From assembly GCF_014851585.1 (NCBI RefSeq), contig NZ_JACVAB010000002.1, positions 434,001 to 498,000 on the forward strand: 64,000 bases of DNA. The letters are read 5' to 3'. This DNA comes from Agrobacterium sp. AGB01. Lineage in GTDB: Bacteria > Pseudomonadota > Alphaproteobacteria > Rhizobiales > Rhizobiaceae. Position 1 is the first letter of the stretch. Each line of letters begins with the position of its first letter. Below, one piece after another: positions 1 through 64,000 of this stretch. Under the pieces are notes generated by a model, which worked only from the letters and a program-made list of their open reading frames with translations, had not been told where the DNA came from and made no database searches. A program made the position numbers and the translations under genes.

Positions 1-128
1 CGGTATAATACTGCCTCCGACAGTATTGAATAATCGACATCACTCCCCCCATAGGACGGCTTCTCGGGGGACGCTGCATACTTGCTTTTACTCTTTGAAG
101 TTACATATGCGAGATTCCCATCCATCAT
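1..128 (-). CDS. Unknown protein, N-terminal fragment (runs off left edge)
   Basis: An open frame reads on the minus strand from an ATG at 128 to the edge of the window, 42 codons without a stop. The ATG is preceded by AGAGGAG three bases upstream, an excellent ribosome binding site. A second in-frame ATG follows at once. The visible residues are polar and rich in Ser, Lys and Tyr (for example TSKSKSKYAA), with no signal peptide or membrane segment. I do not recognise a family. It lies about 340 bases from tRNA-Arg in a gene-poor stretch, so it could be island cargo or a poorly conserved chromosomal gene. The RBS and the open frame are seen; that it is a real gene is inference. Confidence 0.45.
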   Translation of the reverse strand, partial: MMDGNLAYVTSKSKSKYAASPEKPSYGGSDVDYSILSEAVLY

Positions 129-465
129 CGACTCCTCTGATTCGATAGTGATATTAATTAATTACAGAATTATCTTTATTAGAACAAGTTTAATAACGAA
201 TGAAAAATAAACGATATTGCTCTATTTCTGATAGTAATGTCCTGATGATTTTGTGATTTTGGTAACGATGCCTTCTTAGCACAGTCGGCGGTTTTGTTGG
301 CGAAGTCACGGGCTTGGCCAGTTTCATGCGCCAACCTGCCCGATAACGGCCAGATACATGCTGAAGGGTGGAGTGATGCAAGTAGCTGCATTTTCCGCAT
401 TGATGCGAAGCGCAACCTAGTCTAAGAACCAACATAGTTCAGGGCGATTCAGCGCCCTTACGGAT
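129..465. other. Intergenic region, no supported gene
   Basis: AT-rich upstream region of the left-edge fragment and of tRNA-Arg. Two overlapping minus-strand frames of about 80 codons lie here, but neither has a ribosome binding site or recognisable composition. The tRNA promoter should lie in the last 100 bases. Confidence 0.5.
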
Positions 466-542
466 GCACCCGTAGCTCAGCTGGATAGAGTGTTGGATTC
501 CGATTCCAAAGGTCACAGGTTCGAATCCTGTCGGGTGCGCCA
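466..542 (+). tRNA. tRNA-Arg (anticodon CCG)
   Basis: The 77-nt cloverleaf folds completely. The acceptor stem is GCACCCG with CGGGTGC, the D stem is GCTC with GAGT (one G-T wobble), the anticodon stem is TTGGA with TCCAA around loop TTCCGAT, and the T arm is ACAGG-TTCGAAT-CCTGT. The discriminator base is G and CCA is encoded. Anticodon CCG reads CGG (Arg). The 3' half could serve as an integrase attachment site, but no integrase is visible in the window. Confidence 0.97.
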
Positions 543-922
543 TTCTTATTTTTTTCTACGTCTCCGCATAAATTCGGACTGCGCACGACATAGCGCGGCT
601 ATAACGTGAAAACGCCAATTTTTCGAGATGAAACTGTTCCAGACAGTCTGTCTGCTCGCGGGGCATTATCATAAATTCCACGCTATGAGCTTCAAAACTT
701 GTCACTAGTTCATCTACTTTTCAGGCCGAGTTTTATTCCATGAGCTTGTACAAGTCGCGTATGCGGCGATGGAGATTTGAGTTTGTAGCTCTGAGGACGT
801 CATCTTTGATTTAATTCGCTAAAAGGTACGTCGGATTTGGTGCGTGGCTATTACCTATCACCGAACTAGGCCAATCAAGGCCTAACTTCTGATTTCTAAC
901 GGGTTTGAACATAACCTCAGTG
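543..922. other. Gene-poor region downstream of tRNA-Arg
   Basis: No coding frame with a ribosome binding site is seen. A T-rich tract directly follows the tRNA (543-556) and may terminate it. A near-perfect palindrome, CAGACAG-T-CTGTCTG, lies at 640-654. The stretch may be decayed sequence; nothing else is recognised. Confidence 0.5.
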
Positions 923-1204
923 TTAATAGAATCTGCAGTTGGTATACTCGCCCTGCGTACGGCATATCGCTCCATTTGGGCGACCTTCAGTTAAGTTCAT
1001 TCTTTCAATGCGTTTTCGACGGAGTACGTCTATCCGTATCTGTTCTAACTCTTTGGTGCACTTGGTGTATTTTTCAGTTCCCGGCTTCAAACCCTGACTA
1101 TCACAGAGCGTTTTAATATAAACTAGACTTTCTTTCGCATATGGATCCACAGAGCAGCTCGAAAGGACAGCTGCAGCGCAAGCGACGGCAAAAAATACCT
1201 TCAT
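923..1204 (-). CDS. Small lipoprotein, unknown function
   Basis: A 93-residue protein begins with a short lipoprotein signal peptide: MKVFFAVACAAAV followed by the lipobox LSSC, so Cys17 would be lipidated. The mature part is about 75 residues, charged and mostly helical in look, with three further Cys that could form disulfides in the periplasm. A ribosome binding site, GGGAG, lies seven bases before the ATG. I do not recognise a family. The signal peptide and RBS make it a credible gene despite its size; the function is unknown. It stands alone, without an obvious operon partner. Confidence 0.7.
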   Translation of the reverse strand: MKVFFAVACAAAVLSSCSVDPYAKESLVYIKTLCDSQGLKPGTEKYTKCTKELEQIRIDVLRRKRIERMNLTEGRPNGAICRTQGEYTNCRFY

Positions 1205-1320
1205 GGAATTCTCCCAAATTTTCGCGGTAAATGCTCGTTACTCGGGCCAACTCAGTCGGCCTGGGTGTACTTTTCACTGATCATGGGATGCGTGGGCGCA
1301 TTCACCATCACGGGGAGGCT

Positions 1321-1488
1321 TCAGCCTAGCGTGCCGCTTTGGTCGCCGGTCAGATAATAATAGAAAAAGGCAGCGGCGAAAAAAGCCACAACAGCCAAAA
1401 TGACGAGTAAACGTTTTTGCCAAGGCGGGGTTTGCCGCGGTGGTTTTGGTTGAGGGCGACGCTCGAATTTTAAAACGTTTTCTGACAT
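1321..1488 (-). CDS. Small single-pass membrane protein, hypothetical
   Basis: A 55-residue protein starts at the ATG at 1488 (MSENVLKFER). The frame stays open further upstream, but those residues look non-coding, so the shorter form is preferred. Layout: a basic proline-rich N-terminus (RRPQPKPPRQTPPW), one hydrophobic segment at residues 27-46 (LLVILAVVAFFAAAFFYYYL) and a short tail. This pattern suggests a small inner-membrane protein with the N-terminus in the cytoplasm. No strong ribosome binding site is seen. Function unknown. Confidence 0.5.
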   Translation of the reverse strand: MSENVLKFERRPQPKPPRQTPPWQKRLLVILAVVAFFAAAFFYYYLTGDQSGTLG

Positions 1489-1738
1489 GGCATTTGCATA
1501 GAACAAATCTGTGCTGTTGCCAATCATCGCAACTGCAAACCAATGCGTGTGGGTTAATTTCCACAAACTGCGCTACGCATAACCTTAGGAACGGTTTGCC
1601 CTGCCGGGTTCTGTGATGTTTCTTTGGAAGGCTGGGACAGGCCGCTCTAACTGTGCGTTACCTGTCAAAGGGCTCATTTATGGGAGCCAAATGGTGCCGG
1701 CTTTTGGGCGTCCGCCACCATTAATGTGCAGTAATTTC

Positions 1739-1760
1739 AATGTGCGTATTTGCGCACATT
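1739..1760. terminator. Hairpin after the DUF1127 gene
   Basis: An inverted repeat, AATGTGCG-6-CGCACATT, begins ten bases beyond the stop of the minus-strand DUF1127 gene. No clear T-run follows, so it may be an RNA-stabilising stem or a weak terminator. Confidence 0.35.
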
Positions 1761-1769
1761 GCCAAGGGA

Positions 1770-1907
1770 TCAACGACCCCAAACAGCATGGCTGATCTGC
1801 TCACGACGCAGGCCGATATCGTTCAACGAACGTTCGTCCATCTGGTTCAGTTCGCGAACTGCGCGACGTTTTGCTGTGTAACTTCTTACGATTTCGCCGA
1901 ATTTCAT
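1770..1907 (-). CDS. DUF1127 domain mini-protein (45 aa)
   Basis: A 45-codon gene encodes a basic protein of the DUF1127 type. The family hallmarks are visible: an arginine-rich start, the central RRAVRELNQMDERSLNDIG block and a short basic tail (LRREQ). AAAGGAG lies six bases before this ATG; another in-frame ATG two codons upstream abuts the RBS and is less likely. DUF1127 proteins are abundant in alphaproteobacteria. Some members bind RNA or take part in phosphate and carbon regulation, but the role of this copy is unknown. A hairpin follows at 1739-1760. Confidence 0.8.
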   Translation of the reverse strand: MKFGEIVRSYTAKRRAVRELNQMDERSLNDIGLRREQISHAVWGR

Positions 1908-2098
1908 GTCCATCTCCTTTGTTTGGTATGACTAAATAATAGGACATTTCGCGCCTAAAAATAATGCATAAGTATAATTGGCAGGCATGCGTTTTTTGCA
2001 TCCCATGCCGCTTTACGATGCTGGGTTGCAAGGCTGCCTGTATTTTGATCGAAATTGCCGCTGAAAATGTGTGGCCTGAAACCTGTAGGTGGTTTGGC

Positions 2099-3307
2099 TT
2101 ACGTCTTGAGGAATTTCAGCATGCCTTTGGCTGCGGCTTTGCCTGTCGCAAGGCATGCGGTCAGCAGATAGCCGCCTGTTGGCGCTTCCCAGTCCAGCAT
2201 TTCACCGGCTGCAAAAATGCCCTGCAACGGGCGCAGCATGTAATTTTCATCCAGTTGCGACCACGCAATGCCGCCAGCGACCGATATTGCCTCGGCGATT
2301 GGTCTGGTCGCGGTGACCGGAAGTGCAAGCCCTTTGATCTTTGCTGCGACAGCGGCAGGGTTCAGCTGGCTGATCTCAGGTGTGAGTTCACGCAACAGGG
2401 CAATCTTGACGTCGCTCAGACCAGTCTTTTTGCGCAGTCGGTTGGTAAGGCTGTCTTTCGAGTTGGCTTTGGCGAGGGCGCTGGCCAACTTTTCTTCCGT
2501 CTTGCCCGGCGCAAGATCGAGAAACAGGGTTGCCTTGCCTGTGTCCAGCAACGCCTCACGCAGCACGGCGGAGTGGGCGTAGATCAGGCTGCCTTCGACG
2601 CCATGTTTGCTGATGACAAATTCACCCTGAAAGCTGCCAGCCGCTGAACTTGTCACCACGGATTTGATTGCGGCACCGGCAAAACGGCTGCGGAAGACAT
2701 CGCTCCACGGAAGATCAAAACCACAATTGGCTGGTTTGAAGTCGGCAATGCCAATGCCTTTGTCTCTCAAGGTCGGCACCCAGGCGGCGTCGGAGCCAAG
2801 CCGGGGCCAACTTGCGCCGCCAAGTGAAAGCAATGTGGCGTCTGAGCGGACGTCGATTGTTCCAGCTGGGGTCTCAAAGGACAGCAGGTCACGGTTAAAA
2901 CCGGTCCAGCGGTGGCGGGTATGAAGTTTGACGCCCTGTTGTTCGAGGCGATGCATCCATGCGCGTAACAGAGGCGAGGCTTTCATGACATCGGGAAATA
3001 CCCGGCCGGAGGTTCCCACAAAGGTTTGCTGGCCGAGCTCTGCCATCCAGTCACGCACATCGGATGGTCCGAAGTCATCAAGTGCCGGTTGCAGATGTTG
3101 TTTGGCTGCGCCGAAACGCTCAATGAATGCGGAGTAGGGCTCGGAATGGGTGATGTTCAAACCGGACTTTCCGGCCATCAACAGCTTGCGTGCCACGGTG
3201 GGCATGGCTTCATAAACGCTGACATCATGACCCGCGGCAGACAAAATATCAGCGGCCATCAGGCCGGATGGTCCGCCGCCAATGATTGCCACATGCTTTT
3301 TTGCCAT
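2099..3307 (-). CDS. HI0933/BaiN-type FAD-dependent oxidoreductase
   Basis: This 402-residue flavoprotein has the N-terminal dinucleotide-binding signature GGGPSGLMAA at residues 10-19, followed by YEAMPTVARKLLMAGKSG, typical of the HI0933-like (BaiN/RdsA) family. The C-terminal FAD contact is visible as GIFAAGEMLDWEAPTGGY, about 35 residues from the end. The length is normal for the TIGR03862 subgroup. Members are cytosolic NAD(P)/FAD oxidoreductases whose physiological substrate is mostly unknown. An AGGAAG sequence lies shortly before the start. The gene is monocistronic as far as can be seen. Confidence 0.88.
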   Translation of the reverse strand: MAKKHVAIIGGGPSGLMAADILSAAGHDVSVYEAMPTVARKLLMAGKSGLNITHSEPYSAFIERFGAAKQHLQPALDDFGPSDVRDWMAELGQQTFVGTSGRVFPDVMKASPLLRAWMHRLEQQGVKLHTRHRWTGFNRDLLSFETPAGTIDVRSDATLLSLGGASWPRLGSDAAWVPTLRDKGIGIADFKPANCGFDLPWSDVFRSRFAGAAIKSVVTSSAAGSFQGEFVISKHGVEGSLIYAHSAVLREALLDTGKATLFLDLAPGKTEEKLASALAKANSKDSLTNRLRKKTGLSDVKIALLRELTPEISQLNPAAVAAKIKGLALPVTATRPIAEAISVAGGIAWSQLDENYMLRPLQGIFAAGEMLDWEAPTGGYLLTACLATGKAAAKGMLKFLKT

Positions 3308-3461
3308 TCCCGGTGTCTTCCTGCGTCATCAATTGCGTGAGATGAAGCGTTGTTATCGCAAGATGGCATGGTTTTGCACGTGATACGCACTGGTTTTCCG
3401 GAAAAACTATTGAGAGCCAATGCTTGAGCGGTCAAATTCGCTTTGGAGGCGCTGTCGCCGC

Positions 3462-4142
3462 TTATGCCGGAGTTGATTTACGGGCTTTCAGAATAGCAAC
3501 CTGATGCAGCGTATTGCGCCTGCTCATTTCCAGATGTGTCGTGAGCGCCTGCACGATCTTATCCCTCTCTCCAGCTTTGATAGCATCAAGGATAGACTGA
3601 TGTTCGGCGACCGAACGGCTGTAATCTCCCGGCAGTGAAACGAACACCGTGTGGGTTTGCGCAACAATACGTGCATGGGTTTCCGAGATGATCGGCATCT
3701 GCGCGGCATCCACCAACAAGCTGTGAAACGCCCGGTCGTGGTGCAGGGCTTTCGACAGGTCGTCGAGGGAATGGCGGGTTGCGAAGTATTTATGCTGCGC
3801 GAGTGTTTCTGCGAGTTTCTTCTGTAAGGTCAGATCGAAACGACCTGCGTCAAATGCTGCCTCCACCGCGCCCTTTTCGATGAGGATACGCGCGGCATAA
3901 AGCGCTTCGACATCTGTTTCACCGAAGCTGCGGACAACCATTCCCCGCCGACTTGAGGTGGTGACAAGGCCGTCTGCTTCCAGACGAAGACATGCCTCCT
4001 TGATGGGGGTCGGGCTGATGCCGAGATCGACAGCAAGTTCGTTGGGCAAAAGACGGAAACCTTCCGGCAGCCGGCCCTGAATGATGCGGTTGCGCAGCTC
4101 CTGATAGGCCTGTTCGGCCAGCGTGGTTTTAATCATCGTCAT
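3462..4142 (-). CDS. GntR-family (FadR/FCD) transcriptional regulator
   Basis: The 226-residue protein begins with a GntR winged helix (residues 3-75; LPNELAVDLGISPTPIKEA is the helix-turn-helix) followed by an all-helical FCD effector domain. The ATG at 4142 is preferred; the frame extends to a TTG at 4187 but the added residues lie in an AT-rich promoter and fit no family. It is divergent from the enolase-superfamily gene at 4398, so it probably represses that gene and itself until a sugar acid binds the FCD domain. The 22-bp AT palindrome at 4188-4209 between the two genes is the likely operator zone. The effector is not known from sequence. Confidence 0.88.
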   Translation of the reverse strand: MTMIKTTLAEQAYQELRNRIIQGRLPEGFRLLPNELAVDLGISPTPIKEACLRLEADGLVTTSSRRGMVVRSFGETDVEALYAARILIEKGAVEAAFDAGRFDLTLQKKLAETLAQHKYFATRHSLDDLSKALHHDRAFHSLLVDAAQMPIISETHARIVAQTHTVFVSLPGDYSRSVAEHQSILDAIKAGERDKIVQALTTHLEMSRRNTLHQVAILKARKSTPA

Positions 4143-4187
4143 GGCGTTATTTTCTGTCAGATTCCTCACGAGTGCAATTAAAAACAA

Positions 4188-4209
4188 AAAATAAAAAATT
4201 TTTTATTTT
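4188..4209. promoter_or_regulatory. 22-bp perfect AT palindrome, candidate GntR operator
   Basis: AAAATAAAAAA is followed directly by its reverse complement. It lies 46 bp upstream of the GntR start and about 190 bp upstream of the divergent gene. A second dyad, TAACG-10-CGTTA, follows at 4211-4230. Operator function is inferred from position and symmetry. Confidence 0.45.
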
Positions 4210-4397
4210 CTAACGTATGGTTCTGCGTTAGATGTTGATCAAAGAAGGAGAGGAGGCCTTCGTTTTAGCCAGATTTTTCCTGCAGCCCCAGTTTGCCTGC
4301 ACCCTTGCGGCGGCAGCACAGCTGCCCCACCCATGACATTCCAGTTCACGATCCCCCACGTTTTCCAGCGTTCACGGATCGACCAGGAGCAAAACAG

Positions 4398-5516
4398 ATG
4401 AAAATTGCCTCAGTTCACCCCTTTATTCTCCACCTGCCACTGACTTCGGATTCCATTTCAGATTCAACGCACAACATCACCCATTGGGGTGTGGTTGGTA
4501 CCAAGATCGTCACCGATGATGGTCTGGAAGGCTATGGTTTTACCGGTACGCACTCACATCTTGCATCAGACCGGTTGATCACTTCATGCATTCAAAATTG
4601 TTACGCACCGCTACTGATCGGTGAAGATGCGTCGGATCACTCGCGCCTTTGGACGAAACTGGCGCGCAATCCGGCACTGCAATGGGTCGGCCGCGCCGGC
4701 ATCACCCATCTGGCGCTTGCGGCTGTTGATGTCGCCCTGTGGGATTTGAAGGCCAAGAAGGCAGGCGTACCGCTGTGGAGTTATCTCGGTGGTGCCCGAA
4801 CCAAAGGTGTCGAGGCTTACAACACTGATATTGGTTGGCTTTCCTTTAGCAAGGACCAATTGCTTGCCGGATCGGCAAAGGCTGTGGAAGAGGATGGCTT
4901 CACACGCATCAAGCTCAAGGTTGGGCATGATGACCCCAATGTCGATATTGAGCGCCTGACTGCAGTGCGTAAACGTCTGGGCAGTTCCATTCGCATCGCC
5001 ATTGATGGCAACGGCAAATGGGATTTGCCAACCTGCCAACGGTTCTGTGCATCAGCGCAGGGGCTGGATATTTTCTGGTTTGAGGAACCACTCTGGTACG
5101 ATGATGTCGGCAGCCATGCGACGCTGGCGCGCAACACCACTATTCCTGTCGCACTTGGTGAGCAGCTTTATACGGTTGATGCCTTCCGTTCCTTCATCGA
5201 GGCTGGTGCAGTTCAATATGTACAGCCTGATGTGACGCGCCTTGGTGGCATTACAGAATATATTCAGGTGGCCGACCTTGCGCTGGCGCATCGTTTGCCG
5301 GTCGTGCCGCATGCCGGCGAAATGAGCCAAGTGCATGTGCACCTCAGCTATTGGCATCCGGCCTCGACCATTCTGGAGTATATTCCATGGATCAAGGACC
5401 ATTTCGAAGAGCCGATCGCGGTCAAGGATGGTGTCTACGCGCGTCCTGAACGTCCAGGCGCCAGCACCACCATTCTGGCGGAAAGTTTCGCCCGCTATGG
5501 CAAAAGCCTGAGCTAG
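4398..5516 (+). CDS. Mandelate racemase/muconate lactonizing (enolase superfamily) enzyme, probable sugar-acid dehydratase
   Basis: The 372-residue enzyme has all the active-site landmarks of the enolase superfamily: Lys172-x-Lys174 (RIKLKVG), metal ligands Asp203 (IDGNGKW), Glu229 (WFEEPLW) and Glu255 (LGEQL), and His305 (VPHAGE). KxK plus a His places it in the mandelate racemase-like subgroup, where most members dehydrate aldonic or aldaric acids. It would abstract the proton alpha to a carboxylate, in the cytosol. The exact substrate cannot be read from the sequence. The ATG at 4398 follows AGGAGC; the frame is open 35 codons further upstream without family features. It is probably controlled by the divergent GntR regulator. 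Confidence 0.87.
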
Positions 5517-5604
5517 GACCGGCCCTCGATCTCAATTTTGATGTGCCCGATCTCAGCCGATCGGACACATCACATAAAGGTAATCAATGGAAAATGGAAT
5601 TTCA

Positions 5605-5619
5605 TGAGTTTTTTATTCA
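5605..5619. promoter_or_regulatory. IRO box (RirA operator) upstream of hasI
   Basis: TGA-N9-TCA, extended to CATGA-N9-TCATG, about 90 bp before the sigma-factor start. TGA-N9-TCA is the iron-responsive operator recognised by RirA in rhizobia, so this promoter is probably repressed when iron is sufficient. Motif seen; binding inferred. Confidence 0.65.
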
Positions 5620-5707
5620 TGTAATTCTGGATCGGAGTTGTTCCGGCTGATATACGAGCTTGGACTGGGTCGGGGGCATCCGATATTGATTAGCTGTTTG
5701 GTATAAA

Positions 5708-6208
5708 ATGGGCATCCGGGAAGACGACAAGCGTTACGCCGTTTATGTCGCGCATCGCCTTGATCTTATTAAATATGCCACACCCATTCTTGGCTCCCGA
5801 GAGGAGGCCGAGGATGTTGTGCAGGAAGCCTTTATCAAATTTGTACCGCAGCAGGCCGAAGCGCCGAGTGCCCTGAAAGCCTATCTCTTCCGTGTTGTCC
5901 GCAATCTGGCGCTAGATGTTCGCAAACGTCGTCGCTACGACCTTCGGGAAAGACCGGATGACACACCCTTCTGGGGGCTGCCGCAGGACCATGGCTCACC
6001 CGAAGACCATGCTTTGTTTTGCGATCAAGTTCGTCAGGTCAGCGAAATCCTGAGCGACATGCCAGCGGACACGCGCCTCGCGTTGGAAATGCACCGTTTT
6101 GGCGGCTATCGCATGGAGGATATTGCGGTGCATTTGGGTGTCTCGGTTGCCACTGCACACCGTCTGGTCAAGACCGGGCTTGCGGAATTTGTCAGGAAAA
6201 TGAAATGA
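5708..6208 (+). CDS. hasI: ECF sigma factor, FecI/HasI type
   Basis: A 166-residue sigma-70-like protein with only regions 2 and 4. Region 2 contains LDLIKYATPILGSREEAEDV and QEAFIKF; region 4 carries the helix-turn-helix YRMEDIAVHLGVSVATAHR. Such FecI-type sigmas direct RNA polymerase to the promoter of a TonB-dependent receptor after a signal comes through a FecR-like protein. Here the next genes are a coupled 39-codon ORF, a FecR homologue, a receptor with a signalling domain and a HasA-like hemophore, the order of the Serratia has locus. The symbol rests on that context. The stop codon overlaps the following ATG (ATGA). An IRO box lies upstream. Confidence 0.9.
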   Translation: MGIREDDKRYAVYVAHRLDLIKYATPILGSREEAEDVVQEAFIKFVPQQAEAPSALKAYLFRVVRNLALDVRKRRRYDLRERPDDTPFWGLPQDHGSPEDHALFCDQVRQVSEILSDMPADTRLALEMHRFGGYRMEDIAVHLGVSVATAHRLVKTGLAEFVRKMK

Positions 6209-6324
6209 ACGTCCAAAAAAATGACGTTTCCATGAAAAAAATATTGCGTTCAGTCGTCTCTTTAGAAGGAGAGCATGAAACCGTTACTTTTACTCATGAG
6301 AGAACACAGGCAGCACGTCGATGA
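6205..6324 (+). CDS. 39-aa ORF coupled between sigma and anti-sigma genes
   Basis: This short frame begins with an ATG that overlaps the sigma-factor stop (ATGA at 6205-6208) and ends with a TGA that overlaps the hasS start (ATGA at 6321-6324). An AGGA lies at the end of hasI ahead of the start. The 39 residues are polar and mixed-charge (VSLEGEHETVTFTHERTQ) with no membrane segment. I know no family. Perfect coupling on both sides suggests that it is translated, either to carry ribosomes to hasS, which has no usable SD of its own, or as a small protein in the signalling path. A strong SD (AAGGAG, 6267-6272) inside it precedes an ATG at 6275 in a third frame (30 codons), an alternative reading. 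Confidence 0.5.
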   Translation: MNVQKNDVSMKKILRSVVSLEGEHETVTFTHERTQAARR

Positions 6325-7331
6325 ACGATCCCGCGAAAACAGACGCAGGCGAATTGGATGTTTTTGACGAAGCCGCTGACTGGTTCTTACGTCTCGAGGA
6401 AAATTCGGATGATGCACATCTGCTGAAGGAATTCAGCAACTGGCTGGAACTGAGTCCGAACCACCGTCAGGCATGGGAAAAGACCTGTCGTGGCTGGAGT
6501 GTTTTCGGGGCGGTTGAACCGGCCATGCGCTCCCAGTGGGAGAATGCGGGTCAGGCCACAGCGCCACAGCGTCGTGCAATGCGGCGGTTCTCCATGCCGA
6601 GACGAACCTTTTCCCGGTTCGCGCTGGGGGGGGCAACGCTTGCAGTGCTCTGTCTTGTCGCCATGTCCATTCCGGACATGGCCGTTCGTCTGGAAGCGGA
6701 TTACCGCACCAGCAATGGTGAAAGTCTCACCGTGACATTGGCGGATGGCAGTACCGCTGTGCTTGCACCCAAAAGTGCGCTTGCAGTCAATTATCATCAA
6801 GGCCAGCGTGATGTCGCCGTGCTTGCCGGCGAGGTATTTTTTGATGTGATCAAGGATGAGGCCCGACCGTTCGTGGTCGATGTAGGCGATGTCAAAGTGG
6901 AAGTTCTGGGAACCGCTTTTGATGTTGGCATGTCCGACAGCGCAACCATTGTTGCCCTCGCGCGTGGCTCGGTGAAGGCCAGTCTCCGTGACGATCCATC
7001 CGCAACACAAATATTGGTGCCGGGTGAACGGGTGACTGTTGACGGTGCGACAAAACGCATGAGCAAACAGGCGGTTTCTGTCGATGAGATTGGTGCCTGG
7101 CGTCGCGGCGAACTCTATGTTGTGGACGAGACAATCGCAGAAGTTGTCGAAAAGATTGGCAGATATCACTCGGCCTGGATCAGCGTGCCGGATAGGTCGT
7201 TGGCCAATAGCAAGGTGACCGGTTTTTACAATCTCAACGAGCCGGATCAGGCGCTTGAAGCTTTGGTCACGCCCTATGGCGGAAAAATCCGCTCTATATC
7301 GGGATCAGTCAGGATCGTGTCGCGCTTTTAA
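6321..7331 (+). CDS. hasS: FecR/HasS-type anti-sigma regulator
   Basis: The 336-residue inner-membrane protein has a cytoplasmic N-terminal FecR_N (DUF4880) part (residues 14-60, WFLRLEENSDDAHLLKEF and SPNHRQAWEK), one membrane segment at about 101-118, a periplasmic FecR domain (about 125-225, LADGSTAVLAPKSALAV) and a C-terminal domain that would contact the receptor's signalling domain. It should hold the upstream sigma factor inactive until the heme-loaded receptor signals. The start is fixed because the frame has a stop just upstream, at 6297-6299, and the ATG overlaps the preceding 39-codon ORF. Translation is therefore probably coupled. Confidence 0.9.
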   Translation: MNDPAKTDAGELDVFDEAADWFLRLEENSDDAHLLKEFSNWLELSPNHRQAWEKTCRGWSVFGAVEPAMRSQWENAGQATAPQRRAMRRFSMPRRTFSRFALGGATLAVLCLVAMSIPDMAVRLEADYRTSNGESLTVTLADGSTAVLAPKSALAVNYHQGQRDVAVLAGEVFFDVIKDEARPFVVDVGDVKVEVLGTAFDVGMSDSATIVALARGSVKASLRDDPSATQILVPGERVTVDGATKRMSKQAVSVDEIGAWRRGELYVVDETIAEVVEKIGRYHSAWISVPDRSLANSKVTGFYNLNEPDQALEALVTPYGGKIRSISGSVRIVSRF

Positions 7332-7427
7332 GTTTATCGCGGCGTAAAAGTTTCCATTAGTTTACAGTTGGTTACAGACAAAATTCGTTTTGGTTGAAAA
7401 AAAATCCGAGAGCAATCGTCTTTTTGT

Positions 7428-7442
7428 TGAATATGAAATTCA
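7428..7442. promoter_or_regulatory. IRO box (RirA operator) upstream of hasR
   Basis: TGA-N9-TCA inside a longer palindrome, TGTTGAAT-5-ATTCAACA (7425-7442 with flanks), 38 bp before the receptor start. It suggests direct RirA control of hasR in addition to sigma-dependent activation. Confidence 0.65.
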
Positions 7443-7479
7443 ACATTTGCCGCTGTAGGCAAAGAAGACGGGCAGGGTA

Positions 7480-10251
7480 ATGAGTTCTTCCAATAAACAA
7501 AGTGCAAAGCAGCCTGGCGTGGGGCAGACGGGCAAGCGCGTACTTCTTATGGCCAGTACGGCCATGGCAATTTTTTACGGGGTATCAGCGTCGCATGCGC
7601 AGTCATCCGGTGGGGCAACGCCGGTAACGAATGCAACTCAGGCTGAACGTCGTGCTTTCAATATCCCAGCGCAATCGTTGTCGGCTGCGGTTGGCGCATT
7701 TGGTCGCCAGTCGGGCCTGCAGGTGACGCTTGCCTCTCCGGCCTCTGGCAATGTTCGCACCAATGCCGTTACCGGCAGCCTGACCGTTCAGGAAGCTTTG
7801 ACTCAACTGCTCGGTGGCACGGGCATTACATTCAGGTTCACGGGCAATGGCCGGTCGGTGGTTATCGGTGCAGATCAGGCCGCTGCCGACGTGCCGTCAG
7901 CGGATGGTTCCACAATGCTTGAAACCATTACGATCACCGGTAAATCGGGCAGAAACGCTGCATCAGGAGCCGGGTATCAGGGAACACCTGACTGGGTATA
8001 CGAAACTCCTGCCAGCGTCAGCGTTGTCAGCCGCGAGGCCATTCAGTCTGACCTGGGTGCACGTGATGTGCGCGATCTCTTCGACAATGTCGCGGGGACC
8101 TACGTCAACAACTCCGTTTCCAACTCTCCGGCAGTGTCGCCCAATGTTCGCGGTGTGCAAGACATGGGTCGTGTGGTGCTTTCCGTCGATGGTGCGCGCC
8201 AGAACGCTAATCGTACCATTTCAGCGGGTGGCGATAGCTACATTGGTAGTTCTGGTAAGGGATATGTCGAAACGTCCTTTATTCGTGCCGTTGAGGTTGA
8301 ACGGTTAACAGGCGCCAAATCGGGTCTTGCAGGCTCGTTGGCGGGGGCAGTGACATTCCGCACGGTTGGCGCAGACGATATCATCTCGGATGGAAAAGAC
8401 TGGGGTGTCGAGATCGATACGACTGTTGGCACCAACAATCAGCATTTCAACGGTTCCATACTGGCATCGAAGCGTATGGGAGATTCCCCATTCTCGATCA
8501 CCGGCGGCTTCGCGCGCCAGAAGCTTGGCAATTACAAGATTGGCAGCCACGGGGATATTGAGTGGGATGGGGATGAAGACGGTGAAGTTACCTTCATGCA
8601 ACGAGACAATATGTCGTCGCTGTTGAAACTGGAAGGTGATTTCGGAGACGTGACGACCGGCGTAGCATGGACCCATCAGAAGAAGGATTTTGCATGGTTC
8701 ATGGGTGGGCTCAGCGATGAAGAGGCCACAGTTAATACTGTAACCGCCAATCTTGACTGGAACCCCGTCGATAATGACCTGATCGATTTCCGTTCAACAT
8801 TTTGGCTGAACGACACGATGGAAGAGACGCTTCGCCACACCCGGGGCGGTGCTGCAGGTTATCCTGACACACTGATCAGCGCTGATTTCATGAGCTTTGG
8901 TATCAATATCGACAATACCAGCCGTTTTGAAACTGCTGTCGGTCCGGCGACACTGAATTATGGCGTCGAAGCATTCCGTGATCACGGAAATTCCAGTGCG
9001 TCCAGTACATCAATTGATGTGTGGCCGGAATTGGCATCGAACTTTACTTCGTTCAGTCCAGCCGGTCGTCGCGATATGGCAAGTCTCTTTGTCAACGGAG
9101 ACATTGAGCCAACCGATTGGGTCAAACTATCGGCAGGCTTGCGATATGACTGGTATCGGCTCAAGGGTTCGCCGAAATACTACGACTACAGAGATCGTGT
9201 AAATTACATCGCATCCGCCGTCACAACTGAGTATGATTACGTCGCGACATATGATCCGGCACGATTTGCCAGCGCTAACGCCGTTCTGAGAAATATCTGG
9301 TCGACCCGTCAGGGTGAAATCTATAACGGCCAGTTTTACAGAGCTGGCACAACCATTGCTGCCTTAAGCACGCTGGCCGGTTATCCCGAAAACACCGTGA
9401 ATATCGATCGTTCCGGCGGCGCATTGTTGCCGTCCTTCACTGTCGAGTTTGCGCCGGTTGAGTGGTTGCGACCATATGTTAGCTACTCGAAGAGCTACCG
9501 ACCACCGACTGTAACGGAGGCGTTCTTTGCTGGAGACTTGCCAAAAGATGTATCTCCGCTGTCTGTTTATGCACCGAACGAAAGTCTCCGGCCTGAAACA
9601 GCAGAAACCTGGGAAATTGGTGCTAACATCAACTTTGACGGTGTCTTTACAGAGGATGACACGCTTCGTCTGAAGGTGTCCGCTTTCAATCGCAAAATCG
9701 ATGATCTTATTGTGATTGGTTATTTCTATCCATATGCAGGATCTCGACAACTCCAGAGTTATGTCAATACAACTGATGCCACCCGGATGCGCGGAGTCGA
9801 ACTTGAGGGCAACTACGACACCGGTCGCTTTTGGGTCGGTGGTTCTGCGACCTGGTTGGACGCAGAATGGGCGCAAAAGGTGCCAAGCACCTGGTACGGT
9901 CAAACCGTCTCCTCAGACAATGTTCAGATGTACTCGAGCGTGGGTGTGCCGCCAAAACTCAAGGCTACTCTTGATGCCGGTGTGCGTTTCCTCGATAACA
10001 AGCTGGCAATTGGTGGTCGCGTAACCCATTCGACGCCGACATTGTCGCAGGTGAAAACCTTTAATCCGGATGGCGGTTACACATCCAACAAATACACAAA
10101 ACTCGATCTCTACGGTTCCTACCAGTTCAACGATCGCACCACGTTGCGACTGAGCATCGATAACGTAACCGATATCAACCACGTTCCTGCCGGAAGCCGT
10201 TACCCCTCTCCAGGGCGGACCTTCTTCGCCAGTCTGAATCTGAGATTGTGA
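7480..10251 (+). CDS. hasR: TonB-dependent heme/hemophore receptor with signalling domain, HasR type
   Basis: A 923-residue outer-membrane receptor. A signal peptide of about 40 residues ends at ASHA. It is followed by a secretin/TonB N-terminal signalling domain (residues 57-130, FNIPAQSLSAAVGAFGRQSG), a TonB box (ETITIT, about 148-153), a plug (about 170-300, with NVRGVQDMGRVVLSVDGARQ) and a 22-strand barrel ending in an aromatic-rich terminus (RTFFASLNLRL). The length and the hemoglobin/heme-receptor-like plug fit HasR. It would capture heme or the hemophore, import heme with TonB energy and signal to HasS. No HasB-type dedicated TonB gene is present in the window. An ECF-sigma promoter is expected in the 148-bp gap, beside the IRO box. 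Confidence 0.88.
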   Translation: MSSSNKQSAKQPGVGQTGKRVLLMASTAMAIFYGVSASHAQSSGGATPVTNATQAERRAFNIPAQSLSAAVGAFGRQSGLQVTLASPASGNVRTNAVTGSLTVQEALTQLLGGTGITFRFTGNGRSVVIGADQAAADVPSADGSTMLETITITGKSGRNAASGAGYQGTPDWVYETPASVSVVSREAIQSDLGARDVRDLFDNVAGTYVNNSVSNSPAVSPNVRGVQDMGRVVLSVDGARQNANRTISAGGDSYIGSSGKGYVETSFIRAVEVERLTGAKSGLAGSLAGAVTFRTVGADDIISDGKDWGVEIDTTVGTNNQHFNGSILASKRMGDSPFSITGGFARQKLGNYKIGSHGDIEWDGDEDGEVTFMQRDNMSSLLKLEGDFGDVTTGVAWTHQKKDFAWFMGGLSDEEATVNTVTANLDWNPVDNDLIDFRSTFWLNDTMEETLRHTRGGAAGYPDTLISADFMSFGINIDNTSRFETAVGPATLNYGVEAFRDHGNSSASSTSIDVWPELASNFTSFSPAGRRDMASLFVNGDIEPTDWVKLSAGLRYDWYRLKGSPKYYDYRDRVNYIASAVTTEYDYVATYDPARFASANAVLRNIWSTRQGEIYNGQFYRAGTTIAALSTLAGYPENTVNIDRSGGALLPSFTVEFAPVEWLRPYVSYSKSYRPPTVTEAFFAGDLPKDVSPLSVYAPNESLRPETAETWEIGANINFDGVFTEDDTLRLKVSAFNRKIDDLIVIGYFYPYAGSRQLQSYVNTTDATRMRGVELEGNYDTGRFWVGGSATWLDAEWAQKVPSTWYGQTVSSDNVQMYSSVGVPPKLKATLDAGVRFLDNKLAIGGRVTHSTPTLSQVKTFNPDGGYTSNKYTKLDLYGSYQFNDRTTLRLSIDNVTDINHVPAGSRYPSPGRTFFASLNLRL

Positions 10252-10260
10252 CGAATTTTT

Positions 10261-10345
10261 GAGCCGGTGACAGGCTCGAACGCAAGTTCCCCTGACCGGG
10301 CGGCAACCCGGCCAAGGGAGTAACCGTCCTGATTGTTGGATCAGG
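10261..10345 (+). other. Structured leader between hasR and hasA (four stem-loops)
   Basis: Four consecutive stem-loops are visible: GAGCC-7-GGCTC (10261-10277), GAAC-GCAA-GTTC with a GNRA loop (10278-10289), CCGGG-6-CCCGG nested in CCCT/AGGG (10290-10318) and CCTGAT-6-ATCAGG (10328-10345). None is followed by a T-run. They could mark an mRNA processing or stability element that raises hasA relative to hasR, or an unrecognised regulatory RNA. Structure seen; role inferred. Confidence 0.5.
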
Positions 10346-10379
10346 CTAAACCTTAGCAACCAAGCAAAGGAAATTTATC

Positions 10380-11147
10380 ATGGCTACCACTATTTCACTA
10401 ACGTCTGCATCTTCAGATTTCAAATCCTATCTGACGAACTGGAGCAACACGACATACAGCTCCACTTACGGTGCATTCTACGGTAGCGGCCCTGGCCTGC
10501 AGACAGATCCGGCAGTTATCGGTGCAAATCCTTCCTGGGATTACACGCAGTGGGGCAATGGCAACACAAGCGGCGGTAATGGTGTGCTCGTCGGTGGTGC
10601 TTTCGAATATGCCTTCGGTAACCTGACCGGTACTGTCAGCTCGCTGGATTTCGGCACTGGCTACGGTGAATCCTCTTCTGGCATCACCCTGTCGAATGTC
10701 GCGCTCTCGCTCGATCTCGATCCGTCCTTTAACTACAACGGCACGGGTCTTGATGCATTTGACTACGCAATCTACGGCATCACTCGTGGTAACACGCTGA
10801 GCTACCTCTACTCCTACCTGGGTGCCACCGGCACGGTGATTGAAGACACCGCAAGTGACAACATTCTCGTCGGCTTCAGCGGCGCAGACACTTTTGTGTT
10901 CTCCGGCGGCAACGATGTTGTCACCAATGATGGCCCTGCTGGTACATCCGGTTACCAGGACGGCGTTGACAAGCTCGACATCTCTGCTTGGGGCGCTGTC
11001 AACTTCGGCGATCTGACGATCTTCGATGACGCTGGAGATGCTTACGTTGCCTACGGCTCCGACTCCATCCAGCTCGTCGGCGTGAACTCCAGTGTTCTCG
11101 ACGCATCTGACTTCGTCTTCGCAAGCGCAACGGCTCTGGCCGCCTAA
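10380..11147 (+). CDS. hasA: HasA-like secreted hemophore with serralysin-type C-terminal secretion domain
   Basis: A 255-residue secreted protein. Residues 1-150 align by eye with HasA hemophores: YLTNWSN near the start, GGAFEY, SSLDFG and DYAIYGITRGNTL match conserved HasA blocks. Residues 158-247 instead resemble the RTX/peptidase M10 C-terminal domain (GFSGADTFVFSGGNDVV, GVDKLDIS, LDASDFVF), and the end is small and hydrophobic (TALAA), as for type I export. There is no Sec signal peptide, in line with the adjacent hasD/hasE. Tyr77 (FEYAF) fits the HasA heme ligand Tyr75, but the whole protein has no His, so both His32 and the Tyr partner His83 of classical HasA are absent. It also has no Cys. 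AAAGGA lies before the ATG. Confidence 0.82.
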   Translation: MATTISLTSASSDFKSYLTNWSNTTYSSTYGAFYGSGPGLQTDPAVIGANPSWDYTQWGNGNTSGGNGVLVGGAFEYAFGNLTGTVSSLDFGTGYGESSSGITLSNVALSLDLDPSFNYNGTGLDAFDYAIYGITRGNTLSYLYSYLGATGTVIEDTASDNILVGFSGADTFVFSGGNDVVTNDGPAGTSGYQDGVDKLDISAWGAVNFGDLTIFDDAGDAYVAYGSDSIQLVGVNSSVLDASDFVFASATALAA

Positions 11148-11161
11148 GGGAAGACAACGCT

Positions 11162-13009
11162 GTGGGCTTTCAAAACCAGCAGCAAACGCCGCCGCAGTCT
11201 CTGGCTGCGGCGGTCGTTTCGCCCCTCAAGCGCGCCTTCAGCGGTGTTGCGCTCGTCAGCGGCGTGGTCAACATCCTGGCTTTGACCTCACCGATCTTCA
11301 TGCTTCAGGTCTATGACCGGGTGCTGGCCAGCGGTAGCGTGCCAACCCTTGTTGGGCTGGCCCTGCTTGCCGTCGGGCTTTATGCCTTCCAGTGCATGCT
11401 GGATATCATCCGGTCGCGCGTGCTGATCCGCGTCGGTGAATATTTCGACATGCAATATTCCGGTCAGGTGCACGATGCCGTGGTGCGTCTGCCGCTTGCC
11501 ACCCGGACCTCTGGTGATGGTTTGCAGCCGTTGCGTGATCTCGACAATGTCAGGACTTTCGTGTCCGGCACTGGACCGACGGCGTTTTTTGATCTGCCGT
11601 GGATGCCGCTTTATCTCGGCATATGTTTTCTTTTCCATTTCTGGATCGGCGTGACGGCGTTGAGCGGCGCTATCGTGCTGGTGGCATTGACCGTTCTCAC
11701 CAATATCTATTCGCAAAAACCTATTCGCGACACCATCACCGAAAACATGGCGCGCAATCGACTGCTGGAGGCTTCGCGCCGCAATGCCGAAGTTGTTCAC
11801 GCCATGGGGCTGGCCGGGCGGCTTGGCAGGCGCTGGCAGGTGTCTAACGAGGGTTATCTTGCTGCCAATCGCAAGGCTGGTGATGTGGCCGGCAGCCTTG
11901 GCAATATCGCCAAATCGCTGCGCATGGTGTTGCAGTCTGCCATTCTGGCGGTCGGTGCGTGGCTGGTGATTGAGCAGCAAGCCTCTGGTGGTATCATGAT
12001 CGCCAGCTCGATCATGATGGGCCGCGCTTTGGCACCTGTTGATCTCGCCATTTCCAACTGGAAATCATTCGTGGCTGCACGGCAAAGCTGGGCGCGTCTG
12101 CACACACTCTTCACCCAGGTGCCATCGACCGATACATCAATGGCTTTGCCGCGTCCGGTCAAGGATTTGCGGGTCGAGAATGTCACCATTGTGCCGCCCG
12201 GTGAAAAACGACCAACGGTCACCGGGGTTGGTTTTGCTGTCGCTGCTGGTCAGGCGCTTGGCATTATTGGGCCGTCGGGTTCCGGAAAATCCACACTGTC
12301 GCGTATTCTGACGGGTGCCTGGATTCCGGCCGGTGGTAAGGTGCGGATCGATGGGGCCAGCTTTGATCAGTGGGATCGTGAGGCGCTCGGTCGTCACATC
12401 GGTTATCTGCCGCAGGGCGTTGAGCTTTTTGACGGCACGATCGCCGAAAACATCTCCCGCTTTGAGGACAATGCAGATCCGGACGCCATTATTGCGGCGG
12501 CCAAGGCCGCTGGTGCGCATGAACTGATCCTGCGGTTTGAAAAGGGTTACGACAGCAATATAGGTGAGGCCGGTTCGTCGCTGTCCGCCGGTCAGCGTCA
12601 GCGGATCGGTCTGGCGCGTGCGCTTTACGGCGAGCCTTTCCTCGTCGTTCTGGATGAACCGAATGCCAATCTCGATGCCGAAGGTGAGGCTGCTGTGGTG
12701 CGTGCCATGGCGTCGGTGCGGGATCGCAAAGGCATTGTTGTTGTTATTGCTCACCGCCCCAGTGCCATCGGTATCGTCGATTTTGTGCTGATGATGGAAG
12801 ATGGCCGAATGAAGGCTTTTGGACCGCGTGACGAGGTTCTGTCGAAAGTGCTGCGTACACCGTCTGCACCACAACAGCCGGCCGGTGGCTACACCGCTTC
12901 TGCCCATGCGGTAACACCACTGCGGGTGGTTGCCAATGCACAGGCCGCACGGTTTGAAAATGCAAGTGAACCGGATGACCGGAAGGAAGACCCTGATGTC
13001 AAACATTGA
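11162..13009 (+). CDS. hasD: Type I secretion ABC transporter, HasD/PrtD type
   Basis: A 615-residue fused membrane/ATPase exporter. The first 300 residues hold about six membrane segments (VALVSGVVNILALTSPIFML is the first). The ATPase domain (about 335-560) has Walker A GPSGSGKS, signature LSAGQRQRIGLARAL, Walker B FLVVLDEP and the H-loop in VIAHRP. It would pump the hemophore out through HasE and a TolC-like outer-membrane channel. The start is GTG 14 bases after the hasA stop, so the two are in one transcript. It overlaps hasE by 14 bases. No outer-membrane (hasF/tolC) gene is in the window. Confidence 0.92.
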   Translation: MGFQNQQQTPPQSLAAAVVSPLKRAFSGVALVSGVVNILALTSPIFMLQVYDRVLASGSVPTLVGLALLAVGLYAFQCMLDIIRSRVLIRVGEYFDMQYSGQVHDAVVRLPLATRTSGDGLQPLRDLDNVRTFVSGTGPTAFFDLPWMPLYLGICFLFHFWIGVTALSGAIVLVALTVLTNIYSQKPIRDTITENMARNRLLEASRRNAEVVHAMGLAGRLGRRWQVSNEGYLAANRKAGDVAGSLGNIAKSLRMVLQSAILAVGAWLVIEQQASGGIMIASSIMMGRALAPVDLAISNWKSFVAARQSWARLHTLFTQVPSTDTSMALPRPVKDLRVENVTIVPPGEKRPTVTGVGFAVAAGQALGIIGPSGSGKSTLSRILTGAWIPAGGKVRIDGASFDQWDREALGRHIGYLPQGVELFDGTIAENISRFEDNADPDAIIAAAKAAGAHELILRFEKGYDSNIGEAGSSLSAGQRQRIGLARALYGEPFLVVLDEPNANLDAEGEAAVVRAMASVRDRKGIVVVIAHRPSAIGIVDFVLMMEDGRMKAFGPRDEVLSKVLRTPSAPQQPAGGYTASAHAVTPLRVVANAQAARFENASEPDDRKEDPDVKH

Positions 13010-14309
13010 CCAGCGCACTTACGTTTCCGGTTCCATTCGCAAACATCTTGTCATGGCGCTGGTGGTCAGTGTCGCTCTGCTGGGCGGTGTCGGTGGCTGG
13101 GCAGCAACAACAAATCTGGCAGGCGCCATTGTTGCATCCGGCCATCTGGTGGTGGATTCCTATGTGAAGAAAGTTCAGCATCCAACCGGCGGTGTGGTGG
13201 GTGAAATTCTGGTCAGCGAAGGAGATGAGGTCAAGGCCGGTGATATCGTCATGCGGCTGGATGCGACCCAGACAAAGGCCAATCTTGCCATTGTGACCAA
13301 GCGGCTGGATGAGTTGACGGCGCGGTTTGTGCGGCTGGAAGCGGAGCGAGATGGTTTGCCAGAGCTGGTTTTTCCGGTTGCGCTTCACTCGCGGCAGGAC
13401 GATGCCGATGTTGCTGCCGCCATGCGCAGCGAAACCAAGCTGTTTGAATTCCGCAAATCCTTCCGCGAAGGCCGAAAAGCGCAGTTGGCCGAACGCATCA
13501 CCCAGTTCGAACATGAAATCGAGGGGTTGAAGGCGCAGGAGATGGCCTATGAGAAGGGTCTCTCGGTGCTGGAAGCGGAAATCGTTTCGCAGACATCACT
13601 GCGTGAGCAGGGCATCGTTTCCGTCCAGCGCCTGAATAGTTTGCAGACGCAGGCCGCCACATTTGGTGGCGAGCGCGGTGAAAAGATTGCCTATCAGGCA
13701 CAGACGGCAGGCCGTATCACTGAAACCAAGTTGCAGATTTTGCAGATCGATCAGGAACTACGCTCCGAAGTTGGGCGTGAGTTGCGCGAAATTCAGGCCC
13801 AGATGGGGGAATATGTCGAACGCAAGGTTGCCGCTGAAGATGAGTTGAGGCGCATCGATATCGTTGCGCCACAATCCGGTGTCGTGCACCAAATGGCGGT
13901 TCATACCGTGGGCGGTGTGGTCACGCCTGCGGATCCGATCATGCTTGTTGTGCCGGAAGGGGATGATCTTGCGCTGGAGGTGCAAATTGCGCCGAAGGAC
14001 ATCGATCAACTGCAACTGGGACAAAAAGCCGTATTGAGAATGTCTGCCTTCAACCAGCGTGTAACGCCAGAGCTCGAAGGGCATATCAGCCGTATCGCAG
14101 CTGACCTCACCACAGACCAGCGGACCGGATTTTCCTATTATGTGGCCCGTATTGCGGTATCCTCAGGTGAGCGCAGTAAACTCGAAAACGCCACCCTGGT
14201 GCCTGGCATGCCAGCGGAAGCCTTCATCAAGACCAGCGAACGCACGGCACTTTCCTATTTGATGAAACCTTTGTCCGATCAGGTAAACCGCGCATTCCGT
14301 GAGGAGTAA
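12996..14309 (+). CDS. hasE: Type I secretion membrane fusion protein, HasE/HlyD family
   Basis: The 437-residue adaptor has a short cytoplasmic N-terminus, one membrane segment (about residues 18-40, HLVMALVVSVALLGGVGGWA), a lipoyl-like/barrel-sandwich half (HPTGGVVGEILVSEGDEVKAG), a long periplasmic coiled coil (about 95-280) and the second half ending in the HlyD C-terminal domain. It links the HasD pump to the outer-membrane channel. The start at 12996 lies within the end of hasD and follows GGAAGGAAG; the upstream extension of the frame overlaps hasD coding and is not used. It is the last gene of the has locus. Confidence 0.9.
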   Translation: MSNIDQRTYVSGSIRKHLVMALVVSVALLGGVGGWAATTNLAGAIVASGHLVVDSYVKKVQHPTGGVVGEILVSEGDEVKAGDIVMRLDATQTKANLAIVTKRLDELTARFVRLEAERDGLPELVFPVALHSRQDDADVAAAMRSETKLFEFRKSFREGRKAQLAERITQFEHEIEGLKAQEMAYEKGLSVLEAEIVSQTSLREQGIVSVQRLNSLQTQAATFGGERGEKIAYQAQTAGRITETKLQILQIDQELRSEVGRELREIQAQMGEYVERKVAAEDELRRIDIVAPQSGVVHQMAVHTVGGVVTPADPIMLVVPEGDDLALEVQIAPKDIDQLQLGQKAVLRMSAFNQRVTPELEGHISRIAADLTTDQRTGFSYYVARIAVSSGERSKLENATLVPGMPAEAFIKTSERTALSYLMKPLSDQVNRAFREE

Positions 14310-14419
14310 AAGGATTGATGATAGGCAGACGGCCTGCAGACCATTGCAGATCGTTTTCTGTTTTTATGTTATTGTTTCAAATAGTTATCATTTTTCGCCG
14401 AATTACGTGAAAAACCCTC

Positions 14420-14450
14420 TTGTACCTCTAGTTGCTATAGGTCTTAAAAA
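14420..14450 (+). promoter_or_regulatory. MerR-type dyad promoter of the metal ATPase
   Basis: ACCTCTAG-TTG-CTATAGGT is a 7-of-8 matched dyad placed between a TTGTAC -35-like box (14420-14425) and a T/A-rich -10 about 19 bp further on. Long-spacer dyad promoters are the hallmark of MerR-family metal sensors (ZntR, CadR, CueR). No merR-type gene lies nearby. Confidence 0.5.
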
Positions 14451-14478
14451 AGGAGCGACTGGAAAATGAGGGTTCATT

Positions 14479-16788
14479 ATGGGCACGTCGCACAACACAC
14501 GTTTCAAGATTGACGGCATGGACTGCGCTTCCTGCGCATCCAAGATCGATACGGCGGTTCGCCGTATGCGGGGCGTGGAGGATGTTTCCGTTTCTGTGAC
14601 CGCCGGCACGATGACGGTGACGCATGATGACGTGAGCGACCTGATTGCGATCGGCAAAAAGGTCTCAGGCCTAGGCTATCCGGCAACGCGTCTAGCAGAC
14701 CGTGATGTGAAGCCGGCGCCCGAGCCGCATGTTCATGGTCCCTCATGCTCCCACAATCATGATCATACGGGCCATGATCATACCGGCCACGATAATAGCG
14801 ACCACGACCATGATGACCACGATCATGGGCATGATCACAAACATAACCACGGGCATGACCGTGCGGCGAGTGCAGCGGCCGATGATGGGATTGAAGGGTT
14901 GCATGGTCATGACCACGGCGTCAGTGACGGGCCATGGTGGCGCAGCCGCAAGGGCCGTTTGACGATCATGGCCGGACTGGCACTTGTGCTGGCTTACGGC
15001 ATTGGCCACCTTTTCCCGGCAATCCAGCTTTACGCCTTTACGGCAGCGATGCTGGTTGGCCTGTTTCCCATTGCGCGCCGCGCCATCATGGCGGCCTTGG
15101 CGGGAACGCCATTTTCCATTGAAATGCTGATGACCATTGCCGCCGTCGGCGCGCTGATCATTAACGCTACGGAAGAGGCGGCTGCCGTTGTTTTCCTGTT
15201 TCTGGTTGGCGAACTGCTGGAAGGTGTGGCGGCTGGAACGGCCCGCGCCAGCATCAAATCACTTTCGGCTTTGGTGCCTAAAACTGCTCTGCTGGAAGAA
15301 AACGGCAAAACACGCGAAGTGCCGGCCGAAAGCCTGGCTGTAGGTTCGGTTATTCTGGTTCGTCCCGGTGACCGAATTTCTGCCGATGGCACTGTTATTT
15401 CGGGTGAAAGCGCCATTGATGAAGCACCGGTCACAGGGGAAAGTGTTCCCGTTCGTAAGTCTATTGATGACGCAGTCTTTGCAGGTACGGTCAATGGTGA
15501 CGCAGCTTTGCGGGTGCGTGTGACGGCGGCTGCACAGGATAATACCATTGCCCGTGTGGTCCGGCTGGTCGAAGAGGCACAGGAAAGCAAAGCGCCGACT
15601 GAACGTTTCATCGACCGCTTCTCCAAATATTACACTCCGGGTGTTGTGGTCGTTGCGGCGCTGGTTGCCGTTCTGCCGCCGCTGCTGCTCGGGGCAGACT
15701 GGAGCGAGTGGGTCTACAAGGGTCTCGCCATTCTGCTGATTGGTTGCCCCTGTGCGCTGGTTATTTCCACACCTGCCGCCATTGCCGCCTCGCTGTCGTC
15801 AGGTGCGCGACGTGGCCTGTTGTTGAAGGGTGGCGCAGTGCTTGAAGGGCTTGGCAAGCTGACGGCCGTTGCATTGGACAAGACGGGCACTCTGACCGAA
15901 GGCAAGCCGAAGGTCACAGATGTGCTGGCCTTTGAGAAAACGGCGGTCGAAACGCTGCGTCTCGCCGCTGCCCTTGAAACCGGATCGAGCCATCCGCTGG
16001 CGCTTGCCATTCTGGCCAAGGCGGAAGAAGACGGCGTTGAAATTCCGCCTGTTGACGATGCAAAGGCACTGGGTGGCAAGGGTGTTGCTGCGAGGGTCGA
16101 AGGGATCGACGTCTTCCTTGGGTCGCCCAATGCTGCGGCTGAGCGAGTTACGATCTCGCAGGAACGGCTAGATGCGATTGCCGCGCTGAACGATCAGGGC
16201 AAGACGGTGTCGCTGTTAATTGCCGGTGATGTTTTGTGTGGCGCCATTGCGATGCGTGATGAACCCCGTGCCGATGCGGTTGCTGGTTTGAAGGCGCTGA
16301 CGGACAGTGGCATCAAGGTTGTGATGCTGACAGGCGATAACAAACGCACCGCGACTGCCATCGGCGCGCAGCTTGGCATTGATGTGCGTGCCGAACTGTT
16401 GCCTCAGGACAAGCAGCGTATTGTCGGTGAGCTGCAGAAAGAAGGCTACATCGTTGGCAAGGTCGGAGACGGCATCAATGATGCGCCGGCTCTGGCGGCT
16501 GCCAATGTCGGCATTGCCATGGGTGGCGGAACGGATGTTGCGTTGGAAACCGCCGATGCGGCAATTCTTCACAGCCGGGTTGGGGATGTTGCCCAAATGG
16601 TGTCGTTGTCTCAGCGTACCATGCGCAACATCTTCCAGAATATCGCCATGTCTCTTGGCTTGAAGGCGGTGTTTCTGGTCACCACAATTGCTGGAATTAC
16701 TGGCCTTTGGCCTGCAATTCTGGCGGATACGGGGGCAACGGTGCTGGTTACGCTCAATGCGCTGCGGTTGCTGAAAATCCCCAAGTAA
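14479..16788 (+). CDS. zntA: P1B-type heavy-metal ATPase (Zn2+/Cd2+/Pb2+ efflux), ZntA/CadA type
   Basis: A 769-residue inner-membrane metal pump. Order: an N-terminal HMA domain with GMDCASC (residues 14-20), a His-rich linker (about 83-135, 17 His in some 45 residues, largely HD repeats), membrane segments, the CPC ion motif (GCPCAL, about 422), the phosphorylation loop DKTGTLTEG (about 467), the SSHPLA motif (about 503), TGDN and GDGINDAPALA. CPC with a GMDCASC HMA domain fits the Zn/Cd/Pb subgroup rather than copper; the His-rich stretch points to zinc sensing or buffering. It exports metal from the cytosol at the cost of ATP. A MerR-like dyad promoter precedes it. The gene stands alone. 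Confidence 0.92.
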   Translation: MGTSHNTRFKIDGMDCASCASKIDTAVRRMRGVEDVSVSVTAGTMTVTHDDVSDLIAIGKKVSGLGYPATRLADRDVKPAPEPHVHGPSCSHNHDHTGHDHTGHDNSDHDHDDHDHGHDHKHNHGHDRAASAAADDGIEGLHGHDHGVSDGPWWRSRKGRLTIMAGLALVLAYGIGHLFPAIQLYAFTAAMLVGLFPIARRAIMAALAGTPFSIEMLMTIAAVGALIINATEEAAAVVFLFLVGELLEGVAAGTARASIKSLSALVPKTALLEENGKTREVPAESLAVGSVILVRPGDRISADGTVISGESAIDEAPVTGESVPVRKSIDDAVFAGTVNGDAALRVRVTAAAQDNTIARVVRLVEEAQESKAPTERFIDRFSKYYTPGVVVVAALVAVLPPLLLGADWSEWVYKGLAILLIGCPCALVISTPAAIAASLSSGARRGLLLKGGAVLEGLGKLTAVALDKTGTLTEGKPKVTDVLAFEKTAVETLRLAAALETGSSHPLALAILAKAEEDGVEIPPVDDAKALGGKGVAARVEGIDVFLGSPNAAAERVTISQERLDAIAALNDQGKTVSLLIAGDVLCGAIAMRDEPRADAVAGLKALTDSGIKVVMLTGDNKRTATAIGAQLGIDVRAELLPQDKQRIVGELQKEGYIVGKVGDGINDAPALAAANVGIAMGGGTDVALETADAAILHSRVGDVAQMVSLSQRTMRNIFQNIAMSLGLKAVFLVTTIAGITGLWPAILADTGATVLVTLNALRLLKIPK

Positions 16789-16811
16789 TACCCTGTTGGG
16801 TGTGACAGAAT

Positions 16812-16875
16812 GCTTCCGGTGATCAACACATTGTGTCCGTATGTTTAACGAATGGGTAATGTGTCCATCGGAAGC
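16812..16875. other. Long imperfect inverted repeat before the YafK-like gene
   Basis: GCTTCCG (16812-16818) and ACACATT (16826-16832) pair with AATGTGT (16858-16864) and CGGAAGC (16869-16875). It lies between convergently spaced units and could be a terminator stem of the ATPase gene or a leader structure. There is no T-run. Confidence 0.35.
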
Positions 16876-16961
16876 TGTGATAAAAGCGGCACTCGAATAC
16901 GGACTATTATTGCGGAATGTTTTTACCAGGACAAAACCACTGTCTTTCGCTTAAGCGCTCT

Positions 16962-17969
16962 ATGTTGCCATCGGTTTACAAGCTGGCGGCGGCTGCGCTG
17001 GTGGGCATTTCTCTGGCCAGCTGTACGTCTATGGACCTCAGCGCAACGGCCGAGGCACCAAAGCTGTCCAGCAAGGTGAAGGCCGAGATGGCCAGCAAGG
17101 GCATGAAACAGGAAAGCCCTGTTCTTGTTCGCATTTTCAAGCAGGAAAGCGAACTGGAAGTCTGGAAGGTTGATAAGTCTGGTGCTTATGCGCTGTTTAA
17201 AACTTACCCGATGTGCCGCTGGTCCGGCAAACTTGGGCCGAAGATGAAGTCTGGCGATCGTCAAGCGCCTGAAGGTTTTTATCATGTCTCGGCCGGCATG
17301 CTGAACCCGAACTCGCAATATTACGTATCGTTCAACCTTGGTTATCCCAACCGTCTTGAATCGGCCCTCGGTTACACCGGAGAGGCATTGATGGTGCATG
17401 GCGCGTGCTCATCGTCGGGATGTTACGCCATGACGGACCAGCAGGTTGGTGAAATTTACGCTGTCGTTCAAAAGGCGCTGGAAAGTGGTCAAAGCCGTTT
17501 CCAGGTGCAGGCCTATCCGTTCCGCATGACTGCGAAAAATATGGCCCTACACAAGGACGACGAGAACATGCCGTTCTGGCGCACCTTGAAAGAAGGATAT
17601 GATTCCTTCGAGCTGACAAAACGCCAGCCGAAGGTGTCGGTCTGCGGTCGCCGTTATGTATTCAACACAGAATTTTCCGGTGGGGAACCTTCTGATCCCT
17701 TGGCCGTTTGTCCTCCTGCCGTAAACCAGCCGGATTCGGCACTCATGGCAAAACTGGATTTGGAAAAGCAGAAAGTGGATCTGGCCATCGCGCAGGCGAC
17801 GTCGGTTCCGGTGATGGCATATTCCGACGGTGGCATGCATCCGAGCTTCCGCGCAATCCTCGAGAAGAATGGCGCGAAGAAAATGGCGGCCAGCGTATCT
17901 AAAACCAAATACCCCGTCAGCCGTCCCGAAGCGGCGCTGGCTGATCCCTTTGCGGGCATAAGAAAATAA
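16962..17969 (+). CDS. YafK-like L,D-transpeptidase-fold lipoprotein
   Basis: The 335-residue protein starts at MLPSVYK with a lipoprotein signal ending in the lipobox LASC. The central domain is a YkuD-type L,D-transpeptidase fold of the YafK branch, with the catalytic stretch VHGACSSSGCYAMT: the His-Gly and the Cys nucleophile in SGC are both present. YafK (DpaA/LdtF in E. coli) acts on peptidoglycan-protein links. The C-terminal 100 residues are low in recognisable motifs. A frame extension to an ATG at 16917 would put residues before the signal peptide and is not used. It is followed within 15 bases by a second L,D-transpeptidase gene, so the two are probably co-transcribed. Confidence 0.82.
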   Translation: MLPSVYKLAAAALVGISLASCTSMDLSATAEAPKLSSKVKAEMASKGMKQESPVLVRIFKQESELEVWKVDKSGAYALFKTYPMCRWSGKLGPKMKSGDRQAPEGFYHVSAGMLNPNSQYYVSFNLGYPNRLESALGYTGEALMVHGACSSSGCYAMTDQQVGEIYAVVQKALESGQSRFQVQAYPFRMTAKNMALHKDDENMPFWRTLKEGYDSFELTKRQPKVSVCGRRYVFNTEFSGGEPSDPLAVCPPAVNQPDSALMAKLDLEKQKVDLAIAQATSVPVMAYSDGGMHPSFRAILEKNGAKKMAASVSKTKYPVSRPEAALADPFAGIRK

Positions 17970-17983
17970 ACTGAGGACGTCGA

Positions 17984-18715
17984 TTGAAGACCGAGATTAT
18001 CACAAGACGCATGTTCCTGCTGGGAACGGCCGGAATGGCAACCACCGTATTGGCTGGCTGCACCACGACCTCCAACCAGACCGTTGCGGCACCAGTTGAA
18101 CCGTCTGTGGATAATTCCATGCTGGCCAGCATGTATGGCCCGATGCCGGAGGAGCAATTCCCGCTGCCGGCTATTCCTTATCAAAAAATTCCATCGCGTT
18201 TCCATCGCCAGATGGTTGCAAATCCTACCAGTGAGCGTCCCGGCACAATCATTGTCGATACGAGCAACCACTTCCTGTATCTGACGATGGAAGGTGGCCA
18301 GGCCATGCGTTACGGCGTTGGCCTTGGTCGTGCCGGTTTTGAATGGGCGGGCAGGGGTGTTATCCAATACAAACGCCAATGGCCACGCTGGACACCGCCG
18401 GATGAAATGGTGGCGCGCCAGCCTGAGTTGCAGCCTTACAGCATTGCCAATGGCGGCATGGATCCTGGTCTGAACAACCCGCTTGGTGCTCGCGCGCTTT
18501 ACATTTTCCAAAACAACCAGGATACGCTCTACCGTATCCACGGGTCGCCGGAATGGTGGACGATTGGCAAATCGGTATCGTCTGGCTGCGTGCGCATGCT
18601 CAATCAGGATATCATCGATCTCTATAACCGGGTACCGGGTAAGACACCGATCCTGGTCATGAACCTTTCAGCGCCTATGGTTGCCGTTGCTCCGGGTCTC
18701 CCGCAGCCGGTTTGA
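17984..18715 (+). CDS. L,D-transpeptidase (YkuD/ErfK), lipoprotein with twin-arginine-like signal
   Basis: A 243-residue envelope enzyme. The N-terminus shows TRRMFLLGTAGMATTVLAGC: a twin-arginine-like start and a lipobox, so it may be a Tat-exported lipoprotein. The YkuD domain follows (about 80-230) with the classic active site HGSPEWWTIGKSVSSGCVRM, in which Cys is the nucleophile. It would form 3-3 cross-links or attach proteins to peptidoglycan in the periplasm. The TTG start is supported by GAGGA a few bases upstream. A paralogue with the same layout lies at 58018. A terminator follows. Confidence 0.88.
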   Translation: MKTEIITRRMFLLGTAGMATTVLAGCTTTSNQTVAAPVEPSVDNSMLASMYGPMPEEQFPLPAIPYQKIPSRFHRQMVANPTSERPGTIIVDTSNHFLYLTMEGGQAMRYGVGLGRAGFEWAGRGVIQYKRQWPRWTPPDEMVARQPELQPYSIANGGMDPGLNNPLGARALYIFQNNQDTLYRIHGSPEWWTIGKSVSSGCVRMLNQDIIDLYNRVPGKTPILVMNLSAPMVAVAPGLPQPV

Positions 18716-18735
18716 TCGTTTTGGTCTGAGTTTTC

Positions 18736-18771
18736 AAAAGCCCACGCCTTGGTGAAACGCGTGGGTTTTTT
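18736..18771 (+). terminator. Rho-independent terminator
   Basis: CCCACGC (18741-18747) pairs with GCGTGGG (18759-18765), followed by six T. It ends the L,D-transpeptidase transcript and sits against the convergent methyltransferase gene. Confidence 0.85.
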
Positions 18772-18776
18772 GTTGC

Positions 18777-19589
18777 TCAGGCATCCGGTTTGGTTGCCAG
18801 AATGGCGTAACGGTGTTGCAGGCCACGGGCCGTTGCCTTGAAAAATCCGAGGTCTTTGGCCTGCGCCTTATGGATTTTCTTAAGGTTGGCATCGACAGTA
18901 AGTGATTGGAAACCCGTGTCTTTCAACAGTGTGGCGACGGCATCTGCGCGTGCCCCATTCGAGAAATAGACGCGGGACAGGATGCTGTTGTGGGCGGTGG
19001 CACTGTGGCCCGGCGCATGCGGTGTTCCGGGATTGCGGAAGCCGGCATTTTCCAGAAACGCGGCAAGCTTCTTGAGCAGCTTTTCGCCAAGACTGATGTT
19101 GACGAAATCGCCGTCCACGATCAGCAGTTTACCGCCGGGTTTCAGGACGCGAAACCACTCGGCAAAGCTGGCCTTCGGGTCTACCAGCGTCCACACCAGA
19201 TGGCGGGTTATAATGACATCATAGGTGCCATCCGGCTCCATGGTGTTTTCCGCGTCTGCCATGTTGAAATGGATCGAGCGGCTCCTGGAAATTGCCTTGG
19301 AGCGGGCCAATGCCAGCATGGTTTCGGACCAGTCGAGGCCGGTGACGGCAAAACCGAGATCATCCATCAGATGGGAGATTACGCCGGTGCCGCAGGCAAG
19401 GTCGAGTGCAACCCGACCGTTACCCGGACCCAGATGTTTGAGGATCAAAGCGTGCCAGGCGGCGCGCTCCTCATCGGAGAAAATCTCATGGCCGGGGGAT
19501 AGATCGAAGGTTGCAGCGCGGGATGACCAATAGGCCTTGATTTCATCACGTAGTGCGAAATTATTCCCGTGTCTGTCTATGTTCGACAT
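18777..19589 (-). CDS. Class I SAM-dependent methyltransferase
   Basis: A 270-residue cytosolic methyltransferase. Motif I is VALDLACGTGVISHLMDDLG (about residues 55-74), with the acidic motif II residue in VTGLDWSETML, and the later motif in LVWTLVDPKASFAEWFRVLK followed by PGGKLLIVDGD. These place it in the UbiE/COQ5-like methyltransferase_11 group. The substrate is unknown. The ATG at 19589 is chosen; a TTG three codons upstream is less likely. It is divergent from the iron ABC operon, about 110 bases away, but no functional link can be read from the sequence. Confidence 0.83.
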   Translation of the reverse strand: MSNIDRHGNNFALRDEIKAYWSSRAATFDLSPGHEIFSDEERAAWHALILKHLGPGNGRVALDLACGTGVISHLMDDLGFAVTGLDWSETMLALARSKAISRSRSIHFNMADAENTMEPDGTYDVIITRHLVWTLVDPKASFAEWFRVLKPGGKLLIVDGDFVNISLGEKLLKKLAAFLENAGFRNPGTPHAPGHSATAHNSILSRVYFSNGARADAVATLLKDTGFQSLTVDANLKKIHKAQAKDLGFFKATARGLQHRYAILATKPDA

Positions 19590-19641
19590 CGTATCCAACC
19601 CTGGCGTTCGTCACTTTGGAAACCGTCTAAAAGATAAAACT

Positions 19642-19656
19642 TGACGGTATCAGTCA
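19642..19656. promoter_or_regulatory. IRO box (RirA operator) upstream of the iron ABC operon
   Basis: TGA-N9-TCA, 45 bp before the first binding-protein gene. The same element occurs before hasI and hasR, so this operon is probably RirA-repressed too. Confidence 0.62.
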
Positions 19657-19700
19657 TAAAATAATAAAGCCCCGGCAGTTTTCACCGGAGAGCAATTTCA

Positions 19701-20834
19701 ATGCGCATTACAGGCAAATCAACTGTACTTGCAATGGGTCTTCTCGTGTCGAGCGTATGGCCGGCATTTGCGGACAAGGTCACCCTCAAGGACGTCACGG
19801 GCCGTGATGTTGAGGTGAATGTGCCTGTCAAAAATGTCATTCTTGGCGAAGGCCGTCAGATCTATTTCCTTGCTGCTCTGGACAAGAACAACCCGTTTGA
19901 ACACGTGGTTGGCTGGCGCGATGACCTGCCAAAGGCCGACCCTGAAACCTATGAGGCCTATCTGGCCAAATATCCTGACATCGCCAAGCTGCCGACTTTT
20001 GGTGGCATGAAGGATGGTACATTTGACATTGAGCAGGCGGTGGCGCTGAAGCCCGACGTCATCTTGATGAACATCGATGCCAAGACCGCAACGGAAGAGG
20101 CCGGTTACATCGAGAAGCTCGGCAAGGTTGGCATTCCGCTTGTATATGTCGACTTCCGTGAAAAGCCGATGGAAAACACTGAGCCGAGCATGCGCGTCAT
20201 GGGCAAGCTGATGGGCAAGGAGCAACTGGCTGAAGACTTCATCAAGTTCCGCGCCGACAGCATCAAGAGCGTCACGGACGTTCTGGAAAAGAACAATCCG
20301 AAGAAGCCTGTTGTTTTCATCGAACGCGCCGGTGGTTATTCTGATGATTGCTGCATGTCTTTCGGCAACGAGAACTTCGGCAAGATGGTTGAAATTGCCG
20401 GTGGCATCAACATGGCCAAGGACATCATTCCCGGCACTTTCGGCACCGTTAATCCCGAACAGGTCATTGCTTCGAACCCTGACCAGATCATCGTGACGGG
20501 TGGTAAGTGGGACGCTTATGTTCCCGGTGGTAACTGGGTTGGTGTCGGTTATGGCGCTGATCTGAAAGAAGCCCGCCGCAAGCTGGAAAACCTGACCAAG
20601 CGTCCGGCCTTCACCGGTGTGCAGGCGGTCAAGGATGGCAATGTTCATGCCATCTGGCACCAGTTCTACAATAATCCGTACCAGTTCGTTGCCATTCAGG
20701 AAATTGCCAAGTGGCTGCACCCTGATCTGTTCAAAGATCTGGACCCTGAAGCAACCTTCAAGGAACTGCACGCGCGCTTCCTGCCGCTGGATTACAAGCC
20801 CGGCTACTTCGTGTCGCTGAAGGACGCAGAGTAA
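19701..20834 (+). CDS. Iron-chelate ABC transporter substrate-binding protein 1
   Basis: A 377-residue periplasmic binding protein of the BtuF/FepB (PF01497) fold. A signal peptide ends at AFA (about residue 24). The mature part begins with the typical DVTGRDVEV strand, then NVILGEGRQIYFLAAL, and a long backbone helix joins the two lobes. A vicinal Cys pair (DDCCMSFG) and the block HAIWHQFYNNPYQF are shared with the next gene. It would bind ferric siderophore or heme and deliver it to the FecCD-type permease two genes on. An IRO box lies upstream. It is unusual that a near-paralogue follows directly. Confidence 0.85.
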   Translation: MRITGKSTVLAMGLLVSSVWPAFADKVTLKDVTGRDVEVNVPVKNVILGEGRQIYFLAALDKNNPFEHVVGWRDDLPKADPETYEAYLAKYPDIAKLPTFGGMKDGTFDIEQAVALKPDVILMNIDAKTATEEAGYIEKLGKVGIPLVYVDFREKPMENTEPSMRVMGKLMGKEQLAEDFIKFRADSIKSVTDVLEKNNPKKPVVFIERAGGYSDDCCMSFGNENFGKMVEIAGGINMAKDIIPGTFGTVNPEQVIASNPDQIIVTGGKWDAYVPGGNWVGVGYGADLKEARRKLENLTKRPAFTGVQAVKDGNVHAIWHQFYNNPYQFVAIQEIAKWLHPDLFKDLDPEATFKELHARFLPLDYKPGYFVSLKDAE

Positions 20835-20933
20835 AAAATGACGACTGACGGTGCATGGGGGGGTGCCGGTTGATCAGGCGAGGCTGCAAAATTGCGGCCT
20901 CGCCATTTCTGATTAAAGAGAGAGGGACCACCC

Positions 20934-22070
20934 ATGCGGTTCAAGATGTTTCGCCATGTAACGGTGCTCGCCGTTTCGCTTCTGGCAATGCCGGCATTTG
21001 CTGCTGAAATTACCGATGTCACGGGACATACGGTCGAGATCGAGTTGCCCGCCAAGCGCGTGATTGTTGGTGAAGCCCGCCAGATCCACGTTATCGCCGC
21101 GCTGAAAGGTGATCAGACATTCGACAGCATTGTCGGTTGGCGCGATGACCTGATCAAAAAAGATCCTGATAGTTATACGGCCTATGTCGAGAAGTTCCCG
21201 GCATTGGCGGATTTGCCGCGTTTCGGTTACATCCCGCAAGGCGATTTCAGCCTCGAGACCGCAATTTCGCTGACACCTGACGTCATCACATTGAACCTTG
21301 AGGCCGAAAAGGGTGCCAAGGAAAGCGGCTTTGAAGAAAAGGCAGCGGCTGCCGGTATCAAGGTCATCTATCTCGATTTCCGAATTGACCCGGACAAGAA
21401 CAGCGAAAAATCAATCCGTATTCTTGGCCAGCTTTTTGGTGCAGAAAAGCGGGCAGAAGAATTCATTGCCTATCGCCGTGCAGAAATTGCCCGCGTCACC
21501 GACAGGTTGGCTGGCATCAGGGATCTGAAACGTCCTAATGTGTTCATCGAACGCTCGCCAGGTATCTCGGGTGAGAACACCTGCTGCCGCACATTCGGCC
21601 CCGCCAATTTCGGCGCGATGGTTGATCTGGCTGGCGGGCACAATGTCGCCGATGGGATTATCAAGACCACCTTTGGTGACCTCAATCCGGAACAACTCGT
21701 GGTGTCGGATCCTGCCCATGTCATCGTGACCGGCTCCAATTGGGCCGCTGAATCCGATATCAACCAGTTTGTCCCGCTCGGTCGTGGGGCCGACATGGTG
21801 GTGGCGCGAGAACGTCTTGCCAATCTCATGACACGCACGCCATTCCCAAACCTGTCTGCCGTCAAGAATGGTCAGGTTCATGGTGTCTGGCACCAGTTTT
21901 ATGGCGCGCCATATGAGTTTTTCCCAATCCAGCAATTTGCGAAGTGGTTCCATCCGGACATCTTTGCCGATCTGGACCCGGAGAAGAATTTTGAGGAATT
22001 CCATAGGAAATTCCTGCCGGTGACGTATAAGCCGGGATATTTCGTCTCTCTCGAAAAAGGTTCGAACTGA
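20934..22070 (+). CDS. Iron-chelate ABC transporter substrate-binding protein 2
   Basis: A 378-residue paralogue of the preceding protein, with a signal peptide ending at AFAAE. Shared blocks include VGWRDDL, TCCRTFGPANFGAMVDLAGG and VHGVWHQFYGAP, so the vicinal Cys pair is kept. The two probably arose by tandem duplication and may bind different chelates, but the ligand cannot be read. The stop overlaps the permease start (ATG at 22070), giving tight coupling with the membrane component. AGAGAGAGGGA lies before the start. Confidence 0.86.
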   Translation: MRFKMFRHVTVLAVSLLAMPAFAAEITDVTGHTVEIELPAKRVIVGEARQIHVIAALKGDQTFDSIVGWRDDLIKKDPDSYTAYVEKFPALADLPRFGYIPQGDFSLETAISLTPDVITLNLEAEKGAKESGFEEKAAAAGIKVIYLDFRIDPDKNSEKSIRILGQLFGAEKRAEEFIAYRRAEIARVTDRLAGIRDLKRPNVFIERSPGISGENTCCRTFGPANFGAMVDLAGGHNVADGIIKTTFGDLNPEQLVVSDPAHVIVTGSNWAAESDINQFVPLGRGADMVVARERLANLMTRTPFPNLSAVKNGQVHGVWHQFYGAPYEFFPIQQFAKWFHPDIFADLDPEKNFEEFHRKFLPVTYKPGYFVSLEKGSN

Positions 22071-23137
22071 TGGCTTCCTTGAGTGAAACCGAGGTCAAAG
22101 TAACAGGGCGCGATCAATATCGCGCTCTTGCCACACGCAGGATTATCATTCTGGCGGGGCTGGTTTTTGCCCTGTGTCTCAGTCTTGCGGCAGACATGGC
22201 TCTTGGCCCGGCGCGATACACTTTATCGCAGGTTGTTGGTGCGATCCTGGATCCGGCTTCGGTCACTGACCAGCTTCGTGTGGTTATCTGGGATATTCGT
22301 ATGCCGATTGCCTTGATGGCCGTAACCGTCGGGGCATCGCTTTCGGTTGCCGGTGCGCAGATGCAGACCATCTTGTCGAACCCGCTTGCCAGCCCGTTTA
22401 CGCTTGGTATCTCGGCCGCCGCCAGCTTTGGCGCTGCTTTGGCACTGGTGGGGGGCGTGGCGATTTTTCCTGGTGCCGTACACTACATGGTGCCGATCAA
22501 CGCGTTTTTGATGGCGATGCTGGCGGCGATGTTCATCCACTTCGCCTCGACCATGCGCGGTGTCAGTGTTGAGACCATCGTCCTTCTTGGGATCGCCTTG
22601 GTGTTCACCTTCAACGCGGCGCTGTCGCTGCTCGAATATTTGGCATCGGAACAGGCATTGGCCGCAGTTGTGTTCTGGACCATGGGCAGCCTGACCAAGG
22701 CAACATGGATGAAGGTCTATGTGACGGGTGGCATCATCGTGCTGACGGTGCCTTTGTTCATGAAAAACGCCTGGGCGCTGACTGCACTTCGTCTTGGTGA
22801 CGACAAGGCTGCCAGCATGGGCGTCAATGTTCGTCGCCTGCGTTTGCAGACCATGCTGACCGTCAGCCTGCTGGCTGCCATTCCTGTGTCCTTTGTCGGG
22901 ACAATCGGTTTTGTAGGTCTGGTTGGCCCGCACATTGCGCGTATGGTGGTGGGTGAGGACCAGCGCTTCTTCCTGCCGGGGTCGGTCATCTGCGGTGCAC
23001 TGCTGTTGTCCGTGACCTCGGTTGTCAGCAAGATGCTTATTCCCGGCGCTATCCTGCCGATCGGTGTCATCACCGCGCTGGTTGGCGTTCCCTTCTTCTT
23101 CGTTCTGATCTTTTCCAACAGGAGGCGCGCATGGTAG
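22070..23137 (+). CDS. FecCD-family iron-chelate ABC permease
   Basis: A 355-residue integral membrane protein of the BtuC/FecCD family, with about ten hydrophobic segments. Family signatures are visible: LSVAGAQMQTILSNPLASP near residue 95 and the coupling region FVGTIGFVGLVGPHIARM near 280. It forms a homodimeric channel for iron chelates together with the ATPase encoded next, whose start it overlaps by seven bases. A single permease serves two binding proteins here. GLVGPHIAR is the ATPase-contact loop of this family. Confidence 0.9.
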   Translation: MASLSETEVKVTGRDQYRALATRRIIILAGLVFALCLSLAADMALGPARYTLSQVVGAILDPASVTDQLRVVIWDIRMPIALMAVTVGASLSVAGAQMQTILSNPLASPFTLGISAAASFGAALALVGGVAIFPGAVHYMVPINAFLMAMLAAMFIHFASTMRGVSVETIVLLGIALVFTFNAALSLLEYLASEQALAAVVFWTMGSLTKATWMKVYVTGGIIVLTVPLFMKNAWALTALRLGDDKAASMGVNVRRLRLQTMLTVSLLAAIPVSFVGTIGFVGLVGPHIARMVVGEDQRFFLPGSVICGALLLSVTSVVSKMLIPGAILPIGVITALVGVPFFFVLIFSNRRRAW

Positions 23138-23883
23138 CCCTTGCTCTCAAGGATGTCGGCGCGTCCTACGGTCGCGTTACCGTTCTTTCAAAGGTCGGCA
23201 TCGATCTTCTGCAAAGCGGCAGTGTAACTGCGGTTATTGGACCAAACGCGGCTGGCAAATCGACACTGTTCAAACGCATCGCGGGGCTCATTTCCGGCCC
23301 CGGCCTGGTGCAGCTTTCCGATACGGAACGAGGTGATCGCACCATTTGTTACATGCCGCAGGATACCGGTGCGAACGCGGTTTTGACCGTGTACGAATCC
23401 ATCCTGCTGTCTGCCAAACAGGGCGGTGGCTGGCGTGTTCAGGACAGTGAGCTCAATGAGATCGATGCCATCTTGAAGGCATTGCGCATTGAAGATCTGG
23501 CGTTTCGTGGTCTCGGTGAACTATCCGGCGGTCAGCGCCAGCTGGTCTCTCTGGCGCAGGCGCTGGTGCGCAGGCCGGAGGTGCTGCTGATGGATGAGCC
23601 GACGTCGGCGCTAGACCTGCATCGCCAGATCGAGGTGCTGGGTTTCGTGGCCGATCTGGCCAAAAAGAATGGCATGATCGTGCTGATTGCACTGCACGAC
23701 CTCAACCATGCGCTTCGTTACTGCGAGAGCACTATCGTTATTGCAAAAGGTGAGATGATCGTCAGCGGCAACACATCCGATGTGATCAATGCCGATATGT
23801 TGCGAGATATCTACAAGATTGAGGCGCGTATAGAAAACTGCTCGCTGGGTCGCCCGCTGGTCATCGTAGACGGCGCGCTCTGA
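23131..23883 (+). CDS. Iron-chelate ABC transporter ATPase, FecE/HmuV type
   Basis: A 250-residue nucleotide-binding subunit. Walker A is GPNAAGKST (about residues 37-45), the signature is LSGGQRQLVSLAQAL (about 132), Walker B is VLLMDEPTSALD and the switch His is in LIALHDLNHAL. It powers the FecCD-type permease. It overlaps that gene, with AGGAGG in the permease end as RBS. Last gene of the operon; an inverted-repeat terminator follows. Confidence 0.9.
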   Translation: MVALALKDVGASYGRVTVLSKVGIDLLQSGSVTAVIGPNAAGKSTLFKRIAGLISGPGLVQLSDTERGDRTICYMPQDTGANAVLTVYESILLSAKQGGGWRVQDSELNEIDAILKALRIEDLAFRGLGELSGGQRQLVSLAQALVRRPEVLLMDEPTSALDLHRQIEVLGFVADLAKKNGMIVLIALHDLNHALRYCESTIVIAKGEMIVSGNTSDVINADMLRDIYKIEARIENCSLGRPLVIVDGAL

Positions 23884-23892
23884 GACTTAGAG

Positions 23893-23927
23893 AACGCTTC
23901 CGGTTTCCTAGTGAAGCCGGAAGCGTT
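23893..23927. terminator. Bidirectional terminator
   Basis: AACGCTTCCGG (23893-23903) pairs with CCGGAAGCGTT (23917-23927), between the ends of two convergent operons. The T-rich flanks are modest. Confidence 0.7.
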
Positions 23928-23934
23928 TGCATTC

Positions 23935-25107
23935 TTACAGCTTCACCCAGGCGGCATTTTTCCGCGATGAAGCAACGCAAGCCTCAATGAAGGCCACGCC
24001 ATTTACACCATCATCAACGGTTGGATAAACCACTGCTTTGTCGACGCTCTTGCCGTTGCGCTTTGCCTCGATGGCATGGGCCGCTTCGGTGTAGATGGTG
24101 GCAAAGGCTTCCAGATATCCCTCGGGATGGCCGCCAGGAATGCGGGTGACGCGGGCTGCTGCCGCACCTGCACCGGCACCACCACGGGTAATCAACCGTT
24201 TTTCCTGACCAAAGGGTGTGAACCACAGACGGTTGGGATCTTCCTGCGCCCATTCCAGCCCGCCCTTGGTGCCGAAAACCCGCAGTTTCAGGGAGTTCTC
24301 GTTGCCGGGAGCAACCTGGCTGCACCACAACATGCCTTTGGCCCCGCCGGCAAAACGCAGCATGACATGGGCGTTGTCATCAACACGACGGCCTTCAACG
24401 AAGCTGTCGAGATCTGCGGCCAGACTATCCAGTGTCAGTCCGGTGACGAAGGAGGCTAGATTGAAGGCATGGGTGCCGATATCGCCCGTGGAGCCGCCAA
24501 CGCCTGATTGTTTCGGGTCGGTACGCCATACTGCACCCTTGGCGCCGGTTGTTTCAAGCGCTTCGGTCAACCAATCCTGCGCATATTCGACCTGGACGAC
24601 ACGCAGGTCGCCAAGCTCGCCGGCCGCTATCATTTCGCGCGCCTGCCGCACCATGGGGTAGCCGGTGTAATTGTGGGTTAGGATGAACAGCGCACCGCTT
24701 TCGTCAGCTGCCTTTTTCAGTTTTTTGGCGTCAGCGAGTGAAGAGGTCAGCGGTTTGTCGCAGATGACGTGAATGCCACGTTTGAGAAATTCGCGTGCCG
24801 CCTCGTAATGCACATTGTTCGGCGTGACGATCGCCACCGCTTCAATGCCGTTTTTCAGCCGGGCTTCGCGGATCGCCATATCCTTGTAACTGGAATAGAC
24901 GCGGTCCGGGCTCAGCCCCAGCTCGTGACCCGAGGCCACGGCCTTGTCAGGTGAAGAGGAGAGGGCGCCGGCCACCAGTTCAAAGCGGTTGTCTAGACGC
25001 GCTGCCATGCGGTGCACACCGCCGATAAATGCGCCGATACCGCCGCCGACCATGCCCAGACGAATGCGGCTGGTGGCTATTTCGGTCGTTTTTGCTTCAA
25101 TAGTCAT
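23935..25107 (-). CDS. Gfo/Idh/MocA-family oxidoreductase
   Basis: A 390-residue NAD(P)-dependent sugar or polyol dehydrogenase. The Rossmann start is RLGMVGGGIGAFIGGVHRMA (about residues 16-35); the second signature is VTPNNVHYEAAREFLKRGIH followed by VICDKPLTSS, where Lys of DKP is the usual catalytic/cofactor lysine. The C-terminal alpha/beta domain contains STGDIGTHAFNL. It would oxidise a cyclic or linear sugar. It is the last gene of a CUT2 ABC transporter operon, directly after a sugar isomerase/epimerase, so it probably acts on the imported substrate. AGAGGAAC precedes the ATG. Confidence 0.88.
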   Translation of the reverse strand: MTIEAKTTEIATSRIRLGMVGGGIGAFIGGVHRMAARLDNRFELVAGALSSSPDKAVASGHELGLSPDRVYSSYKDMAIREARLKNGIEAVAIVTPNNVHYEAAREFLKRGIHVICDKPLTSSLADAKKLKKAADESGALFILTHNYTGYPMVRQAREMIAAGELGDLRVVQVEYAQDWLTEALETTGAKGAVWRTDPKQSGVGGSTGDIGTHAFNLASFVTGLTLDSLAADLDSFVEGRRVDDNAHVMLRFAGGAKGMLWCSQVAPGNENSLKLRVFGTKGGLEWAQEDPNRLWFTPFGQEKRLITRGGAGAGAAAARVTRIPGGHPEGYLEAFATIYTEAAHAIEAKRNGKSVDKAVVYPTVDDGVNGVAFIEACVASSRKNAAWVKL

Positions 25108-25128
25108 CGTGTTCCTCTTGGAGCTTTT

Positions 25129-26181
25129 TTACAGGCCCAACATGCGGCGGTTTGCGGCGTCATCGGTGCCGCTGGCAGCAAAGTCGTCAAATGCCTTTTC
25201 AGTGACGCGGATGATATGGGCTTTGACGAATTCTGCGCCTTCGCGGGCACCATCTTCCGGATGTTTGAGTGCGCATTCCCACTCGACCACGGCCCAGCCA
25301 TCAAAATCATTAGCAGCCATTTTGGAAAACACTGCGCCGAAGTCCACCTGTCCGTCGCCCAGCGAACGAAAACGTCCGGCACGATTTACCCAGCCCTGAT
25401 AACCACCATAAACGCCCTGTCGACCGGTCGGGTTGAACTCCGCATCCTTGACGTGGAACATCTTGATGCGGTCCTTATAGATATCGATGTTGTCGAGATA
25501 ATCGAGGCACTGCAGCACATAGTGCGACGGGTCGTAGAGCATGTTAGCGCGCGGATGGTTTTTCACCCGCTCCAGGAACATTTCAAATGTTACGCCGTCA
25601 TGCAGGTCTTCGCCGGGGTGGATTTCGTAGGCGATATCGACACCCTGTTCGTCGGCGTAGTCGAGAATTGGTGTCCAGCGTTTTGCCAGTTCGTCAAAGG
25701 CGGCTTCGACCAGGCCCGCCGGGCGTTGTGGCCATGGGTAGACAAAAGGCCATGCCAGCGCGCCCGAAAATGTCGCATGGGCCTTGATGCCCATATTGCG
25801 GGAAGCTTTCAGGGCCATTTTGACCTGTTCTACCGCCCATTGCTGACGCGCCTTGGGATTGCCGCGCACTTCCGGCACTGCAAAACCGTCAAACGCTTCG
25901 TCATAGGCGGGGTGAACGGCGACCAACTGTCCCTGCAAGTGGGTGGAAAGCTCTGTTACTTCGATGCCGTTCTGGCGGGCGACACCGGCAAATTCATCGC
26001 AATAGTCTTTGGATTCCGAGGCTTTTTTCAGATCGATCAGCTGGCTTGCCCATGTCGGCACCTGCACGCCGATATACCCTTTTTCGGCGGCCCATTTTGT
26101 AATGCCGTCCCAGGTGTTGAATGGGGCGGCATCGCCCGCGAACTGGCCCAGAAACAAGGCAGGTCCTTTGATCGTCTTCAT
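25129..26181 (-). CDS. Sugar phosphate isomerase/epimerase (xylose isomerase-like TIM barrel)
   Basis: A 350-residue AP endonuclease-2/xylose-isomerase-like TIM barrel. Metal-binding residues are apparent in IAYEIHPGED and in ANMLYDPSHYV, and again in KMFHVKDAEF and WAVVEWECAL. Such enzymes isomerise or epimerise keto-sugars or inositol derivatives in the cytosol. GGAGGG lies before the ATG. It sits between the sugar-binding protein gene and the dehydrogenase gene, so it probably forms a short catabolic route with the latter. The exact sugar is unknown. Confidence 0.85.
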   Translation of the reverse strand: MKTIKGPALFLGQFAGDAAPFNTWDGITKWAAEKGYIGVQVPTWASQLIDLKKASESKDYCDEFAGVARQNGIEVTELSTHLQGQLVAVHPAYDEAFDGFAVPEVRGNPKARQQWAVEQVKMALKASRNMGIKAHATFSGALAWPFVYPWPQRPAGLVEAAFDELAKRWTPILDYADEQGVDIAYEIHPGEDLHDGVTFEMFLERVKNHPRANMLYDPSHYVLQCLDYLDNIDIYKDRIKMFHVKDAEFNPTGRQGVYGGYQGWVNRAGRFRSLGDGQVDFGAVFSKMAANDFDGWAVVEWECALKHPEDGAREGAEFVKAHIIRVTEKAFDDFAASGTDDAANRRMLGL

Positions 26182-26228
26182 AAATACCCTCCATTATCGA
26201 ATATACGAAAAAACATAGGAATGGGGTG

Positions 26229-26252
26229 AATGCGCCCGCAGGCGGGCGCATT
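26229..26252 (-). other. Intercistronic stem-loop
   Basis: AATGCGCCCGC and GCGGGCGCATT pair with a two-base loop, directly after the binding-protein gene. There is no T-run. Such stems after binding-protein genes usually protect the upstream mRNA and set a high ratio of binding protein to the downstream enzymes. Confidence 0.6.
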
Positions 26253-26265
26253 GCAGTTTGCGATA

Positions 26266-27219
26266 TCAGAACGGGGAATCCGGGAAGTAGAACTGCTCGG
26301 CATTGTCCTTGGTGATCAGGGTTGCGTCGAGAATGTATTCGCCGCTAACCGGAACCTGATCGTAGAAATGCGCGGCGGTCAGCTGCATGGCTGTTGCGAC
26401 CATTGCTGGCGGGTAAAGCACGTCAACCGGAACCAGCTTGTCGCCATCCATAACGCGCTTGATCATGTCTTTAGAACCGGCACCCGCCACCACATACTGG
26501 ATATCGGTGCGTTTTGCCTGCTGAATTGCTTCGAGCACGCCAACCGCCATGTCATCATCCTGACACCAGACCACGTCGATCTTCTTGTACTTGGTCAGGT
26601 AGTCCTGCATGACGCGGAAGGCATCATCCCGGTTCCAGTTGCCGTACTGACGGTCGAGAACCTTGACGTTGGAATTGGCAATACCCTTGTCAAAGCCATC
26701 CTGACGCTGCTGGTCAATAGGGATTGGCATACCTCTGATAACCACAACTTCGGCGTCAGGGGTTGTTGCCTTGATGTATTCACCGGCCACCTGGCCAAGT
26801 GCAGGGTTGTTACCGGCAACATAGAGATCGCGGATGGTGTTGTCGTTGACGCTTGGTGCGCGGTCAACCAGGGCAACAAAGGTCTTCTTGTCCTTGATTT
26901 CCTTGATGGCGTTTGTCAGCGGATCCGGGTCGGTTGGCAGAACAACCAGCGCATCCAATCCCTGTACGGAAAGGTCCTGCAGGGCATTGGCCTGGCTGGC
27001 CGGGTCAGCGGACGTTTTTACAATAACGTTCAGACCGGGGTGTTCCTGCATCAGCAGTTTGGCGACGCGCTCTGCATGATACACCACGCCCGCTGTCCAG
27101 CCGTGGTCGGCTGCCGGAATGGAAACGCCAATGGTGACTTTTTTGTCCTGAGCATGCACGGATCCGGCAAATGATGCCGCCAGTGCTGCAAACGCGATGC
27201 CTAATATTTTTGTTCGCAT
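26266..27219 (-). CDS. CUT2 sugar ABC transporter substrate-binding protein
   Basis: A 317-residue periplasmic binding protein of the ribose/LacI type (Peripla_BP_4). The start at 27219 gives a clean signal peptide (MRTKILGIAFAALAASFAGS, ending VHAQ) and has GGGAG upstream; an upstream extension would precede the signal. Mature start: KKVTIGVSIPAADHGWTAGV. The ligand is a sugar or polyol that cannot be named. It is followed by a strong stem-loop and preceded by the permease gene. Confidence 0.88.
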   Translation of the reverse strand: MRTKILGIAFAALAASFAGSVHAQDKKVTIGVSIPAADHGWTAGVVYHAERVAKLLMQEHPGLNVIVKTSADPASQANALQDLSVQGLDALVVLPTDPDPLTNAIKEIKDKKTFVALVDRAPSVNDNTIRDLYVAGNNPALGQVAGEYIKATTPDAEVVVIRGMPIPIDQQRQDGFDKGIANSNVKVLDRQYGNWNRDDAFRVMQDYLTKYKKIDVVWCQDDDMAVGVLEAIQQAKRTDIQYVVAGAGSKDMIKRVMDGDKLVPVDVLYPPAMVATAMQLTAAHFYDQVPVSGEYILDATLITKDNAEQFYFPDSPF

Positions 27220-27294
27220 GATCTTTCTCCCAAAAGATTGCGGGGCACGTCTCCTCCTCAACCAAGCTCGCCCCAACGGCCCGGCCAATCCTGT

Positions 27295-28296
27295 TTACTT
27301 GCGGGTCAAGGATCGCTGGACCAGCATGGCAATGATAATGATGGCGCCCTGAATGGCCCCAATCAGATATTCGCTGACGAAATTGGACAGCAGCATGATG
27401 TTGCCGACGATTTCGAGGATGAAAGCACCGCAGACGGTACCCCATATACGGCCGACACCGCCACGTAGCGCCGTGCCACCCACGACCACTGCGGTAATGG
27501 CCTGCAATTCCCACAACATGCCTGTTGTTGCGGACGTTGAGCCAAGGCGCGGCACGTAAAGAAGTACCGCAACTGCGACGCACAGACCCTGCACGACATA
27601 AGCAATGGTGCGAACCCGGTTGACGGAAATGCCGGAGTAACGGGCGACGTCTTCACTGGAACCAACAGCAATAACATGGCGGCCATAACGGGTGCGGTAC
27701 AGCACGAATGCGGCAATGGCCGCAGTGATGAAAATGACCAGAACGGGAACCGGAACGCCAAACACCGTGCCGAAATAGACCGGGCGGTACATGGCCTGAA
27801 TTTCCGAGTTGCGCAGGGTGATTGCGCCGCCTTGCGACAGCCATGTCGTCAGACCGCGATAGATGCCCATCGTTCCAAGTGTTGCGATGAACGGCTCAAT
27901 GCGCCCGATCGTTGTGATGAGACCATTGGCAAGGCCACACATCGCGCCAATGACCAGTGCCAGCAACATGGCTGTCAGCAACATCCATGTCGGATCGGCT
28001 ATCGTGCCGCTATTGATGAACAGGATCATCAGGCTGGCGACAAACGCCACCATGGATCCGACGGAAAGATCAAGCCCGCCAGCCGAAATCACATAGGTTG
28101 CGCCAAGTGCGATAATCGCGATGAAGGCGCTGCGGGTGATGACATTGAGCAGATTGTCGATGCCGATGAAGTTGGGGTTGGCAATGGTGCCGAGCACCAG
28201 CAAAAGCGCCAGCGCGACAAAGGGCGCGACAGCGCGTAAATCCCAGTCTTTTGAGGTTTTGGGTGCCTTGGTTTTTTCGGCAGCGGCGTCTGTCAT
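27295..28296 (-). CDS. CUT2 sugar ABC transporter permease
   Basis: A 333-residue RbsC/XylH-type permease with about eight to ten hydrophobic segments. Signatures: VISAGGLDLSVGSMVAFVAS (substrate-side helix) and the RYSGISVNRVR/TTGMLWELQAITAVVVGG regions near the C-terminus. It would form the membrane channel for the sugar captured by the next gene's product. AAGGGGGA precedes the ATG. It lies ten bases after the ATPase gene. Confidence 0.9.
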   Translation of the reverse strand: MTDAAAEKTKAPKTSKDWDLRAVAPFVALALLLVLGTIANPNFIGIDNLLNVITRSAFIAIIALGATYVISAGGLDLSVGSMVAFVASLMILFINSGTIADPTWMLLTAMLLALVIGAMCGLANGLITTIGRIEPFIATLGTMGIYRGLTTWLSQGGAITLRNSEIQAMYRPVYFGTVFGVPVPVLVIFITAAIAAFVLYRTRYGRHVIAVGSSEDVARYSGISVNRVRTIAYVVQGLCVAVAVLLYVPRLGSTSATTGMLWELQAITAVVVGGTALRGGVGRIWGTVCGAFILEIVGNIMLLSNFVSEYLIGAIQGAIIIIAMLVQRSLTRK

Positions 28297-28306
28297 TCAA
28301 TCCCCC

Positions 28307-29830
28307 TTAAGCAACTTTTTCAGAGCTGACGCCTGTTGCCAGCACAACGATTTCATGTTCCGTCATTGCATCGCCTGTCACTTCACCGGCGATGTGGCCG
28401 GAGCGCATGACAACGATGCGGTCGCAGATGCCGATCAGCTCCGGCATTTCCGATGAAACGACGATCACCGATTTTCCCTGTTCGGCCAGCCCGACGATGA
28501 AACGGTAGATCTGTTCTTTTGTGCCGATGTCGATGCCGCGTGTCGGCTCATCGATGATGACGATGGATGGATTGAGCATCATCATTTTTGCCAGCAACAG
28601 TTTTTGCTGGTTGCCGCCGGAAAGCTGACCTGCCAGCAAATCCTTGCGGCCCGTGCGGATATCGAAGTCACGGATAGCGTCGTCCAATGCCTGCCGTTCC
28701 TTGCGCGCATCAATCTGCAGGCCGCTGACGAAATGTCTAAGTGAGGCGAGGGTAAGGTTGATGCGGAGGTCCTTACCGAGCAGCAAGCCTTTGCCCTTGC
28801 GATCTTCACTCAGGTAAACAATGCCTGCTTTCAGGCTTTCCTGTGCGTCACGAAAGCGTGCCGGGTTGCCATTGTGCTGGATAGTGCCGCTTGCAGGTCG
28901 CAGACCAACAACACCCTCCATTAGTTCTGTGCGGCCCGCGCCGACCAGCCCAGCAAAGCCAAGAATTTCACCCTTTTGCAGTTTGAAACTGGCGTCGGTG
29001 ACGTAGCCCGGTACGGTGAAGTTATCGACTTCCAGCACGGGTTCCCGTGCGGCCGCTGCTTTTCGATCCGGGTAGAGCTTGGAAACATCGCGCCCCACCA
29101 TCAGTCGAGCCATATCTGCCGGGTTGAGTGACGCGGCGTCATGGGTGCCGATCAGGCGACCGTCACGCAGGACGGTGACGCGATCGGCAATCTCCTTCAC
29201 CTCCGGCAAACGGTGCGAAATATAGAGAACGGCGACACCCTTGGCCTTGATGTCACGGATGACAGCCAGCAGTGCATCGGTTTCGACAGGGGAGAGTGAC
29301 GCGGTTGGCTCATCGAAAATAACCAGACGGTGCGGCACCAGAAGAACACGGGCGATCTGCACCAACTGCCTTTGGGCAATCGACAGACGACCAACGATGG
29401 CATCCGGATCGATAACTGCGCCAAGATCACGGATCGCCTTGGCAGCACCTTCGCGCATGGCGGTATCATCAACGATCGGGCCACGGGTCAACTCGCGGCC
29501 AAGGTAGATATTCTGTGCAACGGTCAAATCCGGTGCCAGCAGGATTTCCTGATGGACCAGCACGACGCCGTGGTTTTCCGCATCCACAGAGCCGGCGAAT
29601 GTAACCGGTTTCTTGTCAATGCGCAGTTCGCCGTTTGTGGGACGTTCATTTCCGGCGAATAACTTCATTAATGTCGATTTGCCAGCGCCATTCTCGCCAA
29701 TGATGGCGTGCACCTCCCCGGCATAAACCTGAAGATTGATGTCGTGCAAAACCTGTACGGGGCCGAAAGACTTGTTGAGTGAGGCGGCTTCGAGAATCAA
29801 AGACGCGGAATCTTTGCCCTGCGCCGTCAT
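28307..29830 (-). CDS. CUT2 sugar ABC transporter ATPase (two nucleotide-binding domains)
   Basis: A 507-residue RbsA-type protein with tandem ATPase domains. Domain 1 has Walker [10 protein letters not shown] (about residue 40), signature LSIAQRQLVQIARVL and VIFDEPTASLS. Domain 2 has the degenerate Walker A region GLVGAGRTEL, the signature [15 protein letters not shown] and [14 protein letters not shown]. The ATG at 29830 is chosen because it gives the normal length; the frame is open a further 37 codons upstream. First gene of the five-gene minus-strand operon. Confidence 0.9.
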   Translation of the reverse strand: MTAQGKDSASLILEAASLNKSFGPVQVLHDINLQVYAGEVHAIIGENGAGKSTLMKLFAGNERPTNGELRIDKKPVTFAGSVDAENHGVVLVHQEILLAPDLTVAQNIYLGRELTRGPIVDDTAMREGAAKAIRDLGAVIDPDAIVGRLSIAQRQLVQIARVLLVPHRLVIFDEPTASLSPVETDALLAVIRDIKAKGVAVLYISHRLPEVKEIADRVTVLRDGRLIGTHDAASLNPADMARLMVGRDVSKLYPDRKAAAAREPVLEVDNFTVPGYVTDASFKLQKGEILGFAGLVGAGRTELMEGVVGLRPASGTIQHNGNPARFRDAQESLKAGIVYLSEDRKGKGLLLGKDLRINLTLASLRHFVSGLQIDARKERQALDDAIRDFDIRTGRKDLLAGQLSGGNQQKLLLAKMMMLNPSIVIIDEPTRGIDIGTKEQIYRFIVGLAEQGKSVIVVSSEMPELIGICDRIVVMRSGHIAGEVTGDAMTEHEIVVLATGVSSEKVA

Positions 29831-29961
29831 AGGGCGCTTCCCGCAGGCTGCATGTCTGCTAAGGCCGCCAGCAACAAGCTGTGCGTCCACCGGTTTTCTG
29901 GCTGCACGTGAACTCCTCCCAAAGCTCCGGCTCGGTGGCATTTTTCATGCTCACCATGACC

Positions 29962-29993
29962 TTATGTAAGGCTAGCCTTCATTGTGAGGTACG
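29962..29993. promoter_or_regulatory. Palindrome upstream of the CUT2 sugar operon
   Basis: The core AAGGCTAGCCTT (29968-29979) is a perfect 12-bp palindrome inside a looser dyad with ACCT and AGGT at the outer ends. It lies about 140 bp before the ATPase start and may be a LacI/ROK-type operator. No regulator gene adjoins it. Confidence 0.4.
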
Positions 29994-30033
29994 TAAAGCA
30001 AATTCGTTCGAATAACGCTTTTCGTGAACATCA

Positions 30034-30065
30034 AAAGAGCGAAGTCCTGTCAAACTTCGCTCTTT
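30034..30065 (-). terminator. Terminator of the cellulose operon
   Basis: AAAGAGCGAAG and CTTCGCTCTTT pair around a 10-base loop; read on the minus strand the stem ends in TTTT. It lies just beyond the stop of the TPR protein gene. Confidence 0.75.
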
Positions 30066-30072
30066 GAGTGTT

Positions 30073-32295
30073 TTAGTAATCGGCGCCGGAGGCCGCAGCT
30101 CTGGCGCTGCGGGCGTTGGCAAGACCCAATACGGCATCGCGGTTGCCGGTTGCAGCGACGCTTTCGAATATCTGGATCGCGTCAGCGTAACGTTTCATGT
30201 TGAGGTAGGAATACCCCCTGATGACCATAAGGTCGGTACGTTCCGTGGCAAAACGCGACCGTTGATCCAGCATGATTAGCGCTTCAGGGTAACGGCCGTT
30301 GCGATAGGCCGCCAGCGCGCGATCAGTCAGGATTGCGACTTGCAATTCCGTCGCCTTGCCTTTGTCCATGCCGCCCTTGGCAGCAGAGACAGCGGCATTG
30401 TCGGTTAGGCCCATGCGCAGGTAAGCAAGGCTTTGGCCGTAAGCGGCGTCACTGCGAATATTGGACTGGTCGCTGCGCAAGGCCGATTCAAAGGCTTTGA
30501 GCGCTTCCGCCGGCCGATTGGCCTCCATCAGGCACCAACCCTGTTGCAAAGCAGTTTGCGATGACAGATTTTGCGGGCGACTGTTGAGATTGCAGCCACG
30601 TTGCTGTCTCGAGGTGGCTCTATCTGCGGCGACGGCGCGGGGCTGACTGGTGGCGATTGCAGTTGCGGACTGCTGGTCAACAGGCGATTGCGCGGTTGAT
30701 ACCTGTGAAGGTGCCTGGGTATAGACCGTCCGAGGCGCGGTATTGACCGCCTGAACCTGACCAAGCTGGGCAATGCGCTCTGAGCGACCTGCCCATTCCT
30801 GTTGAATGCGACGGGTTTCTGGCAGATTGGCAAGTTCGTAGTTGGTCAATGCCAGACCATAGGCAGATGGTTCGTCATCAGCTTTCCAACCGAGGGCCGT
30901 TGTAAACCACTGAATGGCGAGTTGTGGTTGCTGGAAAGCGCGGGCATACCAACCAAATTCCTGGGCGGTTGCCGGGTCTTTCGCCTTGACGGTTTCCTCG
31001 CCAATGCGTTTCAGAACCTCGGCATCCAAGGGAACAGGCGGTTCGAGCGCCAGCAGGTTGGCGGTTGCTGCCAGATAGGTCTTGTGAGCATCGTCAGATG
31101 CATCACGCCACTCATACATGATCTCCTCGGCTTCCTGGGGTTTGTCACGTGCAAGAAGAGCAAGTGCCAAACCCTGAGAGGCTGATGCAGAGTTTTCCTT
31201 GTTGTGTGCTTTGCGGAACCATTTTTCTGCGTCGGTGACGTTTTCCCGCATAATGTAGTACCAGCCAAGCAAAAGATCATCGCTGGCCAGCCCATCGGTT
31301 TCCGCAAGACGTTCCAAGCGACTAACATAGGTCGGAGCGACGGCGAGTTTTGCGTCCGTGCCGCCATTGGCGACAAACTGGCGGGCAAGGTCATTCTTGA
31401 CCGGTTCGAATTCGAGTGTGCCGTCTGCCTTGGTTTTTTCCTGCGCCAGCAACTCCTCGGTCATTGCGGGCGGCAGCAAAGCGGCGGCCTTCTGTACGGT
31501 TGCCAGGCGTTCATTTTCCTGCGTGCAATTGGTCAGCACATACATGTAGGCATCGCGGGCGCGATTATCGCGGTTGGTGCTGGCGAAAGCTTCTGCAACA
31601 CGCCACAGCGTGTCGACCTCGCTGCAGGTCAAAAGGCCGGAGTTGGCAGCCGCCACCTCAATTACTGTCGCATATTGTTTGAGGTTGGATGCATTGACGA
31701 GTTTGATGCGGGCCTCTGCCATGTCGAGCATTTCGAGCAGGTTGGCGGGAGGTTGCCAGCCGGCTTCTGCCTGCTGACGGTCGACAATGGCCTTGCGAAC
31801 TTCCGCGTAGCGCGCCTCGGAATAGAGCTTCCACATGTTTTCAAGCTGCGGATCTCCGACCGGCGGTACAGCAAGCGGATTTTCCGGTGGAACCCAGTTG
31901 GGATAAAGCGACTTCAGGCGGGCAATTTCGGCGTTCAGGCGGGCCGTGTCCCCCTGCGTTGCGAAATAACGCAATGCGCTTTCGTCCACCTCCGGCACAG
32001 CTGTGGCTGCTGGCTGTGGGGCGGTGTTGGTCTGCGGGACACGCACTTGTGCGGCTTGCTGCGCTGGCAGATCATTTGACAGCTGTGCCACTTCAATCGG
32101 TCTCTGGCTGTTGTCAGGCACGCTGTAGGGCGCAGGTGCTGCAGACGGTGTTGGCTGCAACGCCAGCAGCCCGCTTTGCGCAGACTTGCCATGTACGCCT
32201 GTCACTTGGCCCATGATTTCGCTTCGCCATTCGACAGCGACAAAACCGACTGCGGCCAGAAGAGCGGTGGATACGAGAAGCGGTGTAGTTTTCAT
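30073..32295 (-). CDS. TPR-rich periplasmic protein of the cellulose operon
   Basis: A 740-residue protein with an N-terminal hydrophobic anchor or signal (LLVSTALLAAVGFVAV), a Pro/Ala/Gln-rich linker (about 45-105) and then many helical repeats of the TPR/Sel1 kind (for example DAEKWFRKAHNKENSASASQ, PAEALKAFESALRSDQSN, YSYLNMKRYADAIQIF). The protein ends in repeats (SARAAASGADY) without the outer-membrane barrel that closes E. coli BcsC (about 1150 aa). It is coupled to bcsZ by an ATGA overlap and is the last gene of the operon. It may be a BcsC-like scaffold for glucan export; an outer-membrane pore would then have to come from elsewhere. Confidence 0.78.
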   Translation of the reverse strand: MKTTPLLVSTALLAAVGFVAVEWRSEIMGQVTGVHGKSAQSGLLALQPTPSAAPAPYSVPDNSQRPIEVAQLSNDLPAQQAAQVRVPQTNTAPQPAATAVPEVDESALRYFATQGDTARLNAEIARLKSLYPNWVPPENPLAVPPVGDPQLENMWKLYSEARYAEVRKAIVDRQQAEAGWQPPANLLEMLDMAEARIKLVNASNLKQYATVIEVAAANSGLLTCSEVDTLWRVAEAFASTNRDNRARDAYMYVLTNCTQENERLATVQKAAALLPPAMTEELLAQEKTKADGTLEFEPVKNDLARQFVANGGTDAKLAVAPTYVSRLERLAETDGLASDDLLLGWYYIMRENVTDAEKWFRKAHNKENSASASQGLALALLARDKPQEAEEIMYEWRDASDDAHKTYLAATANLLALEPPVPLDAEVLKRIGEETVKAKDPATAQEFGWYARAFQQPQLAIQWFTTALGWKADDEPSAYGLALTNYELANLPETRRIQQEWAGRSERIAQLGQVQAVNTAPRTVYTQAPSQVSTAQSPVDQQSATAIATSQPRAVAADRATSRQQRGCNLNSRPQNLSSQTALQQGWCLMEANRPAEALKAFESALRSDQSNIRSDAAYGQSLAYLRMGLTDNAAVSAAKGGMDKGKATELQVAILTDRALAAYRNGRYPEALIMLDQRSRFATERTDLMVIRGYSYLNMKRYADAIQIFESVAATGNRDAVLGLANARSARAAASGADY

Positions 32296-33341
32296 AGGCA
32301 CTCCCGATGTGTCTGCGTCGCTGCGGACAGGGCCAGCAGGTGCAGGGTCGAGGGGTAATAGAGGGTTGGACTGAAGCTGCGCAGATCTTCGGGGATCTTG
32401 GTGCCATTAGCTGCACAGGCAGCAATGGCCGCAACAATACGATAACCGGGGTCGGACAACGTGTCCTTCACCGCATTCTGCCTGAGATCAATCGTTGCAA
32501 TATTGCCATTGTCTGCACTCATGCCGGTCAGCAGCCGGTTATAAAGGGCGGCGGTACCTGCCTTTGCCTGGGCAAGGTAAAGCGGAATACGAACGGCATT
32601 GTAACCGAACTCAGGGGCAAAACCTTCGGCAGGTTGTGGCCTACGCTTCATGGACACCCAGTCGGCAGGCAATTTGCGATCACCGAAAGAGAAGCTGTCG
32701 AGCAGCGCGACGCCATCATTTGTCAATGCCTGCCACACTGGCGAGGGCGAGAGGGCATCAAACACCGGAAACGCTTCGAAAATCAGATAGGACGGATTGA
32801 TAACCGGTCCATCAGCGCGCTCGCTGGATGAGAACCCCTCGACGGCCGGCAGAAGCAATGTACGCCCCGCGTTTTGGATCACAGCCTTTTGTGCGATCGT
32901 ATCGATGATGGTGCGTGCGGTCTGCTGGTAGTCCGAGCGGTTCCACTGTTGAGCCGCCAGAGCCAGCGCGTAGGCAATCAGGATATCGCCGTCAGTCGCA
33001 TTGTTGATGTCGGTAATATGCGGGTTTGCCTGAGGGTCCCATTTCCAGGCTGCCAAACCATCATTGCGTACCAGCAGCTCGGTTTTGGTAAAGGACCAGA
33101 TCAGTTCAAAATCCGCTGGATTATCAGCCAATACAGACAACCACATGCCATAACCCTGGCCCTCACTGTGACTGATGTTGCCATTGCCGGTATCAATGAC
33201 CCGACCGCTGTTGTCCAGAAACGCAGCCTTGTAGGCGCTCCATGCCGGTGCATCGATTGTTGCGGCAAAGGATTTGGCGGGAAGGGCGGCCATCAGAGCA
33301 AATCCGGCGATACGTAATGCGCGCAAGATAGAGGGCGTCAT
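32292..33341 (-). CDS. bcsZ: Cellulase of the cellulose synthase operon, GH8 (BcsZ/CelC)
   Basis: A 349-residue periplasmic endo-1,4-beta-glucanase of glycoside hydrolase family 8. A signal peptide ends at SFA. Catalytic acid region: NISHSEGQGYGMWLSV (Glu in SEGQ), second acidic site: DINNATDGDILIAYAL (Asp). The enzyme trims cellulose during synthesis and is needed for normal fibrils in Agrobacterium (CelC). Its ATG overlaps the bcsB stop (ATGA) and its stop overlaps the TPR gene start. Confidence 0.92.
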   Translation of the reverse strand: MTPSILRALRIAGFALMAALPAKSFAATIDAPAWSAYKAAFLDNSGRVIDTGNGNISHSEGQGYGMWLSVLADNPADFELIWSFTKTELLVRNDGLAAWKWDPQANPHITDINNATDGDILIAYALALAAQQWNRSDYQQTARTIIDTIAQKAVIQNAGRTLLLPAVEGFSSSERADGPVINPSYLIFEAFPVFDALSPSPVWQALTNDGVALLDSFSFGDRKLPADWVSMKRRPQPAEGFAPEFGYNAVRIPLYLAQAKAGTAALYNRLLTGMSADNGNIATIDLRQNAVKDTLSDPGYRIVAAIAACAANGTKIPEDLRSFSPTLYYPSTLHLLALSAATQTHRECL

Positions 33342-35845
33342 TTGCGTCTCCCCATCATGCGCAGCATGGCCGTGGTGATCACGCCCAAAAGGCAGAGAAA
33401 ACCAACGAAAGCCAGTGAGTAGGAGAGGACATTGGTGGAAAGCCAATTGGCAGCAATCAAACGCCAGTTCGAGAAGGAGAATTCGCGTGTCACATAAAAA
33501 CGTGGCTGCTGCACCGGAATGCTCTGCACTGTGTCGGTTGCGGCATCATAGGTGGTGACGCGACCTGCCACTTTGCGCCAGCGGGTTTCCTCGGAAATCG
33601 CGGCCATGCCGGCGCGCAAATCACTGGAGTTTGGTGCTGTCGCCATGGTCCACACACCGTCACCGGACGGGCTCAAGCCTTGAGCCAGCATGAAGGAGAC
33701 ATTGGCTGGCGGAGAATAGGATTCTTCCGCAGATGGCAGGAAGCGTAGCGTATCCGGACTGATGTCAAAGTTGCGCTTCATCCATTCCTCGAAGGAGGAG
33801 ATCTGACCTTGCCATTTGCCGTTATTAACCTTGCGACGCCAGTCATCAAACATCACTTCGGTATTGTCGCCATTCTGGTTGGCGCCTTGGCCTCCTAGCC
33901 ACGAAACCTGGCTTGACGGTGTAATGTTGAATTGTGCAAGCAATGCCTCCTGCATTTGGGAAACGGTGCCAACGAAAATTGCATCTCTGTCGCCGACTGC
34001 CGAGGCCGAGGCCACAGTTTCAACCGGAATAGGATGCCCGGCGGACATGGCGAGGCGGCTGACCAGCGTTGCTGCGGTCGACAGACTTTCGCTATCGGCG
34101 CGGTCCAGGGAAATTGCTACCGGGCTATTGTCTGCGCGGTAAGGCTGGCCGACGCCACTGGTAGCAGCGAGATCAGGTTTTTTGCCAAGAAGGGCGAAGT
34201 TCGGCATGTAAAATTCGGACGTATCGAACAACGCAAATCTCGGCGTTTCGCTGGCCGTAGCACCGGGCAGGCAGGCCTTGTCCGCCTCGGTCAACAATAC
34301 TGCTTCCATAGAAATGGCGTTGGCGCCGGGGACAAAATGACGAAGCGTCAGATTGATCGGCAAGTGACGGAATATACCGCCGCCATTGTTGGAGATCGGT
34401 ACCGTGGACGCAATATTGCCGTTGACGTAGATGTTGATCTGGCTGCCCGGCAGTACTTCATCCGAATAGGCGGCGTCGAGCAGCAAGGTTGCTTCGCCAT
34501 AGGCATCCGCAAAAAAGTCGGAGGGAACCCCGATCATGAAGTCGGTTTGGAAACGTCGCCCGGAAAATTCGCTGCTTTGAATACCAAGTTCCGAAAAGGC
34601 AATGCGCCGATCACTCATTACCAATGGCGTATCGGGCCCATGCCATGCCTTGGTGTAAAGCGTGCTTCTGACCGATCCGGCAGGGCGTTCCATGGCCGTG
34701 AACAGCGTGTCGATTGCAGATTGGACAGCCTGTGGTGTCGGCCCGGTGACAAGCAGAGGCGCATAAGCGCGGTTGGCATCCATTTCGAAACCGGCAAATG
34801 ACGCCGCAAGCGCTTCCGGTGGCAGTTCGCCAGCCAGTGGTGCAATTTCGCGTGTGGTGCCCACAACAACGGTCAAGGTGCCGGGAGGCTGTGTCGCCGG
34901 CATTTCTGTTGTCACAACAACATTCTGGTTCGGCATCTGGGTGCGCAATGCAAGTGCCTGTGACAGGCGCAGCAACTGGTCGGAAAATGCCGGGTTGGAC
35001 AGTGTCGGCGCCACGATGATGATTGTGGTTACGCCCGAGGCATCAAGGCCCGTTGCGCTGATGTCATCGATGCTTTGTATGCGATTGGCGACATCGGCTC
35101 CGAAGTTGATATAGGTCTCAGCGGGATTTACGTCCGTCCACAGATCATAGGTCGATTGTGCGGTGCAGTCAGTCCGGTGCCGCTGCTGTGCCGAGAAGGC
35201 GATGACATTGGCTCCCGCCTGCAAGGTGCCGGGAGGAATTGGCATCGAGGCGCTGCCTTCACCATCCGGCGAAGAAATTGGGCTGGGTGGCAGCATGGTG
35301 TTGTTGATGCGCACGCTCAGGTTAGAGCTTTCAGGCGCCACTACGATCGAGTTCTGGTACCCGATCCGCAGGGATGTCGCCGTCTGTGCCTGTTCTGGCG
35401 TCAGATAGATTGTCCATTGCTTGCGTTCGGTCTCGCCGGAAAGGCTAAGACTTTTAAACGGTAACAGAAAACGTTTGCGGTCATCAACAGCTGCCGCAGC
35501 TGTAGGCCTTGCCGGTACCTGCCGCGTTGCCTGATTGCTGGCCGGTTGTTGTACCGGAGCTGGCGCGGCGGGTGCGGGCGGCTGATATGTCGGCTGCGGT
35601 GCAACCGGTGGCCGGACAGCCGGTGTTGATACCTGTGGTGTTGCAGCGGGAGGTACCACACGGGTTGCAGGTGGAGCGACAGGTGGTACAGCCGAAGTAG
35701 AAGCAGGTGGCGGAGTGACCGCTGGTGGTGCGGCAGCTGGCGGGTTGGTTGGACGCTCGCCGGTCATATCAAACGGGTTTGACTGCGCATAGGCAAATGT
35801 CGAAACGGAGGCCAGCAGAAGTGCGGAAACAAGACGGTGTTTCAT
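33338..35845 (-). CDS. bcsB: Cellulose synthase regulatory/periplasmic subunit BcsB
   Basis: An 835-residue protein. Signal peptide MKHRLVSALLLASVSTFAYA, then a long Pro/Ala/Val-rich linker (about 25-110), then the two carbohydrate-binding and flavodoxin-like repeats of BcsB (DVANRIQSIDDISATGLDAS, LLVTGPTPQAVQSAIDTLF) and a C-terminal membrane anchor (about 805-828, LSYSLAFVGFLCLLGVITTA) by which it packs on BcsA. It guides the nascent glucan through the periplasm. ATGA overlaps with both neighbours show coupled translation. Confidence 0.92.
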   Translation of the reverse strand: MKHRLVSALLLASVSTFAYAQSNPFDMTGERPTNPPAAAPPAVTPPPASTSAVPPVAPPATRVVPPAATPQVSTPAVRPPVAPQPTYQPPAPAAPAPVQQPASNQATRQVPARPTAAAAVDDRKRFLLPFKSLSLSGETERKQWTIYLTPEQAQTATSLRIGYQNSIVVAPESSNLSVRINNTMLPPSPISSPDGEGSASMPIPPGTLQAGANVIAFSAQQRHRTDCTAQSTYDLWTDVNPAETYINFGADVANRIQSIDDISATGLDASGVTTIIIVAPTLSNPAFSDQLLRLSQALALRTQMPNQNVVVTTEMPATQPPGTLTVVVGTTREIAPLAGELPPEALAASFAGFEMDANRAYAPLLVTGPTPQAVQSAIDTLFTAMERPAGSVRSTLYTKAWHGPDTPLVMSDRRIAFSELGIQSSEFSGRRFQTDFMIGVPSDFFADAYGEATLLLDAAYSDEVLPGSQINIYVNGNIASTVPISNNGGGIFRHLPINLTLRHFVPGANAISMEAVLLTEADKACLPGATASETPRFALFDTSEFYMPNFALLGKKPDLAATSGVGQPYRADNSPVAISLDRADSESLSTAATLVSRLAMSAGHPIPVETVASASAVGDRDAIFVGTVSQMQEALLAQFNITPSSQVSWLGGQGANQNGDNTEVMFDDWRRKVNNGKWQGQISSFEEWMKRNFDISPDTLRFLPSAEESYSPPANVSFMLAQGLSPSGDGVWTMATAPNSSDLRAGMAAISEETRWRKVAGRVTTYDAATDTVQSIPVQQPRFYVTREFSFSNWRLIAANWLSTNVLSYSLAFVGFLCLLGVITTAMLRMMGRRK

Positions 35846-38040
35846 TGTTTGCCACCCTTCGCACCGGCTGCTGGTGCTTGTGGTTCACCCCGCATGCCGC
35901 GGAACAGGTAATAGAGCCCGCGATTGGTCTGATAGAGAGCAATGGTCATGAACGACAAGGTGCCGCGGATCAAGCCTGGATTGGACCGCCTTGCACGCTG
36001 GAAAGCCGTCCACTGTTCGGAGTTGGCGAAAATCAGATCAGCGATCAGGCGGTGGTCCTGTGCCTGCTGAGGCGCAAAGGTGGCACCGATCGATGTGTAA
36101 CCGTCGTTTTTGGTGGTGCGCACAACATTGATGGTCATGGTCGTTGGCACGCCATCGGCATAGGGCTTGATACGGATGGTGGCCGTTGAGTTCTTTTCGA
36201 CCGTTGGCGGGTTGCGATCAAAAATGTTGATCAGCAGGCCATGAACCGAAACGTTGTCGATGATGGCCGGATGCCATACGTCGCTGTCGCCGATTTGCAG
36301 ATCGCAGCGGCGTTTCACTGTGATACGACGCGAGGCCGAACGTTCACCACGTTCAGAAACCACGCCAAGTGCGCAGCCGGCAAAAATAAGGTTGAGCAGG
36401 TTCCAGCCACCCACCACCAGCGTGACGTCGGCCTTATAGGGCTCGGCATAGATGCGATAGATCGCAAAGGCCATGGCCACCAGCAGCACGCCAAAGATGA
36501 CGAAGAACGGTCGACTGATTTCCGACAGGCGGCTTTGTTTGATGGACTCGTCCTTGGCCGTCACCTTGAAGGTAGGTTTGCTCGGATTGAAGATCACCGA
36601 TACCACGGCCGGCAGGAGATGGACGGTCTGCACATATTCATAGAGTTCGGAAATCCACGGCCATCGGAAATTGCCGTAGAGGTAGTTCTGCATCATCAGG
36701 TTCACCAGCATGTAGGCTGCGGTGTAGGCAAGGAACTCGCCACCCGATGCGACAAAGATCTGCAGGTCGAAAAACAAGTAGAACAGCGGAGCGAACAGGA
36801 AGATCGTGCGCGGGAATGGAAACAGCCAGAAAAGCGTCGACGACATATAGCACAGGCGCTGGGTGAGGCTAAGGCCGCGGCGGAACAGTGGCTGACGGAA
36901 AATCAGGATCTGCATCATGCCCTGTGCCCAGCGGCTGCGTTGGCCAATGAAGCTGGCAAAGGTTGCTGGCTGCAGGCCGGCAATCAGCGGCTTGTCGACA
37001 TAGATACTGTTCCAGCCGCGCGAATGCAGGGCCAGAGCGGTTTCGCAGTCTTCGGTAATGCTGACGCCACTGAAGCCATCGGTATCGGCAAGGGCGGTGC
37101 GACGCAGCACCGCCGCCGATCCACAGAAGAATGCGCCGTTCCATTTATCCAGACCACGCTGGATAATGCCGTAAAACATCTCGTTTTCACTTGGCATTGT
37201 CTCGAACGTATTGAGGTTACGTTCAATCGGGTCCGGATTGATGAAGAAGTGTGGTGTCTGCACCAGAAACAGCTTCGGGTCACTTTCGAAGTAACCAACG
37301 GTTTCGCGCAGGAAGTCACGGGCAGGGGCGTGGTCGGCGTCGAACACCGTCACCAGTTCGCCGGTCGAATGAGCAAGGCCGTTGTTTAGATTACCTGCCT
37401 TGGCGTGTTCGTTGCGGGCACGGGTCAGGTAACGCACATCGAGATCGGCGCATAATTTCTGCAATTCCTCGTGACGGCGCAAGGCGGCCTGTGCATCTGG
37501 AATGTTGTTGGAATTACGCTTCTGCTCGGTGCCGCCGTCATCCAGCAGCCAGACGGTAAACTTGTCGGCCGGGTAGTCCATATTGCGGGCTGCGGCCAGC
37601 GTATTGGCCAACAGTTCGGAATCTTCATTATAGGTTGGAACGAACACATCTACCGTTGGCAGATAGTCTTCCGAACCGGGTCTCGATGTGCGCGACGGCA
37701 ATGGCATGGAAACGATGACAAGGCTGAGGCCGAGCATCAGCACGCTGTACATTTCTGCGAGATAAAGCAGGAAGCCTGGAATGAAGTTTTCAAGTTGATT
37801 GACCGGAGGCAAGGTGCTGGTGGTGCGCCAGTAGACATAACGCAGCACGATGGCCGTGCCGAAGGCAAGACCAATCAGCCGCCAACGGCCGGTCCCATCA
37901 AGCGTCTTGATCGTGCCAAGCAGGACGATCGAGATTGCCGTGGCAATAAGATGCGTTTGAAGGCTCACCGGCAAGGTAATGATGGTCAGTACGCAGACCG
38001 ATGTCAGCAACCAGACTAGGATGGCAATAGCCTTACTCAT
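35842..38040 (-). CDS. bcsA: Cellulose synthase catalytic subunit with PilZ domain (BcsA/CelA)
   Basis: A 732-residue inner-membrane processive GT2 enzyme. Catalytic signature: LLDDGG, VFDADHAP, SITEDCETA and QRSRWAQGM (the QxxRW motif). About eight membrane segments surround this. A PilZ domain follows (about residues 555-660) with RITVKRR and NVSVHGLL, the RxxxR and (D/N)xSxxG motifs that bind cyclic di-GMP, so synthesis should be switched on by c-di-GMP. It polymerises UDP-glucose to beta-1,4-glucan and extrudes it. The start at 38040 has AGAAGG upstream; a longer N-terminus (to 38100) lacks support. Coupled to bcsB by ATGA. Confidence 0.94.
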   Translation of the reverse strand: MSKAIAILVWLLTSVCVLTIITLPVSLQTHLIATAISIVLLGTIKTLDGTGRWRLIGLAFGTAIVLRYVYWRTTSTLPPVNQLENFIPGFLLYLAEMYSVLMLGLSLVIVSMPLPSRTSRPGSEDYLPTVDVFVPTYNEDSELLANTLAAARNMDYPADKFTVWLLDDGGTEQKRNSNNIPDAQAALRRHEELQKLCADLDVRYLTRARNEHAKAGNLNNGLAHSTGELVTVFDADHAPARDFLRETVGYFESDPKLFLVQTPHFFINPDPIERNLNTFETMPSENEMFYGIIQRGLDKWNGAFFCGSAAVLRRTALADTDGFSGVSITEDCETALALHSRGWNSIYVDKPLIAGLQPATFASFIGQRSRWAQGMMQILIFRQPLFRRGLSLTQRLCYMSSTLFWLFPFPRTIFLFAPLFYLFFDLQIFVASGGEFLAYTAAYMLVNLMMQNYLYGNFRWPWISELYEYVQTVHLLPAVVSVIFNPSKPTFKVTAKDESIKQSRLSEISRPFFVIFGVLLVAMAFAIYRIYAEPYKADVTLVVGGWNLLNLIFAGCALGVVSERGERSASRRITVKRRCDLQIGDSDVWHPAIIDNVSVHGLLINIFDRNPPTVEKNSTATIRIKPYADGVPTTMTINVVRTTKNDGYTSIGATFAPQQAQDHRLIADLIFANSEQWTAFQRARRSNPGLIRGTLSFMTIALYQTNRGLYYLFRGMRGEPQAPAAGAKGGKQ

Positions 38041-38127
38041 CGGCGACCTTCTGTTTCGCATGCTCTTTTGAGCTTTTGTAATTATCGCCCGCATGGGCAT
38101 TTCTTTACAAAACCTAAACGAAAAAGG

Positions 38128-39171
38128 TTAACGACATCCTTGCGTGCTGCCATTTGCTGACAGGCATCCTGGCGAAGGAATGACGACCGATTTCTCAGGC
38201 TTTACAGCCGTTTCCTGCCTTGTCGCCTGTGGCGATTGAGGCAACGGTGACGGTATGGCGACATTTACTTTTGGCTGCGTTGCGACGGCCTGAGGTGCGG
38301 CAGTTACCACTGTCTGAGGCTGGTATGATATGTTGGCGGGTACGGACACGCGACGGGGCGTTGGCGGCTGCGATGGCGCCTGCGAGCCCGGCTGCATCGG
38401 GAAGGATGTTCCAGTGACCGGATAAATCGGGTTGCTGGAACGACCAATGCCGGCATCAGGTGCCTGCGGCGTGCCGTATGGGTTCCACGTCGGATTGATG
38501 TAGTTGCCAGTGATCGTGAAATTATACATCAGTGACAGCAGTTCCTGCACGGTTGCCGATGGCTGGCAAAGGCGTGCACGAACGTTGATCTTGCCAAGGT
38601 TACGCAATCCCTGGCGCATGTCCTGCTTGGAGCGAATTTCCTGCCAGCCATAAAGGCATAGATCGCTGCCCTGTCCGTTGCCCACGGCATAGGAAAATGC
38701 GCCGTAGCTGTTTTGCAGATATTCTTGCGACATCGAAATGCGCTTGCCGGGAAACTCACGACGGATTTCACGCGCAATCTGGCTGGCCCGTGTCCCTTCA
38801 AAGCCAAGACCATCTGTCACGGTGGTACCCTGCCTTTGCGGTCCAAACAGTTCGATCTTCAGATAATTCTGGCCTGGTGTGGTGCCTTCGGAACGCAGCA
38901 GGACATCCTGCTTCATGGCATTGGAATAATTGTAGTTAATCACGGCCATGATTTCAGGTCCGCCAGGCGGGGGGAAAATCATTGCCTGTTCGGCTGCCAC
39001 CATTTGCGGTGCGCCAGATGTCTGGATTCCGCCCTTATCCGTGCAGCCTGAGAGGATGCCAAAAAATAGCGGAATCGACCCGAAAACAAGGGTTTTCGAG
39101 AGAGTAACTGTCGCCGAATCTTGCGTTCTGGAGAGGCCGCGAGGGACCCGAATCAGTTGTGACCAGACCAT
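38128..39171 (-). CDS. bcsN: Cellulose biosynthesis protein BcsN
   Basis: A 347-residue protein of the alphaproteobacterial BcsN family. The N-terminal hydrophobic segment ends in a lipobox (LSGC, about residue 43), so it is probably a lipoprotein. The core (about 55-245) contains FPPPGGPEIMAVINYNYSNA and YGAFSYAVGNGQGSDLCLYG. The tail is Pro/Gln/Val-rich and ends in a Cys-containing motif. It lies 87 bases upstream of bcsA and is first in the operon. Its role in cellulose synthesis is genetic, not biochemical. No SD is seen before the ATG used; a later internal start cannot be excluded. Confidence 0.82.
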   Translation of the reverse strand: MVWSQLIRVPRGLSRTQDSATVTLSKTLVFGSIPLFFGILSGCTDKGGIQTSGAPQMVAAEQAMIFPPPGGPEIMAVINYNYSNAMKQDVLLRSEGTTPGQNYLKIELFGPQRQGTTVTDGLGFEGTRASQIAREIRREFPGKRISMSQEYLQNSYGAFSYAVGNGQGSDLCLYGWQEIRSKQDMRQGLRNLGKINVRARLCQPSATVQELLSLMYNFTITGNYINPTWNPYGTPQAPDAGIGRSSNPIYPVTGTSFPMQPGSQAPSQPPTPRRVSVPANISYQPQTVVTAAPQAVATQPKVNVAIPSPLPQSPQATRQETAVKPEKSVVIPSPGCLSANGSTQGCR

Positions 39172-39509
39172 GCCTATGGAATAGGGGAGGAGCCTGATTT
39201 AGCAATCTGAAAATTAACCTGTCAGCGATGTTTTTTATCTTTTGTTCATACATTTTTTTAAGATCTGGCGAATTTTGTTAAGCGATTGTTAACCCTTCCC
39301 ATTTTCAGCCATGTGAACAACCCCCGAAATTAAGAAGTCTGAAACAATTGGATGTGAATTTCCTCACATCCGCAGCAGGTTTGGCTTGGTCGTTCATTAA
39401 GAGCAATCAGCTGAGTGGCATGATGCCGAACTGCTGTGCTCCGGTAGGATATTATCAGTCCGGTATGTCCCCATAACCAGTATTTCGTAAAAACAGGGAC
39501 AAAAAAATT
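39172..39509. other. Divergent promoter region of bcsN and flagellin
   Basis: AT-rich, gene-free 338 bases. It must hold both the cellulose operon promoter and the flagellin promoter. A perfect stem, GGATGTGA-6-TCACATCC, lies at 39350-39371, about 140 bases before the flagellin ATG, possibly in its leader. Tracts of TTGTTAA (39275-39295) lie nearer bcsN. Confidence 0.6.
39350..39371 (+). promoter_or_regulatory. Stem-loop upstream of the flagellin gene
   Basis: GGATGTGA and TCACATCC pair perfectly around ATTTCC. It may be an operator dyad or a leader hairpin. Flagellin leaders are known sites of post-transcriptional control in Rhizobiaceae (FlbT), but binding here is only inferred. Confidence 0.4.
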
Positions 39510-40421
39510 ATGGCTAGCATTCTGACCAACGTTTCCGCGATGTCCGCTCTGCAGACGCTGCGCTCGATCAACAGCAACCTCGAGAAGACCCAGAACAACA
39601 TTTCTACGGGTCAGCGCGTTTCACAAGCGTCCGACAACGCCGCTTACTGGTCAATCGCAACTACCATGCGTTCTGACAATGGTGCGCTTTCGGCTGTTCA
39701 GGACGCTATCGGTCTTGGCGCTGCCAAGGTTGATACCGCCTACTCCGGTATGGAATCCGCAATTGAAGTTGTGAAAGAAATCAAGAAGAAGCTCGTTACG
39801 GCCCAGGAAGGTTCCGTAGACAGCAAGAAGGTTCAGGAAGAAATCACGCAGCTGCAGGAACAGCTGAAGTCGATTGCTGAATCTGCTTCCTTCTCTGGCG
39901 AAAACATGATCGCTGGTTCGGGCACGCAGTCTGTTATCTCGGGCTTTGTTCGTGACAGCAGCGGCGGCGTTTCCGTGAAGAAGACCGACTATGTCATGAA
40001 GTCCACGGGCACCGATGCCAACGTTCTGTTCGGCACCAACACTGCTGGCGCTCTCGTCACGACAGCTGGTATTCTCGGTGCAACCAGCGGCGCGCTCGGC
40101 ATTTCGGTCAATAACCTCGACGTTACAAACACTTCGACCGGTTATCTCGATCAGGCGTTGACAGCTATTGAAAGCGCGCTGACCAAGATGACAAGTGCTG
40201 GCGCTGAGCTCGGTTCCGTTTCTACCCGTATCGACATGCAGGAAGACTTCATCGCCAAGCTGAACGCTTCGCTTGAGCGTGGTATCGGCCGTTTGGTTGA
40301 CGCTGACATGAACGAAGAGTCCACTCGTCTGAAGGCTCTGCAGACGCAGCAGCAGCTGGCCATCCAGTCGCTGTCGATTGCAAACTCGGACTCGCAGAAC
40401 ATCCTGTCGCTGTTCCGTTAA
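39510..40421 (+). CDS. Flagellin
   Basis: A 303-residue flagellin of the short rhizobial type. The conserved N-terminal D0/D1 helix is TNVSAMSALQTLRSINSNLE and NNISTGQRVSQASDNAAYWS; the conserved C-terminus contains ALQTQQQLAIQSLSIANSDS and ends NILSLFR. The variable centre (about 130-200) is short. It would polymerise as a filament subunit after export by the flagellar type III system. No other flagellar gene is near: the neighbours are cellulose synthesis and xylose uptake, so this is a solitary flagellin. A hairpin and then a strong terminator follow. Confidence 0.95.
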   Translation: MASILTNVSAMSALQTLRSINSNLEKTQNNISTGQRVSQASDNAAYWSIATTMRSDNGALSAVQDAIGLGAAKVDTAYSGMESAIEVVKEIKKKLVTAQEGSVDSKKVQEEITQLQEQLKSIAESASFSGENMIAGSGTQSVISGFVRDSSGGVSVKKTDYVMKSTGTDANVLFGTNTAGALVTTAGILGATSGALGISVNNLDVTNTSTGYLDQALTAIESALTKMTSAGAELGSVSTRIDMQEDFIAKLNASLERGIGRLVDADMNEESTRLKALQTQQQLAIQSLSIANSDSQNILSLFR

Positions 40422-40433
40422 TCGGACCACTCA

Positions 40434-40454
40434 CTCTCTTATATATAAAGAGAG
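40434..40454 (+). other. Stem-loop after the flagellin gene
   Basis: CTCTCTT-7-AAGAGAG directly precedes the terminator hairpin. It may stabilise the flagellin mRNA 3' end. Confidence 0.4.
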
Positions 40455-40484
40455 AAGCCGCGCTCTTCGGAGCGCGGCTTTTTC
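40455..40484 (+). terminator. Rho-independent terminator of the flagellin gene
   Basis: AAGCCGCGCTC-TTCG-GAGCGCGGCTT followed by a T-run. It is an 11-bp stem with a stable UUCG loop and also faces the end of the convergent xylG gene. Confidence 0.93.
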
Positions 40485-40517
40485 TTGTGTTGATGTTGAT
40501 GCAACCGATTAGGTACT

Positions 40518-41300
40518 TCAGTTTTTCATGGCGCCTGGGCCTGGCGTGGCACCCGCAGGTACTTTGCCCATGATGATCATGCCAAGCACCTCATCCTTGG
40601 TGACGTCCTGTGTGCGGGCATGGCCAACCACCTTGCCGTTCTTCATCACGAATACCCTATCTGCCAGATCAAACACGTCATGAATGTCGTGGCTGATGAG
40701 GAAGATGCCGATACCCTGTTTTTTCAATTCCTTGATGAGGTCGCCGACCTGAGCGGTTTCCTGAGGCCCAAGAGCTGCAGTCGGCTCATCCATAATGAGG
40801 ATGCGTGCATCGAACAGAATGGCGCGGGCAATGGCGACAGACTGGCGCTGACCGCCGGAAAGCGCTTTCACAGGTTCCTTGAAACGGCGGAAGTTGGGGT
40901 TGAGGCGTCCCATGACTTCACGGGCAGATGCTTCCATCGCTACATCGTCCAGCGTGCCCCATTTTGTCTTCAACTCGCGGCCAAGATAAAGATTGGCAGC
41001 CGCATCGACGTTATCGGCGACAGCAAGTGTCTGATAGATGGTTTCAATGCCGTATTTCTTGGCATCACGCGGATTACGGATGTCTGCCGATTCACCGTTG
41101 ATGAGAATATCGCCCTGGTCGCGGCGGTAGGCGCCGGACAATATCTTGATAAGTGTCGATTTGCCCGCACCGTTGTGCCCAAGCAGGGCGACGACTTCAC
41201 CGGGAAAAAGATCGACCGATGCGTTTTCGACTGCGTGAATGCCGCCGAAGGATATGGAGATGTTTTTCATTTCCACGAGGGGAGAGGTTTGTTCCGTCAT
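40518..41300 (-). CDS. xylG: Sugar ABC transporter ATPase (single domain), xylose/fructose type
   Basis: A 260-residue single nucleotide-binding domain (Walker [10 protein letters not shown], signature [15 protein letters not shown], Walker [13 protein letters not shown], switch [10 protein letters not shown]). CUT2 ATPases usually have two fused domains of about 500 residues, as in gguA here, so this short form resembles FrcA of rhizobia. It is the last gene of xylF-xylH-xylG. The symbol follows from the xylose-type binding protein. The tail is Pro/Gly/Ala-rich. Confidence 0.82.
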
Positions 41301-41320
41301 GTCGGAAGCTCCTAAATCTC

Positions 41321-42634
41321 TTACTTGGCGCGGGCGCGGTAAATGGTGTCGAGCCAGACGGCCACCACCAGAACGAAACCGACGACGATACGCTGGAACG
41401 GGGTGTCGATGCCGACAAGAACCATGCCGGATTGCAGCGACTGCATGACGAGCGCGCCGAGCATGGCTCCTGCGATCGTGCCTACACCACCAGCCAGCGA
41501 GGTCCCCCCGATAACGGCTGCTGCGATGGTGTAAAGTTCATCCAGCTCACCCTGGGCATTGGTGGCTGCATTGAGGCGTGCCGTGGAAATGGCGGCAGCA
41601 ATGGCGCAAAGTGCTCCCATCAGCGCAAAAATCTTTACGGTGACCCAGCGCGTCTTGATGCCGGCGAGTTCAGCGGCTTCCGGGTTGCCACCGATGGCAA
41701 ACACGTAACGGCCAAAACGCAGGCGCGTGGCGATGAAAGTCATGACCGCGCCGACGCACAGCGCCATCAACACCGGAATGGCAATGCCATGGGCGATGAA
41801 CAGCCCGCCGTCTGGCCATGCAATGCCATTGGCATCGGCATAGTTACGGGCAATGGCAACCGGCCATGGGTAGCTGTTGGCCACGGCAACCGCACCGATC
41901 ACGATGGCGCAGCCGAGTGCACCGAGGAAATATTCCGCCCAGACCGGGCGCAAGGGGAAACCGAAACGGCGGCGCTGGTGGCGTGAGTTGAGAATGGCGA
42001 CAATGATTGCCACGCAGGCAAATGCCGCAACGATCCAGCTCCATGTCGCGCCGATCGACCCATTTGTGCCGCCGCCCATCAGGCGGAATGTGCTATCCAT
42101 GGGGGCGACAGTACGACCGCTGGTGATGAACCAGGTGCCACCGCGCCAGACCAGCAGGCCGCCAAGGGTGACGATGAAGGACGGCACATTCATGAAGGCG
42201 ATGATGAGGCCATGCAGTGCGCCGATCGCGGCACCGACAAGCAGGCCAATGCTGAGTGTGATGATCCAGGTCGCCGGATGTTCAAAGCCCAGCACCTTGG
42301 GCAGCAGTTCAGCCTGCATCACACCCATGATCATGCCTGAAAACCCCAGGATGGAGCCGACCGAAAGGTCAATGTTGCGGGTGACGATGACCAAGACCAT
42401 GCCCGTCGCCATCACAGCGACCGATGCGGTCTGAACAGAGAGGTTCCACAGGTTGCGCGGCGTCAGAAACAATCCGCCGGACAGGAAATGAAACCCGAGC
42501 CATATAAGAAGAAGGGCACCCACCATGCCGAGAAGACGGGTGTCGAGTTCCGTTGCCGCGATAAAACGCGAAATTGAACTGCGACCTGCATCATTGGCGG
42601 GATGGGACGATTTTGATTGCGTGATGTCGGCCAT
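41321..42634 (-). CDS. xylH: D-xylose-type ABC transporter permease XylH
   Basis: A 437-residue permease, longer than ribose permeases and typical for XylH, with about 11-14 hydrophobic segments. Signatures: [20 protein letters not shown] and [20 protein letters not shown]. The last part resembles other CUT2 permeases ([20 protein letters not shown]). It forms the channel for the sugar bound by XylF. It lies 20 bases from xylG and 151 bases after xylF, the gap a usual one after a binding-protein gene. Confidence 0.9.
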
Positions 42635-42785
42635 TGGCTGCCGTTCCTCCTCACATCATGCTGATGTCTAAGCATTACCGGCTGAAACCGCTGCTCACTA
42701 CGACCTTTAAAAAGGTCATTTCACTCCGAAGGCGCCGCGGAGCAGATGGCTTCGCGGCGCTTTGGAAAGGGTGGTGTCTATGCGA

Positions 42786-43826
42786 TTATTCGCAGGCCTT
42801 GACCGAACCGGCCTTTACGCCCTGGCAAGCGGTTTCCTTCGGAATCCAGCCTGCTTCGATAACCACATTCAAGTTGTCCTTGGTGATGGCAATCGGCTTG
42901 AGGAAGACGGACTGCATGGCAACTTTCTTAGGTCCGCCTTCAAAGCTTGTTACGCCCTTGATTTCGGACATCTTTTTGCCACCGGCCAGTTCCAGCGCGA
43001 TGTTGGCTGCTTCCTTGCCCAGTTCGCGGCTGTCCTTCCAGACAGACACGGTCTGTGTGCCGAGAGCCACGCGGTTCAGGGCTGCAAAGTCAGCGTCCTG
43101 ACCGGAAACCGGAACGGAACCTGCCATGCCCTGCGCTGCGAGCGCGGCAATCGCGCCACCAGCCGTACCGTCGTTGGATGCAACCACGGCGTCAACCTTG
43201 TTGTTGTTGGCGGTCAGGAACTGCTCCATGTTCTTCTGGGCATTTTCCGGCTTCCAGCCATCTGTATAGGCTTCACCGACATTCTTGATCTTGCCGCCTT
43301 CAACCGCAGCCTTCAGCACTTCCTGCTGGCCGGCAAACAGGAAGTCTGCGTTCGGGTCAGAAGACGAGCCCTTGATGAAAACGTAATTGCCTTCCGGCTT
43401 GACCTTGAACACTTCCTGCGCCTGCAGACGACCAACTTCCTTGTTATCGAAAGTGATGTAGAAGGCGTCCTTGTTTTCGATCAGGCGGTCGTAACCAACA
43501 ACCGGAATACCTTCAGCGACCGCTTTTTCAACGGCTGGGCCAATGGCATCGCTGTCCTGCGCCAGAACGATCAGGGCGTTGGCGCCTTGCGAGATCAGGG
43601 CTTCAACGTCGGTCAACTGCTTGGCAGCGGAAGACTGGGCGTCAGCGGAAATGTACTTGGCACCAGCGGCTTCAAGGGCTTTCTTGATGGCGGCTTCGTC
43701 AGTCTTCCAGCGTTCTTCCTGGAAGTTGGACCAAGACACGCCAACAACGAGGTCCGCTGCCATGGCAGCGCCGTGCAGTGAAACGAGTAAAGCCGTTCCG
43801 GCCAATAACTTGGCTAATGATTTCAT
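42786..43826 (-). CDS. xylF: D-xylose-type periplasmic binding protein XylF
   Basis: A 346-residue periplasmic sugar-binding protein. Signal peptide [20 protein letters not shown], ending AMAAD. The mature start [20 protein letters not shown] has the WSNFQEERW block that is characteristic of XylF. A later block, [20 protein letters not shown] followed by [10 protein letters not shown], is also family-like. It binds D-xylose in the periplasm. GGGAGGA lies before the ATG. It is divergent from the ROK regulator, with a perfect 19-bp palindrome between the two genes. Confidence 0.9.
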
Positions 43827-43915
43827 GATGTCCTCCCGGATGTGACAGGTAGCGTCCGCACCTCCATGCGTTTTCTACTGTCTGAATTTGCTGTCCGAGT
43901 ATGCCCTATGCATTT

Positions 43916-43934
43916 TTTCTCGACAGTCGAGAAA
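43916..43934. promoter_or_regulatory. Perfect 19-bp palindrome between xylF and the ROK regulator
   Basis: TTTCTCGAC-A-GTCGAGAAA, 90 bp from xylF and about 165 bp from the regulator start. By position it is the likely ROK (XylR) operator, bound when xylose is absent. Confidence 0.6.
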
Positions 43935-44099
43935 TTAAATGGCAGAGATTCCGAAAGCTGTCAACCAGACGTAGTGCTTCGCAATCACGTCGGATCAGCC
44001 AAGGTTTCGGGAGGAGCCGGATAACACTTGTACTGTGAGGGCGCCGGGCTTATCTGGCGCTGGCGGCAGCGCTGTGTTGTTCGTAATGAGGGACGTATT

Positions 44100-45347
44100 T
44101 TGCCGCTTTCGGCCATATCCAGCACTGAACTGGTTCGTCAGAAGAACAGTCTTCTGGTGATGTCGGCGCTGCGCCATCACGGCAATCTTTCGCACACCGA
44201 GATTTCATCCTTTACCGGCCTTGCCTCGGGCACCGTGTCGGCGATTACAGCCGAGTTGGAGAAAAGCAGGTTGATCCTGCGCACCGAGCAGCAGTCGGCG
44301 CAGGGGCGGGGACGTCCTCGTGTTCTGTTCACACCCAATGCCGCCTGCGCCTATCTGGCGGTGGTCATCATATCATCAGACGCCATCCAGTATTCACTCG
44401 CCGACTACAACGGCAAACTGATCGACCGCTTTTCCGAACGACGGCAGGAAACGCAACGCGGCGATTTCGTGGCGGCAATCAACACGGGGCTTGCACGCCT
44501 TGCCAGCCGTTCGCGGATTACCCATGAGGCGATCCGCCATTTGTCGATCAGCAGCAAGGGTCTGGTGGATCCAGCCGGTGGGCGGCTTGTCTGGTCGCCG
44601 GTGCTGGGGGACGAACAGGTCGACTTTCATGACGATCTCGCCGAGGTCTGGCAAAATCGCGTTGCGGTCAACAATGAAACTCTTCTGGTGGCCGAAGCCT
44701 TGTGGATGCGTCAGCAAACCAAACCGGATAGTTTGTTGACCGGGGGCAAGGGCATGCTGGCGGCACTGTCGCTTGGTCACAGCATCGGGCTTGGTATTGC
44801 CCGTTCAACGGCAAGCGGTTTTGAAGTGGTTGCACCGAATTTCGGGCACATGTTGCACATGCCGGGCGCTGCGCTTTGTCGATGTGGTTCGCGTGGCTGT
44901 ATTGAAGCCTATTGCGGGTTCTACGCCATTTTGCGAACGGCCTTTGAAGTGCCGCCGGACACGATACCGGCGAAATTTGTGCCGTTGGCTGAACTGGACA
45001 AGATTGCCAGCAATGCCCGCCATGGTAACCGCATGGCCGCCTTCGCATTCCGGCAGGCCGGACTTGCGCTCGGCAATGGCCTTGCGCGCCTGTTCAGCCT
45101 TCATGATCATATGCCGGTCTTTGTCACCGGGCCGGGCACACGGTATTATGATCTGCTGCAGGGCGGCATTCTGGAAGGGCTTTTACAGTCACAAGCCGTG
45201 CGTTTTGGCGGTTTACCGGCCATTCACGTCGAACTTAATGAACCAGAACTGGTTTTTGAGGGGCATATGGGGCTTGCATTGTCACGCATGGATGAAGATA
45301 TGGTCTCGGCGGGAATGACAACACCCCCCAGCGCACAGGCGGGGTGA
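44100..45347 (+). CDS. xylR: ROK-family transcriptional regulator, probable xylose repressor
   Basis: A 415-residue ROK regulator. N-terminal winged helix (SHTEISSFTGLASGTVSAIT), then an actin-like sugar-kinase fold with the ROK zinc motif (CRCGSRGCIEAYCG) and the nucleotide-loop remnant LSLGHSIGLGIARSTA. It probably represses the divergent xylFHG operon in the absence of xylose. The start is uncertain: a TTG at 44100 with GAGGG upstream gives the family-like length, whereas the frame is open to an ATG at 44028. The symbol is by context. Confidence 0.82.
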   Translation: MPLSAISSTELVRQKNSLLVMSALRHHGNLSHTEISSFTGLASGTVSAITAELEKSRLILRTEQQSAQGRGRPRVLFTPNAACAYLAVVIISSDAIQYSLADYNGKLIDRFSERRQETQRGDFVAAINTGLARLASRSRITHEAIRHLSISSKGLVDPAGGRLVWSPVLGDEQVDFHDDLAEVWQNRVAVNNETLLVAEALWMRQQTKPDSLLTGGKGMLAALSLGHSIGLGIARSTASGFEVVAPNFGHMLHMPGAALCRCGSRGCIEAYCGFYAILRTAFEVPPDTIPAKFVPLAELDKIASNARHGNRMAAFAFRQAGLALGNGLARLFSLHDHMPVFVTGPGTRYYDLLQGGILEGLLQSQAVRFGGLPAIHVELNEPELVFEGHMGLALSRMDEDMVSAGMTTPPSAQAG

Positions 45348-45365
45348 TCCAAACGGGAGAGATTT

Positions 45366-45605
45366 ATGCAGCTCATTGATACCAATCATCCGATTTACCG
45401 TCCGCTATGGGTGCGGCTTTTGATTGTTATCTCCTGTACTGTGTGGTCTCTGATTGAGTTCTTTATCACGCAGGAAGCATTCTGGGGCACGATCGTCGGC
45501 GGCGTTGCTGCCTATTCCGCCTATATGCTGTTGTTTACATTCAAGCCCGCACCACCGGTCGAACAAAAGCCTGATGTGGCCAAAGACGACGAGGCTAACG
45601 ACTGA
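45366..45605 (+). CDS. Small inner-membrane protein, hypothetical
   Basis: A 79-residue protein with two hydrophobic segments (about 16-33, LWVRLLIVISCTVWSLIEFF, and 41-57) and a charged, acidic tail (PDVAKDDEAND). GGGAGAG lies six bases before the ATG, and it follows the ROK regulator by 18 bases, so it is probably co-transcribed with it. Function unknown; no characterised family recognised. Its end overlaps the convergent J-domain gene by 11 bases. Confidence 0.75.
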   Translation: MQLIDTNHPIYRPLWVRLLIVISCTVWSLIEFFITQEAFWGTIVGGVAAYSAYMLLFTFKPAPPVEQKPDVAKDDEAND

Positions 45606-46047
45606 TCAGCTTGATGGCCTGATCGATCAGCAGATTGGCCGCTGTCATGCGGGCATGGGCGTTGGCACGAAAGTCGGGTGACAGCCGGTCGGGGTGATTG
45701 AGCTTGGCAAAAGCGCGACGTTTTTCCGACAAGCTTTCGACCGTGTCTTTGTCATCGATTGCCAGTTCATCGGAAACGTCAGCCAGTGACGTCCGCTCGA
45801 GATAGGCGGGCATTGGTTCCGGTTCGGGCTCCGGCTCAGGTTCTGGTGGGTCGGGCAGAAAGTCGAGATAGGCATCGAAGGCTGCGCCAAACCGTTCAGG
45901 ATCGGGTCGTTCTGTCTCCAGCACAAAACTTGTCGTGAAACCGGTAACCGTCTTGTGCGGTATAACTGCTTCTTCCTGTGCCAGTTCTTCCGCTTCCTGG
46001 TTCAGCCGTTCAATAACGGACTGAAAGACGGATTGTCCAAAAAGCAT
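45595..46047 (-). CDS. J-domain-like protein
   Basis: A 150-residue acidic protein. The C-terminal half has a J-domain-like stretch with the HPD tripeptide (AKLNHPDRLSPDFRANAHAR), the element that stimulates Hsp70 ATPase. The middle carries a Pro/Glu repeat (PEPEPEPEPEPMP). The N-terminal 80 residues are unassigned. It has no zinc-finger or C-terminal DnaJ substrate domain, so it may be a specialised co-chaperone. GGAGGAAG precedes the ATG. It overlaps the end of the convergent small membrane-protein gene. Confidence 0.72.
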   Translation of the reverse strand: MLFGQSVFQSVIERLNQEAEELAQEEAVIPHKTVTGFTTSFVLETERPDPERFGAAFDAYLDFLPDPPEPEPEPEPEPMPAYLERTSLADVSDELAIDDKDTVESLSEKRRAFAKLNHPDRLSPDFRANAHARMTAANLLIDQAIKLISR

Positions 46048-46088
46048 GTCTTCCTCCTTCGTTGAGGTGAGCGTTGCCGCTTCAGACC

Positions 46089-47135
46089 TTATGCATTGGA
46101 AAGATGGCGCAGGGCTTGCAGCGGTGAATAGGTGGTGGACGCGACGTTGCGGCTTTCTTCGAGAACAAGGTCGTAAAGCAGTTGAGCGCTGGGCGGCAGG
46201 GCGCGGTCCTTTGCGGTGATCAGGCTGTAGGGTTTCAGGTTCAGCTCAAAGTCGGTTGGCAGAATGCGAATCTCCCCGACCTGCGAGCTTTGCCCCGCAA
46301 CAAACTCCGCCATGTCATAGGCGAGCGGTGCAATGGCGTTGGTTTTGCAGACGATCGCCAGCGTCAGCACCACGGATGGTGTGTTGATGATGTTGCGTGG
46401 CATCGGTGCGCCATTCGCCACAAAAATCTCTTCCATGGTGCGACGAAGCAGGGCGCCCGGCGGCTGGAAAACCCAGTCAAAATTTGACAGATCCTGCAGG
46501 CGGGCAGGGCCATTATCGAGCAGCGGATGGCCCTTTCGTACCAGAAGACAGGCACGCTCGACGCCAATTTCATGGGCGTTGAAGGGAGCCGGGTTCAAGT
46601 CTTCGGGTATACGACCGATGATAAAGTCCTGACGAGCGGCCAAGAGATCGCGCGCCAGTACGTTACTGGTTTCTACCTGTACGTTGATTTCAATGCCCGG
46701 ATAGGTCTCCACGGCGCGGCTGATGGCGGGCACCACCATGCTGATGGCGGGTGCGGTGACCGAGCCGATAAACACCGATCCGCCGCTGCCGGATTTCATC
46801 TGGGCAAGTTCGCGCCCGGCCTCGCGCAGTTCCAAAAGTATCTTGCGGGCACGAAGGGCAAGAGCCTCACCGAACTGTGTCAAGACGACGCCACGGGAGG
46901 CGCGCTGACAGAGTGGACTTTTGACGATTGATTCCATTTCGGACAACATGCGTGATGCGGCCGGTTGCGTCATGTTGAGGGCTGCCGCCGCAGCGCTGAC
47001 TTGTCCATGGTCTTTTATCATGACCAGCATACGAAGATGGGCCATCTTCAAGCCTGCACGCAAAAGTGGATTATCCTCGACTGCTGAGAAAAAATCATCC
47101 CTATCAAGTGCGTTTTGCTCTCTTGAGTTGCTCAT
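46089..47135 (-). CDS. gbpR: LysR-type regulator GbpR (galactose-binding-protein regulator)
   Basis: A 348-residue LysR-family protein. The helix-turn-helix is in ISAAAA-like form, VSAAAAALNMTQPAASRMLS, at about residues 45-64, and the effector domain follows. In Agrobacterium, GbpR lies next to and controls chvE in response to sugars. Here it is divergent from chvE with the same arrangement. The ATG at 47135 is chosen; the frame is open six codons further. A dyad, ATATCA-4-TGATAT, lies in the intergenic region. The longer N-terminus (about 30 residues before the HTH domain) is a feature of GbpR-like proteins. Confidence 0.88.
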   Translation of the reverse strand: MSNSREQNALDRDDFFSAVEDNPLLRAGLKMAHLRMLVMIKDHGQVSAAAAALNMTQPAASRMLSEMESIVKSPLCQRASRGVVLTQFGEALALRARKILLELREAGRELAQMKSGSGGSVFIGSVTAPAISMVVPAISRAVETYPGIEINVQVETSNVLARDLLAARQDFIIGRIPEDLNPAPFNAHEIGVERACLLVRKGHPLLDNGPARLQDLSNFDWVFQPPGALLRRTMEEIFVANGAPMPRNIINTPSVVLTLAIVCKTNAIAPLAYDMAEFVAGQSSQVGEIRILPTDFELNLKPYSLITAKDRALPPSAQLLYDLVLEESRNVASTTYSPLQALRHLSNA

Positions 47136-47177
47136 AATGTCACATCTCGCCAATTTCGGGTGTTATATCGATTTAAT

Positions 47178-47193
47178 ATATCAGAATTGATAT
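47178..47193. promoter_or_regulatory. Candidate GbpR binding dyad
   Basis: ATATCA-GAAT-TGATAT contains the LysR-type T-N11-A pattern and lies 42 bp before gbpR and about 195 bp before chvE. Suits a regulator that controls both divergent genes. Confidence 0.5.
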
Positions 47194-47386
47194 GACAAAC
47201 GCCAGATATTCTATTTGACAGTTATATGGATTCAGAACAGTTTGCACCTGTGCCGTGGAGGAGCGGCGGGCAGGCGTACTGATAAGTAAAAAACCGTCCT
47301 GTCCAAATCTGCCTCCTTACAATTCTGGCATGGATTTGAAGGCGGCGCCTGGGGCGCGCCTGACAAGGGTTCAAAGGGAGAGATTT

Positions 47387-48451
47387 ATGAAATCCATCGT
47401 CTCGTTAATGGCAGCCTGTGCCATCGGCGTTGCAAGCTTTGCTGCGCCTGTATTCGCTCAGGATAAGGGCACCGTCGGCATCGCAATGCCAACGAAGTCC
47501 TCTGCACGCTGGATCGACGACGGCAACAACATCGTCAAGCAGCTTCAGGACGCTGGCTACGCCACAGACCTGCAGTATGCTGACGACGACATTCCGAACC
47601 AGCTTTCGCAGATTGAAAACATGGTAACTAAGGGCGTCAAGGTTCTGGTTATCGCTTCGATCGACGGCACGACTCTGTCTGACGTTCTGCAGCAGGCTGC
47701 TGACAAGGGCGTCAAGGTCATCGCTTACGACCGCCTGATCCGTAACAGCGGCAACGTTGACTACTACGCAACCTTCGACAACTTCCAGGTTGGCGTTCTG
47801 CAGGCAACTTCGATCACGGACAAGCTCGGCCTCAAGGATGGCAAGGGCCCGTTCAACATCGAACTGTTCGGTGGTTCTCCGGACGATAACAACGCATTTT
47901 TCTTCTACGATGGTGCGATGTCTGTTCTTCAGCCTTACATCGACAGCGGCAAGCTGGTCGTGAAGTCTGGACAGACCGGCATGGACAAGGTTGGTACACT
48001 GCGTTGGGACCCAGCAACGGCCCAGGCCCGTATGGATAACCTGCTCTCCGCATTCTACACAGATGCAAAGGTTGATGCAGTTCTGTCGCCTTACGATGGT
48101 CTGTCCATCGGTATCTTGTCTTCGCTGAAGGGCGTTGGCTACGGTTCTGGCGATCTGCCGCTGCCTGTTGTTTCCGGTCAGGACGCTGAAGTTCCGTCCG
48201 TCAAGTCGATCATCGCTGGCGAACAGTACTCCACGATCTTCAAGGACACACGCGAGCTGGCCAAGGTTACCGTTGGCATGGTCAATGCCGTTATGCAGGG
48301 CAAAGAACCTGAAGTTAACGACACCAAGACCTACGAAAACGGCGTGAAGGTTGTTCCTTCCTACCTGTTGAAGCCAGTTGCTGTAACCAAGGACAACTAC
48401 AAGGAAGTTCTGGTTGACGGCGGTTACTACACAGAAGACCAGCTGAAGTAA
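47387..48451 (+). CDS. chvE: ChvE, multiple-sugar periplasmic binding protein
   Basis: A 354-residue periplasmic sugar-binding protein. Signal peptide [20 protein letters not shown], ending VFAQ. The mature sequence begins [20 protein letters not shown], as in Agrobacterium ChvE. It binds aldoses (arabinose, galactose, glucose, xylose) for import through GguAB. In Agrobacterium it also presents the sugar to the sensor kinase VirA to raise vir expression. The ATG at 47387 has GGGAGAG upstream; a longer reading to 47255 is unsupported. Followed by hairpins and gguA. Confidence 0.94.
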
Positions 48452-48465
48452 TCTGTTTCTGAATG

Positions 48466-48530
48466 CCGGGGGTGGAGCATCGTCTTCTCCCCCGGATTTT
48501 GTTTGAAAAAATCGCCGGATTAAACCGGCG
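48466..48530 (+). other. Two stem-loops between chvE and gguA
   Basis: CCGGGGG...CCCCCGG (48466-48495, followed by ATTTTGTTT) and CGCCGG-6-CCGGCG (48513-48530). The first may act as an attenuator that makes chvE more abundant than gguAB. Confidence 0.55.
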
Positions 48531-48542
48531 CTGGATTTTGAT

Positions 48543-50081
48543 ATGGACGATACCATTCTCGAAATGCGGAATATCACCAAGACGTTCCCCGGCGTTAAAG
48601 CGCTGGAGAATGTGAACCTCAAGGTTCGCAAGGGTGAAATTCACGCACTCGTCGGTGAGAACGGCGCAGGAAAATCGACCTTGATGAAGGTTCTTTCCGG
48701 TGTATATCCCGCGGGCTCTTACGACGGCGAAATTCATTACGAAGGTCAGGTGCGTAATTTCCGCGCCATCAATGACAGTGAAGATATTGGCATCATTATC
48801 ATTCACCAGGAGCTGGCGCTCGTGCCGCTGCTGTCGATTGCCGAGAACATTTTTCTGGGCAATGAAATCGCCACCAATGGCGTGATCAGCTGGCAGCAGA
48901 CGTTCAATCGCACGCGTGAGCTTCTGAAGAAGGTCGGGTTGAAAGAATCGCCTGAAACTCTGGTTACCGATATTGGCGTGGGCAAGCAGCAGCTTGTTGA
49001 AATCGCCAAGGCGCTGTCCAAGAGCGTGAAGCTGCTCATTCTCGATGAGCCGACAGCTTCGCTCAACGAAAGCGATTCCGATGCACTTCTCAACCTGCTG
49101 ATTGAATTCCGCAATCAGGGTCTGACCTCGATCATCATCACGCACAAGCTAAACGAAGTGCGCAAGGTGGCCGACCAGATCACGGTTCTGCGCGACGGCA
49201 TGACCGTCAAGACGCTGGACTGTCACAAGGAAGAGATCAGCGAAGACGTCATCATCCGCAACATGGTGGGCCGAGATCTCGAAGATCGTTATCCGCCACG
49301 CAACGTGCCGATTGGCGAGACCATTCTTGAGGTCAAGAACTGGAACGCCTTCCACCAGCAGCACCGTGACCGTCAGGTCTTGCATGATATCAACGTTACC
49401 GTCCGTAAGGGCGAGGTGGTCGGTATCGCAGGTTTGATGGGCGCAGGACGTACCGAATTCGCCATGAGCGTGTTCGGCAAGTCCTATGGCCACAAGATCA
49501 GCGGAGACGTGCTGATCGATGGCAAGCCGGTAGATGTCAGCACGGTTCGCAAGGCGATTGATGCCGGGCTTGCCTATGTGACGGAAGACCGTAAACATCT
49601 TGGTCTGGTGTTGAATGACAACATTCTGCACAATACCACGCTTGCCAATCTTGCCGGTGTTTCCAAGGCATCCGTCATCGACGATATCAAAGAAATGAAG
49701 GTCGCAACGGATTTCCGTTCGCGCCTGCGCATCCGTTCACACGGCATTTTCCAGGAAACGGTCAATCTCTCCGGCGGCAACCAGCAAAAGGTTGTGCTGT
49801 CTAAGTGGCTGTTTTCTAACCCCGAGGTTCTTATCCTCGACGAACCGACGCGCGGTATCGACGTCGGTGCGAAATACGAAATCTACACCATCATCAACCA
49901 GCTTGCCGCCGATGGAAAAGGCGTTCTGATGATCTCATCAGAAATGCCTGAACTGCTCGGTAACTGCGACCGCATCTACGTCATGAACGAAGGACGCATC
50001 GTCGCTGAACTGCCGAAGGGAGAGGCGAGCCAGGAAAGCATCATGCGCGCTATCATGCGCTCAGGGGAGAAGAACTCATGA
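48543..50081 (+). CDS. gguA: GguA, sugar ABC transporter ATPase (two domains)
   Basis: A 512-residue CUT2 ATPase with two nucleotide-binding domains. Domain 1: Walker [10 protein letters not shown], signature in [15 protein letters not shown], Walker [13 protein letters not shown]. Domain 2: signature [15 protein letters not shown] and Walker [15 protein letters not shown]. It drives the ChvE-dependent uptake of several sugars. It lies next to chvE and overlaps gguB by four bases (ATGA), a conserved Agrobacterium arrangement. Confidence 0.93.
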
Positions 50082-51274
50082 GTTCGGCCAATACCAATAC
50101 CGAAGAAAGCAACGTCGTTTCCATCTCGTCCTATCTGCGGAGTAATATCCGGGAATACGGGATGCTGCTTGCGCTCGTCGCGATCATGCTGTTCTTCCAG
50201 GTTTATACCGGTGGCATTCTGTTTGCTCCAACCAACCTGACCAACCTCGTGCTGCAGAACTCGTTCATCGTCATCATGGCGCTGGGCATGTTGCTGGTCA
50301 TCGTGGCAGGGCATATCGACCTTTCCGTCGGTTCAATCGTTGCTTTTGTCGGGGCGATTGCGGCTATCTTGACCGTTCAATGGGGCTGGCACCCGCTCTT
50401 GGCAGCTATTGTCTGTCTGGCAGTCGGTGGCGTTATCGGTGCGGCACAGGGTTACTGGATTGCCTATCACCGCATTCCATCGTTCATTGTGACGCTGGCG
50501 GGCATGTTGGTGTTCCGTGGTCTGACGCTGTTCGTGCTGGGTGGCAAGAACATCGGTCCGTTCCCACGTGACTTTCAGATCATCAGCACCGGCTTCCTGC
50601 CGGATATCGGTGGCATCGAAGGTCTCAACACCACATCGATGATCATAACCATCCTGATCCCTCTGGTTATGTTCTTCCTCAGCTGGCGTCGCCGTGTGGT
50701 CAACCAGAGCCACGGTATCGATGTTGAACCGCTCAGCTTCTTTGTTATCCAGAACGTGCTGGTAACGGCTGCGATCTTGTTCCTTGGTTATAAGCTGTCG
50801 GCCAACCGTGGTCTGCCGAACGTTCTGATCGTCATGCTGGTGCTGATTGCTTTCTACAGCTTCATTACCCGTCGCACGACCATTGGCCGCCGTATCTACG
50901 CGCTGGGTGGCAACGAAAAGGCAACCAAGCTTTCCGGTATCAACACCGAGCGCTTGAGCTTCCTGACCTTCGTCAACATGGGTGTTCTGGCCGGCCTTGC
51001 TGGCATGATCATCGCAACCCGCCTCAACTCGGCAACGCCGAAGGCCGGTGTGGGCTTCGAGCTTGACGTGATCGCGGCCTGCTTCATCGGTGGCGCCTCG
51101 GCATCCGGCGGCGTGGGCAAGATCACCGGTGCTGTTATCGGCGCTTTCATCATGGGTGTGATGAACAACGGCATGTCGATTGTCGGTCTTGGCATCGACT
51201 TCCAGCAGATGGTCAAGGGCCTCGTGCTGCTGGCTGCCGTCTTCTTCGACGTCTACAACAAGAACAAGGGCTGA
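50078..51274 (+). CDS. gguB: GguB, sugar ABC transporter permease
   Basis: A 398-residue CUT2 permease with about ten hydrophobic segments. Signatures: [20 protein letters not shown] and [20 protein letters not shown]. It forms the channel for ChvE-delivered sugars. Its start overlaps gguA (ATGA). Two hairpins lie after its stop before gguC. Confidence 0.93.
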
Positions 51275-51288
51275 TCTTCGGATCAGCC
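51269..51288 (+). terminator. Hairpin at the end of gguB
   Basis: GGCTGATC-TTCG-GATCAGCC is a perfect 8-bp stem that includes the gguB stop codon. No T-run, so it may be partial termination or mRNA protection. Confidence 0.5.
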
Positions 51289-51313
51289 TTCCATCTTCAC
51301 TACAGAGGTTTTT

Positions 51314-51334
51314 CACGGCCGTTCAGCGGCCGTG
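51314..51334 (+). other. Second hairpin before gguC
   Basis: CACGGCCG-TTCAG-CGGCCGTG, a perfect 8-bp stem 40 bases before the likely gguC GTG start. It may tune gguC expression apart from gguAB. Confidence 0.5.
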
Positions 51335-51373
51335 TTCATGTCTAAAGCTTTTAATGCCGGGAAAGGAAATACC

Positions 51374-52369
51374 GTGCTGATTTCACAGGTCAAGGATGCC
51401 AGTGGCAAGCTGGTGGTCGCTGTTCGCGAAGACGCTGGCGAGGCGCGTGCCGTCAACAATGCTGATTCCGTTTATGCATTGGCAATCGAAGCCGCAAACA
51501 GCGGCAAGAGCCTTGCTGATGTTGTTAAGGCCCATGGTCTTGGCGATGTCGTGGATCTCGAGAAGGCCTATGCTGAAGGTCGTTTTCTGCCGCCGATCAC
51601 CCATCCGGATCCTGCACACCTGCACCTGACGGGCACCGGCCTGACCCACCTCGGTTCCGCTGCAACGCGTGACAGCATGCACAAGAAGGCCAACGATACG
51701 GCCGAAGAAACGCTGACCGACTCCATGAAGATGTTCAAGATGGGTCTTGAGAACGGCAAGCCGAAGGCTGGCGAAAAGGGCGTTCAGCCGGAGTGGTTCT
51801 ACAAGGGTAACGGTTACGTTGCCACCGCACCGGGTGCTGCACTGCTGTCTCCTTCGTTCGCCTTGGACGGTGGTGAAGAGCCTGAAATGGCTGGCATCTA
51901 CGTTATCTCGGACAAGGGCGAGCCCTTCCGTATCGGTTTTGCCGTTTCCAACGAGTTTTCCGACCACGTGACAGAGCGGGTCAACTACCTGTATCTGGCA
52001 CACTCCAAGCTGCGTCCTGCAAGCTTTGGTCCAGAAATCCGCGTTGGTGCGCCACCTGCCGACATTCGCGGTACATCGCGTATTCTTCGAAACGGCAAGG
52101 CAATCTTCGAAAAGCCATTCCTGTCGGGTGAGGACAACATGTCCCATACGTTCGAGAACCTTGAATACCACCATTTCAAATATGGCCTGTTCCGCGCACC
52201 GGGCGATGTGCATGTTCACATGTTCGGTACGGCAACCCTTTCCTTCGCGGATGGCGTGAAGCCTGAGGCTGGCGATGTGTTCGAGATTGAAGCTGCTGGC
52301 TTCGGTCTGCCGCTGAAGAACCCGCTCAAGGTTGAAGCTGAAGAGACCATTGCGGTAAAGCAGCTCTGA
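51374..52369 (+). CDS. gguC: GguC, AraD1/FAH-family protein
   Basis: A 331-residue protein of the GguC family, similar to the fumarylacetoacetate hydrolase fold (metal-dependent). Visible blocks: HLHLTGTGLTHLGSAATRDS and NEFSDHVTERVNYLYLAHSK. Its relatives act on sugar acids (L-2-keto-3-deoxyarabonate dehydratase type), which would fit the ChvE-imported arabinose/galactose. It lies downstream of gguAB. GTG at 51374 has AAAGGA upstream; an in-frame ATG 12 codons earlier (51338) is an alternative. A terminator follows. Confidence 0.9.
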   Translation: MLISQVKDASGKLVVAVREDAGEARAVNNADSVYALAIEAANSGKSLADVVKAHGLGDVVDLEKAYAEGRFLPPITHPDPAHLHLTGTGLTHLGSAATRDSMHKKANDTAEETLTDSMKMFKMGLENGKPKAGEKGVQPEWFYKGNGYVATAPGAALLSPSFALDGGEEPEMAGIYVISDKGEPFRIGFAVSNEFSDHVTERVNYLYLAHSKLRPASFGPEIRVGAPPADIRGTSRILRNGKAIFEKPFLSGEDNMSHTFENLEYHHFKYGLFRAPGDVHVHMFGTATLSFADGVKPEAGDVFEIEAAGFGLPLKNPLKVEAEETIAVKQL

Positions 52370-52407
52370 TTTCCCGAGCGCGTATGCGCTCTCTTTGACG
52401 ACTATTG

Positions 52408-52443
52408 AAAGCCCTGAACCTTGCGGTTCGGGGCTTTTCTTTT
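52408..52443. terminator. Terminator after gguC
   Basis: AAAGCCC-T-GAACC-TTGC-GGTTC-G-GGGCTTT with a T-rich tail. It lies between the convergent gguC and VOC-protein genes. Confidence 0.88.
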
Positions 52444-52451
52444 TGGGGGCG

Positions 52452-52862
52452 TTATTGCGGGTTCCAGAGGCCGGCCTCACCAACCTCCACAGAGTTGCCC
52501 GAGGGGTCTCTGATGTAGATGGAATAAGAACCGTTGCTCCAGCGTTGATAGTGCTCAACCTCGATGCCCAGTGACAGGAAATGGTCTCTCCATCTGTCGA
52601 CCTCGGTTTTGCTGTCGACGCGGAAGCAAAAGTGGCCGCTGCCATTGGTGCCGTGACGTGGGATGGGATTGGAGGGATCGGCCATGCGAGATTTCTCCGG
52701 GTCGAAGATCAGCAGCATCTGTTGGCCGCAGCGGAAAAATACAAATTGCCCGGCCAGTTTTCGCACAATCTCAAGCCCGAATACGTCGTGATAGAAGCGC
52801 TCTGCTGCATTGAGATCATCGGCGTAAATCACCGTTTCGAGAATGGCTTTTGGGGGGTGCAT
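52452..52862 (-). CDS. VOC-superfamily (glyoxalase/bleomycin-resistance-like) protein
   Basis: A 136-residue two-domain paired beta-alpha-beta-beta-beta protein. N-terminal strand LETVIYADDLNAAERFYHDV and C-terminal YSIYIRDPSGNSVEVGE with the final Glu of the metal site. Such proteins bind a divalent metal and act as glyoxalases, dioxygenases or antibiotic-binding proteins; the class here is not defined. GGAGGAGAC precedes the ATG. It is monocistronic. Confidence 0.85.
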   Translation of the reverse strand: MHPPKAILETVIYADDLNAAERFYHDVFGLEIVRKLAGQFVFFRCGQQMLLIFDPEKSRMADPSNPIPRHGTNGSGHFCFRVDSKTEVDRWRDHFLSLGIEVEHYQRWSNGSYSIYIRDPSGNSVEVGEAGLWNPQ

Positions 52863-52989
52863 GGTCTCCTCCGTTGTCCAAGTAACGTATCAAGCACGTC
52901 TCTGTGTTCGCGCTCTTCAAATTAGCGCTTGAACCTCTAGTCGCTGTAGCTTGTAGGCTTTCACCATGAAGTTGAAGGATGGCGCCATT

Positions 52990-53775
52990 ATGGAAGACGA
53001 AGCAAGGAAATATCTCGCAGAAACTGCTCTGCTGAATTTCGGATCAGCCAGTATTCAATCGCTGGTGAAAGCACGAGGCTGGACTGAGCTGTCTGCTTAT
53101 GCCCGGATTGGCGCGGTCTATGACTATGTCGGAAATGAAATCAGGTTTGGCTACAACAGTGCCGACGATATTCCGGCCAGTGATGTGTTGGCTGATGGTT
53201 ACGGCCAGTGCAACACCAAGGCGACGCTGCTGATGGCATTGTTGCGGGTCGTCAACATCCAGTGCCGCTTGCATGGTTTTACCATCCACAAGGGTTTGCA
53301 ACGTGGCATCGTACCAGAACTGGTCTACGGTCTTGCGCCTGACAATATCCTGCATAGTTGGGTGGAGGTGCATCATGAGGGCACTTGGGTGGAACTGGAG
53401 GGCTTCATTCTGGACGCGGCATTTCTGAAAGTTTTGCAGGGTCGGTTTGCGGGGCAGGGTACATCACTGTGTGGTTACGGTGCAGGCACCGATTGTCTTG
53501 AGGAGCCGGCCGTCGAATGGAATGGTCGCAGCACCTACATTCAGAAAACCGGCATCAATACCGATCTTGGCCTCTTCGACAGTCCGGATGTCTTTTATCG
53601 CCAGCATAGACAGGCGATCACCGGGTTGAAGGGCCTGTTATATCGCAGCGTCATCCGGCATTGGATGAATGCTCGCGTTGCCAAAATTCGCGGTGGCCAG
53701 ATACCAATTATTCCGGGAGGACCAACAGCACATGTGCATCAACCGGGTGGCGTTCTTGCGAAACGGAACGGTTAG
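52990..53775 (+). CDS. Transglutaminase-like cysteine protease-fold protein
   Basis: A 261-residue protein with a transglutaminase-like core. The Cys is in VLADGYGQCNTKATLLMALL, the His in ILHSWVEVHHEG, and the Asp follows in FILDAAFL. It is cytosolic as no signal peptide is seen. The start is either the ATG at 52990 (AAGGA 11 bases upstream) or one at 52966. Function unknown; it ends tail-to-tail (4-base overlap) with the methyltransferase gene. It differs from the second transglutaminase at 54388. Confidence 0.8.
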   Translation: MEDEARKYLAETALLNFGSASIQSLVKARGWTELSAYARIGAVYDYVGNEIRFGYNSADDIPASDVLADGYGQCNTKATLLMALLRVVNIQCRLHGFTIHKGLQRGIVPELVYGLAPDNILHSWVEVHHEGTWVELEGFILDAAFLKVLQGRFAGQGTSLCGYGAGTDCLEEPAVEWNGRSTYIQKTGINTDLGLFDSPDVFYRQHRQAITGLKGLLYRSVIRHWMNARVAKIRGGQIPIIPGGPTAHVHQPGGVLAKRNG

Positions 53776-54374
53776 GGTTTAACCGCAGTGACTTGAAGCC
53801 ATTTTGTGGGTTGCCTGTCATAGCCACTGCCGTTCGCGGCCACCACTGACAGGCTGGCCCAGGGATATTGGTTATAGACTTCGCGTAGCCAGACTTCCGA
53901 GGGGTAGTTGAAATAGCGATCAAACTGATCGCGCCCCTCTTTTTCTCCTGCCTTGAAACTGGCGTAGAAAACGCCGCCGTCCTTCAAGGCAGCGTGGATG
54001 CGACCGATGATGTCACCAAGGGTGGCGCGGGGTACGTGCAGAAGGCAGGCATTGGCCCATATGCCATGATAGGTTTGCTTGGCATCGATATCGTCAAACA
54101 GCAGAGTTTTGACGGGAATGCCAAGCCTCAGCGCTGCGGCTTGTGCAATTTCCGCCGTGCCGTCAGTGGGATGCACGTCAAACCCTTGGGCAATCATCAC
54201 TTCGCTGTCTTGTCCGGCCCCGCAGCCAAGTTCAAGAATGCTGGCTTCCGGCTGAAGCTGAGACAGGAACTGCTTCAACTGTACATGCAATGGTTTTTCG
54301 CCGCGCGAGGTATAGGCACCTGCCTCCCGGGCGTAAAAGTCCAGCGTGGCAATGTCGTGTTTGCCGTCTGCCAT
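53772..54374 (-). CDS. SAM-dependent methyltransferase
   Basis: A 200-residue class I methyltransferase. Motif I is ASILELGCGAGQDSEVMIAQ (about residues 38-57), with VHPTDGTAEIAQAA, IWANACLLHVPRATL and DGGVFYASFKAG as later motifs. The substrate is unknown. It is the last gene of a minus-strand cluster that includes a transglutaminase, an alpha-E protein and an ATP-grasp protein. The gap of 13 bases to the transglutaminase gene suggests one transcript. Confidence 0.82.
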   Translation of the reverse strand: MADGKHDIATLDFYAREAGAYTSRGEKPLHVQLKQFLSQLQPEASILELGCGAGQDSEVMIAQGFDVHPTDGTAEIAQAAALRLGIPVKTLLFDDIDAKQTYHGIWANACLLHVPRATLGDIIGRIHAALKDGGVFYASFKAGEKEGRDQFDRYFNYPSEVWLREVYNQYPWASLSVVAANGSGYDRQPTKWLQVTAVKP

Positions 54375-54387
54375 TCTGGCGTCCGCC

Positions 54388-55203
54388 TTAGCTCTGTGAC
54401 TGGCTTTGGGCCTGCTCCACAGTCACCGAGACGTTCAGATCCTCCGTCGAGTTCCCAATCCGCATGCCGGAAACAGGCGCACAATCACGGTAACATAGGC
54501 CGGATGCGATTGTGACGTAATGGTCGTTCGGGCAGAGGTTGTTGGCGGCATCAAAACCAACCCAGCCAAGCCCGGTAATATGGGCTTGCGCCCATGCGTG
54601 GGTTGCGGCTTGTTCTTTCACGCCATCCATCAGCAGATAACCGGATACGTAACGCGCTGGAATGTTGAGCATTCGAGCGGCGGAAATGAAAATGTGAGTG
54701 TGATCCTGACAGACGCCTTTTTGCGCCTCCAGCGCCTGTTCGGCAGTTGTTTCACTGTCCGTTGAACCAGGCAAATATTCAACAGTCTGGTGAATGGTCT
54801 CCATCAGGCCATGAAGTTTCGCAAGTTCGTTTTCACCGCTTGCACTGCGGGCCAATTCTCGGATCAGTTTGCCAGGTTTTGTCAGCAGCGTTTCTCGCAT
54901 GAACAACCAGAGCGGCGCATAGGTGTTGTGCGGGCCGTAGACACCGGCGCGGTCTTCAGTCTCGACCTCGCCTGATGCCGTCACGGTCACGGTCTGACCT
55001 TGTCCTTCAAGCTCGACAAGTTCCACACGGTTGCCGAAATGATCGTCGTAGTTGGCTTCAACTGTTGCCCCTTCTACGGTGACCGCCCAATGTCTCACTG
55101 TCTGGCCTGGTCCCGTTGTCGGGGTCAGGCGCACACGTTGCAAGGCGTAGGGCACAGGGGCATCATATGTGTAGCGGGTAACGTGGTTTATCTTCAGACG
55201 CAT
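54388..55203 (-). CDS. Transglutaminase family protein (with N-terminal beta domain)
   Basis: A 271-residue protein. The N-terminal part (residues 1-90, HVTRYTYDAPVPYALQRVRL) is the transglutaminase N-terminal beta domain. The core has the Cys in EAQKGVCQDHTHIFISAARM, the His in THAWAQAHITGLGWVGFDAA and the Asp nearby. Such proteins co-occur with alpha-E and circularly permuted ATP-grasp proteins in many bacteria; the shared function is not established. It lies 19 bases downstream of the alpha-E gene. Confidence 0.9.
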   Translation of the reverse strand: MRLKINHVTRYTYDAPVPYALQRVRLTPTTGPGQTVRHWAVTVEGATVEANYDDHFGNRVELVELEGQGQTVTVTASGEVETEDRAGVYGPHNTYAPLWLFMRETLLTKPGKLIRELARSASGENELAKLHGLMETIHQTVEYLPGSTDSETTAEQALEAQKGVCQDHTHIFISAARMLNIPARYVSGYLLMDGVKEQAATHAWAQAHITGLGWVGFDAANNLCPNDHYVTIASGLCYRDCAPVSGMRIGNSTEDLNVSVTVEQAQSQSQS

Positions 55204-55222
55204 TGTTCCATCCGTTTCCCGC

Positions 55223-56164
55223 TCATTGATAGAAGCGGTACCCTTCCGTTATTTCCTGGCCGAGCTGGCTGTTCCGGTTAACAAACTCCTCGAGGAATTC
55301 GTGCAGGCCGCCATCCATGATGCGGGTTACCGTCGTGCTTTTAAGACTTGCGCGAATAGCATCTGCGGTTTCATGTGCCTTGTGCTTTTCATCATAGTCC
55401 GAAGCAAGATATCCGAGATTGCTGACGATTTTTTCGTAGCAATAGGCGAGTGAGCGCGGCATTCGGCCGTTGAGGATCAGGAAGTCGGCGATGTTTGCAG
55501 GTTTGTATTCAGCATCATAAACCCAGCCATAGGACCGATGCGCCGAAACGGAGCGCAGAATGGATTCCCACTGAGCATTGTCCAGCGAAGAACCGACATG
55601 GCTGGCCGCCGGCAACAGCACATAATATTTGACATCCAGAATTCGGGCGGTGTTGTCAGCACGTTCAATGAAGGTGCCGATGCGCGAGAAATTGTAGAGA
55701 TCGTTGCGCAACATCGAGCCATGGAATGCACCACGCACCAGTCCGGCGCGTTGCTTGATGGCATCGATGCATTGTGGAAGTTCAGCTGCCTTGACCTTTC
55801 GGGAAAGCATCGCTTTCACCTCAATCCAGAACTCGTTGGTTGCTTCCCATGTTTCCCGTGTTAGCGCGGTGCGGACCATGCGGGCATTGTTACGACCCGC
55901 TTCGATGCACGACATCACGCTGGAAGGGTTGCTGCTGTCTCGTAACAGATAATCGATGGCGTCGCTTGAGGTGACGCGCTCGTGTATCTCGGCAAAACTT
56001 TCGCGCACACCAGCGCTTTGCAACACGCCATCCCAGTCTTCATCACCGGTACCACTGCGTGTCAGAGAAACGCGCAATCCCGCATCAATGAGGCGTGCGA
56101 TGTTTTCGGCACGCTCGATGTACCGGAACATCCAATAAAGTCCGTTTGCAGTCCGTCCCAGCAT
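55223..56164 (-). CDS. Alpha-E domain-containing protein
   Basis: A 313-residue mostly helical protein. The typical start LGRTANGLYWMFRYIERAEN and the repeated RAENIARLIDAG and RADNTARILDVKYY motifs identify the alpha-E family (DUF403). Its biochemical role is unknown, but it is predicted to work with the upstream ATP-grasp protein and the transglutaminase. It starts four bases after the ATP-grasp stop. Confidence 0.92.
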   Translation of the reverse strand: MLGRTANGLYWMFRYIERAENIARLIDAGLRVSLTRSGTGDEDWDGVLQSAGVRESFAEIHERVTSSDAIDYLLRDSSNPSSVMSCIEAGRNNARMVRTALTRETWEATNEFWIEVKAMLSRKVKAAELPQCIDAIKQRAGLVRGAFHGSMLRNDLYNFSRIGTFIERADNTARILDVKYYVLLPAASHVGSSLDNAQWESILRSVSAHRSYGWVYDAEYKPANIADFLILNGRMPRSLAYCYEKIVSNLGYLASDYDEKHKAHETADAIRASLKSTTVTRIMDGGLHEFLEEFVNRNSQLGQEITEGYRFYQ

Positions 56165-56167
56165 GTT

Positions 56168-57592
56168 TCAGTCCTCCAGTACCCATGTATCCTTGGTGCC
56201 GCCGCCCTGACTGGAATTTACGACCAGCGAGCCGGCCTTCAGCGCAACGCGCGTCAAGCCACCGGGGATAATGCGAACCTTGTCGGAAACCAAAACATAA
56301 GGGCGCAGATCGACATGGCGCGGGGCAATGCCGTTCTTGACCATGATTGGAACTGTTGAAAGCGAAAGTGTTGGCTGGGCAATGTAGTTTGCGGGTCGAG
56401 CTCGCAGCTTTTCGGCAAACTGGGTACGTTCCTTCTTGCTGGCTGTCGGGCCAACAAGCATGCCGTAACCACCGGAGCCATGGACTTCCTTAACGACGAG
56501 TTCGGCAAGGTTATCAAGCACGTATCTCAGACTGTCCGGTTCGGAGCAGCGCCAGGTTGGCACGTTTTCCAGAAGTGGTTTGCGGCCGGTGTAGAACTCG
56601 ACGATTTCAGGCATGTAGGAATAGATCGCCTTGTCGTCGGAAATGCCGGTGCCGGGCGCGTTGGCAATGGTGATGTTGCCTGCGCGGTAGACATCCATGA
56701 TGCCGGGAATGCCCAGTGCCGAATCCGGACGGAAGGTGAGCGGATCAAGGAAGTCGTCGTCAACACGACGGTAGAGCACATCGATGGCCTCGTAGCCACG
56801 TGTGGTCCGCATCTTGACCTTACCATCCATCACCCGAAGGTCAGAGCCTTCCACCAATTCCACGCCCATCATGTCGGCAAGGAAGGAATGTTCATAATAG
56901 GCGGAGTTGTAGATACCGGGTGTCAGTACGGCGACGCGCGGTTTGCCGGTGCAACCGGGTGGTGCCAGAGACGAAAGAGACTGACGCAGCAGATAAGGAT
57001 AATCCTCAACCCGCTGTACCTTGTTCTCGTGGAAAAGTTCCGGAAACATCTGCATCATGGTTTCGCGGTTTTCCAGCATGTAGCTGACACCTGAAGGTGT
57101 ACGCGCATTGTCCTCCAGCACGTAAAACTGGTCTTCGCCAGTGCGGACAATGTCCGTGCCGACAATGTGGGTGTAAACGCCGCCTGGTGGTGTGAAGCCG
57201 ATCATTTCTGGCAGAAAGGCTTCGTTTTTCTCGATCAATTCCCGCGGAATACGTCCGGCGCGAATGATTTCCTGCTTGTGATAGATATCATCAAGGAAAG
57301 AGTTAAGCGCGAGAACGCGCTGCTCGATGCCCTGTGCCAGCTTTCGCCACTCACGGCCTGAAATGATGCGGGGAATAATGTCGAAGGGGATAAGCTTTTC
57401 GGCGCTGTCGGCATGTCCGTAGACTGCGAAGGTAATGCCAGTTTTTCGGAAGATCTTTTCTGCATCTTCTGACTTGCGGATCAGGTGCGCCCTGTCCTGG
57501 CGGTCGTACCACTCGTTATAGTTTTGATATGGGCTTCGCGGAGCGTTGTCCGCACTTATCATTTCGTCAAATGCCAACGGTATGTTCCCCAT
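56168..57592 (-). CDS. Circularly permuted type 2 ATP-grasp protein
   Basis: A 474-residue protein of the CP-type ATP-grasp_2 family (DUF404/DUF407). Visible: RKTGITFAVYGHADSAEKLI, VYTHIVGTDIVRTGEDQFYV followed by LEDNARTPSGVSYMLENRET, and the glycine-rich loop HGSGGYGMLVGPTASKKERT. ATP-grasp enzymes activate carboxylates to form amide or thioester bonds, so it is probably a peptide-like ligase for an unknown substrate. First gene of the minus-strand cluster. Confidence 0.92.
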   Translation of the reverse strand: MGNIPLAFDEMISADNAPRSPYQNYNEWYDRQDRAHLIRKSEDAEKIFRKTGITFAVYGHADSAEKLIPFDIIPRIISGREWRKLAQGIEQRVLALNSFLDDIYHKQEIIRAGRIPRELIEKNEAFLPEMIGFTPPGGVYTHIVGTDIVRTGEDQFYVLEDNARTPSGVSYMLENRETMMQMFPELFHENKVQRVEDYPYLLRQSLSSLAPPGCTGKPRVAVLTPGIYNSAYYEHSFLADMMGVELVEGSDLRVMDGKVKMRTTRGYEAIDVLYRRVDDDFLDPLTFRPDSALGIPGIMDVYRAGNITIANAPGTGISDDKAIYSYMPEIVEFYTGRKPLLENVPTWRCSEPDSLRYVLDNLAELVVKEVHGSGGYGMLVGPTASKKERTQFAEKLRARPANYIAQPTLSLSTVPIMVKNGIAPRHVDLRPYVLVSDKVRIIPGGLTRVALKAGSLVVNSSQGGGTKDTWVLED

Positions 57593-58017
57593 TTTTTACC
57601 ATTTGAATACAACGACAGAAGCAATGCAAGAACCATGCGCAGTTCAGCAAAAAGATTTTTTATTCGTTGGTTCAAGAAAAAGCCCACGCAAATCAGGAAT
57701 TTGCATTGCCCGATCTGTGTAAAAATTCGGCATTTGCGCAAAGGTTCCGGGGCGGCAAATATTATCTTTGCGAACTGTCTGCGTGATAAAAATGCGATTG
57801 CTTATTTTTTACTCTGAATTGCATTTTTTGAGTTTGGGCGAACGAATAAACACCAGTCAAAGCGCACAAAATCGAGGCGTGGCGCGCCGCGTCAAAAATA
57901 CGGAGAAGGGCGCATGTCCCAAAGGGGAAAAGATTAACCTTTCGCGTAAGGGTTTAGTACATTGTTAACCATAAAATTATACCTCTTGTTCATATTCGAT
58001 TGGATGACGGGGGTTCT
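57593..58017. other. Intergenic region between ATP-grasp and L,D-transpeptidase genes
   Basis: An AT-rich 425-base divergent promoter region. Short frames occur (one of 66 codons at 57768 on the plus strand) but none has a ribosome binding site. An inverted repeat GCAAAT-5-ATTTGC is at 57688-57704. Nothing else is recognised. Confidence 0.6.
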
Positions 58018-58632
58018 ATGTCCATCTCACGCCGTGCGGTACTGTTCGGATTGCCGCTTTTCGTTGCCGGTTGCGCGAGCACCGGTGTACCGATGACGCA
58101 GAAATATGCCGCGAAGCCTGCTGAAAAGTTCCCGCTTCCAGCCATGCCGCTTGACAAGATCAAACCGGAACTACGCCGCCAGGAAGTGGCATATGAAACA
58201 GCACATCCGGCTGGTACCGTTGTCGTCGATACGCCGGCCCGGCGCCTCTATTACGTGATGGGCGAAGGTCGTGCGATGCGTTACGGCGTTGGCGTTGGTC
58301 GTCAGGGGCTGGCGTTGAAGGGTGATGCCTATATCGGCCGCAAGTCGGAATGGCCAAGCTGGACACCCACTGCAAACATGATGCGCCGTGACCCCAAGAA
58401 CCTGAAATACGCTGGCGGCATGCCGGGTGGTCCGAACAACCCGCTCGGCGCGCGTGCGCTCTATCTCTACCGCGGTGGCAACGACACGATGTTCCGTCTG
58501 CATGGCACCAACCAGCCGCAGTCGATCGGCCACGCCATGTCAAGCGGCTGTATTCGCATGTTGAACCACGATGTGATTGATCTTTTCGAGCGCGTGCCGG
58601 TTGGCGCACGCGTGGTGGTTCTTCAGGCCTGA
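58018..58632 (+). CDS. L,D-transpeptidase (YkuD), lipoprotein
   Basis: A 204-residue paralogue of the enzyme at 17984. The start MSISRRAVLFGLPLFVAGC has a twin-arginine-like pair and a lipobox (VAGC). The catalytic region is RLHGTNQPQSIGHAMSSGCI followed by RM, with Cys nucleophile and HG pair. It should link peptidoglycan stems in the periplasm. The preferred ATG at 58018 has a G-run just upstream; an ATG six codons earlier is possible. It is alone in its transcript. Confidence 0.88.
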   Translation: MSISRRAVLFGLPLFVAGCASTGVPMTQKYAAKPAEKFPLPAMPLDKIKPELRRQEVAYETAHPAGTVVVDTPARRLYYVMGEGRAMRYGVGVGRQGLALKGDAYIGRKSEWPSWTPTANMMRRDPKNLKYAGGMPGGPNNPLGARALYLYRGGNDTMFRLHGTNQPQSIGHAMSSGCIRMLNHDVIDLFERVPVGARVVVLQA

Positions 58633-58704
58633 TTAAGGCCGAGATCGCTGACAACACGACTATACCGCAGCAGCCCGGAGCTTTAGTGTTCCGGGCTGTT
58701 GTGC

Positions 58705-59928
58705 CTATCGCAGGGCTTCAACCGGTGAGGCGTCGCTGCGCAGAGCAAGTTCTGCCAATATTAGCGAGATAATACCGGCGACAAAAAAGCCAGCAGCCAG
58801 ATTGGTTGCTGTTCCATTGTAAAAACTGCCGATCACCACTGCAAAAACCGTGGCAACAAGGCTGGATCCGGAAGCGATGAGGGATGCGCCAAGGCCAGCA
58901 AGCTGTCCAAGCGATCGCATCGCCATGGCATTGAGATTGCCAAACAGGATGCCGATTGCGAAGAATGCCGCAAAACCGAATGCCATCAAGGCGGTGAGCG
59001 GCAGATAACCTGTCCATAGAAGCGTTGAAAGCAGCATCAAAAAACCGGTTGTCGCCAAAGCCACGAAAGCGGCGCGAGCCATCACCTCCATGCCAAGGCG
59101 TTGGACGAGTTTTGCGTTGAGGAATGACGCCAGTCCGATGCCGGTCGCCAATGCCGCAAAATAAAACGGAAAGGTTTCCTTGATGCCGTAAGCATCAAAG
59201 AACAGATCTGTCGCAGTGCTGAGGTAGAGAAGCTGCGCGCCAAATACGACGCCCGTGGTAATGATCAACAGCAACACTCGGCGGTTGGCGAGAATGCGCG
59301 CGGCATTGCTGAAAAGCGGTTTTGGCCGGAAGGGGATACGTTTTTCAACCGGCAAAGTTTCCGGCTGTCGGATCAGCATCCACAGGCCCAGTACCATTGC
59401 CATGACAAGATAAATGACAAAAACCGTGCGCCATCCCGACAAGGTAATGATGCCCTGCGCCAGCGCAGGGGCCAACATCGGCACCAGAATGAAGAGGGTG
59501 AACATGAAAGACATGACGCGTGCCATGTCATTGCCCTCAAACTGGTCACGGATCATGGCGCGGGTTGCGATCTTCGGTCCGGATACGCCAACACCTTGAA
59601 GAAATCGGCCGAGAATGACCATTTCGAGTGATCCGGCCAGCATGGCTATGACCGTTCCCGCTGCGTAGACGCAAAGGCCAAGAACCAGCGCTTTCTTGCG
59701 TCCCAATGCATCCGAGATTGGTCCGAGAAACAATTCGCCAAAGGCCATTCCAAAAATAAACAGCGAGATGATGTGCTGGGTCGATAGCGGCGGCGCAGTA
59801 CCGACCTCATCGGCGATCTGGCGCAGGCCCGGCAACAGCGCGTCGATGCTGAGCGAGGTCAGCGAAGTCAGCAGGGCATAAAGGGCGATACGCTCGCGGA
59901 AACTGATTGAGGATGGAGCTGTGGTCAT
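58705..59928 (-). CDS. MFS multidrug efflux transporter, Bcr/CflA family
   Basis: A 407-residue 12-segment drug/H+ antiporter. Bcr/CflA features: SIDALLPGLRQIADEVG in the first loop and GPISDALGRKKALVLGL (the A-motif-like loop, residues about 73-90). It would export toxic compounds from the cytosol. The start at 59928 matches the usual length; the frame is open 47 codons upstream but those residues do not resemble the family. Monocistronic. Confidence 0.88.
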   Translation of the reverse strand: MTTAPSSISFRERIALYALLTSLTSLSIDALLPGLRQIADEVGTAPPLSTQHIISLFIFGMAFGELFLGPISDALGRKKALVLGLCVYAAGTVIAMLAGSLEMVILGRFLQGVGVSGPKIATRAMIRDQFEGNDMARVMSFMFTLFILVPMLAPALAQGIITLSGWRTVFVIYLVMAMVLGLWMLIRQPETLPVEKRIPFRPKPLFSNAARILANRRVLLLIITTGVVFGAQLLYLSTATDLFFDAYGIKETFPFYFAALATGIGLASFLNAKLVQRLGMEVMARAAFVALATTGFLMLLSTLLWTGYLPLTALMAFGFAAFFAIGILFGNLNAMAMRSLGQLAGLGASLIASGSSLVATVFAVVIGSFYNGTATNLAAGFFVAGIISLILAELALRSDASPVEALR

Positions 59929-60180
59929 TGAGATTCTGCGCTGATAAAGAAGGTGGTTCGGCTCTATCAGCTTTCCGAAGAAATGCAGAGGCGTGTGGCG
60001 TTTTTTACAGCGGAAAATCACTGGTTGTATTGCGCAAGGTTTCTTCGCAGTGATCGCGCTTTGTTTCAAAAACTGTAGGTGTTTGAGTAGCGCAGTCGCT
60101 TTTTCTAATCATTAATCAATTCGCGCCATATTTTTCTATAATGTGGCTGCTTGTTAGCAAAAACACGAGAAACCAAAGTT

Positions 60181-60990
60181 ATGTGCCGTTTCCTTGCATA
60201 TTCAGGTTCACCCGTCTGGCTCGACACGTTGTTGATCGAGCCTGAGAGCTCACTCATCAGCCAGTCAATGGCGGCGCGTGAGGCCAAAACTGTTGTTAAC
60301 GGCGATGGGTGCGGCGTTGGCTGGTACGGGGACCGCACGGAACCTGGCATGTACAAGGGCATTCTGCCTGCTTGGTCTGACCGCAACTTGACCTCCCTCT
60401 GTCACCAAATCCAGGCACAGATGTTTCTGGCACATGTGCGTTCGGCCACCACCGGAGGCGTGTCGATGGCGAATTGCCATCCCTTCGGGCTTGATCGGCA
60501 CCTCTTCATGCATAATGGCCAGATTGGTGGCTACGAACATGTCAAACGCAAGGTCGAGGCGCTCATTCCCGATGATGTCTATGCTGCACGCAGCGGCAGC
60601 AGCGATAGTGAGGCAATGTTCCTGATCGCTGCGGGATTTGGTCTGGCGGCTGATCCGATCTCGGCGTTTTCCCGTACCTTGCTGACCTGCCTCGACATTC
60701 TGCGCTCTTCCAATGTTGACCAACCCATCCGTTTCAGTGCGGTTCTGGCCAATGGCGATACGATGCATGCGTTTCGCTGGTCGAGCGATGAACGGCCGCC
60801 GTCGCTCTATTGGCGGCGCATGCCGGATGGTGTGGCGGTTGCATCGGAGCCCTTCGGCGATCGGGACGAGACGTGGGAACTGATTCCGGCCGATACGGTT
60901 GCCACGGTGAAGGGCGCAAAGATTTCCTTTGCACCGTTCGATCCATGCTTGGCGGATGCCAACGAAGAGCTTCTCTGCAAATCCGCTTGA
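60181..60990 (+). CDS. Class II glutamine amidotransferase (YafJ/EgtC-like)
   Basis: A 269-residue protein starting with MCRFLAYSGSP, so after Met removal the N-terminal Cys is the Ntn-type nucleophile. This fixes the start at 60181 rather than at the ATG ten codons upstream. The glutaminase-type residues follow in GDGCGVGWYG, RSATTGG, NCHPF and FMHNGQIGG. Related proteins include YafJ and EgtC (ergothioneine biosynthesis), but no egt genes are near, so the substrate is open. Confidence 0.88.
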   Translation: MCRFLAYSGSPVWLDTLLIEPESSLISQSMAAREAKTVVNGDGCGVGWYGDRTEPGMYKGILPAWSDRNLTSLCHQIQAQMFLAHVRSATTGGVSMANCHPFGLDRHLFMHNGQIGGYEHVKRKVEALIPDDVYAARSGSSDSEAMFLIAAGFGLAADPISAFSRTLLTCLDILRSSNVDQPIRFSAVLANGDTMHAFRWSSDERPPSLYWRRMPDGVAVASEPFGDRDETWELIPADTVATVKGAKISFAPFDPCLADANEELLCKSA

Positions 60991-60995
60991 TACTG

Positions 60996-61415
60996 TCAGC
61001 GCAACAGTTTGAGAGCGCCGGTCAGCGACTTCACCAATTTGGTTGGTCCGGCCAGTCCCAGTCCGTCTATCGTTTCCTGCGACAGGTCACGATCGGGGAA
61101 TGTTTGCTGATAATCCTGATAATTGTGCAGCGCCCTGGCGAATGCCGGGAACGGCACTGTCACGATTCCCTCCGTACCTGAAGCAATGATCTTCAGCATG
61201 ATGTTCCGGATGGTTTCTGCATCTGCCTGCAAAATAGGGACAGGCTTGTTGGAACTTATGTCGATTGTCCGCTGGTGCCTATCAGTCAGCCGGTCGCCAC
61301 CTAATTGCGGGCGTTTGGCGCCTATGCCGATGCCGATGGCGCCGACGGTATTGGCAATCAGGCCAGCGGGCAGGGCAGGGTTGACGATGATGGCGGTGTG
61401 AAGCTCGTTTGTCAT
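60996..61415 (-). CDS. DUF2000 family protein
   Basis: A 139-residue protein of the DUF2000 (peptidyl-tRNA hydrolase-like fold) family; the start TNELHTAIIVNPALPAGLIA and the block GIGIGAKRPQLGGDRLTDR are typical. GAGGAAAACC precedes the ATG at 61415. It is divergent from an Lrp/AsnC regulator and is probably controlled by it. The function is unknown. Confidence 0.82.
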   Translation of the reverse strand: MTNELHTAIIVNPALPAGLIANTVGAIGIGIGAKRPQLGGDRLTDRHQRTIDISSNKPVPILQADAETIRNIMLKIIASGTEGIVTVPFPAFARALHNYQDYQQTFPDRDLSQETIDGLGLAGPTKLVKSLTGALKLLR

Positions 61416-61537
61416 GGTTTTCCTCATTGTGCTGCGAGGAAAATAGGCGGTTTAACCAGGTAGATCATACCTATTATTGCCAAGATCAAGCCTAATTTGG
61501 TAGTCTCTACCTAATGAACGGATTTGCGAGGTAGTTT

Positions 61538-62014
61538 ATGTCGATTAAGCGGCTGGAGGCTGAGGATGTGCACATCCTCAATCATTTGCAGCAGGATGGT
61601 CGCATGACCAATCAGGCGCTCTCGGACGCCGTAGGACTGTCGACCTCACCCTGTTGGAGGCGGGTTCGTAATCTCGAAGAGACCGGCGTTATCCAGGGGT
61701 ATGGCGCAAGACTAGACCGCAAGCAGGTCGGGCTCGGTGTTCTAGCGTTCATTCGTGTGAAGATCGACAGTCACAGTGAAGCAGAGGCGGAGGATTTTTC
61801 GCAACAAGTGTCTGCCCTGAAGGAAGTGATTGCCTGCTACAGTATCGCGGGTGACGCGGATTTCCTGTTGCAGGTTGTTGCGCCCGATCTGGATAGCTAT
61901 GCAGATTTTGCCATGTCTGTTGTTCGCCGCCTTCCGCGAATCAAGGAAATGCAGACGACATTTGTGCTGAAAGAGATAAAGGCATTTAATGGTTTTCCAC
62001 TGGATTGCGTATAA
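61538..62014 (+). CDS. Lrp/AsnC-family transcriptional regulator
   Basis: A 158-residue regulator. N-terminal helix-turn-helix (MTNQALSDAVGLSTSPCWRR, about residues 23-42) and the C-terminal RAM effector domain (VLAFIRVKIDSHSEAEAEDF and CYSIAGDADFLLQVV). It normally responds to an amino acid. The divergent DUF2000 gene, 120 bases away, is its probable target. It has its own promoter. Confidence 0.92.
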   Translation: MSIKRLEAEDVHILNHLQQDGRMTNQALSDAVGLSTSPCWRRVRNLEETGVIQGYGARLDRKQVGLGVLAFIRVKIDSHSEAEAEDFSQQVSALKEVIACYSIAGDADFLLQVVAPDLDSYADFAMSVVRRLPRIKEMQTTFVLKEIKAFNGFPLDCV

Positions 62015-62260
62015 AACCATCAAAAATGCGTTGGTAAACAATCCGGCTTTGCTAATATTGCTTCACGTGTCGAGGTTGTAATTTCGTGATTCGGCCATCA
62101 AACACGGCTCACTTTCAACTACTTGTGGAATAAGGACTTTTTGGTCCTTGGACTGACTTTGGAAATGCCGAAAATGTGAATTCCGGTGTTCGAGACGTGT
62201 CTTCGCGACGGGTTTACGAAGAGCTATCGAGCGGAAATAAATCCAACAGGGGCATCCTTC

Positions 62261-62650
62261 ATGGCAATCTTCGACAATCTCTCCAAATACCGGCCTTATG
62301 GCCTTGCTGCTCTTCGCATTATCGTTGCCCTGCTGTTTATTCAGCATGGTACACAGAAACTATTCGGCTTTCCCGCGTCCCAGATGGAAGGTTCGCTACC
62401 ACCGCTTTTGATGGTTGCAGCACTTCTTGAACTGGTTGGCGGTATTCTGATTTTGGTCGGGCTTTTCACACGTCCCGTTGCTTTCATTCTGTCCGGTCAG
62501 ATGGCTGTGGCCTACTTCATGGCCCATGCCCCATCGAGCTTTTTCCCGGCGTTGAACGGTGGCGATGCGGCAATCCTTTTCTGCTTTGTGTTTCTTTACA
62601 TGGCCCTGTCGGGTCCCGGTGCCTTCTCCCTGGATGAACGGCGCGGCTGA
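62261..62650 (+). CDS. DoxX-family membrane protein
   Basis: A 129-residue protein with four membrane segments (LAALRIIVALLFIQHGTQKL is the first, with the conserved HGxQK). It fits DoxX family proteins, which include subunits linked to quinone or redox stress. The ATG at 62261 is chosen because the family begins there; the frame opens 25 codons earlier. A terminator follows. Confidence 0.85.
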   Translation: MAIFDNLSKYRPYGLAALRIIVALLFIQHGTQKLFGFPASQMEGSLPPLLMVAALLELVGGILILVGLFTRPVAFILSGQMAVAYFMAHAPSSFFPALNGGDAAILFCFVFLYMALSGPGAFSLDERRG

Positions 62651-62689
62651 CCTGCCTTAAACGGCATCGCCTGCAGCGGTTTGACAACA

Positions 62690-62719
62690 GGCCCGCATGG
62701 TTTTCCATGCGGGTTTTTC
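62690..62719 (+). terminator. Rho-independent terminator after the DoxX gene
   Basis: CCCGCATGG-TTTT-CCATGCGGG with five T following: a 9-bp stem with a short loop. Confidence 0.92.
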
Positions 62720-62814
62720 GTATCCGGTTTTTTTCGAAACTTCGGTGAGCGCCGAAACATCAAGTCTGCGCTTGGCCCTAGAAGGATGGCATTCATTCAG
62801 ACAGGGAATCGGTT

Positions 62815-63723
62815 GTGATCAATAAAAACAGTCTTCTTCGAGAGCTCGCACTTCTGGCCTTGTTGTCCACACTCTGGGGCGCCTCCTATACGTTCATCAA
62901 GATCGGGGTGGAGACAATACCGCCGATTACTCTAATCGCCGCCAGAACTTTAATTGCCGGCATGGTTCTTCTTGCTGTCCTTTATCTGCGTGGTGTGCGT
63001 CTACCAAAGGACAGGGCCGTTTGGCGAAGGTTCATTATTCAGGCCTGCCTTAACAGCGCCGTTCCCTTTACGCTGATTGCCTGGGCTGAACAGACCATTG
63101 ATGCGGGCCTCGCCGTGATCCTCAATTCGACAACGCCAATCTTCACGCTGCTGTTGACGGCTTTCGTCACGCGACACGAAATCGTCACCGGACGCAAACT
63201 GTTCGGTATCATTGTCGGTATGACGGGAACGTGCCTGATCATCGGCGTGCAGGCGCTTTCCGGCCTGGGGGACGCGTTGTGGGCGCAGCTGGCGGTGATT
63301 GTTGCGACCATGTGTTACGGCGCTGCAGCCATTTTCGGCAAGGGGTTCAAAGGTTTTGATCCGATGATACCAGCCGCAGGTTCTCTTATCTGTGGCGCGG
63401 TGATGCTGGTGCCACTCAGTATTGCCGTTGATCACCCATGGACCTTGCATCCCTCATTGCATTCCATTCTGGCATTGCTGGGGCTGTCGGTGTTTTCCAC
63501 GGCTGTCGCCTTCATCATTTATTTCCGGCTGATGCAGACGCTTGGCTCCGTTGGTGCAACGTCACAGGCCTATTTGCGTGTGCCAGTTGGTGTTGTGGTT
63601 GGCATGATCTTTCTGGGAGAAATGCCAACGGCTGAGGCATGGATTGGTATGGTGTGCGTACTGGTCGGTGTGATTGCGATGACACTGCCCAAACGCCAGC
63701 CTCGTCCCGCTCAAGAGGCTTGA
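62815..63723 (+). CDS. EamA/DMT-family transporter
   Basis: A 302-residue exporter with ten hydrophobic segments and two EamA repeats: LLSTLWGASYTFIKIGVETI in the first and the GVVVGMIFLGEMPTAEAWIG block in the second. The substrate (amino acid or metabolite) is unknown. The start is GTG at 62815. Monocistronic, with a strong terminator downstream. Confidence 0.88.
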   Translation: MINKNSLLRELALLALLSTLWGASYTFIKIGVETIPPITLIAARTLIAGMVLLAVLYLRGVRLPKDRAVWRRFIIQACLNSAVPFTLIAWAEQTIDAGLAVILNSTTPIFTLLLTAFVTRHEIVTGRKLFGIIVGMTGTCLIIGVQALSGLGDALWAQLAVIVATMCYGAAAIFGKGFKGFDPMIPAAGSLICGAVMLVPLSIAVDHPWTLHPSLHSILALLGLSVFSTAVAFIIYFRLMQTLGSVGATSQAYLRVPVGVVVGMIFLGEMPTAEAWIGMVCVLVGVIAMTLPKRQPRPAQEA

Positions 63724-63730
63724 AAACAAG

Positions 63731-63765
63731 AAAAGCCCGGCAGGTGAGGCACCTGCCGGGCTTTT
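63731..63765. terminator. Bidirectional terminator
   Basis: AAAAGCCCGGCAGGTG-AGG-CACCTGCCGGGCTTTT, a perfect 16-bp stem. It works in both directions, between the EamA gene and the convergent gene at the right edge. Confidence 0.95.
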
Positions 63766-63823
63766 AAACTACTCAAATCCAATTGCAGGGTCTGTCACGA
63801 ACGACGCCCCACGACGGGATTAA

Positions 63824-64000
63824 TTAGCGAGTGCGACCGCGGTTGCCACCATTACCGGAGGCGCGCTTTTCACCAGCGTTGCCGCCGGCTGGAGAATGAC
63901 GATTTGCACCTGGCTTGCGGGCCGGACGGTTGACGCGCTTCTTGGAAGGACCACCGGGTCTGCCGGTTTCACCTTCTACCTGCTTGACGCGCTTGAAATC
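63824..64000 (-). CDS. Basic C-terminal tail of a truncated protein
   Basis: The last 58 codons of a minus-strand gene whose start lies beyond the window. The tail is low-complexity and basic: GGPSKKRVNRPARKPGANRH, then many Gly/Asn/Arg, ending RGRTR. It fits the disordered C-terminal extension of an RNA-modifying or RNA-unwinding enzyme, such as RluB-type pseudouridine synthases or DEAD-box helicases of rhizobia, but the core is not visible, so the family is not established. Confidence 0.65.
   Translation of the reverse strand, partial: DFKRVKQVEGETGRPGGPSKKRVNRPARKPGANRHSPAGGNAGEKRASGNGGNRGRTR

Follow-up and report, generated by a model that had tools for sequence, protein, structure and literature searches.

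In the textbook Has system, haem passes from a His/Tyr pair on the hemophore HasA to a His/His pair on the receptor HasR. Going by the title of a 2014 report by Kumar, replacement of Tyr75 or His83 reportedly has a minimal effect on hemin acquisition by HasAp, so that losing His83 alone would not necessarily make a hemophore non-functional; the Tyr-His motif of HasAp is said, in a 2021 title by Dent, to be critical for release to HasR. The haem ligands of HasR are given in passages of two papers as His189 in the plug and His603 in loop L7 (PMC6981324, PMC11442138), and haem binding via Tyr75 alone is described for Yersinia pestis HasA in part of a third (PMC9627568). A site of one axial tyrosine with a helper tyrosine is chemically possible for pentacoordinate hemin, as described for the CR domain of Corynebacterium ChtA in an excerpt of PMC12494546, a protein that differs from the one studied here in its unrelated fold, its Gram-positive system and its having no HasR partner.

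The window (the whole 64,000-nucleotide stretch of Agrobacterium sp. AGB01 DNA analysed here) carries an operon encoding a protein that is like HasA of S. marcescens, P. aeruginosa and Y. pestis in its N-domain profile, its secondary-structure order, the position of Tyr75 and its gene's place in the hasI-hasS-hasR-hasA-hasD-hasE type order. Unlike HasA, it has no His32, no His83 and no PF06438 match, both its haem loops are shortened, and it bears an additional RTX/M10_C-like tail. The receptor shares with HasR (3csl) an STN domain, a plug, a barrel, the RPP...PN box and the same operon position, but has no equivalents of His189 and His603, an enlarged, Tyr-bearing plug loop and two other histidines that are invariant in its clade. 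The features of the operon are as follows.

5708-6208, + strand: ECF sigma factor, HasI-like (Sigma70_r2/r4_2; TIGR02937 over cut-off)
6321-7331, + strand: FecR-type anti-sigma factor, HasS-like (PF04773, E 4e-21)
7480-10251, + strand: HasR-type TonB-dependent receptor with STN signalling domain (TIGR01785; PDB HasR 3csl)
10380-11147, + strand: putative hemophore ORF, ATG start, 255 aa
10380-10829, + strand: HasA-like N-domain, residues 1-150 (hhalign to the HasA set with controls; AF2 mean pLDDT 91.4)
10608-10610, + strand: Tyr77 codon, presumed iron ligand, aligned with HasA Tyr75 (hhalign alignment; conservation in relatives)
10830-11144, + strand: RTX/serralysin-type C-terminal tail, presumed secretion domain, residues 151-255 (Pfam, A1 profile, AF2, relatives)
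11162-13009, + strand: PrtD/HasD-type type I secretion ABC transporter (TIGR01842, 804.8 bits, cut-off 510)
12930-14309, + strand: HlyD/HasE-type membrane fusion protein (TIGR01843, 365.6 bits, cut-off 209; mechanical ORF, an inner ATG may be the true start)

We consider this locus to be probably a has-type haem operon with a Tyr-only, HasA-fold hemophore, an RTX export tail and a HasR-type receptor without the classical histidines, and would give this reading a probability of about 0.6; a hemophore function is the one best supported by the operon, the homology and the invariant Tyr. In the mechanism we propose, with haem as the presumed cargo, the PrtD/HlyD pair would, judging from family membership, export the hemophore via its RTX-like C-terminal tail. 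The HasA-fold N-domain would then take up ferric haem, with Tyr77 as axial ligand, probably in a five-coordinate site, and with neighbouring aromatics helping. The hemophore would dock on its cognate HasR-type receptor, which would pass the cargo inward and whose STN domain would signal to FecR and then to the ECF sigma factor.

Gene order and distribution of the operon

The order ECF, FecR-type, HasR, HasA-like protein in the HasA slot, PrtD-type ABC and HlyD-type is has-type, and the gene does lie, as the earlier note had it, between hasR and hasD/hasE, with the HasR-type receptor on one side and the PrtD/HlyD exporter genes on the other. PF06438 HasA proteins at three other loci (L045-L047) are flanked by ECF, FecR, HasR, PrtD and HlyD in the same order, and the order ECF-FecR-HasR-X-PrtD-HlyD recurs in the hemophore family, which is unnamed. 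A database search recovered 42 relatives, which form alignment A1, with the window protein itself taking the place of P0001, to which it is 98% identical. Scanning named genomes yielded 34 loci, 23 of them (L051-L073) with a full-length relative; L040/L052 and L041/L055 are the same loci and one of each was counted. HasR adjoins the hemophore at all 23, PrtD and HlyD are present at 22 (the contig ends at L071), and an ECF gene is found at 19.

Main-clade hosts include Agrobacterium, Rhizobium, Ciceribacter, Brucella endophytica, Roseomonas, Roseibium and Pannonibacter, and the main hemophores form one group in the N-domain tree (support 96/95). A sister group is represented in eight genomes and by 53 database proteins, the best 53 of 575 matches (down to E 7.5e-38, the next being 3.6e-26). 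Among 297 genomes of the host family the A1 profile matches 85, mostly in the tail only, with full-length or nearly full-length relatives in 7 (the window's included); among 397 genomes of the order such relatives occur in 6, again including the window's, and most matches are tail only. Where relatives carry database names, these are hypothetical protein, hemolysin or calcium-binding protein, hemolysin being used for some sister proteins of Sinorhizobium meliloti, Ensifer adhaerens and A. larrymoorei, and no paper recognisable by its title or the start of its abstract as describing the hemophore family was found among the matches listed from open-licence PMC texts. Our reading would supply a likely role for entries so named in Agrobacterium, Rhizobium, Sinorhizobium and their relatives.

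The hemophore is present in 21 of the 39 genomes of the window's genus, 19 of which (besides those of the window and G510, a sister-group genome) score about 350 bits. The window operon groups with those of Brucella endophytica, a Hyphomicrobiales MAG and Roseomonas, and this position outside most carriers of its own genus suggests that it was acquired by horizontal replacement. Three sister operons (L039, L120 and L121) have two tandem hemophore genes before the exporter genes, and the sister genome G1414 has a second operon copy (L123) that is broken, its receptor, ABC and HlyD genes being split over several ORFs, in addition to a copy with whole ORFs (L124).

Composition and domains of the hemophore ORF

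The product of 10380-11147 contains 0 His, 0 Cys and 16 Tyr, which bears out the earlier statement that it has no His. It is acidic, its only basic residues are Lys15, Lys198 and Arg136, and its sole Met is at position 1. With the 1.9% His of the six neighbouring ORFs as expectation, the absence of His from 255 aa has p ~0.008, and since 27 of the 42 A1 proteins (window protein included) have no His anywhere, this absence is a family trait. The His-free, Cys-free ORF between a HasR-type receptor and a PrtD/HlyD exporter is confirmed as real. Given no His or Cys and 16 Tyr, tyrosine is by far the likeliest ligand if the hemophore binds haem iron via a side chain.

The earlier note took residues 1-150 as HasA-like and proposed comparison with PF06438 and structure prediction; the likeness stood in profile-profile comparison and in the order of predicted secondary structure, but not in searches with PF06438 or in a profile search of PDB sequences. 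More specifically, PF06438 has no match in the product at E<=1 and 0 matches in the window's own genome, the A1 profile, run against PDB sequences at E<=10, matched no HasA chain and just three chains of AlgE epimerases, through its tail, and searches of solved structures with the window protein and with P0003 returned nothing at E<=1. A missing HasA match, by which the note would have its reading refuted, thus applies to the Pfam model and to the profile search of PDB sequences, but not to profile-profile comparison. PF06438 is itself rare: it matches in 5 of the 398 phylum genomes and none of the 337 class genomes, and in 3 of 60 and 2 of 76 genomes around known matches. In hhalign, the A1 N-domain matches seven HasA proteins with Prob 92.5 (E 5e-7), nine HasA-RTX proteins with Prob 96.2 and all 16 together with Prob 97.4 (E 1.3e-11), the E-values being those of a single pair comparison; a sister-inclusive N-domain profile gives Prob 96.3, 95.7 and 97.6 against the same three sets. 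The match spans ~125 columns. Real scores were 47.3-76.6, those of reversed templates 12.8-16.7 and those of column shuffles at most 28.7, and 0 of 60 shuffles equalled the real score in each of the six comparisons. These comparisons support homology of the N-domain to HasA at the profile-profile level only.

The hhalign alignment pairs Tyr77 with HasA Tyr75, Gly80 with His83, F33/Y34 with the FY of HasA GGFYGG, Y55 with the Tyr of SQYA, and D128 and Y132 with the His and Tyr of the HasA helix motif. Tyr77 lies in FEYAF, just as the earlier note read it, and the HasA histidines that the note gave as missing are both absent. The AF2 models of the window protein (mean pLDDT 91.4, pTM 0.88) and of HasA L048 (82.7 and 0.81) have in common a strand, a helix, strands and two helices in order, with Tyr77 and the Tyr75 of L048 each next to last in the matching strand; the window model has in addition a short helix at 44-49 and a beta-rich tail at the end, and the L048 model a short helix at 124-129 and a C-terminal helix. 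Loop A1 has 9 residues in the window protein versus 16 in L048, where it is of low confidence, and the Tyr-bearing strand is separated from the next by 2 residues in the window protein (67-78/81-98) versus 7 in L048 (65-76/84-99). With the Tyr75-presenting loop of HasA reduced to a tight turn, Tyr77 may point elsewhere.

These comparisons bear on whether the ORF could encode an ordinary RTX secreted protein that is unrelated to HasA and stands in the operon by chance. The lack of a Pfam HasA match and of a HasA chain among the PDB profile matches, the database names of the relatives and the commonness of the tail type (the 85 of 297 genomes above) would fit such a protein, whereas the ~125-column match with its controls, the shared secondary-structure order and the adjoining HasR at 23 of 23 named-genome loci speak against it. 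We rejected this explanation on the profile-profile match with controls and regard it as very improbable.

The earlier note had also assigned the C-terminal ~90 residues to the RTX/peptidase M10 C-terminal type. This is clear in relatives, where at E<=0.1 11 of 15 match PF00353 and 5 of the 15 match Peptidase_M10_C, but weak in the window protein alone, in which PF00353 stays below its cut-off (16.8 bits, cut-off 23, E 0.0069); the A1 profile matches the AlgE6 RTX module (2ml2, E 0.0013). The C-terminal third of the protein is like the serralysin/AlgE RTX modules (PF08548, PF00353), from which it differs in sitting on a HasA-like domain and in having few canonical repeats. A HasA-like N-part with an RTX-type tail is also seen in HasA-RTX fusions (P0043-P0050, e.g. 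from Rhizobium sp. DBTS2; L005 and L037 in G307); unlike the window protein, these retain both the Tyr and a closely following His, and PF06438 matches occur in several of them (P0043, P0044, P0045 and P0049). The modular hemophore with an unusual haem site that the earlier note described thus holds as to the HasA-type N-domain, the RTX-like tail and the absent histidines, but the trait is family-wide, and the modularity is not unique because fusions of HasA with an RTX tail that match PF06438 are already in the databases. Overall, the first reading of 10380-11147 as a HasA-like hemophore is partly supported.

In the fusion-bearing genome G307, a 724-aa ORF (L037:10563-12737, - strand) combines a HasA-like start with long RTX-like repeats, as read by eye, and adjoins a haem-type receptor. 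Residues 196-232 of the Agrobacterium-type hemophores (11 of loci L054-L073) occur as two or three alternative tail cassettes over a near-constant N-domain.

Tyr77, the absent histidines and the receptor

Position 77 is Tyr in 42 of 42 main and 52 of 53 sister proteins, the 53rd (P0118) being a short row with a gap there, and over these 95 proteins only Gly61, Gly84 and Gly92 are as conserved within the N-domain. An exception is the second tandem sister copy of G1417 (L120:9225-9959), which has Leu. The aromatic positions of the HasA haem pocket are retained in the window clade (F33/Y34, Y55, Y77 and Y132). In 11 Agrobacterium-type genes (55 pairs) the N-domain has a dN/dS of ~0.04, and the tail of the same genes one of 0.17, with high dS.

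The column of HasA His83 holds Gly in 40 of 42 main and 49 of 53 sister proteins, otherwise Asn or Ala and never His. His83 is invariant in the 12 HasA and HasA-RTX proteins that were aligned (of 16 collected), and its loss may therefore mean that the haem site has been lost. A His six residues after the Tyr is kept in L049, a relative of Y. pestis HasA, and in the solved HasA 4xzd. The His32 equivalent (loop A1) is absent from the window protein, His32 not being universal in HasA. The N-domain is His-free in 36 of 42 main versus 4 of 53 sister proteins; the sister hemophores are not His-free, since 48 of the 53 sister database proteins have a His at window position 136. As a replacement ligand this His136 was left as a weak candidate: read by eye, it is carried by only 4 of the 11 gene copies at the eight sister loci and so is not needed for a His/His receptor. 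Arg136 of the window protein was not used as a counterpart of HasAyp Arg144, the numbering being unconfirmed on the available relative.

By analogy with HxuA, which PMC11442138 describes as acting without detectable haem affinity, the protein might hold no haem itself and instead dock on foreign haem proteins or on the receptor, promoting haem release or signalling. Such a role would suit the absence of both HasA histidines, the shortening of both haem loops and the acidic composition with no Cys or His and one Arg, but no N-domain position is more conserved than Tyr77, which is equalled only by three Gly, and such constancy would be difficult to account for unless the residue had a chemical role; we consider this docking role improbable.

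The window receptor, read here as the partner of a Tyr-only hemophore, scores 511 bits against TIGR01785 (cut-off 317) and matches PDB HasR 3csl with E 2.6e-75. It has eight His, none of them equivalent to HasRsm His189 or His603. An alignment of 35 receptors was compared, omitting L066 and L071 (cut by contig ends) and the broken copy L123, L070 being the same as the L119 receptor. All 23 main-clade receptors (22 distinct) lack both equivalents. All 8 sister receptors, which likewise go with hemophores lacking His83, keep both, as do 3 of the 4 classical receptors. In the fourth classical receptor, L047, the plug position is occupied by Tyr and the L7 loop contains no His, so that loss of His189 and His603 is not unique to the window clade. 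At that locus (L001/L047, G222) a classical HasA with the His/Tyr/His pattern stands beside the HasR without either ligand, and a receptor fragment of another genome (L002, G334) has the same L7 loop. In the receptor tree a branch with 100/100 support separates the main group from all other rows, the 8 sister ones included; reading the change as a loss rests on the classical outgroup rows, one of which is a very long branch. By a stepwise route, His83 of the hemophore would have been lost first, as in the sister clade with its still His/His receptor, and the receptor would have changed next, once, in the ancestor of the window clade. Loss of HasR Ile671 was also considered as part of this change, but a short loop L8 is common to main and sister receptors and so does not track the loss of the receptor histidines.

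As the receptor lacks both HasR haem histidines, hand-over would have to use other residues. All 23 main-clade receptors carry both His399 and His850, against 2 of 8 and 3 of 8 sister receptors, respectively, and 0 of 4 classical ones; going by sequence pattern, the two seem to lie near the outer ends of barrel strands. Their invariance alone is not special, because 167 of the 923 receptor columns are invariant in the main set, yet set against the sister group it suggests that the receptor's haem ligands may have moved rather than vanished. The plug loop is longer in the main clade and contains at least one Tyr in 23 of 23 receptors versus 3 of 12 others, counting any Tyr in a loop rich in Gly, Ser and Tyr and no single aligned column. 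Candidates for the hand-over would thus be His399 with His850, or a Tyr in the enlarged plug loop. We tentatively propose, at somewhat less than even odds, a rewired haem relay in which neither partner uses the known His ligands and haem would go from Tyr77 to the new receptor ligands; its special case, an all-tyrosine relay from Tyr77 to a plug-loop Tyr, we hold to be distinctly unlikely.

We know of no earlier case in which hemophore and receptor are both without the classical histidines. The sister clade, without hemophore His83 but with His/His receptors, and the clade that has the classical histidines in neither partner form a natural experiment, and with two natural protein sets to compare, which ligands haem transfer needs becomes directly testable.

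Regulation, linked importer and cargo

Two further features flank the operon.

5605-5619, + strand: TGA-N9-TCA palindrome, RirA-box-like, 103 nt upstream of the ECF gene
19701-23883, + strand: possibly associated ABC importer (YiuA-like binding proteins 19701-20834 and 20934-22070; FecCD permease 22070-23137; ATPase 23131-23883)

TGA-N9-TCA is given as the RirA motif in passages of PMC8822346. Between 220 nt ahead of the ECF start and 30 nt past it, such sites occur in 18 of the 25 loci with a located ECF start (L044, L051, L053, L066, L071, L119, L121, L122 and L123 being left out) versus 1.6 expected from first-order Markov resampling, 11 of the 18 being near-copies from Agrobacterium. We infer that transcription of the operon is probably iron-repressed by RirA.

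The importer lies downstream of the operon in the window. At 10 of 11 Agrobacterium-type loci a matching block immediately precedes the ECF gene, but other genomes have this importer distant from the operon or not linked to it. It resembles the siderophore-type YiuA, not HmuT, and Arg occupies two of the three positions that make up the basic triad described for YiuA. Elsewhere in the window's genome, HutX and a haem-type ABC ATPase score over their cut-offs ~90 kb away, and two further receptors exceed the haem-receptor cut-off.

The loss of both HasR haem residues also fits a changed cargo, and the main rival to haem is another Fe(III) chelate or tetrapyrrole, which the HasA-fold protein and its receptor would carry by means of Tyr77 and polar ligands. 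In favour of it are the distribution of the receptor histidines (gone in 23 of 23 main-clade, kept in 8 of 8 sister receptors), the YiuA-like importer with its two Arg at 10 of 11 Agrobacterium-type loci, and the further haem-type receptors and HutX/haem ABC locus, by which haem would already be served. However, the window clade retains the haem-pocket aromatics of HasA, the receptor is still above the TIGR01785 haem-receptor cut-off, and linkage of the importer is limited to Agrobacterium-type loci; we judge a changed cargo to be unlikely, and keep to haem as the presumed cargo of the operon.

Directly downstream of the operon, the ORF at 14479-16788 looks, on inspection by eye, like a heavy-metal P-type ATPase that includes a His-rich stretch, and no homologue of it was seen within the flanks covered at other loci. 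An Rfam scan of 5400-14500 gave nothing at gathering scores. Around the intergenic region between hasR and the hemophore gene (10252-10379), the RNA of 10245-10385 folds better than shuffled sequences (z -2.87; 1 of 200 as good), and this fold possibly serves uneven expression within the operon.
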